64,000 bases of DNA. Source: Batillaria attramentaria (Eukaryota; Mollusca; Gastropoda; Batillariidae). The notes beneath the pieces were generated by a model. The model saw nothing but the letters and a program-made list of their open reading frames with translations. It was not told where the DNA came from and ran no database searches. The position numbers were made by a program, and so were the translations under genes. Positions within the stretch are counted from its first letter, which is position 1. Each line of letters begins with the position of its first letter. Positions 1 to 64,000 of this stretch are shown piece after piece. Location of the stretch: the NCBI GenBank assembly GCA_018292915.2, contig JACVVK020000482.1, positions 16,001 to 80,000 of the forward strand. Reading direction: 5' to 3'.

Positions 1-1140
1 GACACGTGGCTCACTTCGATGGATCATTCACAACAAACCGGCACTGTTTTTCTCGATTTTAAAAAAGCATTCGACTTAGTGAATCACACCATCCTTTTAC
101 AAAAACTCCAACCGTATCTGTGTAATTCCGATGCTGTTACGTTTTTCGAATCGTACCTATGTGATAGAAGACAAAAAGTGCTTCTTAATGGATCATATTC
201 CTTTCAAGGTCTAGTAAAACATGGTGTGCCTCAGGGCTCTGTCCTTGGGCCACTACTGTTCTGTATATTTATTAATGATTTACATCTCCACTTGAGCGAA
301 GATGTCATATGCGATATGTTTGTTGATGACACAGCACTTCACACACCCGACAAAAGTATCACAGTCATTAGCAAGCGTCTCCAGAAGGGACTGCAAGATG
401 TCTCTGACTGGTGCGACTTAAACGCTATGGTGCTTAACCCAACCAAAACTGAATGTATGGTGATAGCTACACGCCAAAAGCATCAACTTGCACCTTTGAC
501 TCTCCATTTGTCCCTCAATGACAGCACTATAAAACAGGTCACACAGCACCGACTGCTTGGTCTTACTATTGACTGCCACCTTCAGTGGGAACCCCACATC
601 AATAATGTTTGTAAAAGTGCCTCTCGAAATTTGTACATGCTGTCAAATTTGCGATTCATAACAGATGCTGACACGCGTAAGTTAGTCTACAATGCCCATA
701 TCAAGTCCCACACATCTGTGTCAACGGTGTGGGATGGTTCGAGTGAAGTTCATTTGAAGAGGCTGAATTCTTTACACAGGAGAGCTGCAAAATTAATATT
801 ACTACTACCAACCTTCTCAACAGATCAAAGACTTGTGAAGAAGAAGTGTTAGAAATTCTTCCCCTACAGTGCCACTTTCAGTTTAACAAAGGAATGTTTA
901 TGTACAAACTCCGCAAAAAGTTAGTTCCGGAATATCTTGCATGTACTCTCTCAGAATCCACATCCATAGACTCTAGGTTAGGACTAACTTTTAAAATCCC
1001 CCGTCCCCGCATTGACATGTATAAAAGTAGTTTCGCATTTTCCGGAACTTCATTGTAGAATTCTCTTCCTGTCCATGTTAGGCACAGTCGGTCAGCCTCA
1101 TCGTTTAAAAGCAGCCTCTTCAAATATCTATTAGCCAACA
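1..1140 (+). mobile_element. CR1/Jockey-type LINE, 3' part of reverse transcriptase (decayed)
   Basis: A 277-residue frame (19-852) reads as reverse transcriptase: FLDFKKAFD, GVPQGSVLGPLLF and a catalytic box written FVDD. A frame change near 846 leads into the C-terminal part, which reaches a stop at 1056-1058. The same frame then continues through WNSLP-like and SSLFKYLLANK-like residues to about 1140, as is typical of CR1/Jockey-group LINE ends. The 5' part lies outside the window. The frameshift and stop make it inactive. Family membership rests on motifs only. Confidence 0.8.
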
Positions 1141-1215
1141 AATAACAAACAATCATAAAAATAGGTACCACACGTTCACACAAATATGGACATACTAGTT
1201 CATACATGCGATAAT

Positions 1216-1216
<1 letters not shown>

Positions 1217-1260
<44 letters not shown>
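1217..1260. repeat. (GT)n microsatellite
   Basis: Uninterrupted GT dinucleotides just after the LINE fragment. Confidence 0.95.
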
Positions 1261-1263
<3 letters not shown>

Positions 1264-1329
1264 AAGTTTCTTGTTCCAGGTTTACGTATGTTCGATCATT
1301 TGGCTTTTTTTGGTTTAGTTGTTTGTTCT

Positions 1330-1398
1330 TAAAAACGGCAAGTTTGAAAATTGGTTGCAAGGCCAAAACTTCCACCGTTTTCAAATAAAGTTATTTCA

Positions 1399-1448
<50 letters not shown>
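1330..1448 (+). repeat. Hairpin repeat with (CT)n tail, copy 1
   Basis: A core of about 65 bp begins ACGGCAAGTTTGAAAA, ends CCGTTTTCAAATAAA and runs into (CT)n at 1401-1448. The ACGG/CCGT ends are inverted. The same core plus tail recurs at 6718, 49690, 49808 and 50383. The CT tract here is also the left edge of the gene A/gene B segmental duplication. Confidence 0.7.
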
Positions 1449-1451
<3 letters not shown>

Positions 1452-1670
1452 GTTCCTTATTATTCACATATATGCGTCGTTTACGCAGCGATTTCAGAAT
1501 CTGACGCAGACACTTTCACGACTTGAAACCCGAGAGTAAAACAACACACCTGAGAATTATATGCCCTAGTGCTGCGTTTTCGGATACGGTAGATTCTCCC
1601 TTAGACTTACTGCAGAGAGTGTGGGGAGCGAGAGGAAGGGGGTGGGGGTGGGGAGGACAGAAAAGGGACC

Positions 1671-1672
<2 letters not shown>

Positions 1673-1702
<30 letters not shown>

Positions 1703-1720
1703 GGGGGGGGGGGAGGGGGC
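1673..1720. repeat. (GT)n and poly-G tract; empty site of the gene B LINE
   Basis: GT repeat followed by a G run. The homologous position in copy B holds a 5.1 kb LINE (31709-36806), so this is the unoccupied target. Confidence 0.85.
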
Positions 1721-1785
1721 TGTGTTGCGTAGTGGCAGTTGTCAGCTTGTTCCAATCGCTCGCGTATTTCGGCAAGGAATGTAAT

Positions 1786-1935
1786 AATAATAATAATAAT
1801 AATATGGGTACTTGAGGGACGCCCTCCCTCCTGGGGGAGCTCAGGGCGCCTTACAATGAGCACACACTCACTCACCCAGAAACACACAACATGCCTCCAC
1901 ACATACATTTAAGTACAAACACATAATGTCAAGTA

Positions 1936-1987
<52 letters not shown>

Positions 1988-2014
1988 TTAAGAACAAACA
2001 CATAATGTCAAGTA

Positions 2015-2056
<42 letters not shown>

Positions 2057-2790
2057 GATGATGTAGCAGTAGCTATTGGTAGAGGGCTGTGAAGAGGTGG
2101 GTTTTCAGATTTTTTTTTGAAGGATGGTTTTGTGTCTGTATATCTGATTGATGCTGGGAGATCATTCCAACATGTCGGAGTATGAGTAACTATGCTGACC
2201 AAAGGTCATTGTTTTGAGGGATACGGAGTTTGCGAGTGTCATCAGCAGAACGAAGTTGTCTAGAGGGAGTGTAAAACTGAAACAAGGAAGACAGATATGG
2301 AGGACAGGAGGAGGTGACACAGTTGTACTTCAGGGATGAAATCTTGTATCGAATTCTACAGGACACAGGCGACCAGTGTAGGGTGCGGAGATGGGGTGTG
2401 ACGTGATCTGACTTCTTTGCTTTTAGAACTAAGCGAGCGGCAGCATTCTGAACCTTTTGAAGTCTGTTTAGGAGGAACTGAGGGCAGCCAGCCAAGAGGG
2501 CATTGCAGTAGTCCAGTTTAGACAGGACGAAAGCGCAAACAAGAACTTTAGTCGCGTCCTCTATGAGGTAGTGGCGGATTGAGGCAATGCGTCTCAACTC
2601 AGTTTACGCAGACTTGAACTGAGGGAGTGACACTGACCGGGAAATTCTCGGTGAGGCAACAATCATGGCCTCAGTTTTAAGTTTATTTTAAGTTTATTTG
2701 AGGTCATCCGTAGTTTCATTTCAGAGATACACTCCTGAAGAATCTTAATAGTGTCATGAATTTTGATCAGGAGGGCACTAAACATGAAGC
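1786..2790 (-). mobile_element. CR1/Jockey-type LINE 3' fragment (copy A)
   Basis: On the minus strand 2597-2190 encodes the thumb and C-terminus of a LINE reverse transcriptase (LSKLDYCNALLAG, LQKVQNAAARLV, LHWSPV). After a frame break it continues as CWNDLPASIRYTDTKPSF (2202-2008). A 3' tail follows with two (AC)n tracts (1938-1985, 2019-2054) and ends in (AAT)n at 1786-1803, as LINE 3' ends often do. The equivalent insertion is at 36908-38013, so it predates the segmental duplication. It is inactive. Confidence 0.8.
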
Positions 2791-2963
2791 TGAAGTGTAA
2801 CAAAAGAGGGTGAGTTGTGTTCTCGTGGTACACTCATCGCATGCATCGTTCGTGGCCTGTTGCCAGCTGGCATGGTGAGTAGTCATCAGAAGGAGCGTCC
2901 CTCTTTCATGTGTTGGTCAAGGGTCCCATAATTTATGCTGTGTGGGGATTTCCGAAAATGCTG

Positions 2964-3095
2964 GGTCGTGAGTTCGAATCCCGCCGGCTGGGGCCAAATA
3001 TTTGTGCTGGCCTTTTTTCTCGTTGCCCCGTCTTTGATATCACCCTAATGTGATGGAAAAAGACGTTAAACTCCCAAACACTCAACCACCCAACC
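2964..3095 (+). mobile_element. tRNA-derived SINE, 5' truncated, present only in copy A
   Basis: It starts inside the tRNA head with the B-box-like GAGTTCGAATCCC. It then has the family's body (GGGGCCAAATATTTGTGCTG, GTTGCCCCGTCTTTGATATC) and tail (AAAAAGACGTTAAACTCCC, CAACCACCC). Direct repeats CCGAAAATGCTG at 2952-2963 and 3096-3107 flank it. Copy B has the empty site near 38099-38120, with one copy of the target. Confidence 0.9.
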
Positions 3096-3107
3096 CCGAA
3101 AATGCTG

Positions 3108-4680
3108 TGGACGGAACTGAGGAGGGGGAAGATGAGGTCATGGTGGCTGCAAAATGAAAGACACAAAACAAAACAAAAGCACAAAATATTGATAATAATG
3201 ATGATAAACAAAATTAATGAAACCATTGTTGTATAAATATGTAAACCGGGAGAAACTGAGAAAACCACTTTGCGGTTTCATTTCCGGCCAGGTGGGGGCC
3301 ATCGGTGGTAGAAAATTGTCTTCGGTCACTTCAATTCGGGTGCATTGTCCGTGTATGTTTCTGTGCTGTTGTTTTGTAAACTGATAGGTAGGTAATTATC
3401 ACATTCTACTCTGTTTACAACCATTATGTGGCAGGGTATTTGTGGTATAGTATATAGTGTGTGTGTGTGTGGCGGAGTGTTTGAAGTATGAATGTGACAG
3501 AGTGAATGAAGGATGATTGTATCAGAATGAAAAAGCAGCTGAGAGGAAGAGGGGAATTGGTGCTGTTTGGCAACTGGTTCGTTGGCAGGTTGTGGTAGAT
3601 AATTATATACTTGCTCACAGTTAGTGATGAGTTACAATATAAAAGTAACATAAAATAAATTGATTCCCTTTATTGACATGCATTTCAGTTGTAAATATTT
3701 CATTAGTAGTAAATGTATTTGATTAGTAAGTAGGGCAAACAAGGTCTTTGGTCAGATGGAAATATTCTTGTATAAATAACTATATGTTTGGTTCAATAAC
3801 TAACTAGCAGTTAGCAAGAGTTTCTTAGACATTGGTTTAGTCTTTCCAAAGGGACATTACCATGCAGCCATAGTGGCCTGCACTGTGTTTCTCCCATGAG
3901 CTGGTCACCCATATGATTTCCTGTTATGTGTGTAAAGCATGCATGAACTGTACTCATGCCTTGTAACCGGTTTTGTGGAGCTCAGTACAGTCATTTTTAC
4001 CTGTAACTGTGGAGCTATCAGCTGGAACCGTTGCTATCAGTGTTGACCCAACTTTGTGTCATATTATTTTGAAGCTACCTTTGTCAGAAAGTCAAGGGTG
4101 TGATTCTGTCATTCTGTCATTCCGTCAGTTCATCCGTCAGTTTATTCATTCATTGTCGTCAATCGTCATTGTCGTCGTCAATCGTAATAAAGTCCCGAAC
4201 CCAAGCCGCCTCGTCCATTTATTGGTGGAGTGAGCGAGTCCGCTAAATTTACATTTCCTTTTTCTTGCCATATCGAGTCAAAATCACGTGATGACTCATT
4301 TTAAGTGCCTGTCTCGATCTCGCGTGTACAAATATGAAGGGTGCACGTTGAAAAGTCCATCTTTCGAAGTAGAGTAGGTTTTGGCCGGTGGGGTGGAAGA
4401 CAGAAATTTTGTCACACGCATCGGAGTGAATAGCAGGGTGGAGGTTCACTGTTGACCACTATTGGCCGGGGGTCGGCTGGCTCTGGGCGTGGGGCGCTGT
4501 CGGGTGTGAGACAACTGGTGTGTTTCGCGCTCGGCAGTGTTCCGTGCCTTGGGCCGGCTGGCTTTCCGCTTGAGGTGATGGCGTGCACATGCTGCCGATG
4601 CTTGTTTTAAAAAATCGTGTTGCATGGGAGGTTGATTGCATTTTATGTCACTTTTATGTTCATGTTTTTAAAAGTACCGT

Positions 4681-4728
<48 letters not shown>

Positions 4729-5185
4729 GGTATGTCACAGTCCGGTCTTTAAATGGACATTATTTTAATCATACTACTAATATCATTATTTAGGATCATG
4801 TATTATCGGAATTACCACAGAGTATATTTGTATGTTATGATATTCCTACTCTTATTTCATATTGTGCAGAGCGGGCACCAAAAGAAAATTTTCTGGTTTT
4901 TAAAGGACTTGACAATAAAGTTAATTTGATTTATTTGACTTGATTTGAAGGTTTGCACATAGAGTACAGCTTATAGTAGCAGTAAGCTTTCACTGCTTAG
5001 TAGTCTACCTCACCGTGTCTGGCTACTCCGGGGGTGCGGCGGCCCACAAAACTGCTGATTGTTAAGGGTCGATGGCATAAACACAAATCAGTACGCCCGT
5101 CCCACTTTGATAAATATTTTCTCAATTCTCGAGTGTTGGCGTGATCGTGAAAACCCGATGAAAAGACCAATTTTCACATTTTCAG
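3108..5185. other. Intronic or upstream stretch of copy A without recognised genes
   Basis: Homologous to 38120-40341 in copy B, where it is intron 1 of gene B. It holds (GT)n at 4688-4724 and a block near 4860-4950 ending in a TTGACTTGATTTG-type tail like those of LINE ends. No coding exon was recognised. Confidence 0.6.
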
Positions 5186-5416
5186 GCGAGCCTGTGGCAG
5201 ACTGCACTCAGTTCGTTACTGAAGGTGAAAACTTCACGTGTGAGTGTAAGTCACCCACTGGAGACACATCATGCAGACTGTCATGGCCCGGACATACAGA
5301 GGGACCTGTCCTGAACAAACGCGGTGTGAAGAGACAGGACAACGGAACTACGTTCACCTGTCAGATGGACTGTGATGGAACTCCTACCACCACGACAGTC
5401 ATTCTTAATATTGCAT
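5186..5416 (+). CDS. Gene A exon: Ig domain 1
   Basis: 231 bases, phase 1-1, acceptor TTTTCAG, donor GTAAGT. About 77 residues with several cysteines (DCTQ, FTCECKS, TSCRLSW, FTCQMDC) and a tryptophan, so an Ig fold with extra disulphides. NFT and NGT are N-glycosylation sequons; the first is absent from gene B. It is the most divergent exon between the two cassettes. Confidence 0.85.
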
Positions 5417-6168
5417 GTAAGTTACTGTGTTTCCACGTAGAAATGATAATTATGCAGTTTCGCAGGAAGAAAAGGAAAAGGAAGAAATGTTCAGAAGTCA
5501 TGATGTCATGATGCTGAATTGTATGCTGTATTTTCTTCCTTTCCACATTTCCTTCATTCATCACCTGCTCTATTCAGTTAGCGTAAACAATTGAGATGTG
5601 AACAGGGCGGCGTTCCATCTTGTGGAGCGTGTTCCACAATAGATTCTTTGCACTTGATCAAATATGAATGACTAGACATCGTACGGTAGCAGAGAAGTAA
5701 AAATTGGTGTAAATGATATTAGTTGGTAATATAATGAGACGTACATAAGTCAACACACATGAGATTCCTGCCACGTAAATAATTCTATGTGTTTTCTCCC
5801 AAGATGGACCATCTGCTGATGGTGTGCGTGTGACTGGTCCAGCATCATTCGTTACGGATGGAACAAGACCTCTAACACTGGCGTGTGAAGCAGGAGATGT
5901 CAATCCTCAGCCAACATACACGTGGAGGGGTGTGAATTGTGAGAATGGACCTACAGGCAGCGCTTGCGTCCTAACACCAAAGCACTGGCAAGACGGTAAA
6001 GACGTTGAGTGCAGGGTTACCAACGCACATACTACGACGACTACGACAGTGTCTGCAGTTTATCGCCTGAATCTGTCATGTGAGTCACACATAATCGCGT
6101 ACATTCATCTGATTATCTGATAACGCATGGCTAACCATCTGTAAAACAGATGTGCTTGAGAGAGTTCG

Positions 6169-6241
<73 letters not shown>

Positions 6242-6613
6242 GGGGGGGAGGCGGGTTGAGGCAGGATGTTAAGTAAATCATTATTATTATTATTACAACA
6301 GATCCGCCTCCATCACCACCCACGTTGTCAGGGTCAATAGTCCAAGCTGGAGACATCATCAACTGTACAGTGACTGGTGGAAAACCTCCCGTCTCCTCTG
6401 TACAGTTCTCCTGTTCTAACAACACTTGGCCTGACCAACCCGACACTACTGAAGGATCCACAGTGACCAGTTCACTCGTGTTGGTCAACGCTTCTGAGGG
6501 AGAAGTGAGGTGTCAGTGTTCAGCAAAATGGGAACCACAGCCTGAGTTGTACGGCACGCACAAACAAGACAGCATCATTATCGTTATGAGTAAGCGAAGT
6601 GAAAACGGCATCT

Positions 6614-6666
<53 letters not shown>

Positions 6667-6784
6667 TGTTCCGCTTTTATGTATGTTGAATTTTGAACTT
6701 TTATTTATTTTGTTGAACGGCAAGTTTGAAAACTGATTGATCAGAAGACCAACACTTCTACCGTTTTCAAATAAAACTAATTTC

Positions 6785-6877
<93 letters not shown>

Positions 6878-8450
6878 AGGCAGGCTGACACATACTGAAG
6901 TTCAGTGTGTGAGGCTGGCATCCTGTGGTGCAAAGTTCCAGAATAGATTTCCGGTAAAATAGGTCGGCGGATTTCCCAAGCAGGAGTGCATTGCCTGAAC
7001 AGCAGAATAATGTCACGAAGACCTAGACTATACAATGAGGGATAAGCACGTGGCTAGTGCCAGTATGACTGGCTGCCAAAACGGGCCCGACTGATTTCCG
7101 AGAGATAGGACCCGGACGAGATAACATACAGGGCCTTTTCTGAAAACACGAAACGACACTTTGATCGGCTTTTTGATCTGATCTAGGGTGTCGTGCTATA
7201 GTGCGTTTGGTATCTCAGTCGCCTACGAGTGTTGACGATAACTTTTTAATCGAGCCACTTTAGTAGACATATTGCATAGAAAAAGTTATTCAGGAAGTTG
7301 TGACCTGGTACATTTTATAACAGCCAGTGTTCTCTGTCTTTCCGTTTCTTCTCGGCCTAAGTGAATCCAGCGTAAATATTTTCACTTTTTTTTTCAAAAC
7401 CTGACGAGCCCTTTTCAAGGGATAAAACTGTTCCATAATATCACTTTGGCGTCATTCACTGACGTCAGTTTTCCCCACTGTTTTAATAAGGTTTCAGAAG
7501 TACACTTCAACCCCTGAACAAGATTACGTTTGAGATTATTGTCGCTTGAGGTTCTCGGGGGGTAAATTCTATCTGATTTCGATACCTCCCATCTCGTGTT
7601 TATTTCGCCCAATTTTTCACTTGTGCCGAGATTGTCAGCTATTTCAGAATCATATCCATGGTGGTGAAAAGTTAATTTCAAATAAATATGCACAAATTAG
7701 TTTTACCAAAAATATTCCCGACAACTTTGGCGACTGGATTACCAAATGCACTACACTTTGTCTGTTGATGTTTATCGCTCTTGTCCTGCGAGCGGGTCCT
7801 ATCTCGTGTACATCAAGCGGATCCTTATATCGGGATGACATCAGTTGCCGACACCGTACTGTGCCGGTCACATGAGTATCCGCTATGAACAAAGCCAAGG
7901 CCTCAGTGTAGACTTTGACTATACTATAGGGTCGATCTACACAATACGCATGATTCAAACGGATGCTACGCACTTGGCAGCGATTCCTGCTATGTGGTGT
8001 ATCACACGAAACACATGTTTCTGACATTCGCAAATCATTACCACAAACAAATGAGTCATAATTATTCGGGAAGCCCATTCCTTTGCAAAGTGTACTGTGT
8101 TTAGCGTGTAAACAACAGAGACCAACCGTAAACCATGGTGTTGGGGAGTAGGTCAATTGAAACGTCAATATCAGCTTGCGTTATTGTGTTGTTTGATCAA
8201 GACATCTATCTGTCTGTCTGTCTGTGTATATATATATGTCTACCTGCCTTTCTGTCTATCTACTTGTCTGTCTGTCTGTATGTCTATGTATCGATATATC
8301 TATCTACCTGCTTTTCTGTCTGTCTATACTTATCTATATATGTATCTGTCTACTTGCCTTTCTGTCTGTCTATCTATGTATCGATCTGTTTATTTATCTA
8401 TATATCTATCTAGCTGCCTTTCTGTCCGTCTATCTGTCTGTCTGTCTGCC

Positions 8451-8531
<81 letters not shown>

Positions 8532-11500
8532 CACAATGAGGTGCCCCCGATTACGGAAAATACACCACACGAGTTTATTGATTTCGACCGTAAAACTGCG
8601 AGTTTTAACGAGCAGTTTTACGGTCGAAATCAACAAACGAGTGTGGTGTATTTTACGTAATCGGGGGCACCGAATTGGGAAAATTGTTTATACCACGTCC
8701 CTACCTGCATTTCAAGTCTTTGATTTGAAAACTGACATCGGCAATCCAAATGCTTCACGCGACATCACTGACTGAGGTGCTTTACCTCGCTTTGTCCATA
8801 GGCTTTCAGAAGTCAGCTGGTCCGTTTCGAAGCCTCCGTCTTAGTAGAGAACTGGAACTAGGCTTACGCTTGTCACAAACACGACCGCTTGTTGATAACA
8901 CGCAGCCAAAGATCAACAATTTCACGTCAAGCGACTGGCAAAGCTCCTTCGTCCCCATTTCCGCACGAAGTCGAACTACGTCATGTCGTGACGTAAATTA
9001 TTCTTAGTCCCTTTTCGCGTCATAATTATTGTAACGCAAATCCTTTCACCAGAACACACTGCTGGAACACTGCTAGGGGTAATACCTGTTCACTCTTTAA
9101 GGCGATGTCACACTGAAAACAAGTTTCCCTGCTACGGTCAAGACATTCCTACCTTACTAGACACCCTTTTCTTGTATGTAGAACTTCAATGCGTATGAAA
9201 TACCTCTGGATGGGGTTTCTGGGTAAAGTCTTTTCCTTAAACATACATGTTGACTGAGCGGATACGGGAAGGTGTCACTTGACACTCCGCACGGCGGCTT
9301 TCATTGGTTGAAACACAAAACATGTTTTCGGATTTTAGGGCAGGCTCTAAAACTGTAAACACGATCGAAACAGTGTTTTGAAAACATTGTTGTGAAGTAT
9401 GTCACACGACAAAACACACTGTTTCGCAGCGAAACATCTGAAAACAATGTTTTCAAGTTGTTTTTGCCCTCTCGTGTGACATGGCCTTTAGGTACAGCCC
9501 TAAAATTCACGCGTGGTTGTCATGGGTACAATGTTATACCACGTGTGGTGAATTATGGATTTTATACCATGACTTGTAATAGTGGTAGAGTGGTCTAAAT
9601 GTATATATACGACTCTACCACTATTACAAGTCATGGTATAAAATCCATAATTCACCACATGTGGTATAACATTGTACCCATGACAACCACGCGTGAATTT
9701 TAGGGCTGTACCTAAAGAGTGAACATGTATTACCCCTAGCAGTGTTCCAGCAGTGTGTTCTGGTGAAAGGATTTGCATCACAATATGACGCGAAAAGGGA
9801 CTAAAGAATAATTTACGTCACGACATGACGTAGTTCGACTTCGTACGGAAATGGGGACGAAGGAGCTTTGCCAGTCGCTTGACGTGAAATTGTTGATCTT
9901 TGGCTGCGTTTTATAAACAAGCGGTCGTGTCTGTGACAAGCGTAAGCCTAGTTCCAGTTCTCTACTAAGACGGAGGCTTCGAAACGGACCAGCTGACTTC
10001 TGAAAGCCTATGGACAAAGCGAGCCGAGGTAAAGCACCCCAGTCAGTGATGTCTCGTGAAGCATTTGGATTGCCGATGTCAGCTTTCAAATCAAAGAAAT
10101 GCAGGTAAGGACGTGGTATAAATAATTTTTCCCAATTCGGTGCCCCCGATTACGTAAAATACACCACACTCGTTTGTTGATTTCGACCGTAAAACTGCTC
10201 GTTAAAACTCGCAGTTTTACGGTCGAAATCAACAAACTCGTGTGGTGTATTTTCCGTAATTGGGGGCACCTCATTGTGAAAACTCTTTATATATATATAT
10301 AATATATATATGTGTGTCTATCTGTCTGTCTGTCTACATATTAAACTCCCAAACACCCACCCACCCCTGTCTGTCTACATATCTATCTACCTGCCTTTCT
10401 GTCTATTCCTCTAGCAGTCTGTCTATCTAGCTATCTATCTCTTCTTCTTGTTCTTTGTTTCCTTCTGTGTATGCTTCATTTATGGTTTGTGTGTGTTTGT
10501 TTGATTTATTTATTTATTTTATTTATTTATTTATTTTATTTATTTATTTTTTTTTTGGGGGGGGGGGAGGGGGGGTGTATTTTTTTCGTTTATTTCTTTA
10601 TGTCCATTCTGTTTTCGTATGTGTTTATTTGTTAGGGAGGAGGATAAACGAAATGCTGTATCATCTTGTGTCTGCTGATTAACAGGCTCGGACAAACGAC
10701 AACTTCATGGCGGTGAACCGCAAGAAGATAACGAGCCGTCGCCTGGAGCAATTGTTGGTATTGTAATAGGACTGTTGCTTGTCATTGGCCTCATCGCCCT
10801 TGCTGTCATCATGATCATGAGAAAGACAAGAGGTATTTTATGCCATTCGTGAATAGAATACGACACAAGAGTACTTCCGTTTCTTCAACACTGAAGCATA
10901 GATATGAGTTCAGTTTTCTCCCTGAACCGTCTCTCATCTAAAATATTTTTCTTTGCGTGTGGAGTAGACCCCCAAGTACCCCACTAGATCAGTCTACTTC
11001 AGTTAAACGGGCAAATTCCATCTTCGCTAACCTAGCTTATGTTTTGGAGCAGATTCTCTCGTGAGTGTGCCTGTACGCTCGATATTCTCTATCATGATGA
11101 TTAGTACAGCTCTCAATGCGACACAATCTTGTTTACATTTTACGCGCGCGGTCGAGCATTCAAATTCTACGACTGTGGTTACATTGCTCAGCGTGAACGC
11201 CTCGTCATCTAGTACGCTTCTGTTGCATCAGTGCCAGCATCACAGACGCTGTGACTGTCCGGGTTTGTAACTGATGTAATGATAGGAACCACGAAAACAG
11301 CTCAGAACGATCTGTGAGCATCAAAATGGTAGTGTTAGCCCCTTTAATTGTCGAGTCCGCAACCAGTCTGCCACATTATCATTTTGTCCGAGACTCAGCA
11401 AGGATTATTGTTATTCTCACTTGCATACAGTAATTATACTGCAAGGAAAGGGTTTGACTGTTTCTTTACAAACTAGAGGGGCAAAGCCTCCTTGGCTCAC

Positions 11501-12811
11501 TTGTGAGATGGGTCAAGGTCATTCAAAAGAGTATGTTTGTAAAGCTATCCTGAAGTAAGATGTCTCTTGTGTTCATAGTTCCTGAGAAAATGGTTAATGG
11601 CAACATAACAATTTTCCAAGGACAGATTGTATCACCTTGACTTTGGGTCAAGGTCATTCAAATGAGATCTGTAAGTAAAGAGCTTATCAATGACTATCTT
11701 TATGCCATGTTTGATAGCTCTAGACTAGTTTTTGCAGCTTCTGTACAAATGGTAATGTAAAATTCACAACAGCTGTATTGACCTTGACCTTGAGTCAAGG
11801 TCATTCAAATGGGTATGTCTGCATAGGTCTCATTGCTGCCTATCATTGTGCCTTGTTTGGTGCCTCTGCTATTTGTTGTTTCCAAGAAAATGCTAACGTT
11901 AAGGTCTCCGGAAAACAATTTGAGTGGCCTTGACCTTGACTCAAGGAAATTGAATACAAGTATGCCAGTACAGGTTTTGTCAATGTCTATCATCATGCAA
12001 AGTTTGATGCCTCTGGTGTCCCTAGATTTTGAGAAAATGGAAATTGTAAATTTCCAGTGACAGATTTATTGAATTCAAACGGTATGTCTTGGAAGGTCTT
12101 ACTGCTGTCTATCAACAAACCAGGTTTGATGCTTCTACCATTTATTGTTTCTGAGAAAATGCCAACGTTAAGGTTTTGGAAGCATTTCTGCAAACAGCTT
12201 GTATGGCCTTGACCTTGACTCAAAGACACTGAATACAGGTATGTCAGTAAAGTTGTTGTCAATGTCTATCATCATGCAAAGTTTGATGTCTCTGGCTTTT
12301 CTGGATTCTGAGAAAACGCCAATGTAAAAGTTCCAAACAGACAGCTTTGGTGACCTTGACCTTGGATCAAGGTCAGTCAATATGGTATGTTTTGAAAGGT
12401 CTTACGGCTGTCTATCAGCACGCCAAGTTAGGTGTCTCTGCTATTCATTGTTTTTGAGAAAATGCCAATGTTAAGGTTTTGGAAGGTTTCCGCTAAAGAG
12501 CTTTTGTGGCCTTGACCTTGACTCAAAGTCACTGAATACAGGTATGTCAGCAAAGGTATTGTCAATGTCTATCATTATGCAAAGTTTGACGTCTCTTGCT
12601 TTTCTAGATTCTGAGAAAATGCCAATGAAAACTAGCAAACAGACAGCTTTAGTGGCCTTGACCTTGGGTCAAGGTCAATCAATATGGTATGTTTTGAAAG
12701 GTCTCATGGCTGTCTATCAGCAGGCCAAGTTTGGTGCCTCTGCTGTTTGTAGATTCTGAGAAAAAGCCAATGTTAAGGTTTACTGTGGACACACAGACAG
12801 ACAGACAGACA

Positions 12812-12882
<71 letters not shown>

Positions 12883-15800
12883 GACGGAGGCTATTACATA
12901 GACTCACTTTGTTACACAAGTGAGCCAAAAATGGACACATTACAATTTCACATGCCTTTACATAGATACTTCCTTACATATGGTTCTTCCAATTGTAATG
13001 ACAATGTTTTTTTCAGAGAAAAGGCGAAAATGCCGTGGAAACAGTTCCCCATCGTTGCCGAATGAGTTGGTGAACATCGAGGCTCCGTCTCAGAGTTGCG
13101 CGAACGGCCCGCAGGAATGCCGGCCAGTAGACTCTGGTGACTACACGCTCGTGGACGAGAAGGCTCCACTGTCAAAACCCGGCTCCTCTGAACTTGCCGG
13201 AGCAAAGGGTAAGCATGATGAGAATCATAGTGATATAGCTATCATACTGATGCAAAGTCTTGGCGGTGTCATATTCCCATTGGTCATTCGTGTTACAAGT
13301 GTGATATCGGCTAATATTGCGAAAACCAAAAAGGGAACAGTTGAAATGTTAATACCGCCCTAATATCCTATAAAGCCAACCATTACGTGTTGTACAGACA
13401 TGGATGTTCAGGCATCCCCTGGAGCAACCCACACCGTCAGTCCGTACGAAGATGTGGACGTGACTAGTCCGGCCTTCTCCACAGACACCTCCATCGCAAG
13501 CAACGGTCAAGCCGCAGCTCGTAGGCTCGAACCCGCAGCCCAGCAGGTCAGAGGCCCAGAAGGAGACCTCGACAGCCAGGTGAACAGGAAGCCAGTAGGA
13601 GGGGACGGTGGTTTTGCCGGCCGAGAGGATTCAGCTGAGCAGACGTCAGGTGTGGTGGACAAAGATGCATGTATTGTTATGTTGTGTGAGATGGATAATA
13701 GAAAATGGGCATAATTATGTGACGGGCTCTTACAGAGGGGGGAACAAAGGATGGTCTGGGACATATGGAGTTATATTGGTATCAGTGGAAAGCGCAGGAA
13801 AGAGGCTCTCTTTTGTTTAAAAAGTTGAGTTGTTTTTTTCTTCTTTTTCTTTTTCTTTTTCTCTTTGTTTGTTTGGTTGCTTTTTTTGGGTGGTGTCTAT
13901 TTTTTTTCTCTTACTGTTGTTTTTTGTCATTGTTGTTGCTGTTGTCATCTTATGGTCGTTTGTATTGTTGTCCCTGACAATTCTTATTTGTGATTCCCAT
14001 CACGGCTTTTACGCGCTTGATTGAATTGCAGTGAATATGACTATGTCTCTGGCACTTGCTGGAGCAAAGGGTAATAAGCATGATGATATCATAGTGATAT
14101 AGCTATCATACTGATACAAAGTCTTGGCGGTGTCATATTCCCATTTGGCATTCTCCACAGACACCTCCATCGCAAGCAACGGTCAAGCAACAGCTGGTAG
14201 GCCCGAACCCGCAGCACAGCAGGACAGAGGCCCAGAAGGAGACCTCGACAGCCAGGTGAACAGGAAGCCAGTAGGAGGTGACGGTGGTTTTGCCGGCCGA
14301 GAGGATTCAGCTGAGCAGACGTCAGGTGTGGTGGACGAAGATGCATGTATTGTTATGTTGTGTGAGATGGATAATAGAAAATGGGCATAACTATGTGATG
14401 GGCTCTTACAGAAGGGGGAACAAAGGATGGTCTGGGACATATGGAGTTATATTGGTATCAGTGGAAAGCGCAGGAAAGAGGCTCTCTTTTGTTTAAAAAG
14501 TTGCGTTTTGATTTTTGTTTTGTTTTGTTTTCTTTTTCTGTTTGTTTGTTTGGTTGGTTGGTTGGTTGGTTGGTTGCTTGGGGGGGGGGGGGGGGCGTCT
14601 ACGGGTTTTTCTATTGTTGTTTTGTCATTGTTATTGCTGTTGCTGTTGTCATCTTATGGTCGTTTGTATTGTTGTCCCTGTCAATTCTTATTTGTGATTT
14701 GCATCACGGCTTTTACGCGCTGGATTAACTTGCAATGAATATGACTATGTCTCTAGCACTTGCTGGAGCAAAAGGTAAGCATGTTGATATCATAGTGATA
14801 TAGCTATCATACTGATACAAAGTCTTAGCGGTGTCATATTCCCATTTGGCATTCTCCACAGACACCTCCATCGCAAGCAACGGTCAAGCAACAGCTGGTA
14901 GGCCCGAACCCGCAGCACAGCAGGACAGAGGCCCAGAAGGAGACCTCGACAGCCAGGTGAACAGGAAGCCAGTAGGAGGTGACGGTGGTTTTGCCGGACG
15001 AGAGGATTCAGCTGAGCAGACGTCAGGTGTGGTGGACGAAGATGCATGTATTGTTATGTTGTGTGAGATGGATATTAGAAAATGGGCATAATTATGTGAC
15101 GGGCTCTTACAGAGGGGGGAACAAAGGATGGTCTGGGACATATGGAGTTATATTGGTATCAGTGGAAAGCGCAGGAAAGAGGCTCTCTTTTTTTTAAAAG
15201 TTGAGTTTTTTTTTTTTTTTTTCTTTTTCTTTTTCTCTTTGTTTGTTTGGTTGCTTTTTTTAGGTGGTGTCTATTTTTTTTTCTCTTACTGTTGTTTTTT
15301 GTCATTGTTGTTGCTGTTGTCATCTTATGGTCGTTTGTATTGTTGTCCCTGACAATTCTTATTTGTGATTCCCATCACGGCTTTTACGCGCTTGATTGAA
15401 TTGCAGTGAATATGACTATGTCTCTAGCACTTGCTGGAGCAAAGGGTAATAAGCATGATGATATCATAGTGATATATAGCTATCATACTGGTACAAAGTC
15501 TTGGCGGTGTCATATTCCCATTTGTCATTCGTGTTACAAGTGTGATATCGGCTAATATTGCGGGAAAAAAAGAAAGGAAACAGTTGAAATGTTAATACCG
15601 CCCTAATATCCTATAAAGCCGACCATTACGTGTTGTACAGACATGAATGTTGACGCATCCCCTGAAGCAAGCCACACCGTCAGTCCGTACGAAGATGTGG
15701 ACGTGACTAGTCCGGCCTTCTCCACAGACACCTCCATCGCAAACAACGGTCAAGCCACAGCTCGTAGGCTCGAACCCGCAGCCCAGCAGGGCAGAGGCCA

Positions 15801-18800
15801 AAACAAGAAGCGAGCAGGAGGGGAAGGTGGTTTTGCTCTCCTAGAGGCTGGTGCTGAGAAGACGTCAGGTTTGGTTGACAAAGATGCATGTATTGTTATG
15901 TGTGAGATGAATAATGGAAAATGGGCATAACTATGTGATGGGCTCTTACAGAAGGGGGAACAAAGGATGGTCTGGGACATATGGAGTTATACTGGTATCA
16001 GTGGAAAGCGCACGAAAGAGGTTTTCTTTTGTTTAAAAAGTTGCGTTTTGATTTTTGTTTTGTTTTGTTTTCTTTTTCTGTTTGTTTGTTTGGCTGGTTG
16101 GTTGGTTGCTTGGGGCGGGGGGGGGGGGGGGGGGGCGTCTACGGTTTTTTCTATTGTTGTTTTGTCATTGTTATTGCTGTTGCTGTTGTCATCTTATGGT
16201 CGTTTGTATTGTTGTCCCTGTCAATTCTTATTTGTGATTTGCATCACGGCTTTTACGCGCTGGATTAACTTGCAATGAATATGACTATGTTTCTAGCACT
16301 TGCTGGAGCAAAGGGTAAGCATGTTGATATCATAGTGATATAGCTATCATACTGATACAAAGTCTTGGCGGTGTCATATTCCCATTTGGCATTCTCCACA
16401 GACACCTCCATCGCAAGCAACGGTCAAGCAACAGCTCGTAGGCCCGAACCCGCAGCACAGCAGGTCAGAGGCCCAGAAGGAGACCTCGACAGCCAGGTGA
16501 ACAGGAAGCCAGTAGGAGGTGACGGTGGTTTTGCCGGCCGAGAGGATTCAGCTGAGCAGACGTCAGGTGTGGTGGACGAAGATGCATGTATTGTTATGTT
16601 GTGTGAGATGGATAATAGAAAATGGGCATAATTATGTGATGGGCTCTTACAGAGGGGGGAACAAAGGATGGTCTGGGACATATTGGTATCAGTGGAAAGC
16701 GCAGGAAAGAGGCTCTCTTTTGTTTAAAAAGTTGAGTTGGTTTTTTTTTTCTTCTTTTTCTTTTTCTCTTTGTTTGTTTGGTTGCTTTTTTTAGGTGGTG
16801 TCTATTTTTTTTTCTTACTGTTGTTTTTTGTCATTGTTGTTGCTGTTGTCATCTTATGGTCGTTTGTATTGTTGTCCCTGACAATTCTTATTTGTGATTC
16901 CCATCACGGCTTTTACGCGCTTGATTGAATTGCAGTGAATATGACTATGTCTCTAGCACTTGCTGGAGCAAAGGGTAATAAGCATGATGATATCATAGTG
17001 ATATATAGCTATCATACTGGTACAAAGTCTTGGCGGTGTCATATTCCCATTTGTCATTCGTGTTACAAGTGTGATATCGGCTAATATTGCGAAAAAAAGA
17101 AAGGAAACAGTTGAAATGTTAATACCGCCCTAATATCCTATAAAGCCGACCATTACGTGTTGTACAGACAAGAATGTTGACGCATCCCCTGAAGCAAGCC
17201 ACACCGTCAGTCCGTACGAAGATGTGGACGTGACTGGTCCGGCCTTCTCCACAGACACCTCCATCGCAAACAACGGTCAAGCCACAGCTCGTAGGCTCGA
17301 ACCCGCAGCCCAGCAGGTCAGAGGCCCAAACAAGAAGCGAGCAGGAGGGGGAGGTGGTTTAGCTCTCCTAGAGGCTGGTGCTGTGGAGACGTCAGGTTTG
17401 GTTGACAAAGATGCATGTATTGTTATGTGTGAGATGAATAATGGAAAATGGGCATAACTATGTGATGGGCTCTTACAGGGGGGGGGGGGGGGGGGGAACA
17501 AAGGATCGTCTGGGACATATGGAGTTATACTGGTATCAGTGGAAAGCGCACGAAAGAGGTTTTCTTTTGTTTAAAAAGTTGCGTTTTGATTTTTGTTTTG
17601 TTTTGTTTTCTTTTTCTGTTTGTTTGTTTGTTTGGTTGGTTGGTTGGTTGCTTGGGGGGGGGGGGGGGGCGTCTACGGTTTTTTCTATTGTTGTTTTGTC
17701 ATTGTTATTGCTGTTGCTGTTGTCATCTTATGGTCGTTTGTATTGTTGTCCCTGTCAATTCTTATTTGTGATTTGCATCACGGCTTTTACGCGCTGGATT
17801 AACTTGCAATGAATATGACTATGTCTCTAGCACTTGCTGGAGCAAAGGGTAAGCATGTTGATATCATAGTGATATAGCTATCATACTGATACAAAGTCTT
17901 GGCGGTGTCATATTCCCATTTGGCATTCTCCACAGACACCTCCATCGCAAGCAACGGTCAAGCCGCAGCTCGTAGGCCCGAACCCGCAGCCCAGCAGGTC
18001 AGAGGCCCAGAAGGAGACCTCGACAGCCAGGTGAACAGGAAGCCAGTAGGAGGGGACGGTGGTTTTGCCGGCCGAGAGGATTCAGCTGAGCAGACGTCAG
18101 GTGTGGTGGACGAAGATGCATGTATTGTTATGTTGTGTGAGATGGATATTAGAAAATGGGCATAATTATGGGGAACAAAGGATGGTCTGGGACATATGGA
18201 GTTATATTGGTATCAGTGGAAAGCGCAGGAAAGAGGCTCTCTTTTGTTTAAAAAGTTGAGTTGGTTTTTTTTTTCTTCTTTTTCTTTTTCTCTTTGTTTG
18301 TTTGGTTGCTTTTTTTAGGTGGTGTCTATTTTTTTTCTCTTACTGTTGTTTTTTGTCATTGTTGTTGCTGTTGTCATCTTATGGTCGTTTGTATTGTTGT
18401 CCCTGACAATTCTTATTTGTGATTCCCATCACGGCTTTTACGCGCTTGATTGAATTGCAGTGAATATGACGATGTCTCTAGCACTTGCTGGAGCAAAGGG
18501 TAAGCATGTTGATATCATAGTGATATATAGCTATCATACTGATACAAAGTCTTGGCGGTGTCATATTCCCATTTAGCATTCTCCACAGACACCTCCATCG
18601 CAAGCAACGGTCAAGCCGCAGCTCGTAGGCTCGAACCCGCAGCCCAGCAGGTCAGAGGCCCAGAAGGAGACCTCGACAGCCAGGTGAACAGGAAGCCAGT
18701 AGGAGGTGACGGTGGTTTTGCCGGCCGAGAGGATTCAGCTGAGCAGACGTCAGGTGTTGTGGACAAAGATACATTTATTGTTATGTTGTGTGAGATGGAT

Positions 18801-20699
18801 AATGGAAAATGGGCATATAATTATGTGACGGGCTCTTGCAGAGGGGGAACAAAGGATGGTCTGGGACATATGGAGTTATATTGGTATCAGTCGAAAGCGC
18901 ACGAAAGAGGCTTTGGGTGTTTGTTGTTGTTGTTGTTGTTGTAGTTTTTTGTTTGTTTGTTTGTTTTTTCTTTTTCTCTTTGTTTGTTTGGTTGCTTTTT
19001 TGGGTGGTGTCTATTTTTTTCTCTTTCTGTTGTTTTTTTGTCATTGTTGTTGCTGTTGCTGTTGTCATCTTATGGTCGTTTGTATTGTTGTCCCTGACAA
19101 TTCCTAATTGTGATTTACATCACGGCTTTTACGCGCTTGATTGAATTGCAGTGAATATATAGCTATATAGCTATCATACTGATACAAAGTCTTGGCGGTG
19201 TCATATTCCCATTTAGCATTCTCCACAGACACCTCCATCGCAAGCAACGGTCAAGCCGCAGCTCGTAGGCTCGAACCCGCAGCCCAGCAGGTCAGAGGCC
19301 CAAACAAGAAGCCAGGAGGAGGGGAAGGTGGTTTTGCCGTCCGAGAAGATGGAGCTGAGCAGACGTCAGGTGTGGTTGACAAAGATGCATGTATTGTTAT
19401 GTGTGAGATGAATAAAGGAAAATGGGCATAACTATGTGATGGGCTCTTACAGAAGGGAGACAAACAGTGATCTGGGCATATGGAGTTACTGGGAAAGCAC
19501 AGAAAAAGAGACTTTCTTTTGTTGCGCTTTGTTTTGTTTTTCTTTTGTGTTTTGTTTTGTTTTCTTTTTCTCTTTGTTTGTTTGGTTTCTTTTTTTTTTC
19601 TTTTTTGCTTTCGCTGTTGTCACCTTATGGCCGCTTGTATTGTTGTCCCTGACAATTCTTATTTGTGATTAACATCACTTTTTTAACGCGCTTGATTGAT
19701 TTGCAATGAATATGACTGTATCTCAAATTCATGCGTGCTTTGATCTGGTAAGACAAAAACATTATTATATATTTCATCACAGGCTCTGCAAACGTGGCAG
19801 ACGTCCCAGGACTACCAAATGCAGGGGGAGAAAATGCAAGACAGGTACGCCCATTGTAGGTTCAGTGCTCATTATTATTCATTATGTCATTGATTTGATG
19901 ACAATTAAGAAACATTCCCAGATATCAGAAGAAGGATGGCATTCCTCTGGTCCCACTAGTTTTGGGGCCAATTTTAACCTCGCACGACAGCCGATTCTTT
20001 TTTTAATGCTGCTTTGGATCTCTAACTTCAGCCACTATCTCCTGGTTAAAAACTGCTCAGAAACTGTCCTACTTAAAACGGATCAAAATAAATGCCACGC
20101 CATAGTGTTGTCTCCCTTGGGCTTTACGACTGAGCCGAACTATGATGTACTGAGCTGAAAAAGATCAGAGCCCGTATGTAAAAGTCGAGGTTAATTTAAC
20201 CTACAGCTACTGGCCTGACCCAGACTAGGACAAAAGAAACCCCAAAACAAACTTAACTAAAAAAGGAATCGAAGAAAGAAAGACAAAAATCCTTCTATAA
20301 CGGCGTAGGCACCTTGATGGAATGGACCCGCTTCCTGATTTAAAAAAAAAAAAGAGAGAGAGAAAATTTAACCCTAGAGCTAGTTTAGTTCGAGGTTAGA
20401 CTCTAACCAAGGGCTAAAATCTCCAACCTCCACTTCTACATGCGGGCCCTGGGCTAAGCCGTGGGACTAAGACGAAACACCACGTGCTTTTTGCTGTACG
20501 GCACAGTGCGCAGGTTACTCATGATGGAGGTGGATTTCTCGGCTTCGCTCCCGTACTGAATACACTATTGTTGTTGTTGTCACAGGGGAACACACAGGAC
20601 GGAGACGAAGAGGACGGAACTTATGACAAGCTGTGCCACGACCGGCCCACTCCCACAACACACTCTGTTCCTGAACAAGTCTACAGCCACATCAACTGA
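5186..20699 (+). CDS. Gene A: Ig-superfamily transmembrane receptor with expanded cytoplasmic exon array (5' end not found)
   Basis: Spliced gene inferred from GT/AG exons: Ig1 5186-5416, Ig2 5804-6079, Ig3 6302-6589, transmembrane 10686-10832, tail 13017-13208, up to nine tandem tail exons and four optional 39-base exons within 13398-19369, then 19783-19844 and a final exon 20586-20699 ending YSHIN-stop. Every internal exon is phase 1-1 except the last junction, which is phase 0. The product should be a type I plasma-membrane protein with an Ig ectodomain. Its cytoplasmic tail has tyrosine motifs YTLV, YEDV, YDKL and YSHI. Gene B has its signal-peptide exon just before the duplicated segment; here the position is occupied by LINE and repeat DNA, so the 5' exon is missing or lies upstream of the window. 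Role (immune or adhesion) is inferred from the family; transcripts would decide which exons are used. Confidence 0.75.
5804..6079 (+). CDS. Gene A exon: Ig domain 2
   Basis: 276 bases, phase 1-1, acceptor TCTCCCAAG, donor GTGAGT. Ig pattern LTLACEAG, then YTWRG, then KDVECRVTNA, followed by a TTTTTT stretch and YRLNL. Joins Ig1 through a split codon to give IAYGPSADG, a usual link between Ig domains. Confidence 0.87.
6302..6589 (+). CDS. Gene A exon: Ig domain 3
   Basis: 288 bases, phase 1-1, acceptor ACAACAG, donor GTAAGC. Starts YPPPSPP after splicing. Ig-like cysteines in IINCTVTGG, VQFSCSNNTW and VRCQCSA; sequons NCT, NNT and NAS. One codon longer than the gene B exon. Confidence 0.85.
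6718..6875 (+). repeat. Hairpin repeat with (CT)n and (CA)n tail, copy 2
   Basis: Same core as at 1330 (ACGGCAAGTTTGAAAA to CCGTTTTCAAATAAAA), followed by a long CT tract and a CA tract. It lies just past the right edge of the duplicated cassette. Confidence 0.7.
7050..7890. mobile_element. Element with long, diverged terminal inverted repeats
   Basis: The left block (7085-7260: GATAGGACCCG, then AGTGCGTTTGGTATCTCAGT, then GTTGACGAT) recurs inverted on the right (about 7690-7806: ACTGGATTACCAAATGCACT, then CGGGTCCTATC). The arms are about 150-200 bp and imperfect. No transposase frame inside. Probably a non-autonomous DNA element in intron 3 of gene A; ends and target duplication unresolved. 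Confidence 0.5.
8196..8527. repeat. Compound (TCTG/TCTA)n, (TA)n and (GA)n microsatellite
   Basis: About 260 bases of TCTG/TCTA tetranucleotides, then TA repeats (8456-8484) and GA repeats (8486-8527). It abuts the foldback element. Long frames here are repeat artefacts. Confidence 0.9.
8524..10286. mobile_element. Foldback element, 1.76 kb palindrome with hairpin termini
   Basis: The left arm (8524-9096 plus 9491-9597) is matched in reverse complement by the right arm (about 9604-10286). Outer ends read AGAGTTTTCACAATGAGG and CCTCATTGTGAAAACTCT. Each terminus is itself a palindrome of about 145 bp (GGTGCCCCCGATTACGG ... GTAATCGGGGGCACC). The centre near 9600 is a short AT-rich loop. No transposase frame. 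It lies in intron 3 of gene A. A 388 bp insertion at 9100-9487 interrupts the left arm only. Confidence 0.85.
9100..9487. mobile_element. PIF/Harbinger-like MITE inside one arm of the foldback
   Basis: 388 bp with terminal inverted repeats AGGCGATGTCACAC / GTGTGACATGGCCT (one mismatch) and a TTA duplication at 9097-9099 and 9488-9490. The right arm of the palindrome has the unoccupied site (reverse complement CACTCTTTAGGTACAGCC). A 3 bp TTA/TAA target duplication is known for PIF/Harbinger elements, hence the tentative assignment. No coding capacity. Confidence 0.75.
10287..10685. other. Simple-sequence stretch before the transmembrane exon
   Basis: TA repeat, TCTG/TCTA repeats, a short SINE-tail piece (TTAAACTCCCAAACACCC near 10345), TTTA repeats and a G run. 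It ends at acceptor TTAACAG of the next exon. Confidence 0.7.
10686..10832 (+). CDS. Gene A exon: transmembrane segment
   Basis: 147 bases, phase 1-1, donor GTATTT. An acidic/polar juxtamembrane part (GGEPQEDNEPSPG) leads into a strongly hydrophobic run (IVGIVIGLLLVIGLIALAVI), then basic MRKTR as a stop-transfer. The GGEPQ motif is shared with the gene B transmembrane exon, so the two are probably ancient homologues. Confidence 0.85.
10833..11469. other. Intron 4 of gene A, first part
   Basis: Unique-looking sequence with no exon recognised. A short motif near 11310-11345 (GATCTGTGAGCATCAAAA ... GCCCCTTTAA) resembles one near 51665-51705 and may be a degraded interspersed repeat. Confidence 0.4.
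11470..12945 (+). repeat. Interspersed repeat with internal reiterations and TCAAGGTCA sites, copy 1
   Basis: Begins GCAAAGCCTCC ... GGCTCACTTGTGAG. Ends after (CAGA)n/(AC)n (about 12790-12879) with GACGGAGGC and ACAAGTGAGCCAAAAATGG, so its ends are imperfect inverted repeats. The interior repeats a block of roughly 300 bp (CCTTGACCTTGACTCAA ..., AAGTTTGGTGCCTCTGCTGT, TTCTGAGAAAATGCCAATG). TCAAGGTCA or its complement recurs, often as GACCTTGA-N-TCAAGGTC. A second copy is at 62190-62990. Confidence 0.75.
13017..13208 (+). CDS. Gene A exon: first cytoplasmic tail exon
   Basis: 192 bases, phase 1-1, acceptor TTTTTTTCAG, donor GTAAGC. Begins with basic EKRRKC just after the membrane, continues polar, and contains SGDYTLVDEKAPL, a YxxV motif. 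Ends LAGAKG, an ending recreated by the 39-base mini-exons of the array. Confidence 0.82.
13398..13649 (+). CDS. Array exon 1 (full length, type A)
   Basis: 252 bases, phase 1-1, acceptor TTGTACAG, donor TCAG|GTGTGG. Contains VSPYEDVDV (fits S-x-Y-x-x-V) and the repeat core DTSIASNGQA ... EQTS. It can instead end at CAG|GTCAGA after 13546 (phase 0, directly compatible with the last exon) or read on to a stop at 13712-13714. Confidence 0.75.
14032..14070 (+). CDS. Optional 39-base mini-exon after unit 1
   Basis: Acceptor GAATTGCAG, donor GTAATA, phase 1-1, encoding VNMTMSLALAGAKG across the junctions. Its end copies the end of exon 13017-13208. Use is uncertain. Confidence 0.4.
14161..14325 (+). 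CDS. Array exon 2 (short, type A)
   Basis: 165 bases, phase 1-1. Its acceptor CTCCACAG is formed from bases that are exonic in unit 1. Lacks the YEDV part. Confidence 0.65.
14862..15026 (+). CDS. Array exon 3 (short, type A)
   Basis: 165 bases, phase 1-1, same CTCCACAG acceptor and TCAG|GTGTGG donor; nearly identical to exon 2. Confidence 0.65.
15407..15445 (+). CDS. Optional 39-base mini-exon after unit 3
   Basis: Acceptor GAATTGCAG retained, donor GTAATA, phase 1-1, same peptide ending LAGAKG. Confidence 0.4.
15641..15868 (+). CDS. Array exon 4 (full length, type B)
   Basis: 228 bases, phase 1-1, acceptor TTGTACAG, donor TCAG|GTTTGG. Keeps SPYEDVDV. The middle is replaced by a shorter basic stretch (NKKRAGGEGG), and the internal CAG|GTCAGA donor is lost. 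Confidence 0.7.
16402..16566 (+). CDS. Array exon 5 (short, type A)
   Basis: 165 bases, phase 1-1, acceptor CTCCACAG, donor TCAG|GTGTGG. Confidence 0.65.
16936..16974 (+). CDS. Optional 39-base mini-exon after unit 5
   Basis: Acceptor GAATTGCAG and donor GTAATA kept, phase 1-1. Confidence 0.4.
17168..17395 (+). CDS. Array exon 6 (full length, type B)
   Basis: 228 bases, phase 1-1, acceptor TTGTACAG, donor TCAG|GTTTGG. Keeps SPYEDVDV and the NKKRAGG segment. Confidence 0.7.
17936..18100 (+). CDS. Array exon 7 (short, type A)
   Basis: 165 bases, phase 1-1, acceptor CTCCACAG, donor TCAG|GTGTGG. Confidence 0.65.
18461..18499 (+). CDS. Optional 39-base mini-exon after unit 7
   Basis: Acceptor GAATTGCAG, donor GTAAGC (the stronger form also found at exon 13017-13208), phase 1-1. 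Confidence 0.4.
18589..18753 (+). CDS. Array exon 8 (short, type A)
   Basis: 165 bases, phase 1-1, acceptor CTCCACAG, donor TCAG|GTGTTG. The mini-exon region after it is deleted. Confidence 0.62.
19229..19369 (+). CDS. Array exon 9 (short, type B-like)
   Basis: 141 bases, phase 1-1, acceptor CTCCACAG, donor TCAG|GTGTGG. Combines the short 5' form with the PNKK middle of type B, so it is a recombinant of the two types. Confidence 0.62.
19783..19844 (+). CDS. Gene A exon: penultimate tail exon
   Basis: 62 bases, phase 1 in and phase 0 out, acceptor CATCACAG, donor GTACGC. Encodes SANVADVPGLPNAGGENARQ. It joins in frame to the last exon. Confidence 0.65.
19845..20585. other. Last intron of gene A
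   Basis: No exon or known repeat recognised; only short A-rich and GA stretches near 20341-20363. Confidence 0.5.
20586..20699 (+). CDS. Gene A exon: last tail exon and stop
   Basis: 114 bases, phase 0 in, acceptor TTGTCACAG. An acidic GDEEDGTYDKL motif and the final EQVYSHIN before TGA (20697-20699). YDKL and YSHI are YxxL/I motifs 16 residues apart. Confidence 0.8.
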   Translation, partial: GNTQDGDEEDGTYDKLCHDRPTPTTHSVPEQVYSHIN

Positions 20700-20708
20700 T
20701 TTGAGACA

Positions 20709-20747
20709 TGCTCACTCACTCACTCACTAACTCACTCACTCACTCAC
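20709..20747. repeat. (TCAC)n microsatellite
   Basis: Repeated ACTC/TCAC tetranucleotides directly after the gene A stop. Confidence 0.9.
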
Positions 20748-20870
20748 AGGGGTGGCCGCATTGTAGAGTGTTGGACTTCTAATGCTCGGGTCGTCAGTTC
20801 GCATCCCGGCTGGGGCAAAATATTTGTGATGGCGTTTTTATCGTTGCCCCGTCTTTGATATAACTTGTTT
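20748..20870 (+). mobile_element. tRNA-derived SINE, 5' portion (split by LINE copy 1)
   Basis: Head GGTGGCCGCATTGTAGAGTG (A-box-like) and CAGTTCGCATCCC (B-box-like), then the family body. The sequence breaks at GATATAACTTGTTT, where a 5.2 kb LINE enters; the SINE resumes at 26031 with GTGGTGGAAAGGGAC. Confidence 0.82.
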
Positions 20871-21035
20871 TTTTTTTTGTTTTTTTTTTTTGGAACCTCA
20901 GTTGCATGCAGGCCGCTCAAAACCTTTTTATTTATTTATTTTGTTTTCATTTTTTTTTTTCATTTTTTACATTTTTTTTGGCTGATCGGCCTCTCTTCAT
21001 TGGTTCCCCAGTGATTTTAAATTAATGTTTTGAAA

Positions 21036-24000
21036 TTAGTGCATGGACAGATGTCTTAAGTGAGCTTCATTTTCGAACAAGCTTATTATGTTTGTTGGTG
21101 TACCGTACCTGTATTTACTTATACACATTTTGCCAATTAAAATTACATGATTAAGAAACTGACATCTCTCCTTAGAGATGCCGCCCTTGTCCGTTATCCC
21201 AAATAGTACATGTACAGAATTCAAAACAATACAGTGCCCAAATTTACAATTAATAATATTTTCAATGTGTTTCCATAATACCTTCACACGCTTACATTCA
21301 AAGAAAAAATGCTCAATATAGTCAACCTGGTCTGGACAAAATGGACAGTTTTTACTTTCAGTTATTCCTATCTTATACAAAAGGATATTAGTAGGATAAA
21401 TATTGTGCAAAATTTTCCATTGTAACTCACGTAATCTTGTTTCTTTTGTAGTCTGATATGCAAGTTTCCAATGGGCTTGGTTAATATCGATGTTAAACTT
21501 GTAACGCCAAAAGCGAATAACACAGGGTGGGCTGTAACGTTTCTGTACAATCTGTTTACGAATGTTTTTGGCTGAGGTAATCTTTTCTCCATTGAGACAA
21601 AGAGCCATTTGCTTTTCTGTTTGCATTTGTACATAGTCTGGGTTTTCTTTTAAGAACTTTGTAACGGCGGAAGATACTACTATATATTCTAAACATAAGC
21701 TAGGTGATGGACCAATTAGCTGTTCAATTTGTAACAGAGACATCATACCATTTGCCAGTAGTAAGTCATTTACATAGGTAATACCTTTCTTGGCCCATCT
21801 TCTAAAGTAAATAGGTTTCGACTGATACAATATACGATCATTGTTCCATATACACATCATATTGAATTCAGTACTTGTCCTTGGAGTTGTGTTGTGCGTT
21901 AACCAGGATCGTATTACTGAGGTCCAGAAAGCTGATTTCACAAACTCAAGCCCTTTAAATCTGGAATACTCAATGGGATTATTAAAACACGCTAAATTTA
22001 CCCCAAAATTGCTCAGCCATATATTCGGAATCTGTGTCCATGTAGTGTCTGGATTTGTGTTGGAGAGATTTATCATCCAATTGCAGAGAAATGATTGCTG
22101 CATGATGCACATGTCGATCATTTTTATACCTCCCTTTTCTGTTTCGCTGTTTATTACCACTCTTTTAACTTTTTCAAATGCTTTTTTTGTTACAGTTCTT
22201 TTTTCTCCACAGGAATCTGTATAAAATAGTATTTATTTCTTTCAAAGCGCCGTCAGGAATACGTATTGCTTGCATTACATGTATGAACTGAGATATGAGA
22301 TAGCTTTTGATAATACATAATTTTGCTAAAAGTCCCAAGTTCCTTTTTTCCCAGCTTGAAATAATCTGCTTAATTTTTATCATTCGTTCCTTCCAATTGA
22401 GTTCAATTTCGGAAGCACAGCAGTTGCTGCTAAAGTATATACCCAAAATTTTAATCTGTTTCACCCACCTAAGTCCCAATTCACCATCATTCCCACCTCC
22501 ACCATCATTTCCACCACCACCAAGCCACATGGCTTCCGTTTTATGTCTGTTTAAACTTAATCCTGAAAAAACTGAAAATATTTCTAGTGTTTGTAAGACA
22601 CTCTGTATGTCCTGTATGTCTCGCAGGAACATAGTAACGTCATCTGCATACAGCAGGGTCTTTATTATACGTTGTGTATCGAAAGCTAGACCTTTGACGT
22701 TTTCACTTTGCTTAAACCGTATTGCCAGAAGTTCTATGCCGATAGTGAAGGCAAGACATGAAAATGGGCAACCCTGTCTAATTCCGGATTTAATTTCGAA
22801 GTCGTCAGACAGCCATCCGTTGTAACCAATACAGCTTCTTGTTTGATTAAATAATGTATAGACCCAATGTATGAAGTTTTCACCAAAACCAAATTTTCTA
22901 AAAGCATACAGCATGTATTTTTTGGAGATATTGTCAAAAGCTTTTTGGAAATCCAGCGCTAGTAAAATACCAGTCTTTTTTTTAATCTTACAGTATTCTA
23001 TCACATCATCAATAGTTCGTATAGTAGTTGATACATTTCTTCCTTTGATGTACCCAACCTGATCTCCATGTACCAACTTGTCAATAACTTTACACACTCT
23101 ACTAGCAAGACATTTTGCCAGGATTTTATAATCTGTATTAGTTAATGAAATTGGTCTCCAATTTGAAAGCTTGTTTTTCGGAAGATTTTTACCTTTGTGT
23201 ATCAGTGTCAGAACTGCAGATGTTTGGGTGTATGACAAGGATCCTTTTTGGAAGGATTCGTTAAAAGACTGGACGATAACGTTTCTGAGTTTTGACCAAA
23301 AGAACTTAAGGAATTCTGTGGTGAGTCCATCTAAGCCTGGGGAAGAACCATTTTTTAACATTTTTAAAGCCTATGAGGCTTCTTCAACTGTTATCAAACC
23401 CTACCAATTTTTCATTTCCTCTTCTGATAAGCATGGGACATTACAGTCTTTTATAAATGCATCAACCTTGTTTTCAATCGGAGCGTCAGACGTATCTCGA
23501 TTGTACAGAGTTTCAAAATAACGTTTTTGTTCTGTTAAAATGTCTAATTGGTCCGTCAAAAAAGTTCCATTTTCCGTCTCAATGCTAGAAAATAATTTTG
23601 CATTTGCACGAGATTTTTCTAGATTTAAGAAATATTTTGTGTTTTTTTTCCCCCTCCTCAATCCATTTTACTTTGGATCTGGTCTGAGCACTCTTTAGAC
23701 GTTCATGTTCCAAAAGATCTAATGAAAATTTCAGATTTTCCCGATTTTGTAGCAAAAGGGCGTTTTGGGGTTCTTTCGCTAAACGGGTCTCACATTCATT
23801 AAGTTTTGCTGATAACTCAACATATCTATTCTTTTTGTGGATTGCACGATTTTTGCTATATTCAACTGATTCAGTTTTAATTTTTAATTTCAGCATCTCC
23901 CATTTTTGTTCTGCTTTTTCGTAGATTTCACAATTGAGAAAAGTGTCAATAACTAGATTCATTTTATCAATAATTTTTTTCTCTCTGAGTAAGGAGTTAT

Positions 24001-24755
24001 TGAACTTCCAGTAGCCTGGACCTATTTTATTTTATCAAATCGTAAACAGAGAAAAATTCCCCTATGGTCCGACGTAGGTACAGAGAAAAAATTAATCTCC
24101 GATGCTTTGTCCAAAGCTGCGTCATTTACGAATATGTAGTCCAATCTCCGGGCGACGAAATTGTCATTAGTTTTTTTCTCGACCAGGTGTACTCCCGGGT
24201 GTCTGGGTTATTTACTCTCCATAGATCACTTAGTTCGCACTCATTTTTAAAACTATTGAAATCATTTACCACGGCCGAGGGATGTTTCTCTCCACTTATT
24301 ATGTCGAGATCATTGTTCATGACTGCATTAAAATCGCCACATACAATAATGCGTTCATAGTTGCAATTTTGTATTGTTCTTGTTAAGAAGTGAAAAAAAT
24401 CTCTATTGTCTTTTTGACTGAGTGCATAATATACATTAAACACACAGGTTTCTTCGTTTTCAACTCTCACGTTGATTGCCAAGATCCTGGAATCAGTAAC
24501 ATGAGAGGACCATTCAAACGGAAAGTGCTTTCTTATCAATATTACTTGTCCTTTGCTGTGTGTAGACCCAACAGAATACACTAACTCCCCTCCCCATTCA
24601 TTCTTCCATGCATCTGCTACATTCTGGGTAATATAAGTTTCTTGTAAGCATATTATATCATACTTTTTTTCCTTGAAAAGTCTAAATAGCTTTTTTCCTT
24701 TCACTCTATTTCGTAGTCCACGTACATTCAACGAAATTATTTGAAGGATGTCCAT
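21036..24755 (-). pseudogene. LINE copy 1 ORF2 (endonuclease/reverse transcriptase), disrupted
   Basis: Same protein as the intact ORF2 of copy 2 but cut into pieces: 24755-24126, 23962-23585, 23661-23401, 23361-22174 and 22160-21036. The breaks are two extra T near 24175, indels near 24025 and 23968, one extra T near 23647, a stop near 23402 and one extra T near 22186. Most are homopolymer length changes, so some could be assembly errors. Two polymerase boxes (DFQKAFDN, LLYADD) remain readable. Confidence 0.88.
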
Positions 24756-24852
24756 TTAAAGTAAATAAAGTAAATAATTACATCGCAAATCAATCGGAAT
24801 GTCCGGGGGACGGGCTTGGGTCGTCAGGAAGTCAAGTGATAACTGGGCAAGA

Positions 24853-25890
24853 TCACTTCACGGAGTCGTCGTCGTCGTAGTCATCGTGATCGTTTGCAAG
24901 AGCGGTAAGTCGGTCAGAGATGCGTCGCTGAGCGTGCAGGGCCTGACGTGAATGCTTGTGACTCTCTGGGCTGCTCTTGTCTGTCGGTCGGCGGCGTTTC
25001 ACGGACTCCGAACGGCTACGCGGCGGGACGATACCGAGCGATGAGGAGATGCTACTCTGTCGCAGCTTCGCACGCGCGGACCCTCGGGCGTCACTGTTTA
25101 GAGCTGTATTTTCGACAGCCGCATTAGACGTCTCCACCGCCCCTGACCCCTGACCTACACCCTCTACGTCGGGCCTCTCGCTACCTGCTTCTGTCTGCTG
25201 CAGCACTGGCGAAACGAAGTCCGTGCGTGTAGCAAACTCACATGCCGGGTCACCTCGCTTGTGTCCACTCTCTCTGCATGCTCGGCACACAACCTTGTTC
25301 GTGCACCCTGATACATGGTGCCCTTCTTCCAAACACTTTGAGCAAACCAATTTGCTCTTTGCTTGCTCTTTGTGGTAAACGGATGCCGAGAAGAAGCTGA
25401 CAGTCATAGTCTTTTCAAGGGGGGTTGTTGGTACTGTTATGAAAACAAACCTTCGTCCTGTTAGAAACCGGGTGAGCTTGTTGTCATTGTCCCTCGCTCT
25501 CTCATGTTTTATTTCGGACCTCAACTCACACCCTATAGCAGAGAGAGAATGTTCAATCTCCGAGTCGGCTACAGACATGGGCAACCTGTCTATGTACACT
25601 TTTGTGGAGGGTTTTTCTTCTCCGGTGTTGTCTCGGAGTGTGTAAGGGTTATTTTCACATACCTGCAGAGTTACGTTCCGTAACCGTATGCCTTTGATTA
25701 GAAGCTCGTTCCTTGCCTCACGGGTGGTAGGGTAGATTCTCCACAAACCTCTAATCTCTTGTGCGCCGACGACGGTGCCCACACCGGCGGTACGCTCTGT
25801 GGCTAGACACATTTCCAAGACTGTAGGACGCTGCTCCATCGCATCTGGAATATCTCGCCTTTTCAGGAAAACAGGCAGTGCTGTAGACAT
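24853..25890 (-). CDS. LINE copy 1 ORF1 (nucleic-acid-binding, zinc-knuckle protein)
   Basis: 345 residues, intact. Zinc knuckles at roughly residues 180-215: CSKCLEEGHHVSGC (C-x2-C-x4-H-x4-C), then CRACRESGHKRGDPAC. The C-terminus is basic/serine-rich and ends with an acidic DDYDDDD run. In this LINE type ORF1 binds the RNA to form the retrotransposition particle. About 97 bp separate it from ORF2. A few residues differ from copy 2. Confidence 0.88.
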   Translation of the reverse strand: MSTALPVFLKRRDIPDAMEQRPTVLEMCLATERTAGVGTVVGAQEIRGLWRIYPTTREARNELLIKGIRLRNVTLQVCENNPYTLRDNTGEEKPSTKVYIDRLPMSVADSEIEHSLSAIGCELRSEIKHERARDNDNKLTRFLTGRRFVFITVPTTPLEKTMTVSFFSASVYHKEQAKSKLVCSKCLEEGHHVSGCTNKVVCRACRESGHKRGDPACEFATRTDFVSPVLQQTEAGSERPDVEGVGQGSGAVETSNAAVENTALNSDARGSARAKLRQSSISSSLGIVPPRSRSESVKRRRPTDKSSPESHKHSRQALHAQRRISDRLTALANDHDDYDDDDSVK

Positions 25891-26044
25891 CTTGCTTTAC
25901 TGGTAATGTCCAAGGTAAAACGAAACAAGAAACAAGAAAAACAGTACAAACCGACCGGCGAAAGAAAACGTAGCCGGGCTCAGTATCGGTGCGTGAATAC
26001 TGCAAACTCAGCGGTCAACACAGCTCAGCCGATATAACTTGTTT

Positions 26045-26085
26045 GTGGTGGAAAGGGACTTTACCCCCCTCCCCCCCCCCCCCCC
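26045..26085 (+). mobile_element. SINE tail continuing after LINE copy 1
   Basis: GTGGTGGAAAGGGACTTTA followed by a C run, the 3' part of the SINE begun at 20748. Confidence 0.7.
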
Positions 26086-26215
26086 TTCTGGGGCATAGGC
26101 CGCCCACGAGAGTTCTCCAGGCCTCCCGATCCTGGGCCATTCTCTCCAGTTGTCCCCAGGTGTGTTCCACGATTTGTGCATCTGCCTCAAGATCGCGACG
26201 CCAGGTCTTTCCCAG
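26086..26215 (-). mobile_element. RTE-type LINE 3' end fragment
   Basis: On the minus strand the frame reads KTWRRDLEADAQIVEHTWG, then QLERMAQDREAWR and GGLCPRR, the usual C-terminus of RTE-like polymerases. Only the last 40 or so residues are present. Confidence 0.75.
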
Positions 26216-26556
26216 TACAGATTTTTTTTTCTGTTCACACTATCGAAGATTTCTAGTCACAGTACATAGCTGTCAACATGTTCATTAGCCTCAATATAGC
26301 GAACGCTTAAGTCCAGGCGCAATGGTAATATGGATCTGTGCTTTTCTCACATTTGGCAGAGTAGCCAGTTGTATTATTATGCCTTAGACGCATTTGTTTC
26401 TTTTCACCTGAGTTAAAATTGCGAGTTAAGACCGATTCTTGTTCATTTCATTTTTAATAACATTTTCACATTATATATCTCGGGATTCCTTTACTTTTGA
26501 TTATTATTTCTGTGTAAAGGGTAATGTTTAACCCTTCCTCGATCCCTCCCCGCTCA

Positions 26557-26560
26557 CACA

Positions 26561-26627
<67 letters not shown>
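26557..26627. repeat. (AC)n microsatellite
   Basis: Long AC tract. Confidence 0.95.
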
Positions 26628-26628
<1 letters not shown>

Positions 26629-26679
26629 CATGCCACTCGTCTACTCTCAATTTTGGAGACAACGTTTTGTATATAAACT

Positions 26680-26902
26680 AGTGTCGAAAAGAAACGATAC
26701 CAAGGGTTGGCAAGGACATACAATAAAAGCAGAACAATACAGAAATTTCAGAGTGGTATATATTTCATTAGCAAATGTTTCCGGTAATCCCGAGCGCAGA
26801 CGCTGTATTTGGGACATGGGAAACGCAAACCTATGTTTTTAGGCCTCGGGGATCACTTTGCACAAAAACATTCTGACAACAGTTTGGTATCGTTTCTTTT
26901 GG
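26680..26902. mobile_element. Candidate small MITE
   Basis: AAAAGAAACGATACCA near 26683 and its reverse complement TGGTATCGTTTCTTTT near 26886 bound about 220 bp without a frame. TA-rich flanks; target duplication not clear. Confidence 0.5.
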
Positions 26903-27402
26903 ATATATATATATGACACGTCCCCCCCCCCACACACACACACACACCCCATCATCCCCATCCCCCGATCCCACTCAGCTCTTGGATCTTTAACCTCAAC
27001 GACAATCTCAACACTCAACACCTCTTTGGTAGATGTTATTTTTTTCTCAAAGCTTCTATCTGACTGATAGGATTTTCAACGGATGTACCAGCCTCCTCGT
27101 GATCTGAGAGACAAAGGGCGACTACTGAACTAGACAAACTAACTGGGGATTTATCAGTTATGTTGTTGTATATCCTCTGTTACTTGAGAATTAAGGGAAA
27201 TAAAGATCGACTGATTGCTGTTACTATTTTATTTACATTTTTGTCTACTTTGAGTTTTGGAGAGAGACTGAGAGAGAGAGTGGCAGACAGACAAACAGAC
27301 AGAGAGACAGACACACAGACAGACACACAGACTCGGAGTCGAGTGTGCAGTTCGAAGTTGTGATGGAAATTTCATGTGTGCTTTATACTTTCAAACTGTG
27401 AA
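26903..27402. other. No gene recognised
   Basis: TA and AC short tracts, then GACA/AGAC-rich sequence near 27285-27335. Nothing coding seen. Confidence 0.5.
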
Positions 27403-27407
27403 AGTGT

Positions 27408-27471
<64 letters not shown>
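27403..27471. repeat. (GT)n microsatellite
   Basis: GT tract followed by T/G-rich low-complexity sequence to about 27600. Confidence 0.95.
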
Positions 27472-27472
<1 letters not shown>

Positions 27473-27915
27473 CTTGTTGGGATTTTGGATGTTTCTCTTT
27501 TGTTTTGTTTTGGGTTTTTTTGTTGTTGTTTGTTTGTTTGTTTGGTTTTTTCCCCTAGTTTTCCGTTTGTTTTTGTGTTGTTTCATTTTGTCTGGTTGAT
27601 ATGTTCTGCGCTGTATATGTTCGAAATGGTTCTCTAATGTTTGCACGTTGGTTCGACCACAACGTTAACCTTTCGAACAGCAGTAGCAGCACATGAAACG
27701 GAGACATAAGCGTGTAATTCCCTATACTGTATGAAAAATGTGATTCAAACTGAACATTGTTTCAAAACTCGGAAAATCGGAGTTTCACGCGGTTGATATT
27801 GTTGTTGTTGTTGGTTTGTTTTTTGGTTTTTTTTACTACTTTATTGTCCCTTTCGGGAAATTCGGGCTGCTTCTCCCGGGGGAAGCGTGTTGCCGCGGTG
27901 CAGCGCCACCCAATA

Positions 27916-29627
27916 CAATCGAATCCGCTTATAAGAACCTCGTAGGCACATGCATTACTGTGTTCTTATAAACGAGGTCCCTTGTAAGCGAGAAATCGGT
28001 TATAAGATCGTATATGGAAGTATGTGTTCTTATAACCGAAAAAAGAAGAAAATAGCAAGGAGAAGATGGCAGGTCAATGATATTTCTCTTATTTCTCTTC
28101 CCTCTCTTTTTTTCCTTTCAGCCTCTTTCTTCTAGCTAGACACACATTATTATAAAACTTGTTTGCAGAATATTGGTATTATTTCCCCGAAAGGAGACAA
28201 AAAGTAATAAAAATTACAAATAAAAAATAAAAATTATTTGATAATAATTTTGGACAAAGACAAAAAGATCTGGTTTATGATTATATCCCCTATCAGAAAT
28301 GATATAGTCAGAGTTGTATTTCGAGAGAGAGAGAGAGAGAGAGTATTCTTCCAAACTGTCTTTTGGACTTTAATGAGACAAACATGAAAGTAATACGCAA
28401 ATTAAACAGACGTGTATGATTTTCAAGCGTCAGAGAAAGCTTTAGAGAGGGCAGGGAGCTGGGGAAGCCGTGGAGTATAGGAAAGAAAAGTCGGTATGTA
28501 CTTCCGTTTATCTACACAAAATTTAGTTAACGTGCAGTCAAACCTGTTTATCTACACAAAACTTTAAATAACGTGCGGTCAAATTCTGACAAAATGACTA
28601 AACAAATATTTCAAATCGGCTTTTTATTTGGCACTATCAACACAAATATTTTACATTTGCGCTGATGGTTCAAAGACCGTCAGCCAAAACAAAACATCCG
28701 AAAAAAAAAAAAGCTTTTCATGCAACATTTTCATGCCAAAAAAGTGAGAGAAAAAACTGAGGACGAACACGTTCTTTTTCTAAAGAGAAATTAATAATGG
28801 TTTTTTCGGCTGTTTATATTCACTCAGTTTCAGCAGGAAACAACTAAAATCATAAACCAAATATTCTTATTAATCAATCCTAAATCTTGGAAGCTTTTGA
28901 AAGTGAATTGCCATAAGGAAACAAAAAACAAAAAACATATGGGCTCATTCTAGAGCACCATGCTTCCCATCTAATACCAATCTGGAGTGGTTTACTTTAC
29001 TTGTTGGAGTTCAGATGCAGTAATGCCATGAACAGCACTTCACCTGTACACTAACTACCCGTTCAAAATGACCGCAAAGGTTTCGCAATTACACCCTGTC
29101 CTGGCTGATCTCAACTCCAGGAATTGAGAACAGTGGCATGTGCGGTATCCATTCTCTAGTGGTGGCACTCACAGCTGTATACACAACAATGGTAGTTTGA
29201 AGCAATGTTGCTGCTGCATACATTTCTGCGTCTGAGCCAGAGAGCTTTTCTCTTCCTTTCTGCCATGTTTCTTGCAAGTGATGTACACAAACCGAAAACG
29301 AAACCGTTCCCTTTCCCCCAAAAGAAAGCCCACTTCCTGGAAACGATAACTTCAACTCAGTTTCGACTGATTTCTAAACCTGCTTATGAGAACCTGAGTT
29401 AGGCCTAGTTACCTTTAGGCGAGCAAATGTTTTTATATCCGAGGGAAGGTCGTGTGGGGAGCAAGCAAGTGTGGTTACCTATAGGCGAAGGTTCTTATAG
29501 CAGAGGTTCTGATATGCGAGTTTTTATAAGTAATCACAAAGAACAACTTTGGCAGGGACATTTTTTTGGGGGGGTCCTTATAAGAGAAAGTCCTACTAAG
29601 CGACGTCCTGTTAAGCGGATTCGACTG
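27916..29627. mobile_element. pogo/Tigger-like DNA transposon remnant
   Basis: Left end CAATCGAATCCGCTTATAAG, right end TTAAGCGGATTCGACTG, both flanked by TA (27914-27915, 29628-29629). Subterminal blocks repeat TTCTTATAA-type words in both orientations. Ends of the form CAGTCGAATCCGCTTA with TA duplication are typical of pogo/Tigger-type Tc1/mariner elements. No transposase frame. A 43 bp direct repeat lies at about 28505-28590, and an OTU-like fragment is inside. Confidence 0.7.
29089..29355 (-). pseudogene. OTU-like cysteine protease fragment
   Basis: A minus frame of 88 residues. It contains GSDAEMYAAATLLQTTIVVY followed by a W-I-P-x-M-P-L-F part, matching the usual OTU pattern (WGxDxEIxAAAxLLxxxIxVYT...W..Y.P). 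The catalytic Asp/Cys N-terminal part is absent, and it stops soon after, so it is a remnant. It lies within the pogo-like element, as captured or older DNA. Confidence 0.45.
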
Positions 29628-29689
29628 TACCTATCCTATATTTTTTTACAATTTTGTTGGGGGAGGAAAGCCGGATAACGCGGAGAGAA

Positions 29690-29855
29690 ACCCCCGATGA
29701 GCAGCCCGGCAGCCAGGAAAAACCGATATCACATATATAACAAGCTCGACCTGGGCTCGAACACACGCTTCATCGCCATCACATTGGTGACGGCCGTTCA
29801 GTAGCGCAGCGACTAAATCCGACGCGCTACCTGTTAGACTACCGCTCACCCCTTT
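29690..29855 (-). mobile_element. tRNA-derived SINE-like repeat
   Basis: Read on the minus strand: GGTAGTCTAACAGGTAGCG (A-box-like), later GTGTTCGAGCCC (B-box-like). It is spaced more widely than a real tRNA and has no acceptor stem, so SINE rather than tRNA gene. Confidence 0.5.
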
Positions 29856-29859
29856 CCTC

Positions 29860-30535
29860 CGCGTATCACCAAACTGTTAAACCAGAAAACGCTTACTGCA
29901 CATATCACATCATCAGCCCTTTCATTTGATCTAACATCAGTTAGTGCCTCGGAAAAACCGTGTAGTGCTGTGTTCTAAACACTGGCATTCGCGTAGCTGT
30001 CTTGCCTAACGTGACGTAACGTTGCGGTCGAAGAACACAGATACACAGGACCTCAAAATGCCTATAATTATATTCCCCATTAGCCTCAGGCATCATAGTC
30101 ACCCCTAAAATGTTTCAAGATGGAAAAAATTACTACCATGAACAGACCATTCAAAGGCACGCAACTGACAGGAGTTTAAAAAATTTGAATGTCTCCTTTC
30201 CGCTCAGGCCTCCCTGGAGCAATGCACGTCTACTTTCTCTTTAGGCCTGAGAACCAATTCACACAAATCCGCTTTCCTCACTGGTGCTCGATCTTTGTGC
30301 AAAAAGTCCCAGCTTCACTCTTATTGCGACCGCCTGGCATGCACCTTGACCTACATAACACAAAAATCACGAAAATCACGCTTTTTCATGAAAACAAAAA
30401 TCACTACAGACTAACACACTCGCCAAACAGAGTACCTCAATAAACACCAAACATGATCCCACGCTCAATTTCTCTCCTTATGCCTGTGTATAGTTTACAG
30501 GAATGTGCTTCGCGTACAGTGAGTGTGTCAAATCA
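29860..30535. other. Upstream of gene B, nothing recognised
   Basis: No coding frame of note and no repeat recognised. Confidence 0.5.
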
Positions 30536-30600
30536 AGTCAAGTCAAGTTTATTATTCTAACCCTGTGGGTACATAGGAAAACCAAAAGTGAAAAAAAAAA
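30536..30600 (-). mobile_element. LINE 3' end with (CAAGT)n tail
   Basis: CAAGTCAAGTCAAGTTTATT followed by ACCCTGTGGGTACATAGG. The same type of end appears in the other orientation at 50905-50970 (TTGACTTGACTTGAC). Confidence 0.5.
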
Positions 30601-30723
30601 CAGGAAAAAGAAACAAACAAACAAAAACGAACAAAACAAAATGTAGATAAGAACATGTATATACACACTCGTACATACGTACTGACTGCATCTGCACTCA
30701 CGTAAGTACTCGGGTCTATCTAG

Positions 30724-30724
30724 T

Positions 30725-30768
<44 letters not shown>

Positions 30769-30798
30769 GTACACACACACACACACACACACACATAT

Positions 30799-30878
<80 letters not shown>

Positions 30879-30890
30879 GTACACACCATT
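30724..30890. repeat. (AC)n with regular ATATGT interruptions
   Basis: Four AC blocks separated by ATATGTAC, a higher-order microsatellite. Confidence 0.9.
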
Positions 30891-31364
30891 GTAAACACAA
30901 TTGACTATGTCAAGCCATGATCATGCTGGTAACAATGTAATGAGAAGGCCGGGACCGACGACAGGTAGGAAGGAAACGAACAGAGGAACTGACATGGCAC
31001 TTTTTCTCGCCAATCACTGATAAAACACACTGGTAATTCGCTTGGTAGTGGGATGCTCGCGAAATGAACATCGCTTTTTGCCACGTGTTGTGCTAGTAAT
31101 AGACTCAGCGGCAAGGGAGAATCTAGCAGAAAGTTTTACTTCTACCTTGTAAAAGCGTGAAAACGGGGACATGCTACATGTTAACTGTAAATGTTTCTCA
31201 AAGTGTGATGAAATTTGTGAAACTATTTGACTGTTCAGTTACTGGCTTCACCCAAGAACTATTATTGTTTTTGTTTTTTTGTTTTTAATCAGTTTGGGAA
31301 GCAGAAAGCAGACTGAGAGAGGTTCAAGTAATGGCGTGGAAAGTGTTCAAGTAATGGTGTCAGA

Positions 31365-31425
31365 ATGAGTGTTTTGTGGATGTTGCTGTTCTTCGCCTTC
31401 TCACAATGGAACAGTTACTGTCTGG
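31365..31425 (+). CDS. Gene B exon 1: signal peptide
   Basis: Starts MSVLWMLLFFAF and ends SYCLG, 61 bases, donor GTAAGT, phase 1 out. Splicing to 40342 gives CLGEPVTDC. The following (CT)n is the left edge of the duplicated cassette, so this exon lies just outside it. Confidence 0.82.
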
Positions 31426-31462
<37 letters not shown>

Positions 31463-34400
31463 GTTCCTTATTATTCACATATATGCGTCGTTTACGCAGC
31501 CATTTCAGAATCTGACGCAGACACTTTCACGACTTGAAACCCGAGAGTAAAACAACACACCTGAGAGAATTATATGCCCTAGTGCTGCGTTTTCGGATAC
31601 GGTAGATTCTCCCTTAGACTTACTGCAGAGAGTGTGGGGAGCGAGAGGAAGGGGGGGGGGGGGTGGGGGTGGGGAGGACAGAAAAGGGACCGGTGTATGT
31701 GTGTGTGTTTTTTTTTTTTTTTTTTTTTTTTTTGGAACCTCAGTTGCATGCAGGCCGCTCAAAACCTTTTTATTTATTTATTTTGTTTTCATTTTTTTTC
31801 ATTTTTTACATTTTTTTTGGCTGATCGGCCTCTCTTCATTGGTTCCCCAGTGATTTTAAATTAATGTTTTGAAATTAGTGCATGGACAGATGTCTTAAGT
31901 GAGCTTCATTTTCGAACAAGCTTATTATGTTTGTTGGTGTACCGTACCTGTATTTACTTATACACATTTTTCCAATTAAAATTACATGATTAAGAAACTG
32001 ACATCTCTCCTTAGAGATGCCGCCCTTGTCCGTTATCCCAAATAGTACATGTACAGAATTCAAAACAATACAGTGCCCAAATTTACAATTAATAATATTT
32101 TCAATGTGTTTCCATAATACCTTCACACGCTTACATTCAAAGAAAAAATGCTCAATATAGTCAACCTGGTCTGGACAAAATGGACAGTTTTTACTTTCAG
32201 TTATTCCTATCTTATACAAAAGGATATTAGTAGGATAAATATTGTGCAAAATTTTCCATTGTAACTCACGTAATCTTGTTTCTTTTGTAGTCTGATATGC
32301 AAGTTCCCAATGGGCTTGGTTAATATCGATGTTAAACTTGTAACGCCAAAAGCGAATAACACAGGGTGGGCTGTAACGTTTCTGTACAATCTGTTTACGA
32401 ATGTTTTTGGCTGAGGTAATCTTTTCTCCATTGAGACAAAGAGGCATTTGCTTTTCTGTTTGCATTTGTACATAGTCTGGGTTTTCTTTTAAGAACTTTG
32501 TAACGGCGGAAGATACTACTATATATTCTAAACATAAGCTAGGTGATGGACCAATTAGCTGTTCAATTTGTAACAGAGACATTATACCATTTGCCAGTAG
32601 TAAGTCATTTACATAGGTAATACCTTTCTTGGCCCATCTTCTAAAGTAAATAGGTTTCGACTGATACAATATACGATCATTGTTCCATATGCACATCATA
32701 TTAAATTCAGTACTTGTCCTTGGAGTTGTGTTGTGCGTTAACCAGGATCGTATTACTGAGGTCCAGAAAGTTGATTTCATAAACTCAAGCCCTTTAAATC
32801 TGGAATACTCAATGGGATTATTAAAACACGCTAAATTTACCCCAAAATTGCTCAACCATATATTCGGAATCTGTGTCCATGTAGTGTCTGGATTTGTGTT
32901 GGAGAGATTTATCATCCAATTGCAGAGAAATGATTGCTGCATGATGCACATGTCGATCATTTTTATACCTCCCTTTTCTGTTTCGCTGTTTATTACCACT
33001 CTTTTAACTTTTTCAAATGCTTTTTTGTTACAGTTCTTTTTTCTCCACAGGAATCTGTATAAGATAGTATTTATTTCTTTCAAAGCGCCGTCAGGAATAC
33101 GTATTGCTTGCATTACATGTATGAACTGAGATATGAGATAGCTTTTGATAATACATAATTTTGCTAAAAGTCCCAAGTTCCTTTTTTCCCAGCTTGAAAT
33201 AATCTGCTTAATTTTTATCATTCGTTCCTTCCAATTGAGTTCAATTTCGGAAGCACAGCAGTTGCTGCTAAAGTATATACCCAAAATTTTAATCTGTTTC
33301 ACCCACCTAAGTCCCAATTCACCATCATTCCCACCTCCACCATCATTTCCACCACCACCAAGCCACATGGCTTCCGTTTTATGTCTGTTTAAACTTAATC
33401 CTGAAAAAACTGAAAATATTTCTAGTGTTTGTAAGACACTCTGTATGTCCTGTATGTCTCGCAGGAACATAGTAACGTCATCTGCATACAGCAGGGTCTT
33501 TATTATACGTTGTGTATCGAAAGCTAGCCCTTTGACGTTTTCACTTTGCCTAAACCGTATTGCCAGAAGTTCTATGCCGATAGTGAAGGCAAGACATGAA
33601 AATGGGCAACCCTGTCTAATTCCGGATTTAATTTCGAAGTCGTCAGACAGCCATCCGTTGTAACCAATACAGCTTCTTGTTTGATTAAATAATGTATAGA
33701 CCCAATGTATGAAGTTTTCACCAAAACCAAATTTTCTAAAAGCATACAGCATGTATTTTTTGGAGATATTGTCAAAAGCTTTTTGGAAATCCAGCGCTAG
33801 TAAAATACCAGTCTTTTTTTTAATCTTACAGTATTCTATCACATCATCAATAGTTCGTATAGTAGTTGATACATTTCTTCCTTTGATGTACCCAACCTGA
33901 TCTCCATGTACCAACTTGTCAATAACTTTACACACTCTACTAGCAAGACATTTTGCCAGGATTTTATAATCTGTATTAGTTAATGAAATTGGTCTCCAAT
34001 TTGAAAGCTTGTTTTTCGGAAGATTTTTACCTTTGTGTATCAGTGTCAGAACTGCAGATGTTTGGGTGTATGACAAGGATCCTTTTTGGAAGGATTCGTT
34101 AAAAGACTGGACGATAACGTTTCTGAGTTTTGACCAAAAGAACTTAAGGAATTCTGTGGTGAGTCCATCTAAGCCTGGGGAAGAACCATTTTTTAACATT
34201 TTTAAAGCCTGTGAGGCTTCTTCAACTGTTATCAAACCCTCACAATTTTTCATTTCCTCTTCTGATAAGCATGGGACATTACAGTCTTTTATAAATGCAT
34301 CAACCTTGTTTTCAATCGGAGCGTCAGGCGTATCTCGATTGTACAGAGTTTCAAAATAACGTTTTTGTTCTGTTAAAATGTCTAATTGGTCAGTCAAAAA

Positions 34401-37065
34401 AGTTCCATTTTCCGTCTCAATGCTAGAAAATAATTTTGCATTTGCACGAGATTTTTCTAGATTTAAGAAATATTTTGTGTTTTTTTCCCCCTCCTCAATC
34501 CATTTTACTTTGGATCTGGTCTGAGCACTCTTTAGACGTTCATGTTCCAAAAGATCTAATGAAAATTTCAGATTTTCCCGATTTTGTAGCAAAAGGGCGT
34601 TTTGGGGTTCTTTCGCTAAACGGGTCTCACATTCATTAAGTTTTGCTGATAACTCAACATATCTATTCTTTTTGTGGATTGCACGATTTTTGCTATATTC
34701 AATTGATTCAGTTTTAATTTTTAATTTCAGCATCTCCCATTTTTGTTCTGCTGTTTCGTAGATTTCACAATTGAGAAAAGTGTCAATAACTAGATTCATT
34801 TTATCAATAAATTTTTTCTCTCTGAGTAAGGAGTTATTGAACTTCCAGTAGCCTGGACCTCTTTTTATTTTATCAAATCGTAAACAGAGAAAAATTCCCC
34901 TATGGTCCGACGTAGGTACAGAGAAAAAATTAATCTCCGATGCTTTGTCCAAAGCTGCGTCATTTACGAATATGTAGTCCAATCTCCGGGCGACGAAATT
35001 GTCATTAGTTTTTCTCGACCAGGTGTACTCCCGGGTGTCTGGGTTATTTACTCTCCATAGATCAGTGAGTTCGCACTCATTTTTAAAACTATTGAAATCA
35101 TTTACCACGGCCGAGGGATGTTTCTCTCCACTTATTATGTCGAGATCATTGTTCATGACTGCATTAAAATCGCCACATACAATAATGCGCTCATAGTTGC
35201 AATTTTGTATTGTTCTTGTTAAGAAGTGAAAAAAATCTCTATTGTCTTTTTGACTGGGTGCATATACATTAAAAACACAGGTTTCTTCGTTTTCAACTCT
35301 CACGTTGATTGCCAAGATCCTGGAATCAGTAACATGAGAGGACCATTCAAACGGAAAGTGCTTTCTTATCAATATTACTTGTCCTTTGCTGTGTGTAGAC
35401 CCAACAGAAAACACTAACTCCCCTCCCCATTCATTCTTCCATGCATCTGCTACATTCTGGGTAATATAAGTTTCTTGTAAGCATATTATATCATACTTTT
35501 TTTCCTTGAAAAGTCTAAATAGCTTTTTTCGTTTCACTCTATTTCGTAGTCCACGTACATTCAACGAAATTATTTGAAGGATGTCCATTTAAAGTAAATA
35601 AAGTAAATAATTACATCACAAATCAATCGGAATGTCCGGGGGACGGGCTTGGGTCGTCAGGAAGTCAAGAGATAATTGGGCAAGATCACTTCACGGAGTC
35701 GTCGTCGTCGTAGTCATCGTGATCGTTTGCAAGAGCGGTAAGTCGGTCAGAGATGCGTCGCTGAGCGTGCAGGGCCTGACGTGAATGCTTGTGACTCTCT
35801 GGGCTGCTCTTGTCTGTCGGTCGGCGGCGTTTCACGGACTCCGAACGGCTACGCGGCGGGACGATACCGAGCGATGAGGAGATGCTACTCTGTCGCAGCT
35901 TCGCACGCGCGGACCCTCGGGCGTCACTGTTTAGAGCTGTAGTTTCGACAGCCGCATTAGACGTCTCCACCGCCCCTGACCCCTGACCTACACCCTCTAC
36001 GTCGGGCCTCTCGCTACCTGCTTCTGTCTGCTGCAGCACTGGCGAAATGATGTCCGTGCGTGTAGCAAACTCACATGCCGGGTCACCTCGCTTGTGTCCA
36101 CTCTCTCTGCATGCTCGGCACACAACCTTGTTCGTGCACCCTGATACATGGTGCCCTTCTTCCAAACACTTTGAGCAAACCAATTTGCGCTTTGCTTGCT
36201 CTTTGTGGTAAACGGATGCCGAGAAGAAGCTGACAGTCATAGTCTTTTCAAGGGGGGTTGTTGGCACTGTTATGAAAACGAACCTTCGTCCTGTTAGAAA
36301 CCGGGTGAGCTTGTTGTCATTGTCCCTCGCTCTCTCATGTTTTATTTCGGACCTCAACTCACACCCTATAGCAGAGAGAGAATGTTCAATCTCCGAGTCG
36401 GCTACAGAAATGGGCAACCTGTCTATGTACACTTTTGTGGAGGGTTTTTCTTCTCCGGTGTTGTCTCGGAGTGTGTAAGGGTTATTTTCACATACCTGCA
36501 GAGTTACGTTCCGTAACCGTATGCCTTTGATTAGAAGCTCGTTCCTTGCCTCACGGGTGGTAGGGTAGATTCTCCACAAACCTCTAATCTCTTGTGCGCC
36601 GACGACGGTGCCCACACCGGCGGTACGCTCTGCGGCTAGACACATTTCCAAGACTGTAGGACGCTGCTCCATCGCATCTGGAATATCTCGCCTTTTCAGG
36701 AAAACAGGCAGTGCTGTAGACATCTTGCTTTACTGGTAATGTCCAAGGTAAAACGAAACAAGAAACAAGAAAAACAGTACAAACCGACCGGCGAAAGAAA
36801 ACGAATGTGTATGTGTGTGTGTGTTGGGGGGGGGGGGAGGGGGCTGTGTTGCGTAGTGGCAGTTGTCAGCTTGTTCCAATCGCTCGCGTATTTCGGCAAG
36901 GAATGTAATAATAATAATAGTAATAATAATAATATGGGTACTTGAGGGACGCCCTCCCTCCTGGGGGAGCTCAGGGCACCTTACAATGAGCACACACTCA
37001 CTCACCCAGCAACACACAACATGCCTCCACACATACATTTAAGAACAAACACATAATGTCAAGTA

Positions 37066-37139
<74 letters not shown>

Positions 37140-37166
37140 TTAAGAACAAACACATAATGTCAAGTA

Positions 37167-37228
<62 letters not shown>

Positions 37229-39813
37229 GATGATGTAGCAGTAGCTATTGGTAGAGGGCTGTGAAGAGGTGGGTTTTCAGATTTGTTTTGAAGGATGGTT
37301 TTGTGTCTGTATATCTGACTGATGCTGGGAGATTATTCCAACACGTCGGAGTATGAGTAACTACGCTGACCAAAGGTCTTTGTTTTGACATGAGGGATAC
37401 GGAGTTTGCGAGTGTCATCAGCAGAACGAAGTTGTCTAGAGGGAGTGTAAAACTGAAACAAGGAAGACAGATATGGAGGACAGGAGGAGGTGACACAGTT
37501 GTACGTCAGGGATGAAATCTTGTATCGAATTCTGGAGGACACAGGCGACCAGTGTAGGGTGGGGAGAGATGGTGTGACGTAGTCTGACTTCTTTGCTTTG
37601 AGAACTAAGCGAGCGGCAGCATTCTGAACCTTTTGAAGTCTGTTTAGGAGGAACTGAGGGCAGCCAGCCAAGAGGGCATTGCAGTAGTCCAGTTTAGACA
37701 GGACGAAAGCGCAAACAAGAACTTCAGTCGCATCCTCTGTGGGGTAGTGGCGGATTGAGGCAATGCGTCTCAACTCAATGTACGCAGACTTGGACTGAGG
37801 GAGTGACACTGACCGGGAAATTCTCGGTGAGGCAACAATCATGGCCTCAGTTTTGTTATCATTTAATTTAAGTTTATTTGAGGTCATCCATAGTTTAATT
37901 TCAGAGACACACTCCTGAAGAATCTTAATAGTGTCATGAATTTTGATCAGGAGGGCACGAGTCATGAAGCGGAAGTGTAACAAAACAGGGTGAGTTGTGC
38001 TCTCGTGGTACACTCATCGCATGCATCGTTCGTGGACTGTTGCCAGCTGGCATACTGAAGGAGCGTCCCTCTTTCCTGTGTTGGTCAATGCTGTGTGGGG
38101 ATTTCCGTAAATGCTGTGGACGGAACTGAGGAGGGGAGAGATGAGGTCATGGTGACTGCAAACTGAAAGAGACAAAACAAAACAAAAACACAAAATACTG
38201 ATAATAATGATGATAAACAAAATAAATGAAACCATTGTTGTATAAATATGTAAACTGATGACGTCCAGATAAACCGTGAAAAACTGAGAAAACCACTTTC
38301 CGGTTTCATTTCCGGCTAGGTGGGGCCATCGGTGGTAGAATTTTGTCTTCGGTCTTCGGTCACTTCAGTTCGGGTGCACAGTCCGTGTATTAAAGTATGT
38401 TTCTGTGCTGTTGGTTTGTAAACAGATAGGTACGTAATTATTACATTCTACTCTGTTTACAACCATTATGTGGCAGGGTATTTGTGGAATAGTTTATAGT
38501 GTGTGTGTGTGTGTGTGTGTGTGTGGCGGAGTGTTTGAAGTATGAATGTGACAGAGTGACTGAAGGATGAATGTATCAGAATGAAAAAGCAGCTGAGAGG
38601 AAGAGGGGAATTGGTGCTGTTTGGCAACTGGTTCGTTGGCAGGTTGGAGTAGACATATACTTGCTCACAGTTAGTGATGAGTTACAATATAAAAGTTAGT
38701 AACATAAAATAAATTGATTCCCTTTATTGACATGCATTTCAACTGTAAATATTTCATTAGTAGTAAACATTTTTGATTAGTAAGTAGGTCAAACAAGGTC
38801 TTTGGTAAATTAGAAATATTCTTGTATAAATAACTATATGGTTGGTTCAAAAACTAGCTAGCAGTTAGCAAGAGTTTCTTAGACATTGTTTTAATCTTTC
38901 TAAAGGGACATTACCATGCAGCCATAGTGGCCTGCACTGTGTTTTCCCCATGAGGTAGTCACCCATATGATTTCCTGTTATGTGTGTAAAGCATGCATGA
39001 ACTGTACTCATGCTTGTAACCGGTTTTGGGGAGCTCAGTACAGTCACTTCTACCTGTAACTGTGGAGCTATGAGCTGGAACCGTTGCTCTCAGTGTTGAC
39101 CAAACTTTGTGTCATATTTGAAGTCACCTTTGTCAGAAAGTCAAGGGTGTGATTCTGTCATTCTGTCATTCCCTCAGTTCATCCGTCAATTTATTCATTC
39201 ATTGTCGTCAATCGTCATTGTCGTCGTCAATCGTAATAAAGTCCCGAACCCAAGCCGCCTCGTCCATTTATTGGTGGAGTGAGCGAGTCCGCTAAATTTA
39301 CATTTTATTTTTCTTGCCATATCGAGTCAAAATCACGTGATGACTCATTTTTAGTGCCTGTCTCGATCTCGCGTGTATAAATATCAAGGGTGCACGCTGA
39401 AAAGTCCATCTTTCAAAGAAGAGTAGGTTTTGGCCGGTGGGATGGAAGACAGAAATTTTGTCACACGCATCGGGGTGAATAGCAGGGTGGAGGTTCACTG
39501 TTGACCACTATTGGCCGGGGCTCGGCTGGCTCTGGGCGTGGGGCGCTGTCGGGTGTGAGACAACTGGTGTGTTCCGCGCTTGGCATTGTTCCGTGCTTTG
39601 GGCCGGCTGGCTCTGGGCGTGGGACGCTGTCGGGTGTGAGACAACTGTGTGTTCCGCGCTTGGCATTGTTCCGTGCTTTGGGCCGGCTGGCTCTCCGCTT
39701 GTGGTGATGGCGTGCACATGCTGCCGATGCTTGTTTTTAAAAAAAATCGTGTTGCATGGGAGGTTGATTGCATTTTATGTCACTTTTATGTTTATGTTTT
39801 TTAAAAGTACCGT

Positions 39814-39883
<70 letters not shown>

Positions 39884-41334
39884 GGTATGTCACAGTCCGG
39901 TCTTTAAATGGACATTATTTTAATCATACTACTAGTATCATTATTTAGGATCATTTATTATCGGAATTACCACAGCGTATACTTGTATGTTATGATATTC
40001 TTACTCTTATTTCATATTGTGCAGAGCGGGCACCAAAAGAAAAAAAATCTGGTTTTTTAAGGACTGGACAATAAAGTTAATTTGATTTATTTGACTTGAT
40101 TTGAAGGTTTGCACATAGAGTACAGCTTATAGTAGCAGTAAGCTTTCACTGCTTAGTAGTCTACCTCACCGTGTCTGGCTACTCCGGGGGTGCGGCGGCC
40201 CACAAAACTGCTGATTGTTAAGGGTCGATGGCATAAACACAAATCAGTACGTCCGTCCCACTTTGATAAATATTTTCTCAATTCTCGAGTGTTGGCGTGA
40301 TCGTGAAAACCCGATGAAAAGACCAATTTTCACATTTTCAGGCGAGCCTGTGACAGACTGCCCTCAGTTAGTTACTGAAGGTGAAAGCTTCACGTGTGAG
40401 TGTAAGTCACCCACTGGAGACCCATCATGCAGACTGTCATGGCCCGGACATACAGAGGGACCTGTCCTGAACATACCTCGTGTAAGGAGAGAGAAAAACG
40501 GGACTCGGTTCATCTGTCAAATGGACTGTAATGGAACTCCTACCACCAAGACAGTCACTCTTAATATTGCATGTAAGTTACTGTGTTTCCACGTAGGAAT
40601 GATAATTATACAGTTTCGCAGGAAGAAAAGGAAAAGGAAGAAATGTTCAGAAGTCATGATGTCATGATGCTGAATAGTATGCTGTATGTTCTTCCTCTCC
40701 ACATTTCCTTCATTCATTACCTGCTCTATTCAGTTAGCGTGAAAAATTGAGATCTGAATAGGGTGGTGTTCCATCTTGTGGAGCGTGTTCCACAATAGAT
40801 TATTTGCACTTGATCAAATATGAATGACTATAGACATCGTACGGTAGCAGAGAAGTAAAAACTGGTGTAAATGATATTAGTTGGTAATATAATGAGATGT
40901 AAATAAGTTATCACACATGAGAATCCTACCACGTAAATGATTCTGTGTGTTTTCTCCCAAGATGGGCCATCTGCTGATGGTGTGAGTGTGACTGGTCCAG
41001 CATCATTCGTTACGGATGGAACAAGACCTCTAACACTGGCGTGTGAAGCAGGAGATGTCAATCCTCAGCCTACATACACGTGGAGGGGTGTGAATTGTGA
41101 GAATGGACCTTCAGGCAGCACTTGCGTCCTAACACCAAAGCACTGGCAAGACGGTAAAGACGTTGAGTGCAGGGCTACCAACGCACATACTACGACGACT
41201 ACGACAGCGTCTGCAGTTTATCGCCTGAATCTGTCATGTGAGTCACACATAATCGCGTACATTCATCTGATTATCTGATAACGCATGGCTAACCATCTGT
41301 AAATAAAGATGTGCTCGAGAAAGTTCGTCGTGTT

Positions 41335-41416
<82 letters not shown>

Positions 41417-41797
41417 GGGCAGGGATGTTGAGGAAGGATGTTAAATAAATTATTATTATTATTATTATTATTAGTACTGTATTACAACAGATCCGCCACC
41501 ATCACCACCCAAGTTGTCAAGATCAATACTCCAAGCTGGAGACATCATCAACTGTACAGTGACTGGTGGAAAACCTCACGTCTCCTCTGTACAGTTCTCC
41601 TGTTCTAACAACACTTGGCCTGACCAACCCGACACTATTGAAGGATCCACAGTGACCAGTTCACTCGTGTTGGTCAACGCTTCTGAGGGAGAAGTGAGGT
41701 GTCAGTGTTCAGCAGAATGGGAACCACAGCCTGAGTTGTACAGGCACAAACAAGACAGCATCATTACCGTTATGAGTAAGCCAAGTGGAAACGGCAT

Positions 41798-41828
<31 letters not shown>

Positions 41829-41875
41829 GTTGTATACGCACAGTACAGAAGATACTATCACTATTGAAAGTAAGG

Positions 41876-41947
<72 letters not shown>

Positions 41948-42856
41948 CTCGAAAATTTATGAGATTGCAGTTTGCCGTTTAATATGTCGACACGCGAGAC
42001 TGATAAAAAAAAAAAAAAAAAAAAAACCCTTTACTGAAAATCACTGTTCACTTCAGAGGACAAAGTTTCGTATACGGGAACAGTGAAGAAAATTGTTTGC
42101 CGCGTACATGCAACATGTGTCCTGTCTCATGCCTGTGTTCAGGTCAAGGAGTGAGTGAGCCGACTTTGAGCCGCTAGTAACCACAGAGCCCTCCCTCCTC
42201 CTTCCGTGGCTTTACCTCCACCCCCCCCCCCACACACACACACCCCACCCCCACAAAGAACAAGTCTGGCCGGGAAAATGTCTTTGATTCGACATCCGAA
42301 GTTCGCCTTAAGCGTGTTTGAGATAAACATATGTGTCCCTACGTACCAGTATTATGAATTTGAGGGTGGGTGGGTCGGTGGGTGGGTCGGTGGGTGTTCG
42401 GGAGTTTTACGTCCTTTTCCACCACCTAAGGGTGATATCAAAGACGGGGCAACGTGAAAAAAGGGCCAGTACAAATAGTTGACCCAATCCGGGATTTGAA
42501 CTCACGACCCGGACATCGTGAGTCCTACGCTCTACCAGTCGGCCATCCCGGCTTCCCCCTATGAATTTGAAGGCTTTTGTCATATACCTCATCTAACGAA
42601 CTTTGTATTCAAAACTAGAGTAAAAAGAAAAATGTACGTATCAAAGACGTGTCGTAAGTTATCTTTGTTTCAGCACCAATGGGCGGTGAACCACAAGGCC
42701 CTAAACACGACCAGACTGAGAACGGAGACCCTTTTCCCGCTACTATTGGAGGGGCAGCCGCCGGAGTACTGGTCGTCATTGGCTTTGTCGTCTTCGTTGT
42801 CATCTTCGTGCGCAAGAAAACAGGTATAGACTTTACGTTGATAACATGTACAATTG

Positions 42857-42950
<94 letters not shown>

Positions 42951-44795
42951 CATTCCAAGGTTGTTACACTTCAGTGAAGCCAACTTGTTTTGTGGAACAG
43001 TAATTTTATGCTGCCCTGTCTTTGTTATCACCCAAATAATAATAATAATAATGAGTAATAATAATTATTATTATTATTATTATTATTAATAATAATGAGT
43101 ATTGTATAGAATAATAATAATGAGTATTGTATAGGCGCTTTACCCAATTTCATGAACTGGCTCAAAGCGCCGCGAACTGAACCCAACACGCACGCTCACG
43201 TGAATCACGCGCATTCTCTCACACACTGGACATAAACACATTACAATTACATGGTGCGAAGGGTCAGCTCAGCTATTTAAATTTCGGAATTTAGAATTGC
43301 CTTTATATTTTTTTCAAATTTGGTGGGCTGAACATTTCCAAAGCAGAAGGGGGGGGGGGGAGCCGGTGAGAACCCCCAACGATCGAACGACCCGAATGAA
43401 CGGTGCCACATACGAGAAGGAAAACAATTTTGCCCCGAGTGGGACTCGAACCCCTGACCTCTCGCATTCGTGACAAGTCTCTTAACCACTAGACCACAGA
43501 CCGTCCCCATATGTGGTGGGAAAAGACGTGAAACCCTCAAACACCCACTCACCCACACTCAAAATGGTCTATCCTGATAATGAGTAGAGCTCTGAATGCA
43601 ATACACAAGACTCAAACTCGCCCAGCAAACGCATTTCCACACGACAGTTACATTATGTACATAGCAGACACAGTGCTCTTCTTCTCGCGATTAGGTTTCT
43701 GTTTAAGTTTTGTGAAAACTTTGCGTGTGTCTAAGTGGTACGATCCCGGATGTGAGACACCGCAGATCGACGATGTTTCGCCCAGATACGTAGCAAGGTG
43801 GGGTTCAATGAACACATGGTTTACGCCGTAGCAAACAATGCCATTTTCTACGATATGTTTTCTAGGAGGCAGGACCTATGAGCGCCCGTTGCCAAGACGA
43901 CAGGAAGATATCACAGTGTACCAAGGAATCATCTCACCACAGCTGAGACAGCTTCCAGACGTCCAGACGAACAGAAAGTCGGAGAACTATGAAGTGGTGG
44001 ATGCCACGCCCATGCAGGTGCTTGCAGGTCAGTTTCGAGGAATACGTTCAAAGATCTTCCGGCTATCTTCCTGCACACTCCCTCCCCCAGCCCCTCCCCC
44101 CCCCCCCTTTCCATGGGGAGCCGGGGTGGCCTAATGCTCGGGTCGTCCCGGCTGGGGCCAAATATCTGTGCTGGCTTTATCATCGTTGCCCCGTCTTTGA
44201 TACCATCCGTATGTGGTGGAAAAGGACGTTAAACTCCCGAACACACACCCACCTACCCCATGCTCGCCCCCCCCCCTCCCCCCCCCCCCCTTCCCATCGC
44301 ATACCTCAACCAACTAACAAGGAAACGACCGACAACAACTAGAACGACAACAACATGCAACCAAAAACCATACCTCCAGCTAGTCCACTGACCACTACCA
44401 CTAACAGTGTTATGGATATGCGGATGTCGGCAAATGCACACAGATGTACACTAAATTATGCAGCTTTTCGAATCCTTCAGTATATACATTTTCTAGGGGC
44501 TTCAACCTTTCAGGGTGCACACCATGGAAAATCTTGGTAGATACATATACAATATGTACAAGCTGTACAAATACACGGCTTTTTGCACCCAATACATCTA
44601 CATACATTATAGCATGCGCGTGGAAGACTTTGACCCTTCAGGATGTACACTATGAAAGAAATCAGAAATTATGAAAAAATGGTTTCAGGCAATCCACGAG
44701 GTGTAAGACCCCCAAGTTCTTCTCCTCCGGCAAGTCCACCAGAAGACTCCGATGGTTACTTGGAGCCGAATCCACGACCTCCTCCGCGGTTCTGA
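31365..44795 (+). CDS. Gene B: complete Ig-superfamily transmembrane receptor
   Basis: Exons: signal peptide 31365-31425, Ig1 40342-40572, Ig2 40962-41237, Ig3 41491-41775, transmembrane 42674-42823, tail 43866-44027 and last exon 44689-44795. All junctions are phase 1 with GT/AG borders and the frame stays open, giving about 420 residues. The product is a type I membrane protein with three Ig domains and a tyrosine-rich tail (YERPL, TVYQGI, YEVV, YLEP). Intron 1 is 8.9 kb and holds a 5.1 kb LINE with intact ORFs on the opposite strand. Ectodomain twin: gene A. Transmembrane/tail twin: gene C, inverted. Family and topology are well supported; ligand and function are unknown. Confidence 0.82.
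31875..35588 (-). CDS. LINE copy 2 ORF2: endonuclease/reverse transcriptase
   Basis: 1237 residues, uninterrupted. The N-terminal AP-endonuclease (about 1-230) shows SLNVRGLR, CLQETYI, GDFNAVMNNDLD and SDHRGIF. A coiled, charged linker follows. The reverse transcriptase (about 460-760) shows NWRPISLTNTDYKILA, LDFQKAFDNI, IRQGCPFSC and the catalytic YADD near residue 701. A C-terminal zinc-knuckle-like CPFCPDQVDYIEHFFFEC lies near 1136. It nicks target DNA and copies element RNA onto it. Architecture and length fit the L1/Tx1 group. Confidence 0.93.
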   Translation of the reverse strand: MDILQIISLNVRGLRNRVKRKKLFRLFKEKKYDIICLQETYITQNVADAWKNEWGGELVFSVGSTHSKGQVILIRKHFPFEWSSHVTDSRILAINVRVENEETCVFNVYAPSQKDNRDFFHFLTRTIQNCNYERIIVCGDFNAVMNNDLDIISGEKHPSAVVNDFNSFKNECELTDLWRVNNPDTREYTWSRKTNDNFVARRLDYIFVNDAALDKASEINFFSVPTSDHRGIFLCLRFDKIKRGPGYWKFNNSLLREKKFIDKMNLVIDTFLNCEIYETAEQKWEMLKLKIKTESIEYSKNRAIHKKNRYVELSAKLNECETRLAKEPQNALLLQNRENLKFSLDLLEHERLKSAQTRSKVKWIEEGEKNTKYFLNLEKSRANAKLFSSIETENGTFLTDQLDILTEQKRYFETLYNRDTPDAPIENKVDAFIKDCNVPCLSEEEMKNCEGLITVEEASQALKMLKNGSSPGLDGLTTEFLKFFWSKLRNVIVQSFNESFQKGSLSYTQTSAVLTLIHKGKNLPKNKLSNWRPISLTNTDYKILAKCLASRVCKVIDKLVHGDQVGYIKGRNVSTTIRTIDDVIEYCKIKKKTGILLALDFQKAFDNISKKYMLYAFRKFGFGENFIHWVYTLFNQTRSCIGYNGWLSDDFEIKSGIRQGCPFSCLAFTIGIELLAIRFRQSENVKGLAFDTQRIIKTLLYADDVTMFLRDIQDIQSVLQTLEIFSVFSGLSLNRHKTEAMWLGGGGNDGGGGNDGELGLRWVKQIKILGIYFSSNCCASEIELNWKERMIKIKQIISSWEKRNLGLLAKLCIIKSYLISQFIHVMQAIRIPDGALKEINTILYRFLWRKKNCNKKAFEKVKRVVINSETEKGGIKMIDMCIMQQSFLCNWMINLSNTNPDTTWTQIPNIWLSNFGVNLACFNNPIEYSRFKGLEFMKSTFWTSVIRSWLTHNTTPRTSTEFNMMCIWNNDRILYQSKPIYFRRWAKKGITYVNDLLLANGIMSLLQIEQLIGPSPSLCLEYIVVSSAVTKFLKENPDYVQMQTEKQMPLCLNGEKITSAKNIRKQIVQKRYSPPCVIRFWRYKFNIDINQAHWELAYQTTKETRLRELQWKILHNIYPTNILLYKIGITESKNCPFCPDQVDYIEHFFFECKRVKVLWKHIENIINCKFGHCIVLNSVHVLFGITDKGGISKERCQFLNHVILIGKMCISKYRYGTPTNIISLFENEAHLRHLSMH
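35686..36723 (-). CDS. LINE copy 2 ORF1: zinc-knuckle nucleic-acid-binding protein
   Basis: 345 residues, intact, with CSKCLEEGHHVSGC and CRACRESGHKRGDPAC knuckles and the same acidic end as copy 1. Its start, MSTALPVFLKRR, is shared by both copies, supporting the chosen ATG. Confidence 0.9.
   Translation of the reverse strand: MSTALPVFLKRRDIPDAMEQRPTVLEMCLAAERTAGVGTVVGAQEIRGLWRIYPTTREARNELLIKGIRLRNVTLQVCENNPYTLRDNTGEEKPSTKVYIDRLPISVADSEIEHSLSAIGCELRSEIKHERARDNDNKLTRFLTGRRFVFITVPTTPLEKTMTVSFFSASVYHKEQAKRKLVCSKCLEEGHHVSGCTNKVVCRACRESGHKRGDPACEFATRTDIISPVLQQTEAGSERPDVEGVGQGSGAVETSNAAVETTALNSDARGSARAKLRQSSISSSLGIVPPRSRSESVKRRRPTDKSSPESHKHSRQALHAQRRISDRLTALANDHDDYDDDDSVK
36908..38013 (-). mobile_element. 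CR1/Jockey-type LINE 3' fragment (copy B)
   Basis: The 38013-37333 frame carries the thumb and C-terminus (WMTSNKLKLNDNKTEAM, LSKLDYCNALLAG, LQKVQNAAARLV); after a frame change it ends in CWNNLPASVRYTDTKPSF. The tail contains (AC)n at 37071-37137 and 37168-37227 and ends in (AAT)n. Same insertion as 1786-2790, somewhat better preserved. Confidence 0.82.
38100..40341. other. Intron 1 of gene B, right part
   Basis: Homologous to copy A. Contains an extra tandem unit (39523-39684), (GT)n at 38500-38524 and 39822-39880, and the empty site of the copy A SINE. No exon recognised. Confidence 0.65.
39523..39684. repeat. Two tandem copies of an 81 bp unit (one in copy A)
   Basis: CGGCTGGCTCTGGGCG recurs at 39523 and 39604, with a third start at 39684. 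Copy A has a single unit at about 4473-4553. Confidence 0.85.
40342..40572 (+). CDS. Gene B exon: Ig domain 1
   Basis: 231 bases, phase 1-1, same borders as gene A. About 16 of 77 residues differ from gene A, mostly by replacement changes, with a cluster from PVLN to the F-x-C strand. The first NFT sequon is SFT here. Confidence 0.85.
40962..41237 (+). CDS. Gene B exon: Ig domain 2
   Basis: 276 bases, phase 1-1. Five residues differ from gene A by eye. Ig cysteines and YTWRG tryptophan conserved. Confidence 0.87.
41338..41474. repeat. (GT)n and (ATT)n tracts in intron 3
   Basis: Long GT tract to about 41414, then ATT repeats just before the Ig3 acceptor. Confidence 0.9.
41491..41775 (+). 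CDS. Gene B exon: Ig domain 3
   Basis: 285 bases, phase 1-1, one codon shorter than gene A (ELYRHK against ELYGTHK). Cysteines and three sequons conserved. Confidence 0.86.
41806..42026. repeat. (CT)n, (AC)n and poly-A tracts
   Basis: CT tract (right edge of copy B), AC tract about 41877-41946 and an A run at 42005-42026. Confidence 0.9.
42365..42555 (-). mobile_element. tRNA-derived SINE, near full length
   Basis: Minus strand: GATGGCCGACTGGTAGAGCG (A box), GAGTTCAAATCCCGG (B box), body GTTGCCCCGTCTTTGATATC, tail with ACGTAAAACTCCC and CACCCACCGACCCACC. The mirrored copy is at 56196-56375. It lies in intron 4 of gene B. Confidence 0.85.
42674..42823 (+). CDS. Gene B exon: transmembrane segment
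   Basis: 150 bases, phase 1-1, acceptor TTGTTTCAG, donor GTATAG. Polar MGGEPQGPKHDQTENG, then hydrophobic AAAGVLVVIGFVVFVVIF, then VRKKT as stop-transfer. Confidence 0.87.
42858..42948. repeat. (AC)n microsatellite
   Basis: AC tract directly after the transmembrane exon; the mirrored arm has (GT)n at 55818-55882. Confidence 0.95.
43434..43510 (-). mobile_element. Second tRNA-derived SINE family
   Basis: Minus strand: GGTCTAGTGGTTAAGAG (A box) and GGTTCGAGTCCCAC (B box), tRNA-like spacing. The neighbouring + sequence is a tail of the first SINE family, so one is inserted in or joined to the other. Mirrored at 54535-54612. Confidence 0.65.
43866..44027 (+). CDS. Gene B exon: cytoplasmic tail 1
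   Basis: 162 bases, phase 1-1, acceptor TTTTCTAG, donor GTCAGT. Contains RTYERPL, DITVYQGII (fits T-x-Y-x-x-I) and ENYEVVDA. Confidence 0.86.
44115..44260 (+). mobile_element. tRNA-derived SINE, partly deleted head, only in the left arm
   Basis: GGGTGGCCTAATGCTCGGG, body GGGGCCAAATATCTGTGCTG and tail AAAGGACGTTAAACTCCC. The mirrored intron of gene C lacks it. Confidence 0.8.
44689..44795 (+). CDS. Gene B last exon and stop
   Basis: 107 bases, phase 1 in, acceptor GGTTTCAG. Proline-rich; contains DSDGYLEPNP and ends PPPRF before TGA at 44793-44795. Confidence 0.85.
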
Positions 44796-44939
44796 CCGTT
44801 CCGGAGTCCATGGCTCACAGTTACACTTTGTTCACGAACCGACTCAAGCAGGGGTCACTTATTTATGAACTACTGACATGTGCAGCCTGATTATCGGGTG
44901 AATATTGTAGTTTAAACACACAATATATTCCAGGGATAC

Positions 44940-45290
44940 GTTGTTCCCCCAGGTCTATGTTCCTCAATGTTGTCCCCCCAGGTCTATCTTCCTCAGTGTT
45001 AATGTTCCGCCAGGTCTATGTTCGCCCAGGTCTATGTTCTCCCAAGTCTTTGTTCCCCCAGGTCTATGTTCCCCATGTTAATGTTCCCTCAGGTCTATGT
45101 TCCCCCAGGCCTTTGTTCCCCATGTTAATGTTCCCTCAGGTCTATGTTCGCCCAGGTCTTTGTTCCCCATGTTAATGTTCCCCCAGGTCTATATTCCCCC
45201 AAGTCTATGTTCCCCCAGGTCTTTGTTCCCCATGTTAATGTTCCCCCAGGTCTATGTTCCCCATGTTAATGTTTCGCCCATTGTACTGTA
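44940..45290 (+). repeat. Minisatellite, left arm
   Basis: Units of about 16-20 bp of the form AGGTCTATGTTCCCCC, mixed with CATGTTAATGTTCCC. The mirrored, longer array is at 52490-53235. Homology of the arms ends in this array. Confidence 0.92.
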
Positions 45291-45719
45291 TATCAGAGTA
45301 GGAATGTTTTATGGCCATTATTTACAATGCGTTTATACACTTTCTTTTGTTGTGTATGTCACTGATTGCAAATGTGACCTGAGATACGGTGTTTGTAATG
45401 AGATCCGAATGAGTGCGAGAGGAATGCAAGGACACGCAACGATCTATGCACGCAAACACGTCTACAAACGCATGCATTCATTTGTGTGACAGGCCTGGTA
45501 ACGGAAGGAACGCTGACCGGATGATTTAAATAGTTTTACTTTCAACTTCCTTGACACAAAATGCTGAAACACATGTACCAGTACGCCAGATTTGTACAGT
45601 ACGTATGCACTCATACCCAAGCCTAATGCGAATGCTATGCGAATGCGAACCACATTTCCCACAATAAATTACTAATCGTTCTGGTAGGGCAAACAGCATC
45701 TTATCGCTTACGCGTCCAT
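45291..45719. other. Palindrome spacer, nothing recognised
   Basis: No coding exon or repeat recognised. Confidence 0.45.
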
Positions 45720-46450
45720 ATGACGACTAAGCGACACGCATACGATACTGCCCTCAGTACCTCATAGACCGACTTCAGAAAGTCCAGAATAACGCAGCTC
45801 GTCTGGTCCGCACACTCCACTGGCTTCCAATCACTGCTCGCATCCATTACAAAATCCTGTCTCTGACCTTTACCTCTCTGTTTGACTGTGGACCTCTCTA
45901 TCTCTCTGAACTCTTACACATCCACACCCCTTCCAGACAGCTGCGTTCCTCATCCGACTCACGAATTCTCACTACTCCAACCGTGAGAACAAAGTCCTTC
46001 GGCCAGCGCCGTTTCTCCTTCCAAAGCCCGGTCCTCTGGAACAGCCTCCCCCAGGAAATACGGCACAGTCAATCTGCCCAGTCCTTCAAACACGCCCTTA
46101 AAACGCATCTGTTCACATCAGCCTTCACATAAATGATTCAGCCCGTTCCCATCACCAACCCGTTGTCTTTGCAGTGTGTATGATGGATGTAGGTGTGTAT
46201 CGGATGTTGGTATGTATGCAGGTGTCAGTGCTTGTTTGTATGACTGACTGTATGTCTGACTATATGTATGTAGTGTATGTATCTTTGTATGTACGCTTTT
46301 GGTCGCATTTATTTAGTTGATTATTTATCTATTACTCAGTTATGTGTTTATTTATCACCTTTTGTATACTGTACATTTGTAAAGCGACTAGAGCCCCGGC
46401 TTCGGAGATTGGGCGCTATAAAAATCCTCATTATTATTATTATTATTACT
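45720..46450 (+). mobile_element. CR1/Jockey-type LINE 3' fragment
   Basis: The frame reads LQKVQNNAARLV, LHWLPITARIHYKILSL, TPSRQLRSSSDSR and LWNSLPQEIRHS. It is related to the fragments at 2.5 and 37.5 kb but a different copy, with a small internal deletion between AARLV and RTLHW. The 3' tail ends GGGCGCTATAAAAATCC(ATT)n. Confidence 0.8.
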
Positions 46451-46605
46451 GTAAGTTACGTCACGGTAACCACTGGTTACACTACGGTTACCATTCACGC
46501 GCTGAATTGTTACATTGGAAGAAAACGGAGGAGCAGAAAGACAAAAATGACATTATGGAACTCATCTGTCGTAAGAGCAAACGATTGGTCTTCGGCACTA
46601 ATGAG

Positions 46606-46651
46606 ATGACCCCCCTTGTCGGCGTTCTTCTGTTCATTGCTGTGATCAGGG
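46606..46651 (+). CDS. Orphan signal-peptide exon candidate
   Basis: ATG followed by a hydrophobic run, MTPLVGVLLFIAVIRG, then donor GTAAGT with phase 1 out, the same layout as gene B exon 1. No matching downstream + exon was found in the window. It may be a relic or the start of a gene whose other exons I did not recognise. Confidence 0.35.
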
Positions 46652-46723
46652 GTAAGTAAATATACTGTTTAAACGTTTAATCACAAAGTTGAACGGAACA
46701 AAACACAAAACGTTTTATTTCTT

Positions 46724-46757
<34 letters not shown>

Positions 46758-47599
46758 CGCGCGCCAGTGTGTGTGCTGATGGTAATGGTGGTGGTGGTGG
46801 TTGGGGGGGTTAACACCTGGCAATTTCCTGTCATGTCTTTTACGATGCTCATAGATGAAAGAAAAACTTACAATAGCCAAACACACAGAACTAATTATGT
46901 AAGCTGTTATACCACGAGCATTCAGACTCTTATCTCTACTGTTCTAGACGCATACATTTTCTGCAACATTTTATTTTTGTGGTAGGGTGACTTTTGTACT
47001 CCCCTCAAAATTTTGCGCACTGACCTTTGAGGAAATGACGCGTAGGGCAGTTGAAATTGCTTGATGTTAAGAAGAATATCATTCAAAGCCTGTGCTCATG
47101 TACTGACATTCAAAAGTGCACCCGCAAATACTTCGCAGAGAATTTTCTGTGCGATCATTTTTACGTGATCCAAGCAAAACAAATGTCACCCCCAAAAGTG
47201 AGCAAAATAATTGTGCATCGGCCGTGACGTATGAGTTCCAAATGTTTGAAATGACGCACTTTCTGAGTGATGACGTAACTGGACTGTGTTTTAGTGAACT
47301 CGTAAACCACTGAGCGGGCTATAGAAAGTCGTAACTCACACTTTCGATCTCTGTTTCAGTACTACTTTCGGACGTAAAGCACTCCTAGTTAACTCACTGA
47401 AAGTTTGAACTGGCGAGTGGTGTAAAGAATTTGAATTTGTCTTGAAGATACTGGAGGCCAAGTTGAAGGATGAGCTTCGCCGGAAGGTTGCCGAGATCAT
47501 GCGAATCGTCCGTAGCCGTATGTATATAGCTATGTGTGGCGTAACCCAGATTTTCATTATTTAGAGGCTTAATAAATAATTACGTTCCTTATAAACCAT
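46652..47599. other. Spacer sequence with (GT)n(GC)n and a short coding-like frame
   Basis: (GT)n/(GC)n at 46722-46763. An open + frame (47409-47565) with helical, charged content (AKLKDELRRKVAEIMRIVRS) is unexplained. Confidence 0.4.
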
Positions 47600-48095
47600 A
47601 AAGTACCATACCATACCCAGGCATACTATACCATAACGCAAACCATACCAAACCAAACCATATACCATACCATACCATACCATAGCACACCACACTGACC
47701 ATGTCATGCCATGTCATACGACACCATACCAAACCAAACTTATATATACCACACCATACAGCACTACATACCAAACCATTATATAATGCTATGTTACACC
47801 AGACCATACCAAGCCATATAGCATACCAAACTATGTACTAAACCATGATTATACCATACCATACCATTCCATACCATACCATACCATTCCATACCTAACC
47901 GCACCATATCATATCATACGGTATAACATAAGGTATAGCATACCAGATACCATACCGTACCATATCGCACCACGCCATGCCAAACCAAACCATATACAGT
48001 AAAATTGCATATAGCACCGTACAATACCACACTATGCCATACCATGCCATGCCGTTCCATACTATACCAAACCATACCAAACCAAACCATATTAT
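47600..48095. repeat. (CCATA)n pentanucleotide satellite
   Basis: About 500 bp of degenerate ACCAT/CATAC repeats, with patches of exact CATAC. Confidence 0.9.
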
Positions 48096-48359
48096 ACCAT
48101 ACTGAATATAGTTCACCTCTGGGTGTTCTTTGCAGAAATGAACAAGTCGGCCAAGACCACGAGTTTCCTCTCAAATTAAGTTTGGACCCAGTTCCCAATT
48201 TCCTGTATATGGATTGGGAACTCAGGGTTCCCGATCCCCAGTCGCTCCAGCAGGTCCTCCTTACTCAAGTAGTAGGGGTGTAGTTACGAACTTATGTCTC
48301 CGTTTGATTTGCTTCTGGTGGTCTTGAAATGGTCCCTGTCATGAACTCTCCCTGTTTTT

Positions 48360-48362
<3 letters not shown>

Positions 48363-48396
<34 letters not shown>

Positions 48397-48473
48397 CATT
48401 TCATACAGGTATACACACAATGCATACACAAGATGGACACATGACGTACTCATAAACAGGCTCTCCTAGCATC

Positions 48474-48542
<69 letters not shown>
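48363..48542. repeat. (TA)n and (AC)n microsatellites
   Basis: TA repeats at 48363-48393 and AC repeats at 48477-48542. Confidence 0.93.
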
Positions 48543-48545
<3 letters not shown>

Positions 48546-48595
48546 TATATATCTATATTCGCACACTCATGCCTGACCTCACGCACACACAGATT

Positions 48596-49346
48596 TGCTC
48601 GCTTACAACTATATGAAAGAGATGATAGAGTTCATTACAGTATTACGCACCCAGTGTAGACAAAACGAGATTCCATGCTTCATCTGGCTTTATAAGGAAG
48701 TCAGATTTTATGAAACTTTCTATATTGCCAAGCAACTTGTCTATATATTTCTATCGTACACTTACGACTGCTTAACCTTGTAAAAGCCAAAAAGCCTGAT
48801 CGGGACTCTTTCAACCTGTATTTGTAGATACAGAATTTGTCTGATATTAGCAAATCAATATTAAAATCTTTTGCAATACCAATAACAACCAGAGTCTTTG
48901 ATAATTGCAATGCTGTACAGTTAGGACAGTTATCTTTAGGCCACCTTTTTCAACCGGTGGACGATAGGGAGTTACACGCTTGTGTCTGTGTTTCGTGTGC
49001 TGCTGCTGATGTTCAAAAGGTCCACGTTTCCTCGAACCAACCTTGTTCAAGCATCAGATAGGTAGTTACGAGCTTGTGTCTCTGTTTCATTGCGCTGCTA
49101 GTGCGACTAGAATGGTCACTGGCGTGTAGTTTTCTCGGACACTAAGACCACTGTCAGATCTAAATGACTCACATGACACGCTCTCATTCCATATACTTAT
49201 ACCGGGCCTCGCAGAAAATGCTCTTGTTGTTGTTAGTGTTGTTGTTGTTGTTAAACAGTTGCGCTTGAAATAGTCTATTTAACCCTTATGACGTGCGAAA
49301 ATGTCTGACATCTGATCCTGACCAACTACGGACTTTTTTCTTCTTC

Positions 49347-49377
<31 letters not shown>

Positions 49378-49654
49378 TGGGGGGGGGGGGGCACATTTTG
49401 AACATATACCTTGTAGACAGAACATAACAGTGACAAGCACTCAACCAAACAGGAAGGATCCACACATAAATACAAAAGCAAAACTAGGGGAAAAAAGAAG
49501 CAAAAAGCAAAGACAAAACAAAAAATAAAGAAAATGGGGAAAAGACTACCGCTCCCCCCCCCCTTTTTTTCTCTTAAAAAATAGTAAGAAAAGATCGATT
49601 GCTGTTGTTTTTTGTTTGTGATTTATTTATTTTGGGGGAGGGGAGAAACGGGGA
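48596..49654. other. Spacer, no gene recognised
   Basis: Related blocks of about 60 bp (AGTTACGARCTTRTGTCTC type) occur near 48284, 48970 and 49064. A long T/G homopolymer lies at 49336-49391. Confidence 0.45.
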
Positions 49655-49750
49655 GAGAGAGAGAGAGAGAGAGAACGACAATGACAATGACAAGAATCTT
49701 TATTTTCCAACGGTAAAATTTTGCCAGAATACAATGTTCAAAATTGCCGT

Positions 49751-49810
<60 letters not shown>

Positions 49811-49895
49811 ATCTTTATTTTCCAACGGTAAACGTTTTGCCAGAAATACCATGTTCAAACTGGCCGTTGCTAAACGAGAGAGAGAGAGAGAGCAA
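49655..49895 (-). repeat. Two hairpin repeats with (GA)n tails, copies 3 and 4
   Basis: Minus strand: CAACGGCAATTTTGAACATT to CCGTTGGAAAATAAAGATT (about 49690-49757), and a second copy at 49808-49874. Both are flanked by GA tracts. Same family as 1330 and 6718. Confidence 0.7.
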
Positions 49896-50271
49896 CGATT
49901 TTTTGTTTTCTGATTCGTACACTGATAGGCCGGTTTCAAACTTGAAACTGTCACAGTGAACGCGGCCTGTTCCATTGTTAGTTTGTTTTTCTGAGAAAGC
50001 AGGTCACAGGGAATAAATCAATGCGCCGCTTTGTGTGTGCAGGAGTCCAACTTTTTGTGCGTGTTATTCGCGACGATATTCGCCTCTGACTCACATGACA
50101 CTGATCAACGCACGAAAGCTACATTCCTGGCGCTATAGATATGGTTATGTTCTTCACTGCCATGATCAATCACTGAAAAGCATCATGAATATTCGACAGT
50201 CTTACCAAATGTATAAGCAAGCAGTTATGTCTTTAAAAATGAATGATGTAGTTTGGATTTAAAATTGCCAA

Positions 50272-50313
<42 letters not shown>

Positions 50314-50382
50314 ATTTTTTTTTTCTCCTTCTCTGCATATTTTTCTTTTGAATTTTCTTGTTTTACGGTAGTGTAGCAACGG

Positions 50383-50484
50383 CAAGTTTGAAAATGGTCT
50401 TTGTGTGCCTATAACTTCTTCCGTTGTAAAATAAAGGATCGTTATCGTTATCGTTATCGTTATCTCTCTCTCTCTCTCTCTCTC
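50383..50484 (+). repeat. Hairpin repeat copy 5 with (GTTATC)n and (CT)n tail
   Basis: CAACGGCAAGTTTGAAAA to TTCCGTTGTAAAATAAAGG, then ATCGTT hexamers and CT repeats. Confidence 0.7.
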
Positions 50485-50748
50485 CTATCGTTGTTGCTGC
50501 ACTGTAGAAGCTAGCCCCCCTCCCCCTCATGCCTTCAAAACACTAAGGAAAACCCAATAGTCGAGATGAGGATTGTACTGAACGACACAATTCTTGTAAT
50601 TATAGTGGCAAAAAAAGGGGGAACCCCCAACTTTCCCTCGACTAACCAAATTTACGAAGTCCGGTGTACGTAGAGCCTCTAAATTTTTTTTTATTTTTTT
50701 TTTTTTTGCCTCATGCTTATAATTCTCCGGTTAGTCACCAAGTGCAGG

Positions 50749-50860
<112 letters not shown>

Positions 50861-50904
50861 GTACAATTATATGAATTTAGTGATCTTAACTTCTTTATGT
50901 GTCT

Positions 50905-50970
50905 TATGCTCGCCCGCATGAATTGCCCTACGGGGATAAATAAAGTATTTTGACTTGACTTGACTTGACT
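50905..50970 (+). mobile_element. LINE 3' end with (TTGAC)n tail
   Basis: GCCCTACGGGGATAAATAAAG followed by TTGAC pentamers, a relative of 30536-30600. Confidence 0.5.
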
Positions 50971-52230
50971 AAACTCCTGAAACAAGTATTGCAGACTAAA
51001 CAAACAACACAAAGGATGAATCACTTAACGCCGGTCTTCCCTCTTCCTTGTGACTGCTGGTTTCCCACGAAAACAACAAAAGCCTTACTGTCATTATTAC
51101 TCAGTTTCTCACACGGAAGCTTTTTTAAAATCTATTAGCTGAAATGACAGAAAAACACACACTGGTCTTTGTGTCTGTTTTGTTTCGCAGAGACTAGTAT
51201 GCAACTCGCGATGTAGTTGTCCTTGAATTTGATTGATACATTTTCCTTTTGATGAGATTTTTTTTTTTTTTTTTTTTAGTAGAATAGCGTCACTGCAACG
51301 TCTTACAAGCACGCGTAGTCAGTTCAAAATGTCATGAATGGAAACAATGTGAATGTCGCATCTGAGGATGAGACGCTGTCAAAGAAGTGTTTAAATCAAG
51401 CACATAATGTACATAACTATTGCGGCATTGAGTTTCACTATCTCTACACTATCTCATCTTTTCTCTTGCCGTAACGAAGTCACTTGACAACGATGACACT
51501 GTCGCATAAGACGTTCGGTACTCCCTTCAGATTAGGGATAATGGCTCACAGATTATGACTGGCACGTCTAGACGTACATGTACTTCTTGGCTCACAAATT
51601 GACAAAAACGACTGACAGTAGGCTGTAGTTTTACACGTGATTGCCACCGCAAGCTCGTAAAACTGATCTGTAAGCATAGAAAAGTTACTTCGTGCCCCTT
51701 TAAGGAGGTAGACAACCCTTGAATGAAAACAATGTGGCCCTTTTGAAATTCAGTTTAGGCAAAGTCCAAATCATGGAAATGAAAAGTCAGTTTTCAGGGC
51801 AGTGGAAATAGCATCAGCAGCTTGCATCATTTCTAAACTGCACTTAAGGTAATGTAATTATGTAACTTTGAAAAATGCATGGTAACATGTTGTCCTCTTT
51901 TTAGCGTGTGCATGGTATGCATGTTCGTGTAAACTTAATTTTAAGAGGCCCTCATTAATTTTTTTTACAAGGGTAGTCCCCATCCATGTACCTGCGCGAG
52001 GAACCCGCCGCGTATGTCTATGCAGGTACATGTACCTGCGAGCTAGTGAAAATTTCTACTCGCTCCTCATTGGCCAGACTACTGAATATTCATGAAACAA
52101 GGGGCACTACTCTGCTGTGCACCTCCTTTCCTTTGTATCCATCAGGTTTACACATGGGTTTGAGCGATTTTGTTGTTTTTTTACTGACTGACTGGCTAGG
52201 CAAAAAAAGTGCCCTGGACAAGGACAGCAT
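50971..52230. other. No gene recognised
   Basis: Mostly unique sequence. A short palindrome GCAGGTACATGTACCTGC lies near 52022. A motif near 51665-51705 resembles one near 11310. Confidence 0.45.
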
Positions 52231-52475
52231 TCAGGCCTGGAACCAGCAAGGGCTGAAAGGGTTAAGTAGGAGTGAAGTCGTGAGATGCCACAGTTTCATT
52301 CCAGAGTGTACACGAGACGATGTTTGCTTTTTCTTTCTCTTCTTCTGACCTGGACAAATACCACGACGTTTCTTGGGTCTCTTCTCTGCTCGAGCTCTAG
52401 CATGTATCTCATCGTAAGGGTTCTCATCACTGTCGTCATTGTCACACTGAGTGACTTCGTACAGTTCGAGATTTT
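52231..52475 (-). CDS. Gene C alternative last tail exon
   Basis: Phase 1 acceptor CAACCAG. Encodes NLELYEVTQCDNDDSDENPY continuing DEIHARA, then a basic stretch (EKRPKKRRG, KKRKKKQ). It may stop at 52231-52233, or end after 52350 with donor CAG|GTCAGA (126 bases, phase 1-1). YEVT and YDEI suggest a signalling tail. It sits beyond the minisatellite, outside the duplicated arm, so gene B has no equivalent. Confidence 0.55.
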
Positions 52476-53917
52476 CTGGTTGCGGGAACATAGACCTGGG
52501 GCGAACATAGACCTGGGGCGAACATAGACCTGGGGGACATTAACATGGGGGAACATAGACCTGGGGCGAACATGGGGGAACATTAACATGGGGGAACATA
52601 GACCTGGGGGAATTCTACATAGACCTGGGGGAGTATAGACCTGGGGGAACATTAACATGGGGGAACATAGACCTTGGGGAACATAGACCTGGGGGAAACA
52701 TAAACCTGGGGGAACGTAGACCTGGGGGAACATAGACCTGGGGGAACATAGACCTGGGGGAACATAGACCTGGGCGAAGATAGACCCGGGGGAAAATTAA
52801 CATGAGGGAACATAGACCTTGGCGAACATAGACCGGGGGAACATTAACATGGGGGAACATAGACCTGGGGGAACATAGACCTGGGGGAACATAGACCTGG
52901 GCGAACATAGACCTGGAAGAACATAGACCTGTGCGAACATAGACCTGGGGGAACATAGACCTGGGGGAATACTGACCTTGGCGAACATATACCTGGGGGA
53001 ACATAGACCTGGGGGAACATTGACCTGGGGGAACATAGACCTGGGCGAACATAGACCTGGGCGAACATAGACCTGGGCGAGCATAGACCTGGGGGAACAT
53101 AGACCTGGGGGAACATAGACCTGGGGGAACATAGACCTGGGCGAGCATAGACACGGGGGAACATAGACATGGGGGAACATTAACATGGGGGAACATAGAC
53201 CTGGGGGCACATAGACTTGGGGGAACAACGTATCCCTGGAATATTTTGTGTGTTTAAACTACAATATTCACCCAATAATCAGGCTGCACATGTCAGTAGT
53301 TCATAAATAAGTGACCCCTGCTTGAGTCGGTCCGTGAACAAAGTGTAACTGTGAGCCATGGACTCCGGAACGGTCAGAACCGCGGAGGAGGTCGTGGATT
53401 CGGCTCCAAGTAACCATCGGAGTCTTCTGGTGGACTTGCCGGAGGAGGACTTGGGGGTCTTACACCTCGTGGATTGGCTGAAACCATTTTTTTTTTCATA
53501 AATTATGATTTCTTTCATAGTGTACATCCTGAAGGGTCAAAGGCTTCCATACGCATGCTATAATGTATGTAGATGTATTGGGTGCAAAAAGCCGTGTATC
53601 TGACCAGCTTGTACATATTGTATATGTATCTACGGAGATTTTTCAGGGTGTGCACCCTGAAAGCCCCTACAAAAAGCATACTACTGAATAACTACTGAAT
53701 AAAATCTGCATAATTTAGTGTACATCTGTGTGCATTTGCCGACATCCGCATTTCCATAACACTGTTAGTGGTCGTGGTCAGAGGACTAGCTGGAGGTATG
53801 GTTTTGGTTGCATGTTGTTGTCGTTCTTGTTGTTGTCGGTCGTTTCCTTGTTAGTTGGTTGAGGTATAGGATGGAAAGGAGGGGGGGGGGGGCATGGGGG
53901 TGTTGGGGGGGGGGAGC

Positions 53918-53980
<63 letters not shown>

Positions 53981-55812
53981 GAAGATAGCTGGAAGATCTT
54001 GAACGTATTCCTCGAAACTGACCTGCAAGCACCTGCATGGGTGTGGCATCCACCACTTCATAGTTCTCCGAATTTCTGTTCGTCTGGACGTCTGGAAGCT
54101 GCCTCAGCTGTCGTGGGATGATTCCTTGGTACACTGTGATATCTTCCTGTCGTCTTGGCAACGGGCGCTCATAGGTACTGCCTCCTAGAAAACATATCGT
54201 AGAAAATGGCATTGTTTGCTACGGCTTAACCATGTGTTCATTGAATCCCAACCTTGCTACGTATCTGGGCGAAACATCGTTGATCTGCGGTGTCTCACAT
54301 CGTACCCACTTAGACACACGCAAAGTTTTCACAAAACTGAAACATAAACCTAATCGCGAGAAGAAGAGCACTGTGTCTTTTATGTACATAATGTAACTGC
54401 AGTGTGGAAATGCGTTTGCTGGGAGAGTTTGGGTCTTGTGTATTGCATTCAGTGCTGTACTCATTATCAGGATAGACTATTTTGAGTGTGGGTGAGTGGG
54501 TGTTTGAGGGTTTCACGTCTTCTCCCACCACATATGGGGGCGGTCGGTGGTCTAGTGGTTAAGAGACTTGTCACCAATGCGAGAGGTCAAGGGTTCGAGT
54601 CCCACTCCGGGCAGAGAAGTTTTCCTTTTCGTTTGTGGCACACTGACAGTCGATAGCGGCTGCACATACCAGACGAACGAGTTTGTACGTCGGCTGAGCA
54701 CGACGCCGACAGAATAAAGTGCGCCTTTTTATGCTGGCAAGACGGTGTCAATTCACTCAAGAAACTCAAATCCAAACAAAAACACAAGTTTTAAACTTCC
54801 ACTAAAGACACAAACAAACATTCTAACACTTTCGAGGAAATGTAAATTTGCGAGGTGAATGCGAAACCGTTCAAGCACAGCTCAGTCTGTTCACGCTTTG
54901 CACGATTAGAATCCGTTCGAGCGGGAGTCTTCCTGTCGCGATTCTTCGCGAAATATGAAGCTTTGTGTGTGTTTATTCTAATATTTGTAGTACATGTACA
55001 CCGATTAAAGTGTCCTTGCCCCAGCAGCTACATTTTATAAGTGCATGCATGATTCAATCGATTCAAGAAGCTTCTGTTCAATCGGAGATCTATCTAGACT
55101 GACCAGTGACCACGAATCCGCTGCCATTCTCTGCGCCGATAGCAGACGACCGACTCAGTCGATTCTGTTCAGCTTTTTGTCACAGGGTTTGGGTTTCCTA
55201 GCGTTGAACTTACTTACTTTTCATTTGAGAGCGCAGCGTGTGGAAGGTCAAGTCTGCTGCCGTGTCGAACTTGAGCAGCGGGATTTGTGTCCGGCTTGCC
55301 ACAAATCAGTAAACAGCATACATGTGGGTGAGACGCCAGCTTTGATTGAACTTTTTGAGAACAACTTACGATAGGTGTTGGTTAAAACTGTCCGAAATTT
55401 GAGGAAGGAGTGCTTGCTAGGTACAGGCTACTGTCGTTTTGTATTTGAGCAACGAGCTAATGAAGTCGGAAACACCGATATGCCGAGTCACTGAGAATGT
55501 TTCGTCGTCGACGTTGTTGACATAGGGAGCGAGTTCTCCCCGAAGAGTAATAATACATGTAACTGGTCATCGATGACGTTGGGTTTTGTTTTGTTTTTTT
55601 TTTTGCCAAAAAGGATGTATCTCTGTTCTTTTTCTCTGAAAGAAAGAACCCTTTTGCAGGGAACCATGCCTGATTGTCATGTGATGTGCTCTGTGTCACA
55701 TGATTTCTCAAGTACTAGTACAATACGGACAGTTATTCCACAGGAGAGATCAAAGAAAAGGAAGCCGCTATGGATGATAAGTTGGCTTCTCTGAAGTGTA
55801 GCTACCTTATAA

Positions 55813-55884
<72 letters not shown>

Positions 55885-58800
55885 ATTGTACGTGTTATCA
55901 ACGTAAAGTTTATACCTCTTTTCTTTTGCATGAAGATGACAACGAAGACGACAAAGCCAATGACGACCAGTATTCCGGCGGCTGCCCCCACAATTGTAGC
56001 AGGAGAAGGGGCTCCGTTCTCAGTCTGGTCGTGTTTAGGGCCTTGTGGTCCATCGCCCATTGGTGCTGAAACAAAGATAACTTATGACACAAAGTATTTG
56101 ATACGTACATTTTTCTTTTTACTCTAGTTTTGAATACAAAGTTCGTTAGATGAGGTATATGACAAAAGCCTTCAAATTCATATGGGGAAGAAGGGATGGC
56201 CGACTGGTACAGCGTAGGACTCACAATGTCCGGGTCGTGAGTTCAAATCCCGGATGGGGTCAACTATTTGTACTGGCTCTTTTTCTCGTTGCCCCGTCTT
56301 TGACCACCCTCGTGGTGGAAAAAGACGTTAAACTCGGGCATACCCACCGACCCACCCACCCTCGAATTCATAATACTGGTACGTACGGACACATGTTTAT
56401 CTCAAACACGCTTAAGTCGAACTTCAGATAAGTCGAAATCAAAGACATTTTCCCGGCCAAACTTGTTCTTTGTGTGACTAAATTTTCCACGGATAAGTCG
56501 GACAAGTACTTCAAAACGGATAAGTCAAACTTCGGTTATGTCAAACAAACTTTTCCAATGCCTGGGGCCAAATATTTGTGCCGGCCTTTTCTCGTTGCCC
56601 CGTCTTTGGTATCACCCTTATGTGGTGGAAAAGGACGTTAAACCCCCAAACCCCCACCCATACACCCTCATATCCTTGTCAGACACGGGTCATAGACCAA
56701 CTGATTTTTTTTAAATGCCCGATCATTTTCTAACCAAGGTGCACATATAGTTGGTTTTTTATGGTTTTCTTCTTACTGCAGGACAAATTCCTATACTGTT
56801 TCAGTCAGTTCAGGACAATACCCTGGGCTTAAAACAGTCCATGATCCAAACAGGAAAAGATTAAGTTGCAATGGCGCATTTCTACTTTGTTAGGCTAGAT
56901 GTTAGGCTAGAGGTTGTCCGGGAACATGCTCCCCTGGAAGTTTTCTTGTAAAATGAGACACAAACCTGTGCAATATGGTGTATTTTGGCATGACTTTAAG
57001 TGCTTCAGAGGAGAAAACACTCGTGTTGGAGGATTTTTTTTTTTGTTAGCCTAAGGTGGAAATATGTCTAAAGGTGGAAGATTTTAAGCTCTGCGTAATG
57101 CATGTAGTTCCCACTGATGTAAAGCCTTGCACAGTATGTATGTATTCATTCACCATCCACCTGCCATTTTGAGTATAACAAGCACACTTATTGGAAATTG
57201 TGCTGCACATACATGTACAAACAAAAGGAGGCAACTTCAACTGAGTACATGCAACCAATTTAACTACATGTACAACTCAACAAGAAATAGTCCACACTGG
57301 GATCCCAGCCCTGCCTCCATGGCACAGGGGATGGAACCTAGGGCCAGTTTGGACACAGACCAACACATTTACCACTGGACTACATCCCTTGTTTTTGTTT
57401 AAGTACTTTCTCACTTACCACTGGACTAATACCCCTGCATTTTCTCGGACCTGTCTGTCTCAATACTCCTATACAGTATGCCATGCTCTGTTTCCTGTTG
57501 TCGGCTCCCTTGATCCTGCTCGGCTCGCAGCGCCAGAAAAGTTGTAACCGGGTGCCCAGGGAGGGTCCGGTTGATGCAGGCAGGGAGGCAAACACAGCGG
57601 TCGCTATGACATGAGTTTTGTCACAGGAAAACAACAAACAGGGTACAAAACAAACGCAGTCACAAGCGGCAGGGCTGGGAGCGAGAGTGTGGGCTTGCAG
57701 CAAACCGTGGCTCGCGGCTCTTTATATGCGCCCAGCGCGGCACGCAAAGAAAGCAACGGCCGCTCGCAGCAGATAAGAGGCAAGATGCACGTGTAGCGGC
57801 GAAATCTGTGTTTGTTAGCACACAGGAAACTAAAGATAGCGGGCATAATACAACAGCTACAAACTTCAAACAAATTGCATTCAAAAGAGTGTGAAAAGTA
57901 CTTTAAGACTATATAATAGTTTAAGATCTAATCAAGACACAGGCAATTTTCTTAATAGTTTAAGATCTAATCAAGACACAGGCAATTTTCTATCGCCGAT
58001 TAAGGAACGTAAAGACAGGAACCATGCATTCGAAAAGTGGTGAAAATGGCAAAATACACCCGTTAAACTAGCACTAAAAACAAAACATGATTAGAAAGTA
58101 CAAACTCTCCTGAAACTACTATAGTTTACACGATAACTTTGGGCTAAGTGACTGCGAAGATATTTAGCACTAAATGGACACAAACAAACACAACCAATTG
58201 GCACATGAGCCACCGTGGTTCCGCAACGCTGCACACGTGCGGCTAGAGTACAGGCGAACAAAGCCTGCGGCACACAGCTGGCCGGAGAGCCTAGGGTAGT
58301 GGGCGAGAGGGTCCAAACCACTACACTACACTAAGCTATGTCCTCACTGTCTCAGTACTTACTGAATGTCTCTCACAGCACTACGCTACGTCCACACTAT
58401 GTCTCAGTACTTACTGAATGGCATTTACAGCTACCTCACCTTACAGCTATGTCTCACTGTCTCAATACTTACTGAATGTCTCTCACACCACTACGCTACG
58501 TCCACACTATGTCTCAGTACTTACTGACTGTCTCTCACAGCACTACGCTATGTCTCCGCTGTCTCAATACTTACTGTCTCTCACAGCACTAAGGTAGGTC
58601 ACCACTATGTCTCAGTACTTACTGACTGCCTCTCACAGCACTAAGGTAGGTCACCACTATGTCTCAGTACTTACTGACTGCCTCTCACAGCACTAAGGTA
58701 GGTCACCACTATGTCTCAGTACTTACTGACTGTCTCTCACAGCACTAAGCTACGTCACCACTATGTCTCAGAACTTACTGACTGTCTCTCACAGCACTAA

Positions 58801-61800
58801 GGTACGTCACCACTATGTCTCAGTACTTACTGTCTCTCAAAGCACTTAGGTAGGTCACCACTATGTCTCTGTACTTACTGACTGTCTCTCACAGCACTAA
58901 GGTAGGTCACCACTATGTCTCAGTACTTACTGACTGTCTCTCACAGCACTAAGGTACGTCCCCACTATGTCTCAGTACTTACTGACTGTCGCCGTTGTTC
59001 CTTGAATCTGCTCAGCAATACCAAGGCCGACCTTAGATTTTGCAGAGACCTCGATGATGTAGCTGGTGTTCGCCTCCAGGTCGCGGACTGATGTTTGTGT
59101 TATGATCTCATCATTGCTCACTGCACACAAGATACGAAAGTAATTAACTATGTAGGGCAAAAGCACCCCTAATTCCTTTTCTAAGTTACACGCAAAGTAT
59201 GTGCAACACCCTACATGCACACAACATCAACATCAGATCTATTAATTGGACTGGCTTTAAGTTTTGCGAGAATGGTCCTAAAATTTGAACAAAGCCTCCA
59301 TATTCTGGCTGTATGTTTTTGCTTTTGTTCTGCTTTTTTGTTTGTTTGTTTTGGTTTTATGTCGTTTGTTTGTTTGTTTGTTGTTTTTGTTTGTTTTATG
59401 TTTTGTTTGTTTGTTTGTTTGTTTGTTTGTTTGTTTTGGGGGGTGTTACGTCGCTAACTGCAGACTGTCGCTAACTGCAGAAAGTTGTAGGCGCATGTGG
59501 GAAATAAGGAGCACTCCCCGCACTCCTCATCTCGTTATACACATTCCGGCGGGACCGCTGTCGTCTGCTGCAATGCCTTTCCCCCCTTTGCCTCACCGAT
59601 CTCACATACACTTTTTTTAATACTGAACGAGGATTTTGTGGGGTTAGCAGCTGTAGCGCTGAAATAGCAAAAGCATGTGAATGATGGAGGAAAGCATGCC
59701 GGCTATACATTCATTACACTGCACTGGCCACCTGGCCGGCTGAGCGCGCGGAGATTGTTTTGACTACTTTGTTTTCATCCGACACGGCAGTGCTCAAAGT
59801 GACTGAGTACAACGCTGCACAAAACAAGAGCACATGATACGCAAACGTGCATGCCATTCTTGCAAATCACGCGCCTGTACCTCGCGCGCACTCGAGGTCA
59901 AGGTCAGCACTGCATTAGTTCGGAAGTTCTCATTAAATTATCACGGAACGCAATTTTTTAAACTACGTTATGTTTGCTGCTTTTATTGATCAACAAATCC
60001 TTAGGTGGTGGCGTGTTAACATTACCATTGTGATTTAATTACCAGATTAGTGATGTATCCCAGTTATCATCAGTTTCTGCGATCTGTCTGCAGTTAGCGA
60101 CGTCACAGGGGGTGGGGGGCTTTTGTTTGTTATTTTTGTCTTTTGTTTTTTGGTTTGTTCTTTGTTGCTATTCTCTTGTTTTTGTTTTGTTTTGTTTTTT
60201 GAGGGGGGGGGGAGGAGGGGCGTGTCTTTATGATTTTTCAAGGACTATGATGATAAAGAGAACAATGAAAATGCTGACGATTACTACAATGACAACCTCT
60301 ATGCCGCTTTCACCTCCTTGATAAAGTCTGACTGTACACAGCTTCTCTGACACACACCTACAGGAACACTTTACCTCGGGGAGCATTGTGTGTCTTTGCA
60401 GTGTCCTTCCCTTCACCTTGCTTCCACGTTCTGATTTCATAGGCTATGACGGGCTGTCCGCCATTGTCATCTGGAGTCTCGATGTTCAAGACAAGCAGAG
60501 TGGGTTTTGACTGTGTTACTGTCACACTCTTGGGTGCAGCAGGGAAAGCTGTAGACAATAAAATAAATAAATAAATGATGCATGAATAAATAAAATAAAT
60601 AAATACAGAAAGAGAGAGAGAGAGAGAGGGGGGAGAGAGAGAGAGAGAGAGTAGTTTTTTTCCACTCATATTTCAAAATGACACTGTCGCATGGTAGTAC
60701 ATGTAGTATGTAGCAGGTGGGTGGGTGGGTGTTTGGGAGTTTTAACACCTTTTCCACCATGTATGGGTAATATCAAAGACGGGGCAATGAGAAAAAGACC
60801 AGTACAAATATTTGGCCCCAGCCGGGATTGCACAGCAACAGGTGCTCCAACATCTCTCAGAAATCTCACCATTTTGTCTCTGAGACTATTCATTCAAACG
60901 TTCATCATGTCCATGAGGGCCAGCAGGACTTACTTGCTTGTTTGAACTCCAGGGTCTGTTCTTTGCCTGACGGGTTGAGTTTGTTGACCGCACGACAAAT
61001 GTAGCTACCAAACACATTATCCACAGTGTCCGCACGAACACTTGGCTGCAAACAGAAACATTCACATGTGTAATAGACAGCTTGTCTACACAGCTATATC
61101 ACTGTAATAATAACCATGACAATGGCTCTGTAAGTGATGAAATGTTTGTATAAAACTTGATCACAGACCTGCCTACCCCCCTAAAATACCCTTCAGCAGT
61201 TTGCCTTTGACAAAACTTCATTTTCATTTCTGGGGTCTCCATCAGTTGTAACCCGACTTCACCTTAGCTAACATGAAGCAGTTTGTATGTAGCCGTCAGG
61301 CTGTATTATCGTGAAATTTTAGTAATCCCACTGGTTCGTCAATTAAATTAGATCTGAAGACACACCACCATCCAGTCACCCAATTGATACATTATTGAAT
61401 GCAGTCTATTGAACTGATCTGGAAAATCGCACTTGTTTTTCGGCCAAAAATCTTAATCGTAAGAATCGTCATAGTGGCGTAGTTTGAGGCCAGTTTCCAC
61501 ACAACCTACAGACAAATTGTAGAGGTAGGTGCAAAAACGAATAAATAACCCACTCAGAATAATGTAGGACAATGCAAACAAACAATTCAGCTGGGCACCT
61601 TTGTCAAGGACAACAATAGACAACACTAACCTTCACCTTCAATTTAAACTTAACTTTATCGTGCTGCAGTAAACTGTGAACTTTTACGGGCTGTAGTATG
61701 GGACCTCAGAAAGCCAATACCACAGTGCCTTCCAGTGTTCCTGCCTGACAGATTATGGAACTTACAATGAGATAGCTGATGGCCTTGGTGGGGACGCCCG

Positions 61801-62897
61801 AGTTTCCAGCAATGACCGTGTAGTCCGTTCCCTGCTGCACTTCCTGATTGTTGTACCACCAAGAAATGACAGGCTCTGGGTTGCCGTTGGCAACACAGGT
61901 CAGGTTGGTTGAGCCTCCTATCCAGCCGTAGAACGCAGTCCCTGCATTTGCCTGGTCGCTGAAGTTTGGAGCGTCTGTGGAAGAACATAAACCAAAGTTT
62001 TACACAAATTTCTAACTTCCATCTCCCACCAGTCGAAGCACAGAGCCTAATTGCATCTGCTATGATTGTGATTGAAACCAAGGCAACAGAAATGATTTCT
62101 CCAGTCCTTTAAGAGCTTCACTGGCTTCCCATCTCACAGTTCTCTACTAAACATTTTGATCTGCACCAGAGTACCTCAGTATCTTAAACTAGAGAGGCAG
62201 AAGCCTCCATGGCTCCCTTGTGACAGGTCAAGGTCATTCAAAAGTGTAAAAATCTTATCACTATCTATCGTCAAGCCAAGTAAGGTGTCTCTGGTGTTCT
62301 TAGTTCCTAGCAATATTACAGATTTCTCAAAAACCGTTTGTATGGCCTTGTCCTTGGGTCAGGGTCGTTCAAATAAGACCTCATCAATGGCTATCATTAT
62401 GCCAAGTTGAGCGCCTCTAGTAGTTGTAGTTTCTCCAAAAACGGTAATACTGAAATTCACATCAGACAGCTTTAATGACCTTGACCTTGAGTCAAGGTCA
62501 TCTAAATGATATGTATGCATAGGTCTTATCAATGTCTATTAACACACCAGGTTTGGCGCCTCTGCTGTTTGTTGTTTATGAAAAAGGCCAATGTTAAGGT
62601 TTCACAAAAATAGCTTTTACGGCCTTGACCTTGACACAAAGCCATTGAATACATCTATATCTGTAAAGTTCTTATCGATGTCTATCATCATGCAAAGTTT
62701 AAAACCTCTGGTTTTGTAGACTCCTAGAAAATGCCAAATTAACTTTTCAGACAGACAGCTTTAGTGACCTGGACCTTGAGTCAAGGTCATTCAAAATGAT
62801 ATATTTTGAAAGGTCTAACGGTTGTCTATCAGCATGCCAAGTTTGGTGCTTCTGCTGTTTGTACATTCTGAGAAAATACCAATGCTAAGGTTTTGCG

Positions 62898-62962
<65 letters not shown>

Positions 62963-63944
62963 CGGAGGGTTATTCAAGGTTTCAAGGCAGCCAGAAATGG
63001 ACAAGTGATCCAGTTACGTGTACTGTTTTCAACATTACACAAGCATAGTGTAGCCAAATGTCCACTATCAATGTGGATAATACAGCAAAATTCAATTGTG
63101 TGAAAGTAAAAATCGGAAATTCAGCAGTCAGGTGAACAGCAGCTGAAGAGGTAAAGACAATGTGACATCACTGACGAAGCACACTGCACAGAAGACAAAA
63201 CACCCCTGATTTTTGCACTTTACACGCAACTATTGTGCACATAAAGATTCATGACTCTGACAAGGTTTAACCACATTTAGATCTGATGCAGCAAGAAACG
63301 TGAACAGCACAATACATGTTCAAATAGGCCTAGGGTTAGGGGTTAGGGTTTGTGGTATAGGTGCAATCGCAATGTCCAGTAGGCCACCGAAGTGCATTAA
63401 TGTTAGATGAAGTGCAAATGGCTCTAGACAACGAATTCCAGAAGAAGATTATTTGCAAAAGCAACGCCCAAAGTCGTTGTGGCCGCTGTTCTATCAGTTG
63501 CTCCATCAATCTGTTTACTCCCCCCAGAAATGATCACCCTTACGTGGTGGAAAAGGACGTTAAACACCCACCCACCCACCCCCCAGAAATCTCCAAATTA
63601 TTAACCTTCGGGCTTTCTCCAAGCGGATATGGAAATGACCTTTCAGTGTGTTGATCATGAATATAAATGTGTGCAATCTTTGGGTTTGAGCAAGAAGTCA
63701 TACTTTGTGAGGTGCATTTTGCCTTCAACTGTACATACACAGACCAAAATGACCACTTACACTGAACATCAATGCGTCCTGCTTTCTCCTCCATTCCGGC
63801 TTCATTCTCGGCCTTACAGACATACTCAGCTGAGTGCTCAGGTTTGAGGTTGGGAATGATGAGTTTCAAGGTCGTAGTGGTGATAGAGGTGAACTCATTC
63901 TCATCGTCCGTCTGAGAATATTCCTCTACGCGAATTTCCTCTCC
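52231..63944 (-). CDS. Gene C: Ig/FN3 transmembrane cell-adhesion-type receptor (5' part outside window)
   Basis: Exons in transcript order: 63944-63761 (Ig second half), 61974-61766 (Ig first half), 61045-60934 (Ig second half), 60548-60375 and 59120-58983 (one FN3), 56065-55916 (transmembrane), 54184-54023 (tail), then either 53477-53374 with a stop or 52475-52231. Phases alternate 0/1 within Ig domains and stay phase 1 after, so all join in frame. Ig domains split over two exons followed by FN3 resemble the NCAM/fasciclin-II class. It is the FN3-to-transmembrane junction across a 2.9 kb intron that is least certain, since the tail module was copied by the inverted duplication. Confidence 0.68.
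52490..53235 (-). repeat. Minisatellite, right arm
   Basis: About 745 bp of AGGTCTATGTTCCCCC-type units (minus strand), with some ATGTTAATGTTCCCC units. About twice as long as the left-arm array. Confidence 0.93.
53374..53477 (-). CDS. Gene C last exon (gene B-like) and stop
   Basis: 104 bases, phase 1 in. One codon shorter than gene B. Keeps DSDGYLEPNP and PPPRF-stop. Confidence 0.8.
53919..53977. repeat. (GT)n microsatellite
   Basis: GT tract after G-rich sequence, in the position of the left-arm SINE. Confidence 0.95.
54023..54184 (-). CDS. Gene C exon: cytoplasmic tail 1
   Basis: 162 bases, phase 1-1. Differs from gene B by few residues. Keeps TYERPL, TVYQGI and YEVV. Confidence 0.83.
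54535..54612 (+). mobile_element. Second tRNA-derived SINE family, right-arm copy
   Basis: GGTCTAGTGGTTAAGAG and GGTTCGAGTCCCAC. Mirror of 43434-43510. Confidence 0.65.
54640..55740. other. Right-arm private DNA, nothing recognised
   Basis: No counterpart in the left arm. No exon or repeat family identified. Confidence 0.45.
55818..55882. repeat. (GT)n microsatellite
   Basis: Mirror of the AC tract at 42858-42948. Confidence 0.95.
55916..56065 (-). CDS. Gene C exon: transmembrane segment
   Basis: 150 bases, phase 1-1, acceptor TTGTTTCAG, donor GTATAA. MGDGPQGPKHDQTENG, hydrophobic AAAGILVVIGFVVFVVIF, then MQKKRG. Confidence 0.85.
56196..56375 (+). mobile_element. tRNA-derived SINE, right-arm copy
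   Basis: GATGGCCGACTGGTACAGCG, GAGTTCAAATCCCGG, GTTGCCCCGTCTTTGA and tail AAAGACGTTAAACTC. Mirror of 42365-42555. Confidence 0.85.
56556..56672 (+). mobile_element. tRNA-derived SINE, body and tail only
   Basis: GGGGCCAAATATTTGTGCCG, GTTGCCCCGTCTTTGGTATC, AAAGGACGTTAAACCCCC. Head missing. Confidence 0.8.
56673..57296. other. Intron of gene C, nothing recognised
   Basis: No exon or named repeat seen. Confidence 0.45.
57297..57440 (-). mobile_element. tRNA-derived SINE-like repeat
   Basis: Minus strand TAGTCCAGTGGTAAATGTG (A-box-like) and GGTTCCATCCCC (B-box-like). A second A-box-like TAGTCCAGTGGTAAGTGAG lies next to it. Confidence 0.5.
57545..58325 (-). mobile_element. LTR-like block with TATA box and primer-site-like sequence
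   Basis: On the minus strand the block starts TGTAGTGGTTTGGACC, has GCATATAAAGAGC near 57730, and ends GGTTACAAC. TCTGGCGCTGCGAGCCGAG follows, looking like the primer-binding region after a Gypsy-type LTR. A 44 bp direct repeat (AGTTTAAGATCTAATCAAGA...) is at about 57914-57992. No gag or pol. Solo LTR or truncated element; moderate to low confidence. Confidence 0.35.
58330..58983 (-). repeat. Minisatellite made of a 5' splice site, about a dozen units
   Basis: Units of about 52 bp, each containing (minus strand) CAGTAAGTACTGAGACATAG. The last unit is the true end of exon 59120-58983 (GTCA|GTAAGTACTGAG), so the array copies the exon/intron junction into the intron. Confidence 0.88.
58983..59120 (-). 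CDS. Gene C exon: FN3 domain, second half
   Basis: 138 bases, phase 1-1, acceptor TGTGCAG, donor GTAAGT. Contains LEANTSYIIEVSAKSKVGLG, the F/G-strand pattern of FN3. Confidence 0.82.
59446..60105. mobile_element. Candidate DNA transposon remnant
   Basis: ACGTCGCTAACTGCAGAC near 59449 and its inverted form TCTGCAGTTAGCGACGT near 60087 bound about 660 bp, lying in the FN3 intron. TTTG repeats flank the left side. No transposase frame seen. Confidence 0.5.
60375..60548 (-). CDS. Gene C exon: FN3 domain, first half
   Basis: 174 bases, phase 1-1, acceptor GTCTACAG, donor GTAAAG. Starts AAPKSVTV, then IETPDDNGGQPVIAYEIRTW, the conserved FN3 B/C-strand region. Confidence 0.84.
60705..60835 (-). 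mobile_element. tRNA-derived SINE, truncated head
   Basis: Minus strand: GGGGCCAAATATTTGTACTG, GCCCCGTCTTTGATATT and tail AAACTCCCAAACACCCACCC. Confidence 0.8.
60934..61045 (-). CDS. Gene C exon: Ig domain, second half
   Basis: 112 bases, phase 0 in and 1 out, acceptor TGTTTGCAG, donor GTAAGT. GSYICRAVNKLNPSGKEQTL is the Y-x-C strand of an Ig domain. Confidence 0.83.
61046..61765. other. Gene C intron inside the Ig domain
   Basis: Nothing recognised. Confidence 0.5.
61766..61974 (-). CDS. Gene C exon: Ig domain, first half
   Basis: 209 bases, phase 1 in and 0 out, acceptor TTCCACAG, donor GTAAGT. GGSTNLTCVANGNPEPVISW is the C-x-W half of an I-set domain. NLT is a glycosylation sequon. Confidence 0.85.
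62190..62990 (+). repeat. Interspersed repeat with TCAAGGTCA sites, copy 2
   Basis: Shorter relative of 11470-12945: GCAGAAGCCTCC, GGTCAAGGTCATTCAAA, GACCTTGAGTCAAGGTCA, AAGTTTGGTGCTTCTGCTGT, then (AC)n at 62897-62960 and GACGGAGG. Confidence 0.75.
62991..63531. other. Gene C intron, nothing recognised
   Basis: Contains AGGGTTAGGGGTTAGGGTTT near 63330, too short to call telomeric. Confidence 0.5.
63532..63585 (+). mobile_element. tRNA-derived SINE, tail fragment
   Basis: ATCACCCTTACGTGGTGGAA, AAGGACGTTAAACACCC and CACCCACC only. Confidence 0.65.
63761..63944 (-). CDS. Gene C exon: Ig domain, second half (first exon seen)
   Basis: 184 bases, phase 0 in and 1 out, acceptor CTTGCAG, donor GTAAGT. 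LKPEHSAEYVCKAENEAG is the F-strand of an I-set domain. Its first half must lie upstream of the window's right edge. Confidence 0.83.
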
Positions 63945-64000
63945 CTGCAAGAATGAATAAATTGACAGCTAAATGAATAATACAAGTTTTAAACAAGATG

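Follow-up and report, generated by a model that had tools for sequence, protein, structure and literature searches.

The window analysed here, a 64-kb stretch of Batillaria attramentaria contig C482 (C482:16001-80000; coordinates are window positions unless marked as contig), carries a receptor-like gene on its forward strand, designated gene A, and two neighbouring genes of the same family, B and C. The coding sequence of gene A comprises exons for three Ig-like domains, Ig1 (5186..5416, 231 nt, phase 1-1), Ig2 (5804..6079, 276 nt) and Ig3 (6302..6589, 288 nt), a transmembrane (TM) exon (10686..10832, 147 nt), a first tail exon named A0 (13017..13208, 192 nt, including YTLV), an array of nine similar exons, a tail exon 3′ of the array (19783..19844, 62 nt, phase 1 to 0), and a terminal coding exon (20586..20699) which contains YDKL and YSHI and closes with a TGA stop. 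The published gene model P0005 (BaRGS_00035672), a partial protein of 924 aa, starts at Ig2 and includes Ig3, the TM exon, all nine array units and the exon 3′ of the array. The Ig1 exon is absent from this partial model; its region 5191-5412 is matched by family member P0001 at 53% (tblastn). No signal exon for gene A was found within the 64-kb window. A candidate is situated 2.4 kb to the left of it (contig 13576-13636), with 20 residues identical to the gene B signal exon at 31365-31424, the start exon common to both genes being hydrophobic as judged by eye. On the basis of position and homology, we infer that this exon belongs to gene A, and the idea of a gene without a start was rejected, as a signal exon is present upstream on the contig. 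With signal, Ig1-Ig3, TM, A0, nine units and two last exons, gene A appears intact over its whole coding length.

With a putative signal peptide, Ig-like domains and one predicted TM helix, gene A is best classified as a type I receptor of the Ig superfamily. The Ig identity is based on matches to PDB sequences, on the Pfam C2-set_2 assignment of P0001, and on the beta-rich character of Ig2 in a structural model of otherwise low confidence. Gene A matched SYG-2 (2.8e-6), and P0001 matched carcinoembryonic antigen (CEA, 2.8e-8) and CD22 (0.0015) in addition to SYG-2. P0001 passed the Pfam cut-off for C2-set_2, and the Pfam matches of P0005 were all below cut-off. In the predicted structure, which was obtained from a five-sequence alignment and had a mean pLDDT of 42.3 with 788 of the 924 residues (most of Ig3 among them) under 50, beta strands were found in Ig2 (pLDDT blocks 53-87), no confident fold in Ig3, and the TM helix at residues 207-240 (P0005 numbering). 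From residue 242 on, the model stays below pLDDT 50 nearly throughout and has neither helix nor strand; the composition of the tail is disorder-promoting, and the tail is predicted to be disordered. By their location downstream of the TM exon, the array units are placed in the predicted cytoplasmic part of the protein.

Genes B and C have a common tail, different from that of gene A. The ectodomain regions of genes A and B (1420-6645 and 31431-41831) correspond to each other as a segmental duplication, with 90-96% identity depending on the piece, and the gene B copy carries the second of two LINE-type elements. These elements (20868-25970 and 31710-36803) are 99.0% identical over 5.1 kb; the latter contains an open endonuclease/reverse-transcriptase frame of 1237 aa alongside a separate frame of 347 aa, and the former is broken into several frames. 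A further receptor paralogue seems to be present upstream, at C482:1-9000 of the contig (L014, L013), where matches of about 90% to the gene A/B ectodomain and to the gene B/C tail regions were recorded. Tandem arrays with a 16-nt unit (GGGAACATAGACCTGG and its complement) are located at 44942-45262 and 52484-53227, close to the tail exons of genes B and C, and are traversed by open frames. An intron of gene A contains a foldback-type element with inverted arms (8524-9099 and 9713-10286) of about 580 nt and 94.9% identity. Related tandem repeats, whose units measure about 145 or 303 nt and contain words resembling GGCCTTGACCTTGA and TCAAGGTCA, are located in the intron just before A0 (11925-12781) and towards the right-hand end of the window (62456-62883).

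The array of nine tail exons spans 6.3 kb, all of it on the forward strand. Three units are long, composed of an 87-nt part followed by a core: unit 1 (13398..13649, 87+165 nt), unit 4 (15641..15868, 87+141 nt) and unit 6 (17168..17395, 87+141 nt). The six others are short, of 165 nt in units 2 (14161..14325), 3 (14862..15026), 5 (16402..16566), 7 (17936..18100) and 8 (18589..18753), and of 141 nt in unit 9 (19229..19369). Positions and lengths of the nine tandem exon cores (252, 165, 165, 228, 165, 228, 165, 165 and 141 nt), as given by the sequence-only reading of this DNA, were exact; all nine have phase-1 borders, an AG acceptor and a GT donor, and are free of stops in frame. Its proposal that inclusion of any subset would keep the reading frame also held, since every core begins with AC and ends with G, so that the codon at each inter-unit junction is always GAC. 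As proposed, tails of very different length are possible, between 123 codons if the array is left out entirely and 681 if every unit is included, the stop being counted in both. The nine lengths are not independent, as they are built from three blocks, i.e. the 87-nt part of units 1, 4 and 6, the 165-nt core, and the 141-nt form of the core that results from one 24-nt deletion, and nine in-frame lengths are for this reason less striking than they look. Array introns 1-8, if retained, would introduce 3-9 stops each.

The YEDV motif is limited to units 1, 4 and 6, as had been noted, and is there part of SPYEDV, a match to the ITIM pattern [ILVS]xYxx[ILV] that occurs in the tail only in these three units. 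No match to this pattern was found in the constant tail, where YTLV, YDKL and YSHI fail it. Depending on unit content, 0 to 3 strict ITIM-type motifs per tail are possible, and the three copies of SPYEDV make the gene A tail a candidate ITIM-bearing tail by pattern match.

The origin of the array can be followed at its junctions. At the junction that founded it, intron sequence resembling the unique right flank (TGAATATGACT...TCTC) leads into the last ~20 nt of A0, copied into the array units, and its donor, which indicates that the tandem duplication started inside A0 and extended as far as the intron that follows the array exon. The relic of the A0 end in intron 1 (14032..14070, forward strand) is an open, potential mini-exon of 39 nt with phases 1-1. 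Similar relics are found in introns 2-7, with the acceptor AG in introns 1, 3, 5 and 7 and AA in introns 2, 4 and 6, and in intron 8 the AG of the relic has been kept and the remainder lost. The mini-exon at 14032..14070 is not claimed as a real exon, having an acceptor score of -1.2 and being absent from the published model. The six short units have in common a deletion of about 190 nt between CATTC and CCTTC, which removed the outer acceptor together with the 87-nt SPYEDV part, so that the intron now abuts TCCACAG, a sequence that is coding in the long units. The frame survived this deletion because both acceptors precede AC in the same phase. The 24-nt deletion is common to units 4, 6 and 9. 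Neighbouring blocks of two units differ at 27 of 1522 aligned positions (98.2% identity), and the nearest relatives of a unit differ between exon halves and intron halves, which is a mark of recombination or conversion. As read from these junctions and block identities, the array, which consists of paralogous exons and flanking intron repeated in tandem, arose by duplication from within A0, one deletion of about 190 nt, and subsequent two-unit expansion and recombination. With 3,304,085 SNPs published for the 715.7-Mb genome (PMC10382545), SNP density is by division 0.46%, and the divergence of the two-unit blocks is about four times that value.

As a repeat, the array is far beyond chance. 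In a search of the genome (715.3 Mb on 863 contigs; published as 863 contigs and 715.7 Mb, PMC10382545) with the tail as query, all 12 matches at E<=0.001 were on gene A's own exons, and no second copy of the tail was found at this threshold with 17 of 17 candidates scored. Among public proteins, the 169-aa tail query had no match at E<=10 among 122 candidates, and the 643-aa tail region had one match, the same gene (P0005, 99% identity), among the 8000 scored candidates that shared most words with it. One unit intron gave at least 42 matches in the genome (40 of 53 candidates scored). Ten of these are in gene A, corresponding to the nine unit introns, the last one partial, and a piece of the A0 intron; the 32 others are at most 140 nt long, fall mostly on query positions 61-228, and belong mostly to an old dispersed repeat. 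With ten matches in gene A and short pieces elsewhere among the 40 candidates scored, the array as a dispersed element was rejected. Within each unit intron, about 100 nt (14391-14499 and equivalents) derive from the old dispersed repeat, which is present on many other contigs at 74-85% identity.

Repeats of this type may be produced by the assembly itself, either as inflated copy number or as misjoined units, and the genome was highly heterozygous and was assembled from PacBio Sequel subreads with FALCON-Unzip and haplotig purging (PMC10382545). No two units are identical, however, as all 36 pairs differ in exon or clean intron, intron indels differ between units, and the 6.3 kb of the array compare with sheared fragments of about 20 kb (PMC10382545). 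An assembly artefact is, consequently, highly improbable, and the array is real, intact-looking, young and unusual.

The Batillaria annotation was merged from Augustus predictions, Trinity transcripts and protein homology (PMC10382545), and the presence of all nine units in the published model supports their being coding, short of proof; the model was presumably made on the same assembly and is hence not independent sequence. Units 8 and 9 begin in P0005 at an extra in-frame AG 12 nt upstream (18577 and 19217; in unit 8 between TTTAG and CATT), which scores 0.7 versus 2.6 for the nearer AG; the other short units have no such upstream AG.

It may be that only unit 1 is used, units 2-9 being neutral pseudo-exons that are open merely because the expansion is young, a reading we regard as possible and somewhat doubtful. 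It agrees with the substitution pattern over all nine cores, in which 24 distinct nonsynonymous and 8 synonymous changes give a pN/pS of 1.00; sums over the 36 unit pairs, which are non-independent, were similar (core pN 0.075, pS 0.076). Likewise, cores were less diverged than clean introns in just 18 of the 36 pairs, although in 16 of the 21 pairs that remain without units 4 and 6. For the 40 inferred substitutions (33 in cores and 7 in the 87-nt part; Fitch reconstruction on an average-linkage tree, recombination being ignored), 1.3 stops were expected and none was seen, an outcome with a P of 0.26 by chance. The indels point in the other direction. In the 406 clean intron columns, counted, like the introns in the comparisons above, after exclusion of the low-complexity middle (alignment columns 175-338) and the right flank, 10 of the 12 distinct indel events were not multiples of three, whereas the 165 core columns had one event, the 24-nt deletion, and no frameshifting indel. 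The probability of observing no core frameshift was 0.033, rising to 0.065 without G-run events and to 0.18 when events of the diverged last intron were also left out. The six 165-nt cores alone had a pN/pS of 0.33, on 4 + 4 changes (P 0.10), which also speaks against pseudo-exons; with unit 9 added the value was 0.66 (P 0.53). The inclusion of all nine units in the published model is a further argument against them.

Between units 4 and 6, all 6 changes were nonsynonymous (P 0.19). Units 1 and 4, including the 87-nt part, differed by 20 nonsynonymous and 2 synonymous changes (Fisher P 0.07), and units 1 and 6 gave a P of 0.047. Positive selection on the long units is not claimed from the pairs 1/4 and 1/6, which are two of several examined and are not independent. 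Altogether, the evidence for selection is mixed and weak, with upkeep of the frame weakly supported and upkeep of the amino-acid sequence unproven, and the pattern of constraint fits a disordered spacer and young pseudo-exons alike.

Splice signals were scored with an approximate consensus matrix. On this scale, donors scored 5.2 in units 1, 2, 3, 5, 7 and 9, 0.8 in units 4 and 6 (both GTTTGG) and 0.6 in unit 8 (GTGTTG), so that donors of five of the six short units are among the best of gene A, in which the donors of the other exons ranged from 0.1 to 5.4. The splice sites of units 2, 3, 5, 7 and 9 score as well as those of most other gene A exons, which speaks against pseudo-exons; the poorer donors of units 4, 6 and 8 would suit them. 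The Ig3 and TM donors score just 0.1 and must be used, and therefore the 0.8 donors of units 4 and 6 are alone no sign of skipping. Among the acceptors, the outer one of the long units scored 1.6, equal to that of A0, those of the short units 2.6-3.0, and an internal in-frame acceptor of the long units 4.8. The first base after this internal acceptor is 13485 in unit 1 (following TTCTCCACAG, forward strand), with equivalents at 15728 and 17255, and its choice is predicted from the sequence to drop the 87-nt SPYEDV part in frame. Of the units that bear the tyrosine, units 4 and 6 have donors poorer than those of six of the nine units, and the competing internal acceptor is present in units 1, 4 and 6 alike; internal acceptor and poorer donors together would most likely be the handle for any tuning of the tail.

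The same signals bear on constitutive inclusion of all nine units, by which the array would be an extended, disordered spacer that adds three tyrosines, with no tuning. The published model, which joins all nine, the good splice scores of five of the six short units, the donors of units 4, 6 and 8, which are no worse than those of Ig3 and TM, and the disorder-promoting composition and disordered predicted structure of the tail are all in line with it. Less easily reconciled with it are the donors of 0.6-0.8 in units 4, 6 and 8 against 5.2 in the others, and the internal acceptor of the long units, which scores better than the outer one. We consider constitutive inclusion a possible account, albeit at well below even chance; it overlaps with the explanation preferred below and contradicts only the part that concerns tuning.

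Splicing of one unit per mRNA, as in the ectodomain clusters of Dscam, is very improbable. Tandem duplication of exons is frequently associated with mutually exclusive choice (PMC9013439), and a 19-nt stretch in seven units is 79% complementary to one site (20514-20532). The seed of this complementarity is 10 nt long, and about 28 such seeds are expected in 7.7 kb of random sequence, a number multiplied by the repeats; none of the 19 inverted pairs inspected as competing RNA structures was convincing. Moreover, the published model joins all nine units, their frame-neutral borders do not bar joint inclusion, and the units differ in content and by up to 111 nt in length.

The preferred explanation is that the tail of an Ig-family receptor grew longer when one symmetric exon (phase 1-1) was recently duplicated in tandem, and that the array exons are spliced into mRNA. 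The resulting tail would be long and disordered, each long unit contributing an ITIM-type tyrosine (SPYEDV) and each short unit a tyrosine-free spacer. The anatomy, the duplication and deletion junctions, the recombination mosaic of the units, the single copy in the genome search and the presence of all nine units in the published model are shown at the sequence level. That the array exons are used in mRNA, yielding a disordered tail of motif and spacer units, we judge slightly the more probable outcome, with constant inclusion and variable content contributing to this judgement about equally. Less certain is that the number of tyrosine motifs per protein varies (0-3), which would come about through omission of long units, through use of the internal acceptor with in-frame loss of the motif and, between individuals, through unequal crossing-over. 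An inhibitory-motif dose adjustable in this manner, in the cell by skipping or acceptor choice and between animals by unequal crossing-over, with short units setting the reach, is rather unlikely. If the exons are used, the array would serve as a natural experiment on tail length and ITIM number within a single receptor, one that is clean and of recent date.

Arrays of this general kind have several counterparts. The variant exons of CD44 form a tandem array of cassette type. In CEACAM and Siglec/CD22 receptors, the number of ITIMs is fixed by single exons. Gene A resembles the latter in its Ig ectodomain (with similarity to CEA and CD22 via P0001), its TM segment and a tail with [ILVS]xYxx[ILV], and differs from them in that its ITIM-type motifs, candidates for function only, are in repeated exons. 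Tandemly duplicated exons are reported for about 10% of animal genes (PMC9013439), and gene A shares with these the tandem copies of one exon within a gene; unlike the general case, the copies are nine in number, young, located in an intracellular tail, and a mosaic of two exon types. Among gastropods, no receptor with repeated tail exons was evident, by title and start of abstract, among the few open-licence papers retrieved.

The sequence-only reading knew of no described receptor family organised in this way, and the implied lack of precedent does not stand. Tail exons of arthropod Dscam are included or skipped, seven of them in shrimp, and in Daphnia an ITIM is among the sequences that can be included or excluded (PMC6851185). 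Gene A is comparable in its potentially optional tail exons, and differs in that the Dscam tail exons are individually numbered, with two mutually exclusive pairs, tandem copies of one exon not being described in the available part of that account. The closest precedent is the chicken BG system of the butyrophilin family, in which tandem, frame-neutral tail exons of about 21 nt (18-24) number 13-36 in one haplotype and vary in number between genes, tail isoforms are produced by splicing, and BG1 has an ITIM (PMC5938342, PMC4046983). Gene A has in common with BG a multigene Ig-type receptor, a long tail of tandem frame-neutral exons, and a first codon split after one base. The BG repeat exons encode heptads, thought to form a coiled coil, and BG tails, as far as these sources describe them, change mainly by intron read-through (PMC5938342, PMC4046983), whereas the gene A exons are of 141-252 nt, are predicted to be disordered with no tail helix, carry a tyrosine motif inside some of the repeats, and are separated by introns 1-8, each with its several stops. 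With many tandem frame-neutral tail exons and neither the 21-nt heptads nor the coiled coil, gene A is not classed as a BG or butyrophilin member. If its array exons are used, repeated-exon tails would have evolved separately in immune-type receptors of a snail, independent of the vertebrate BG genes.
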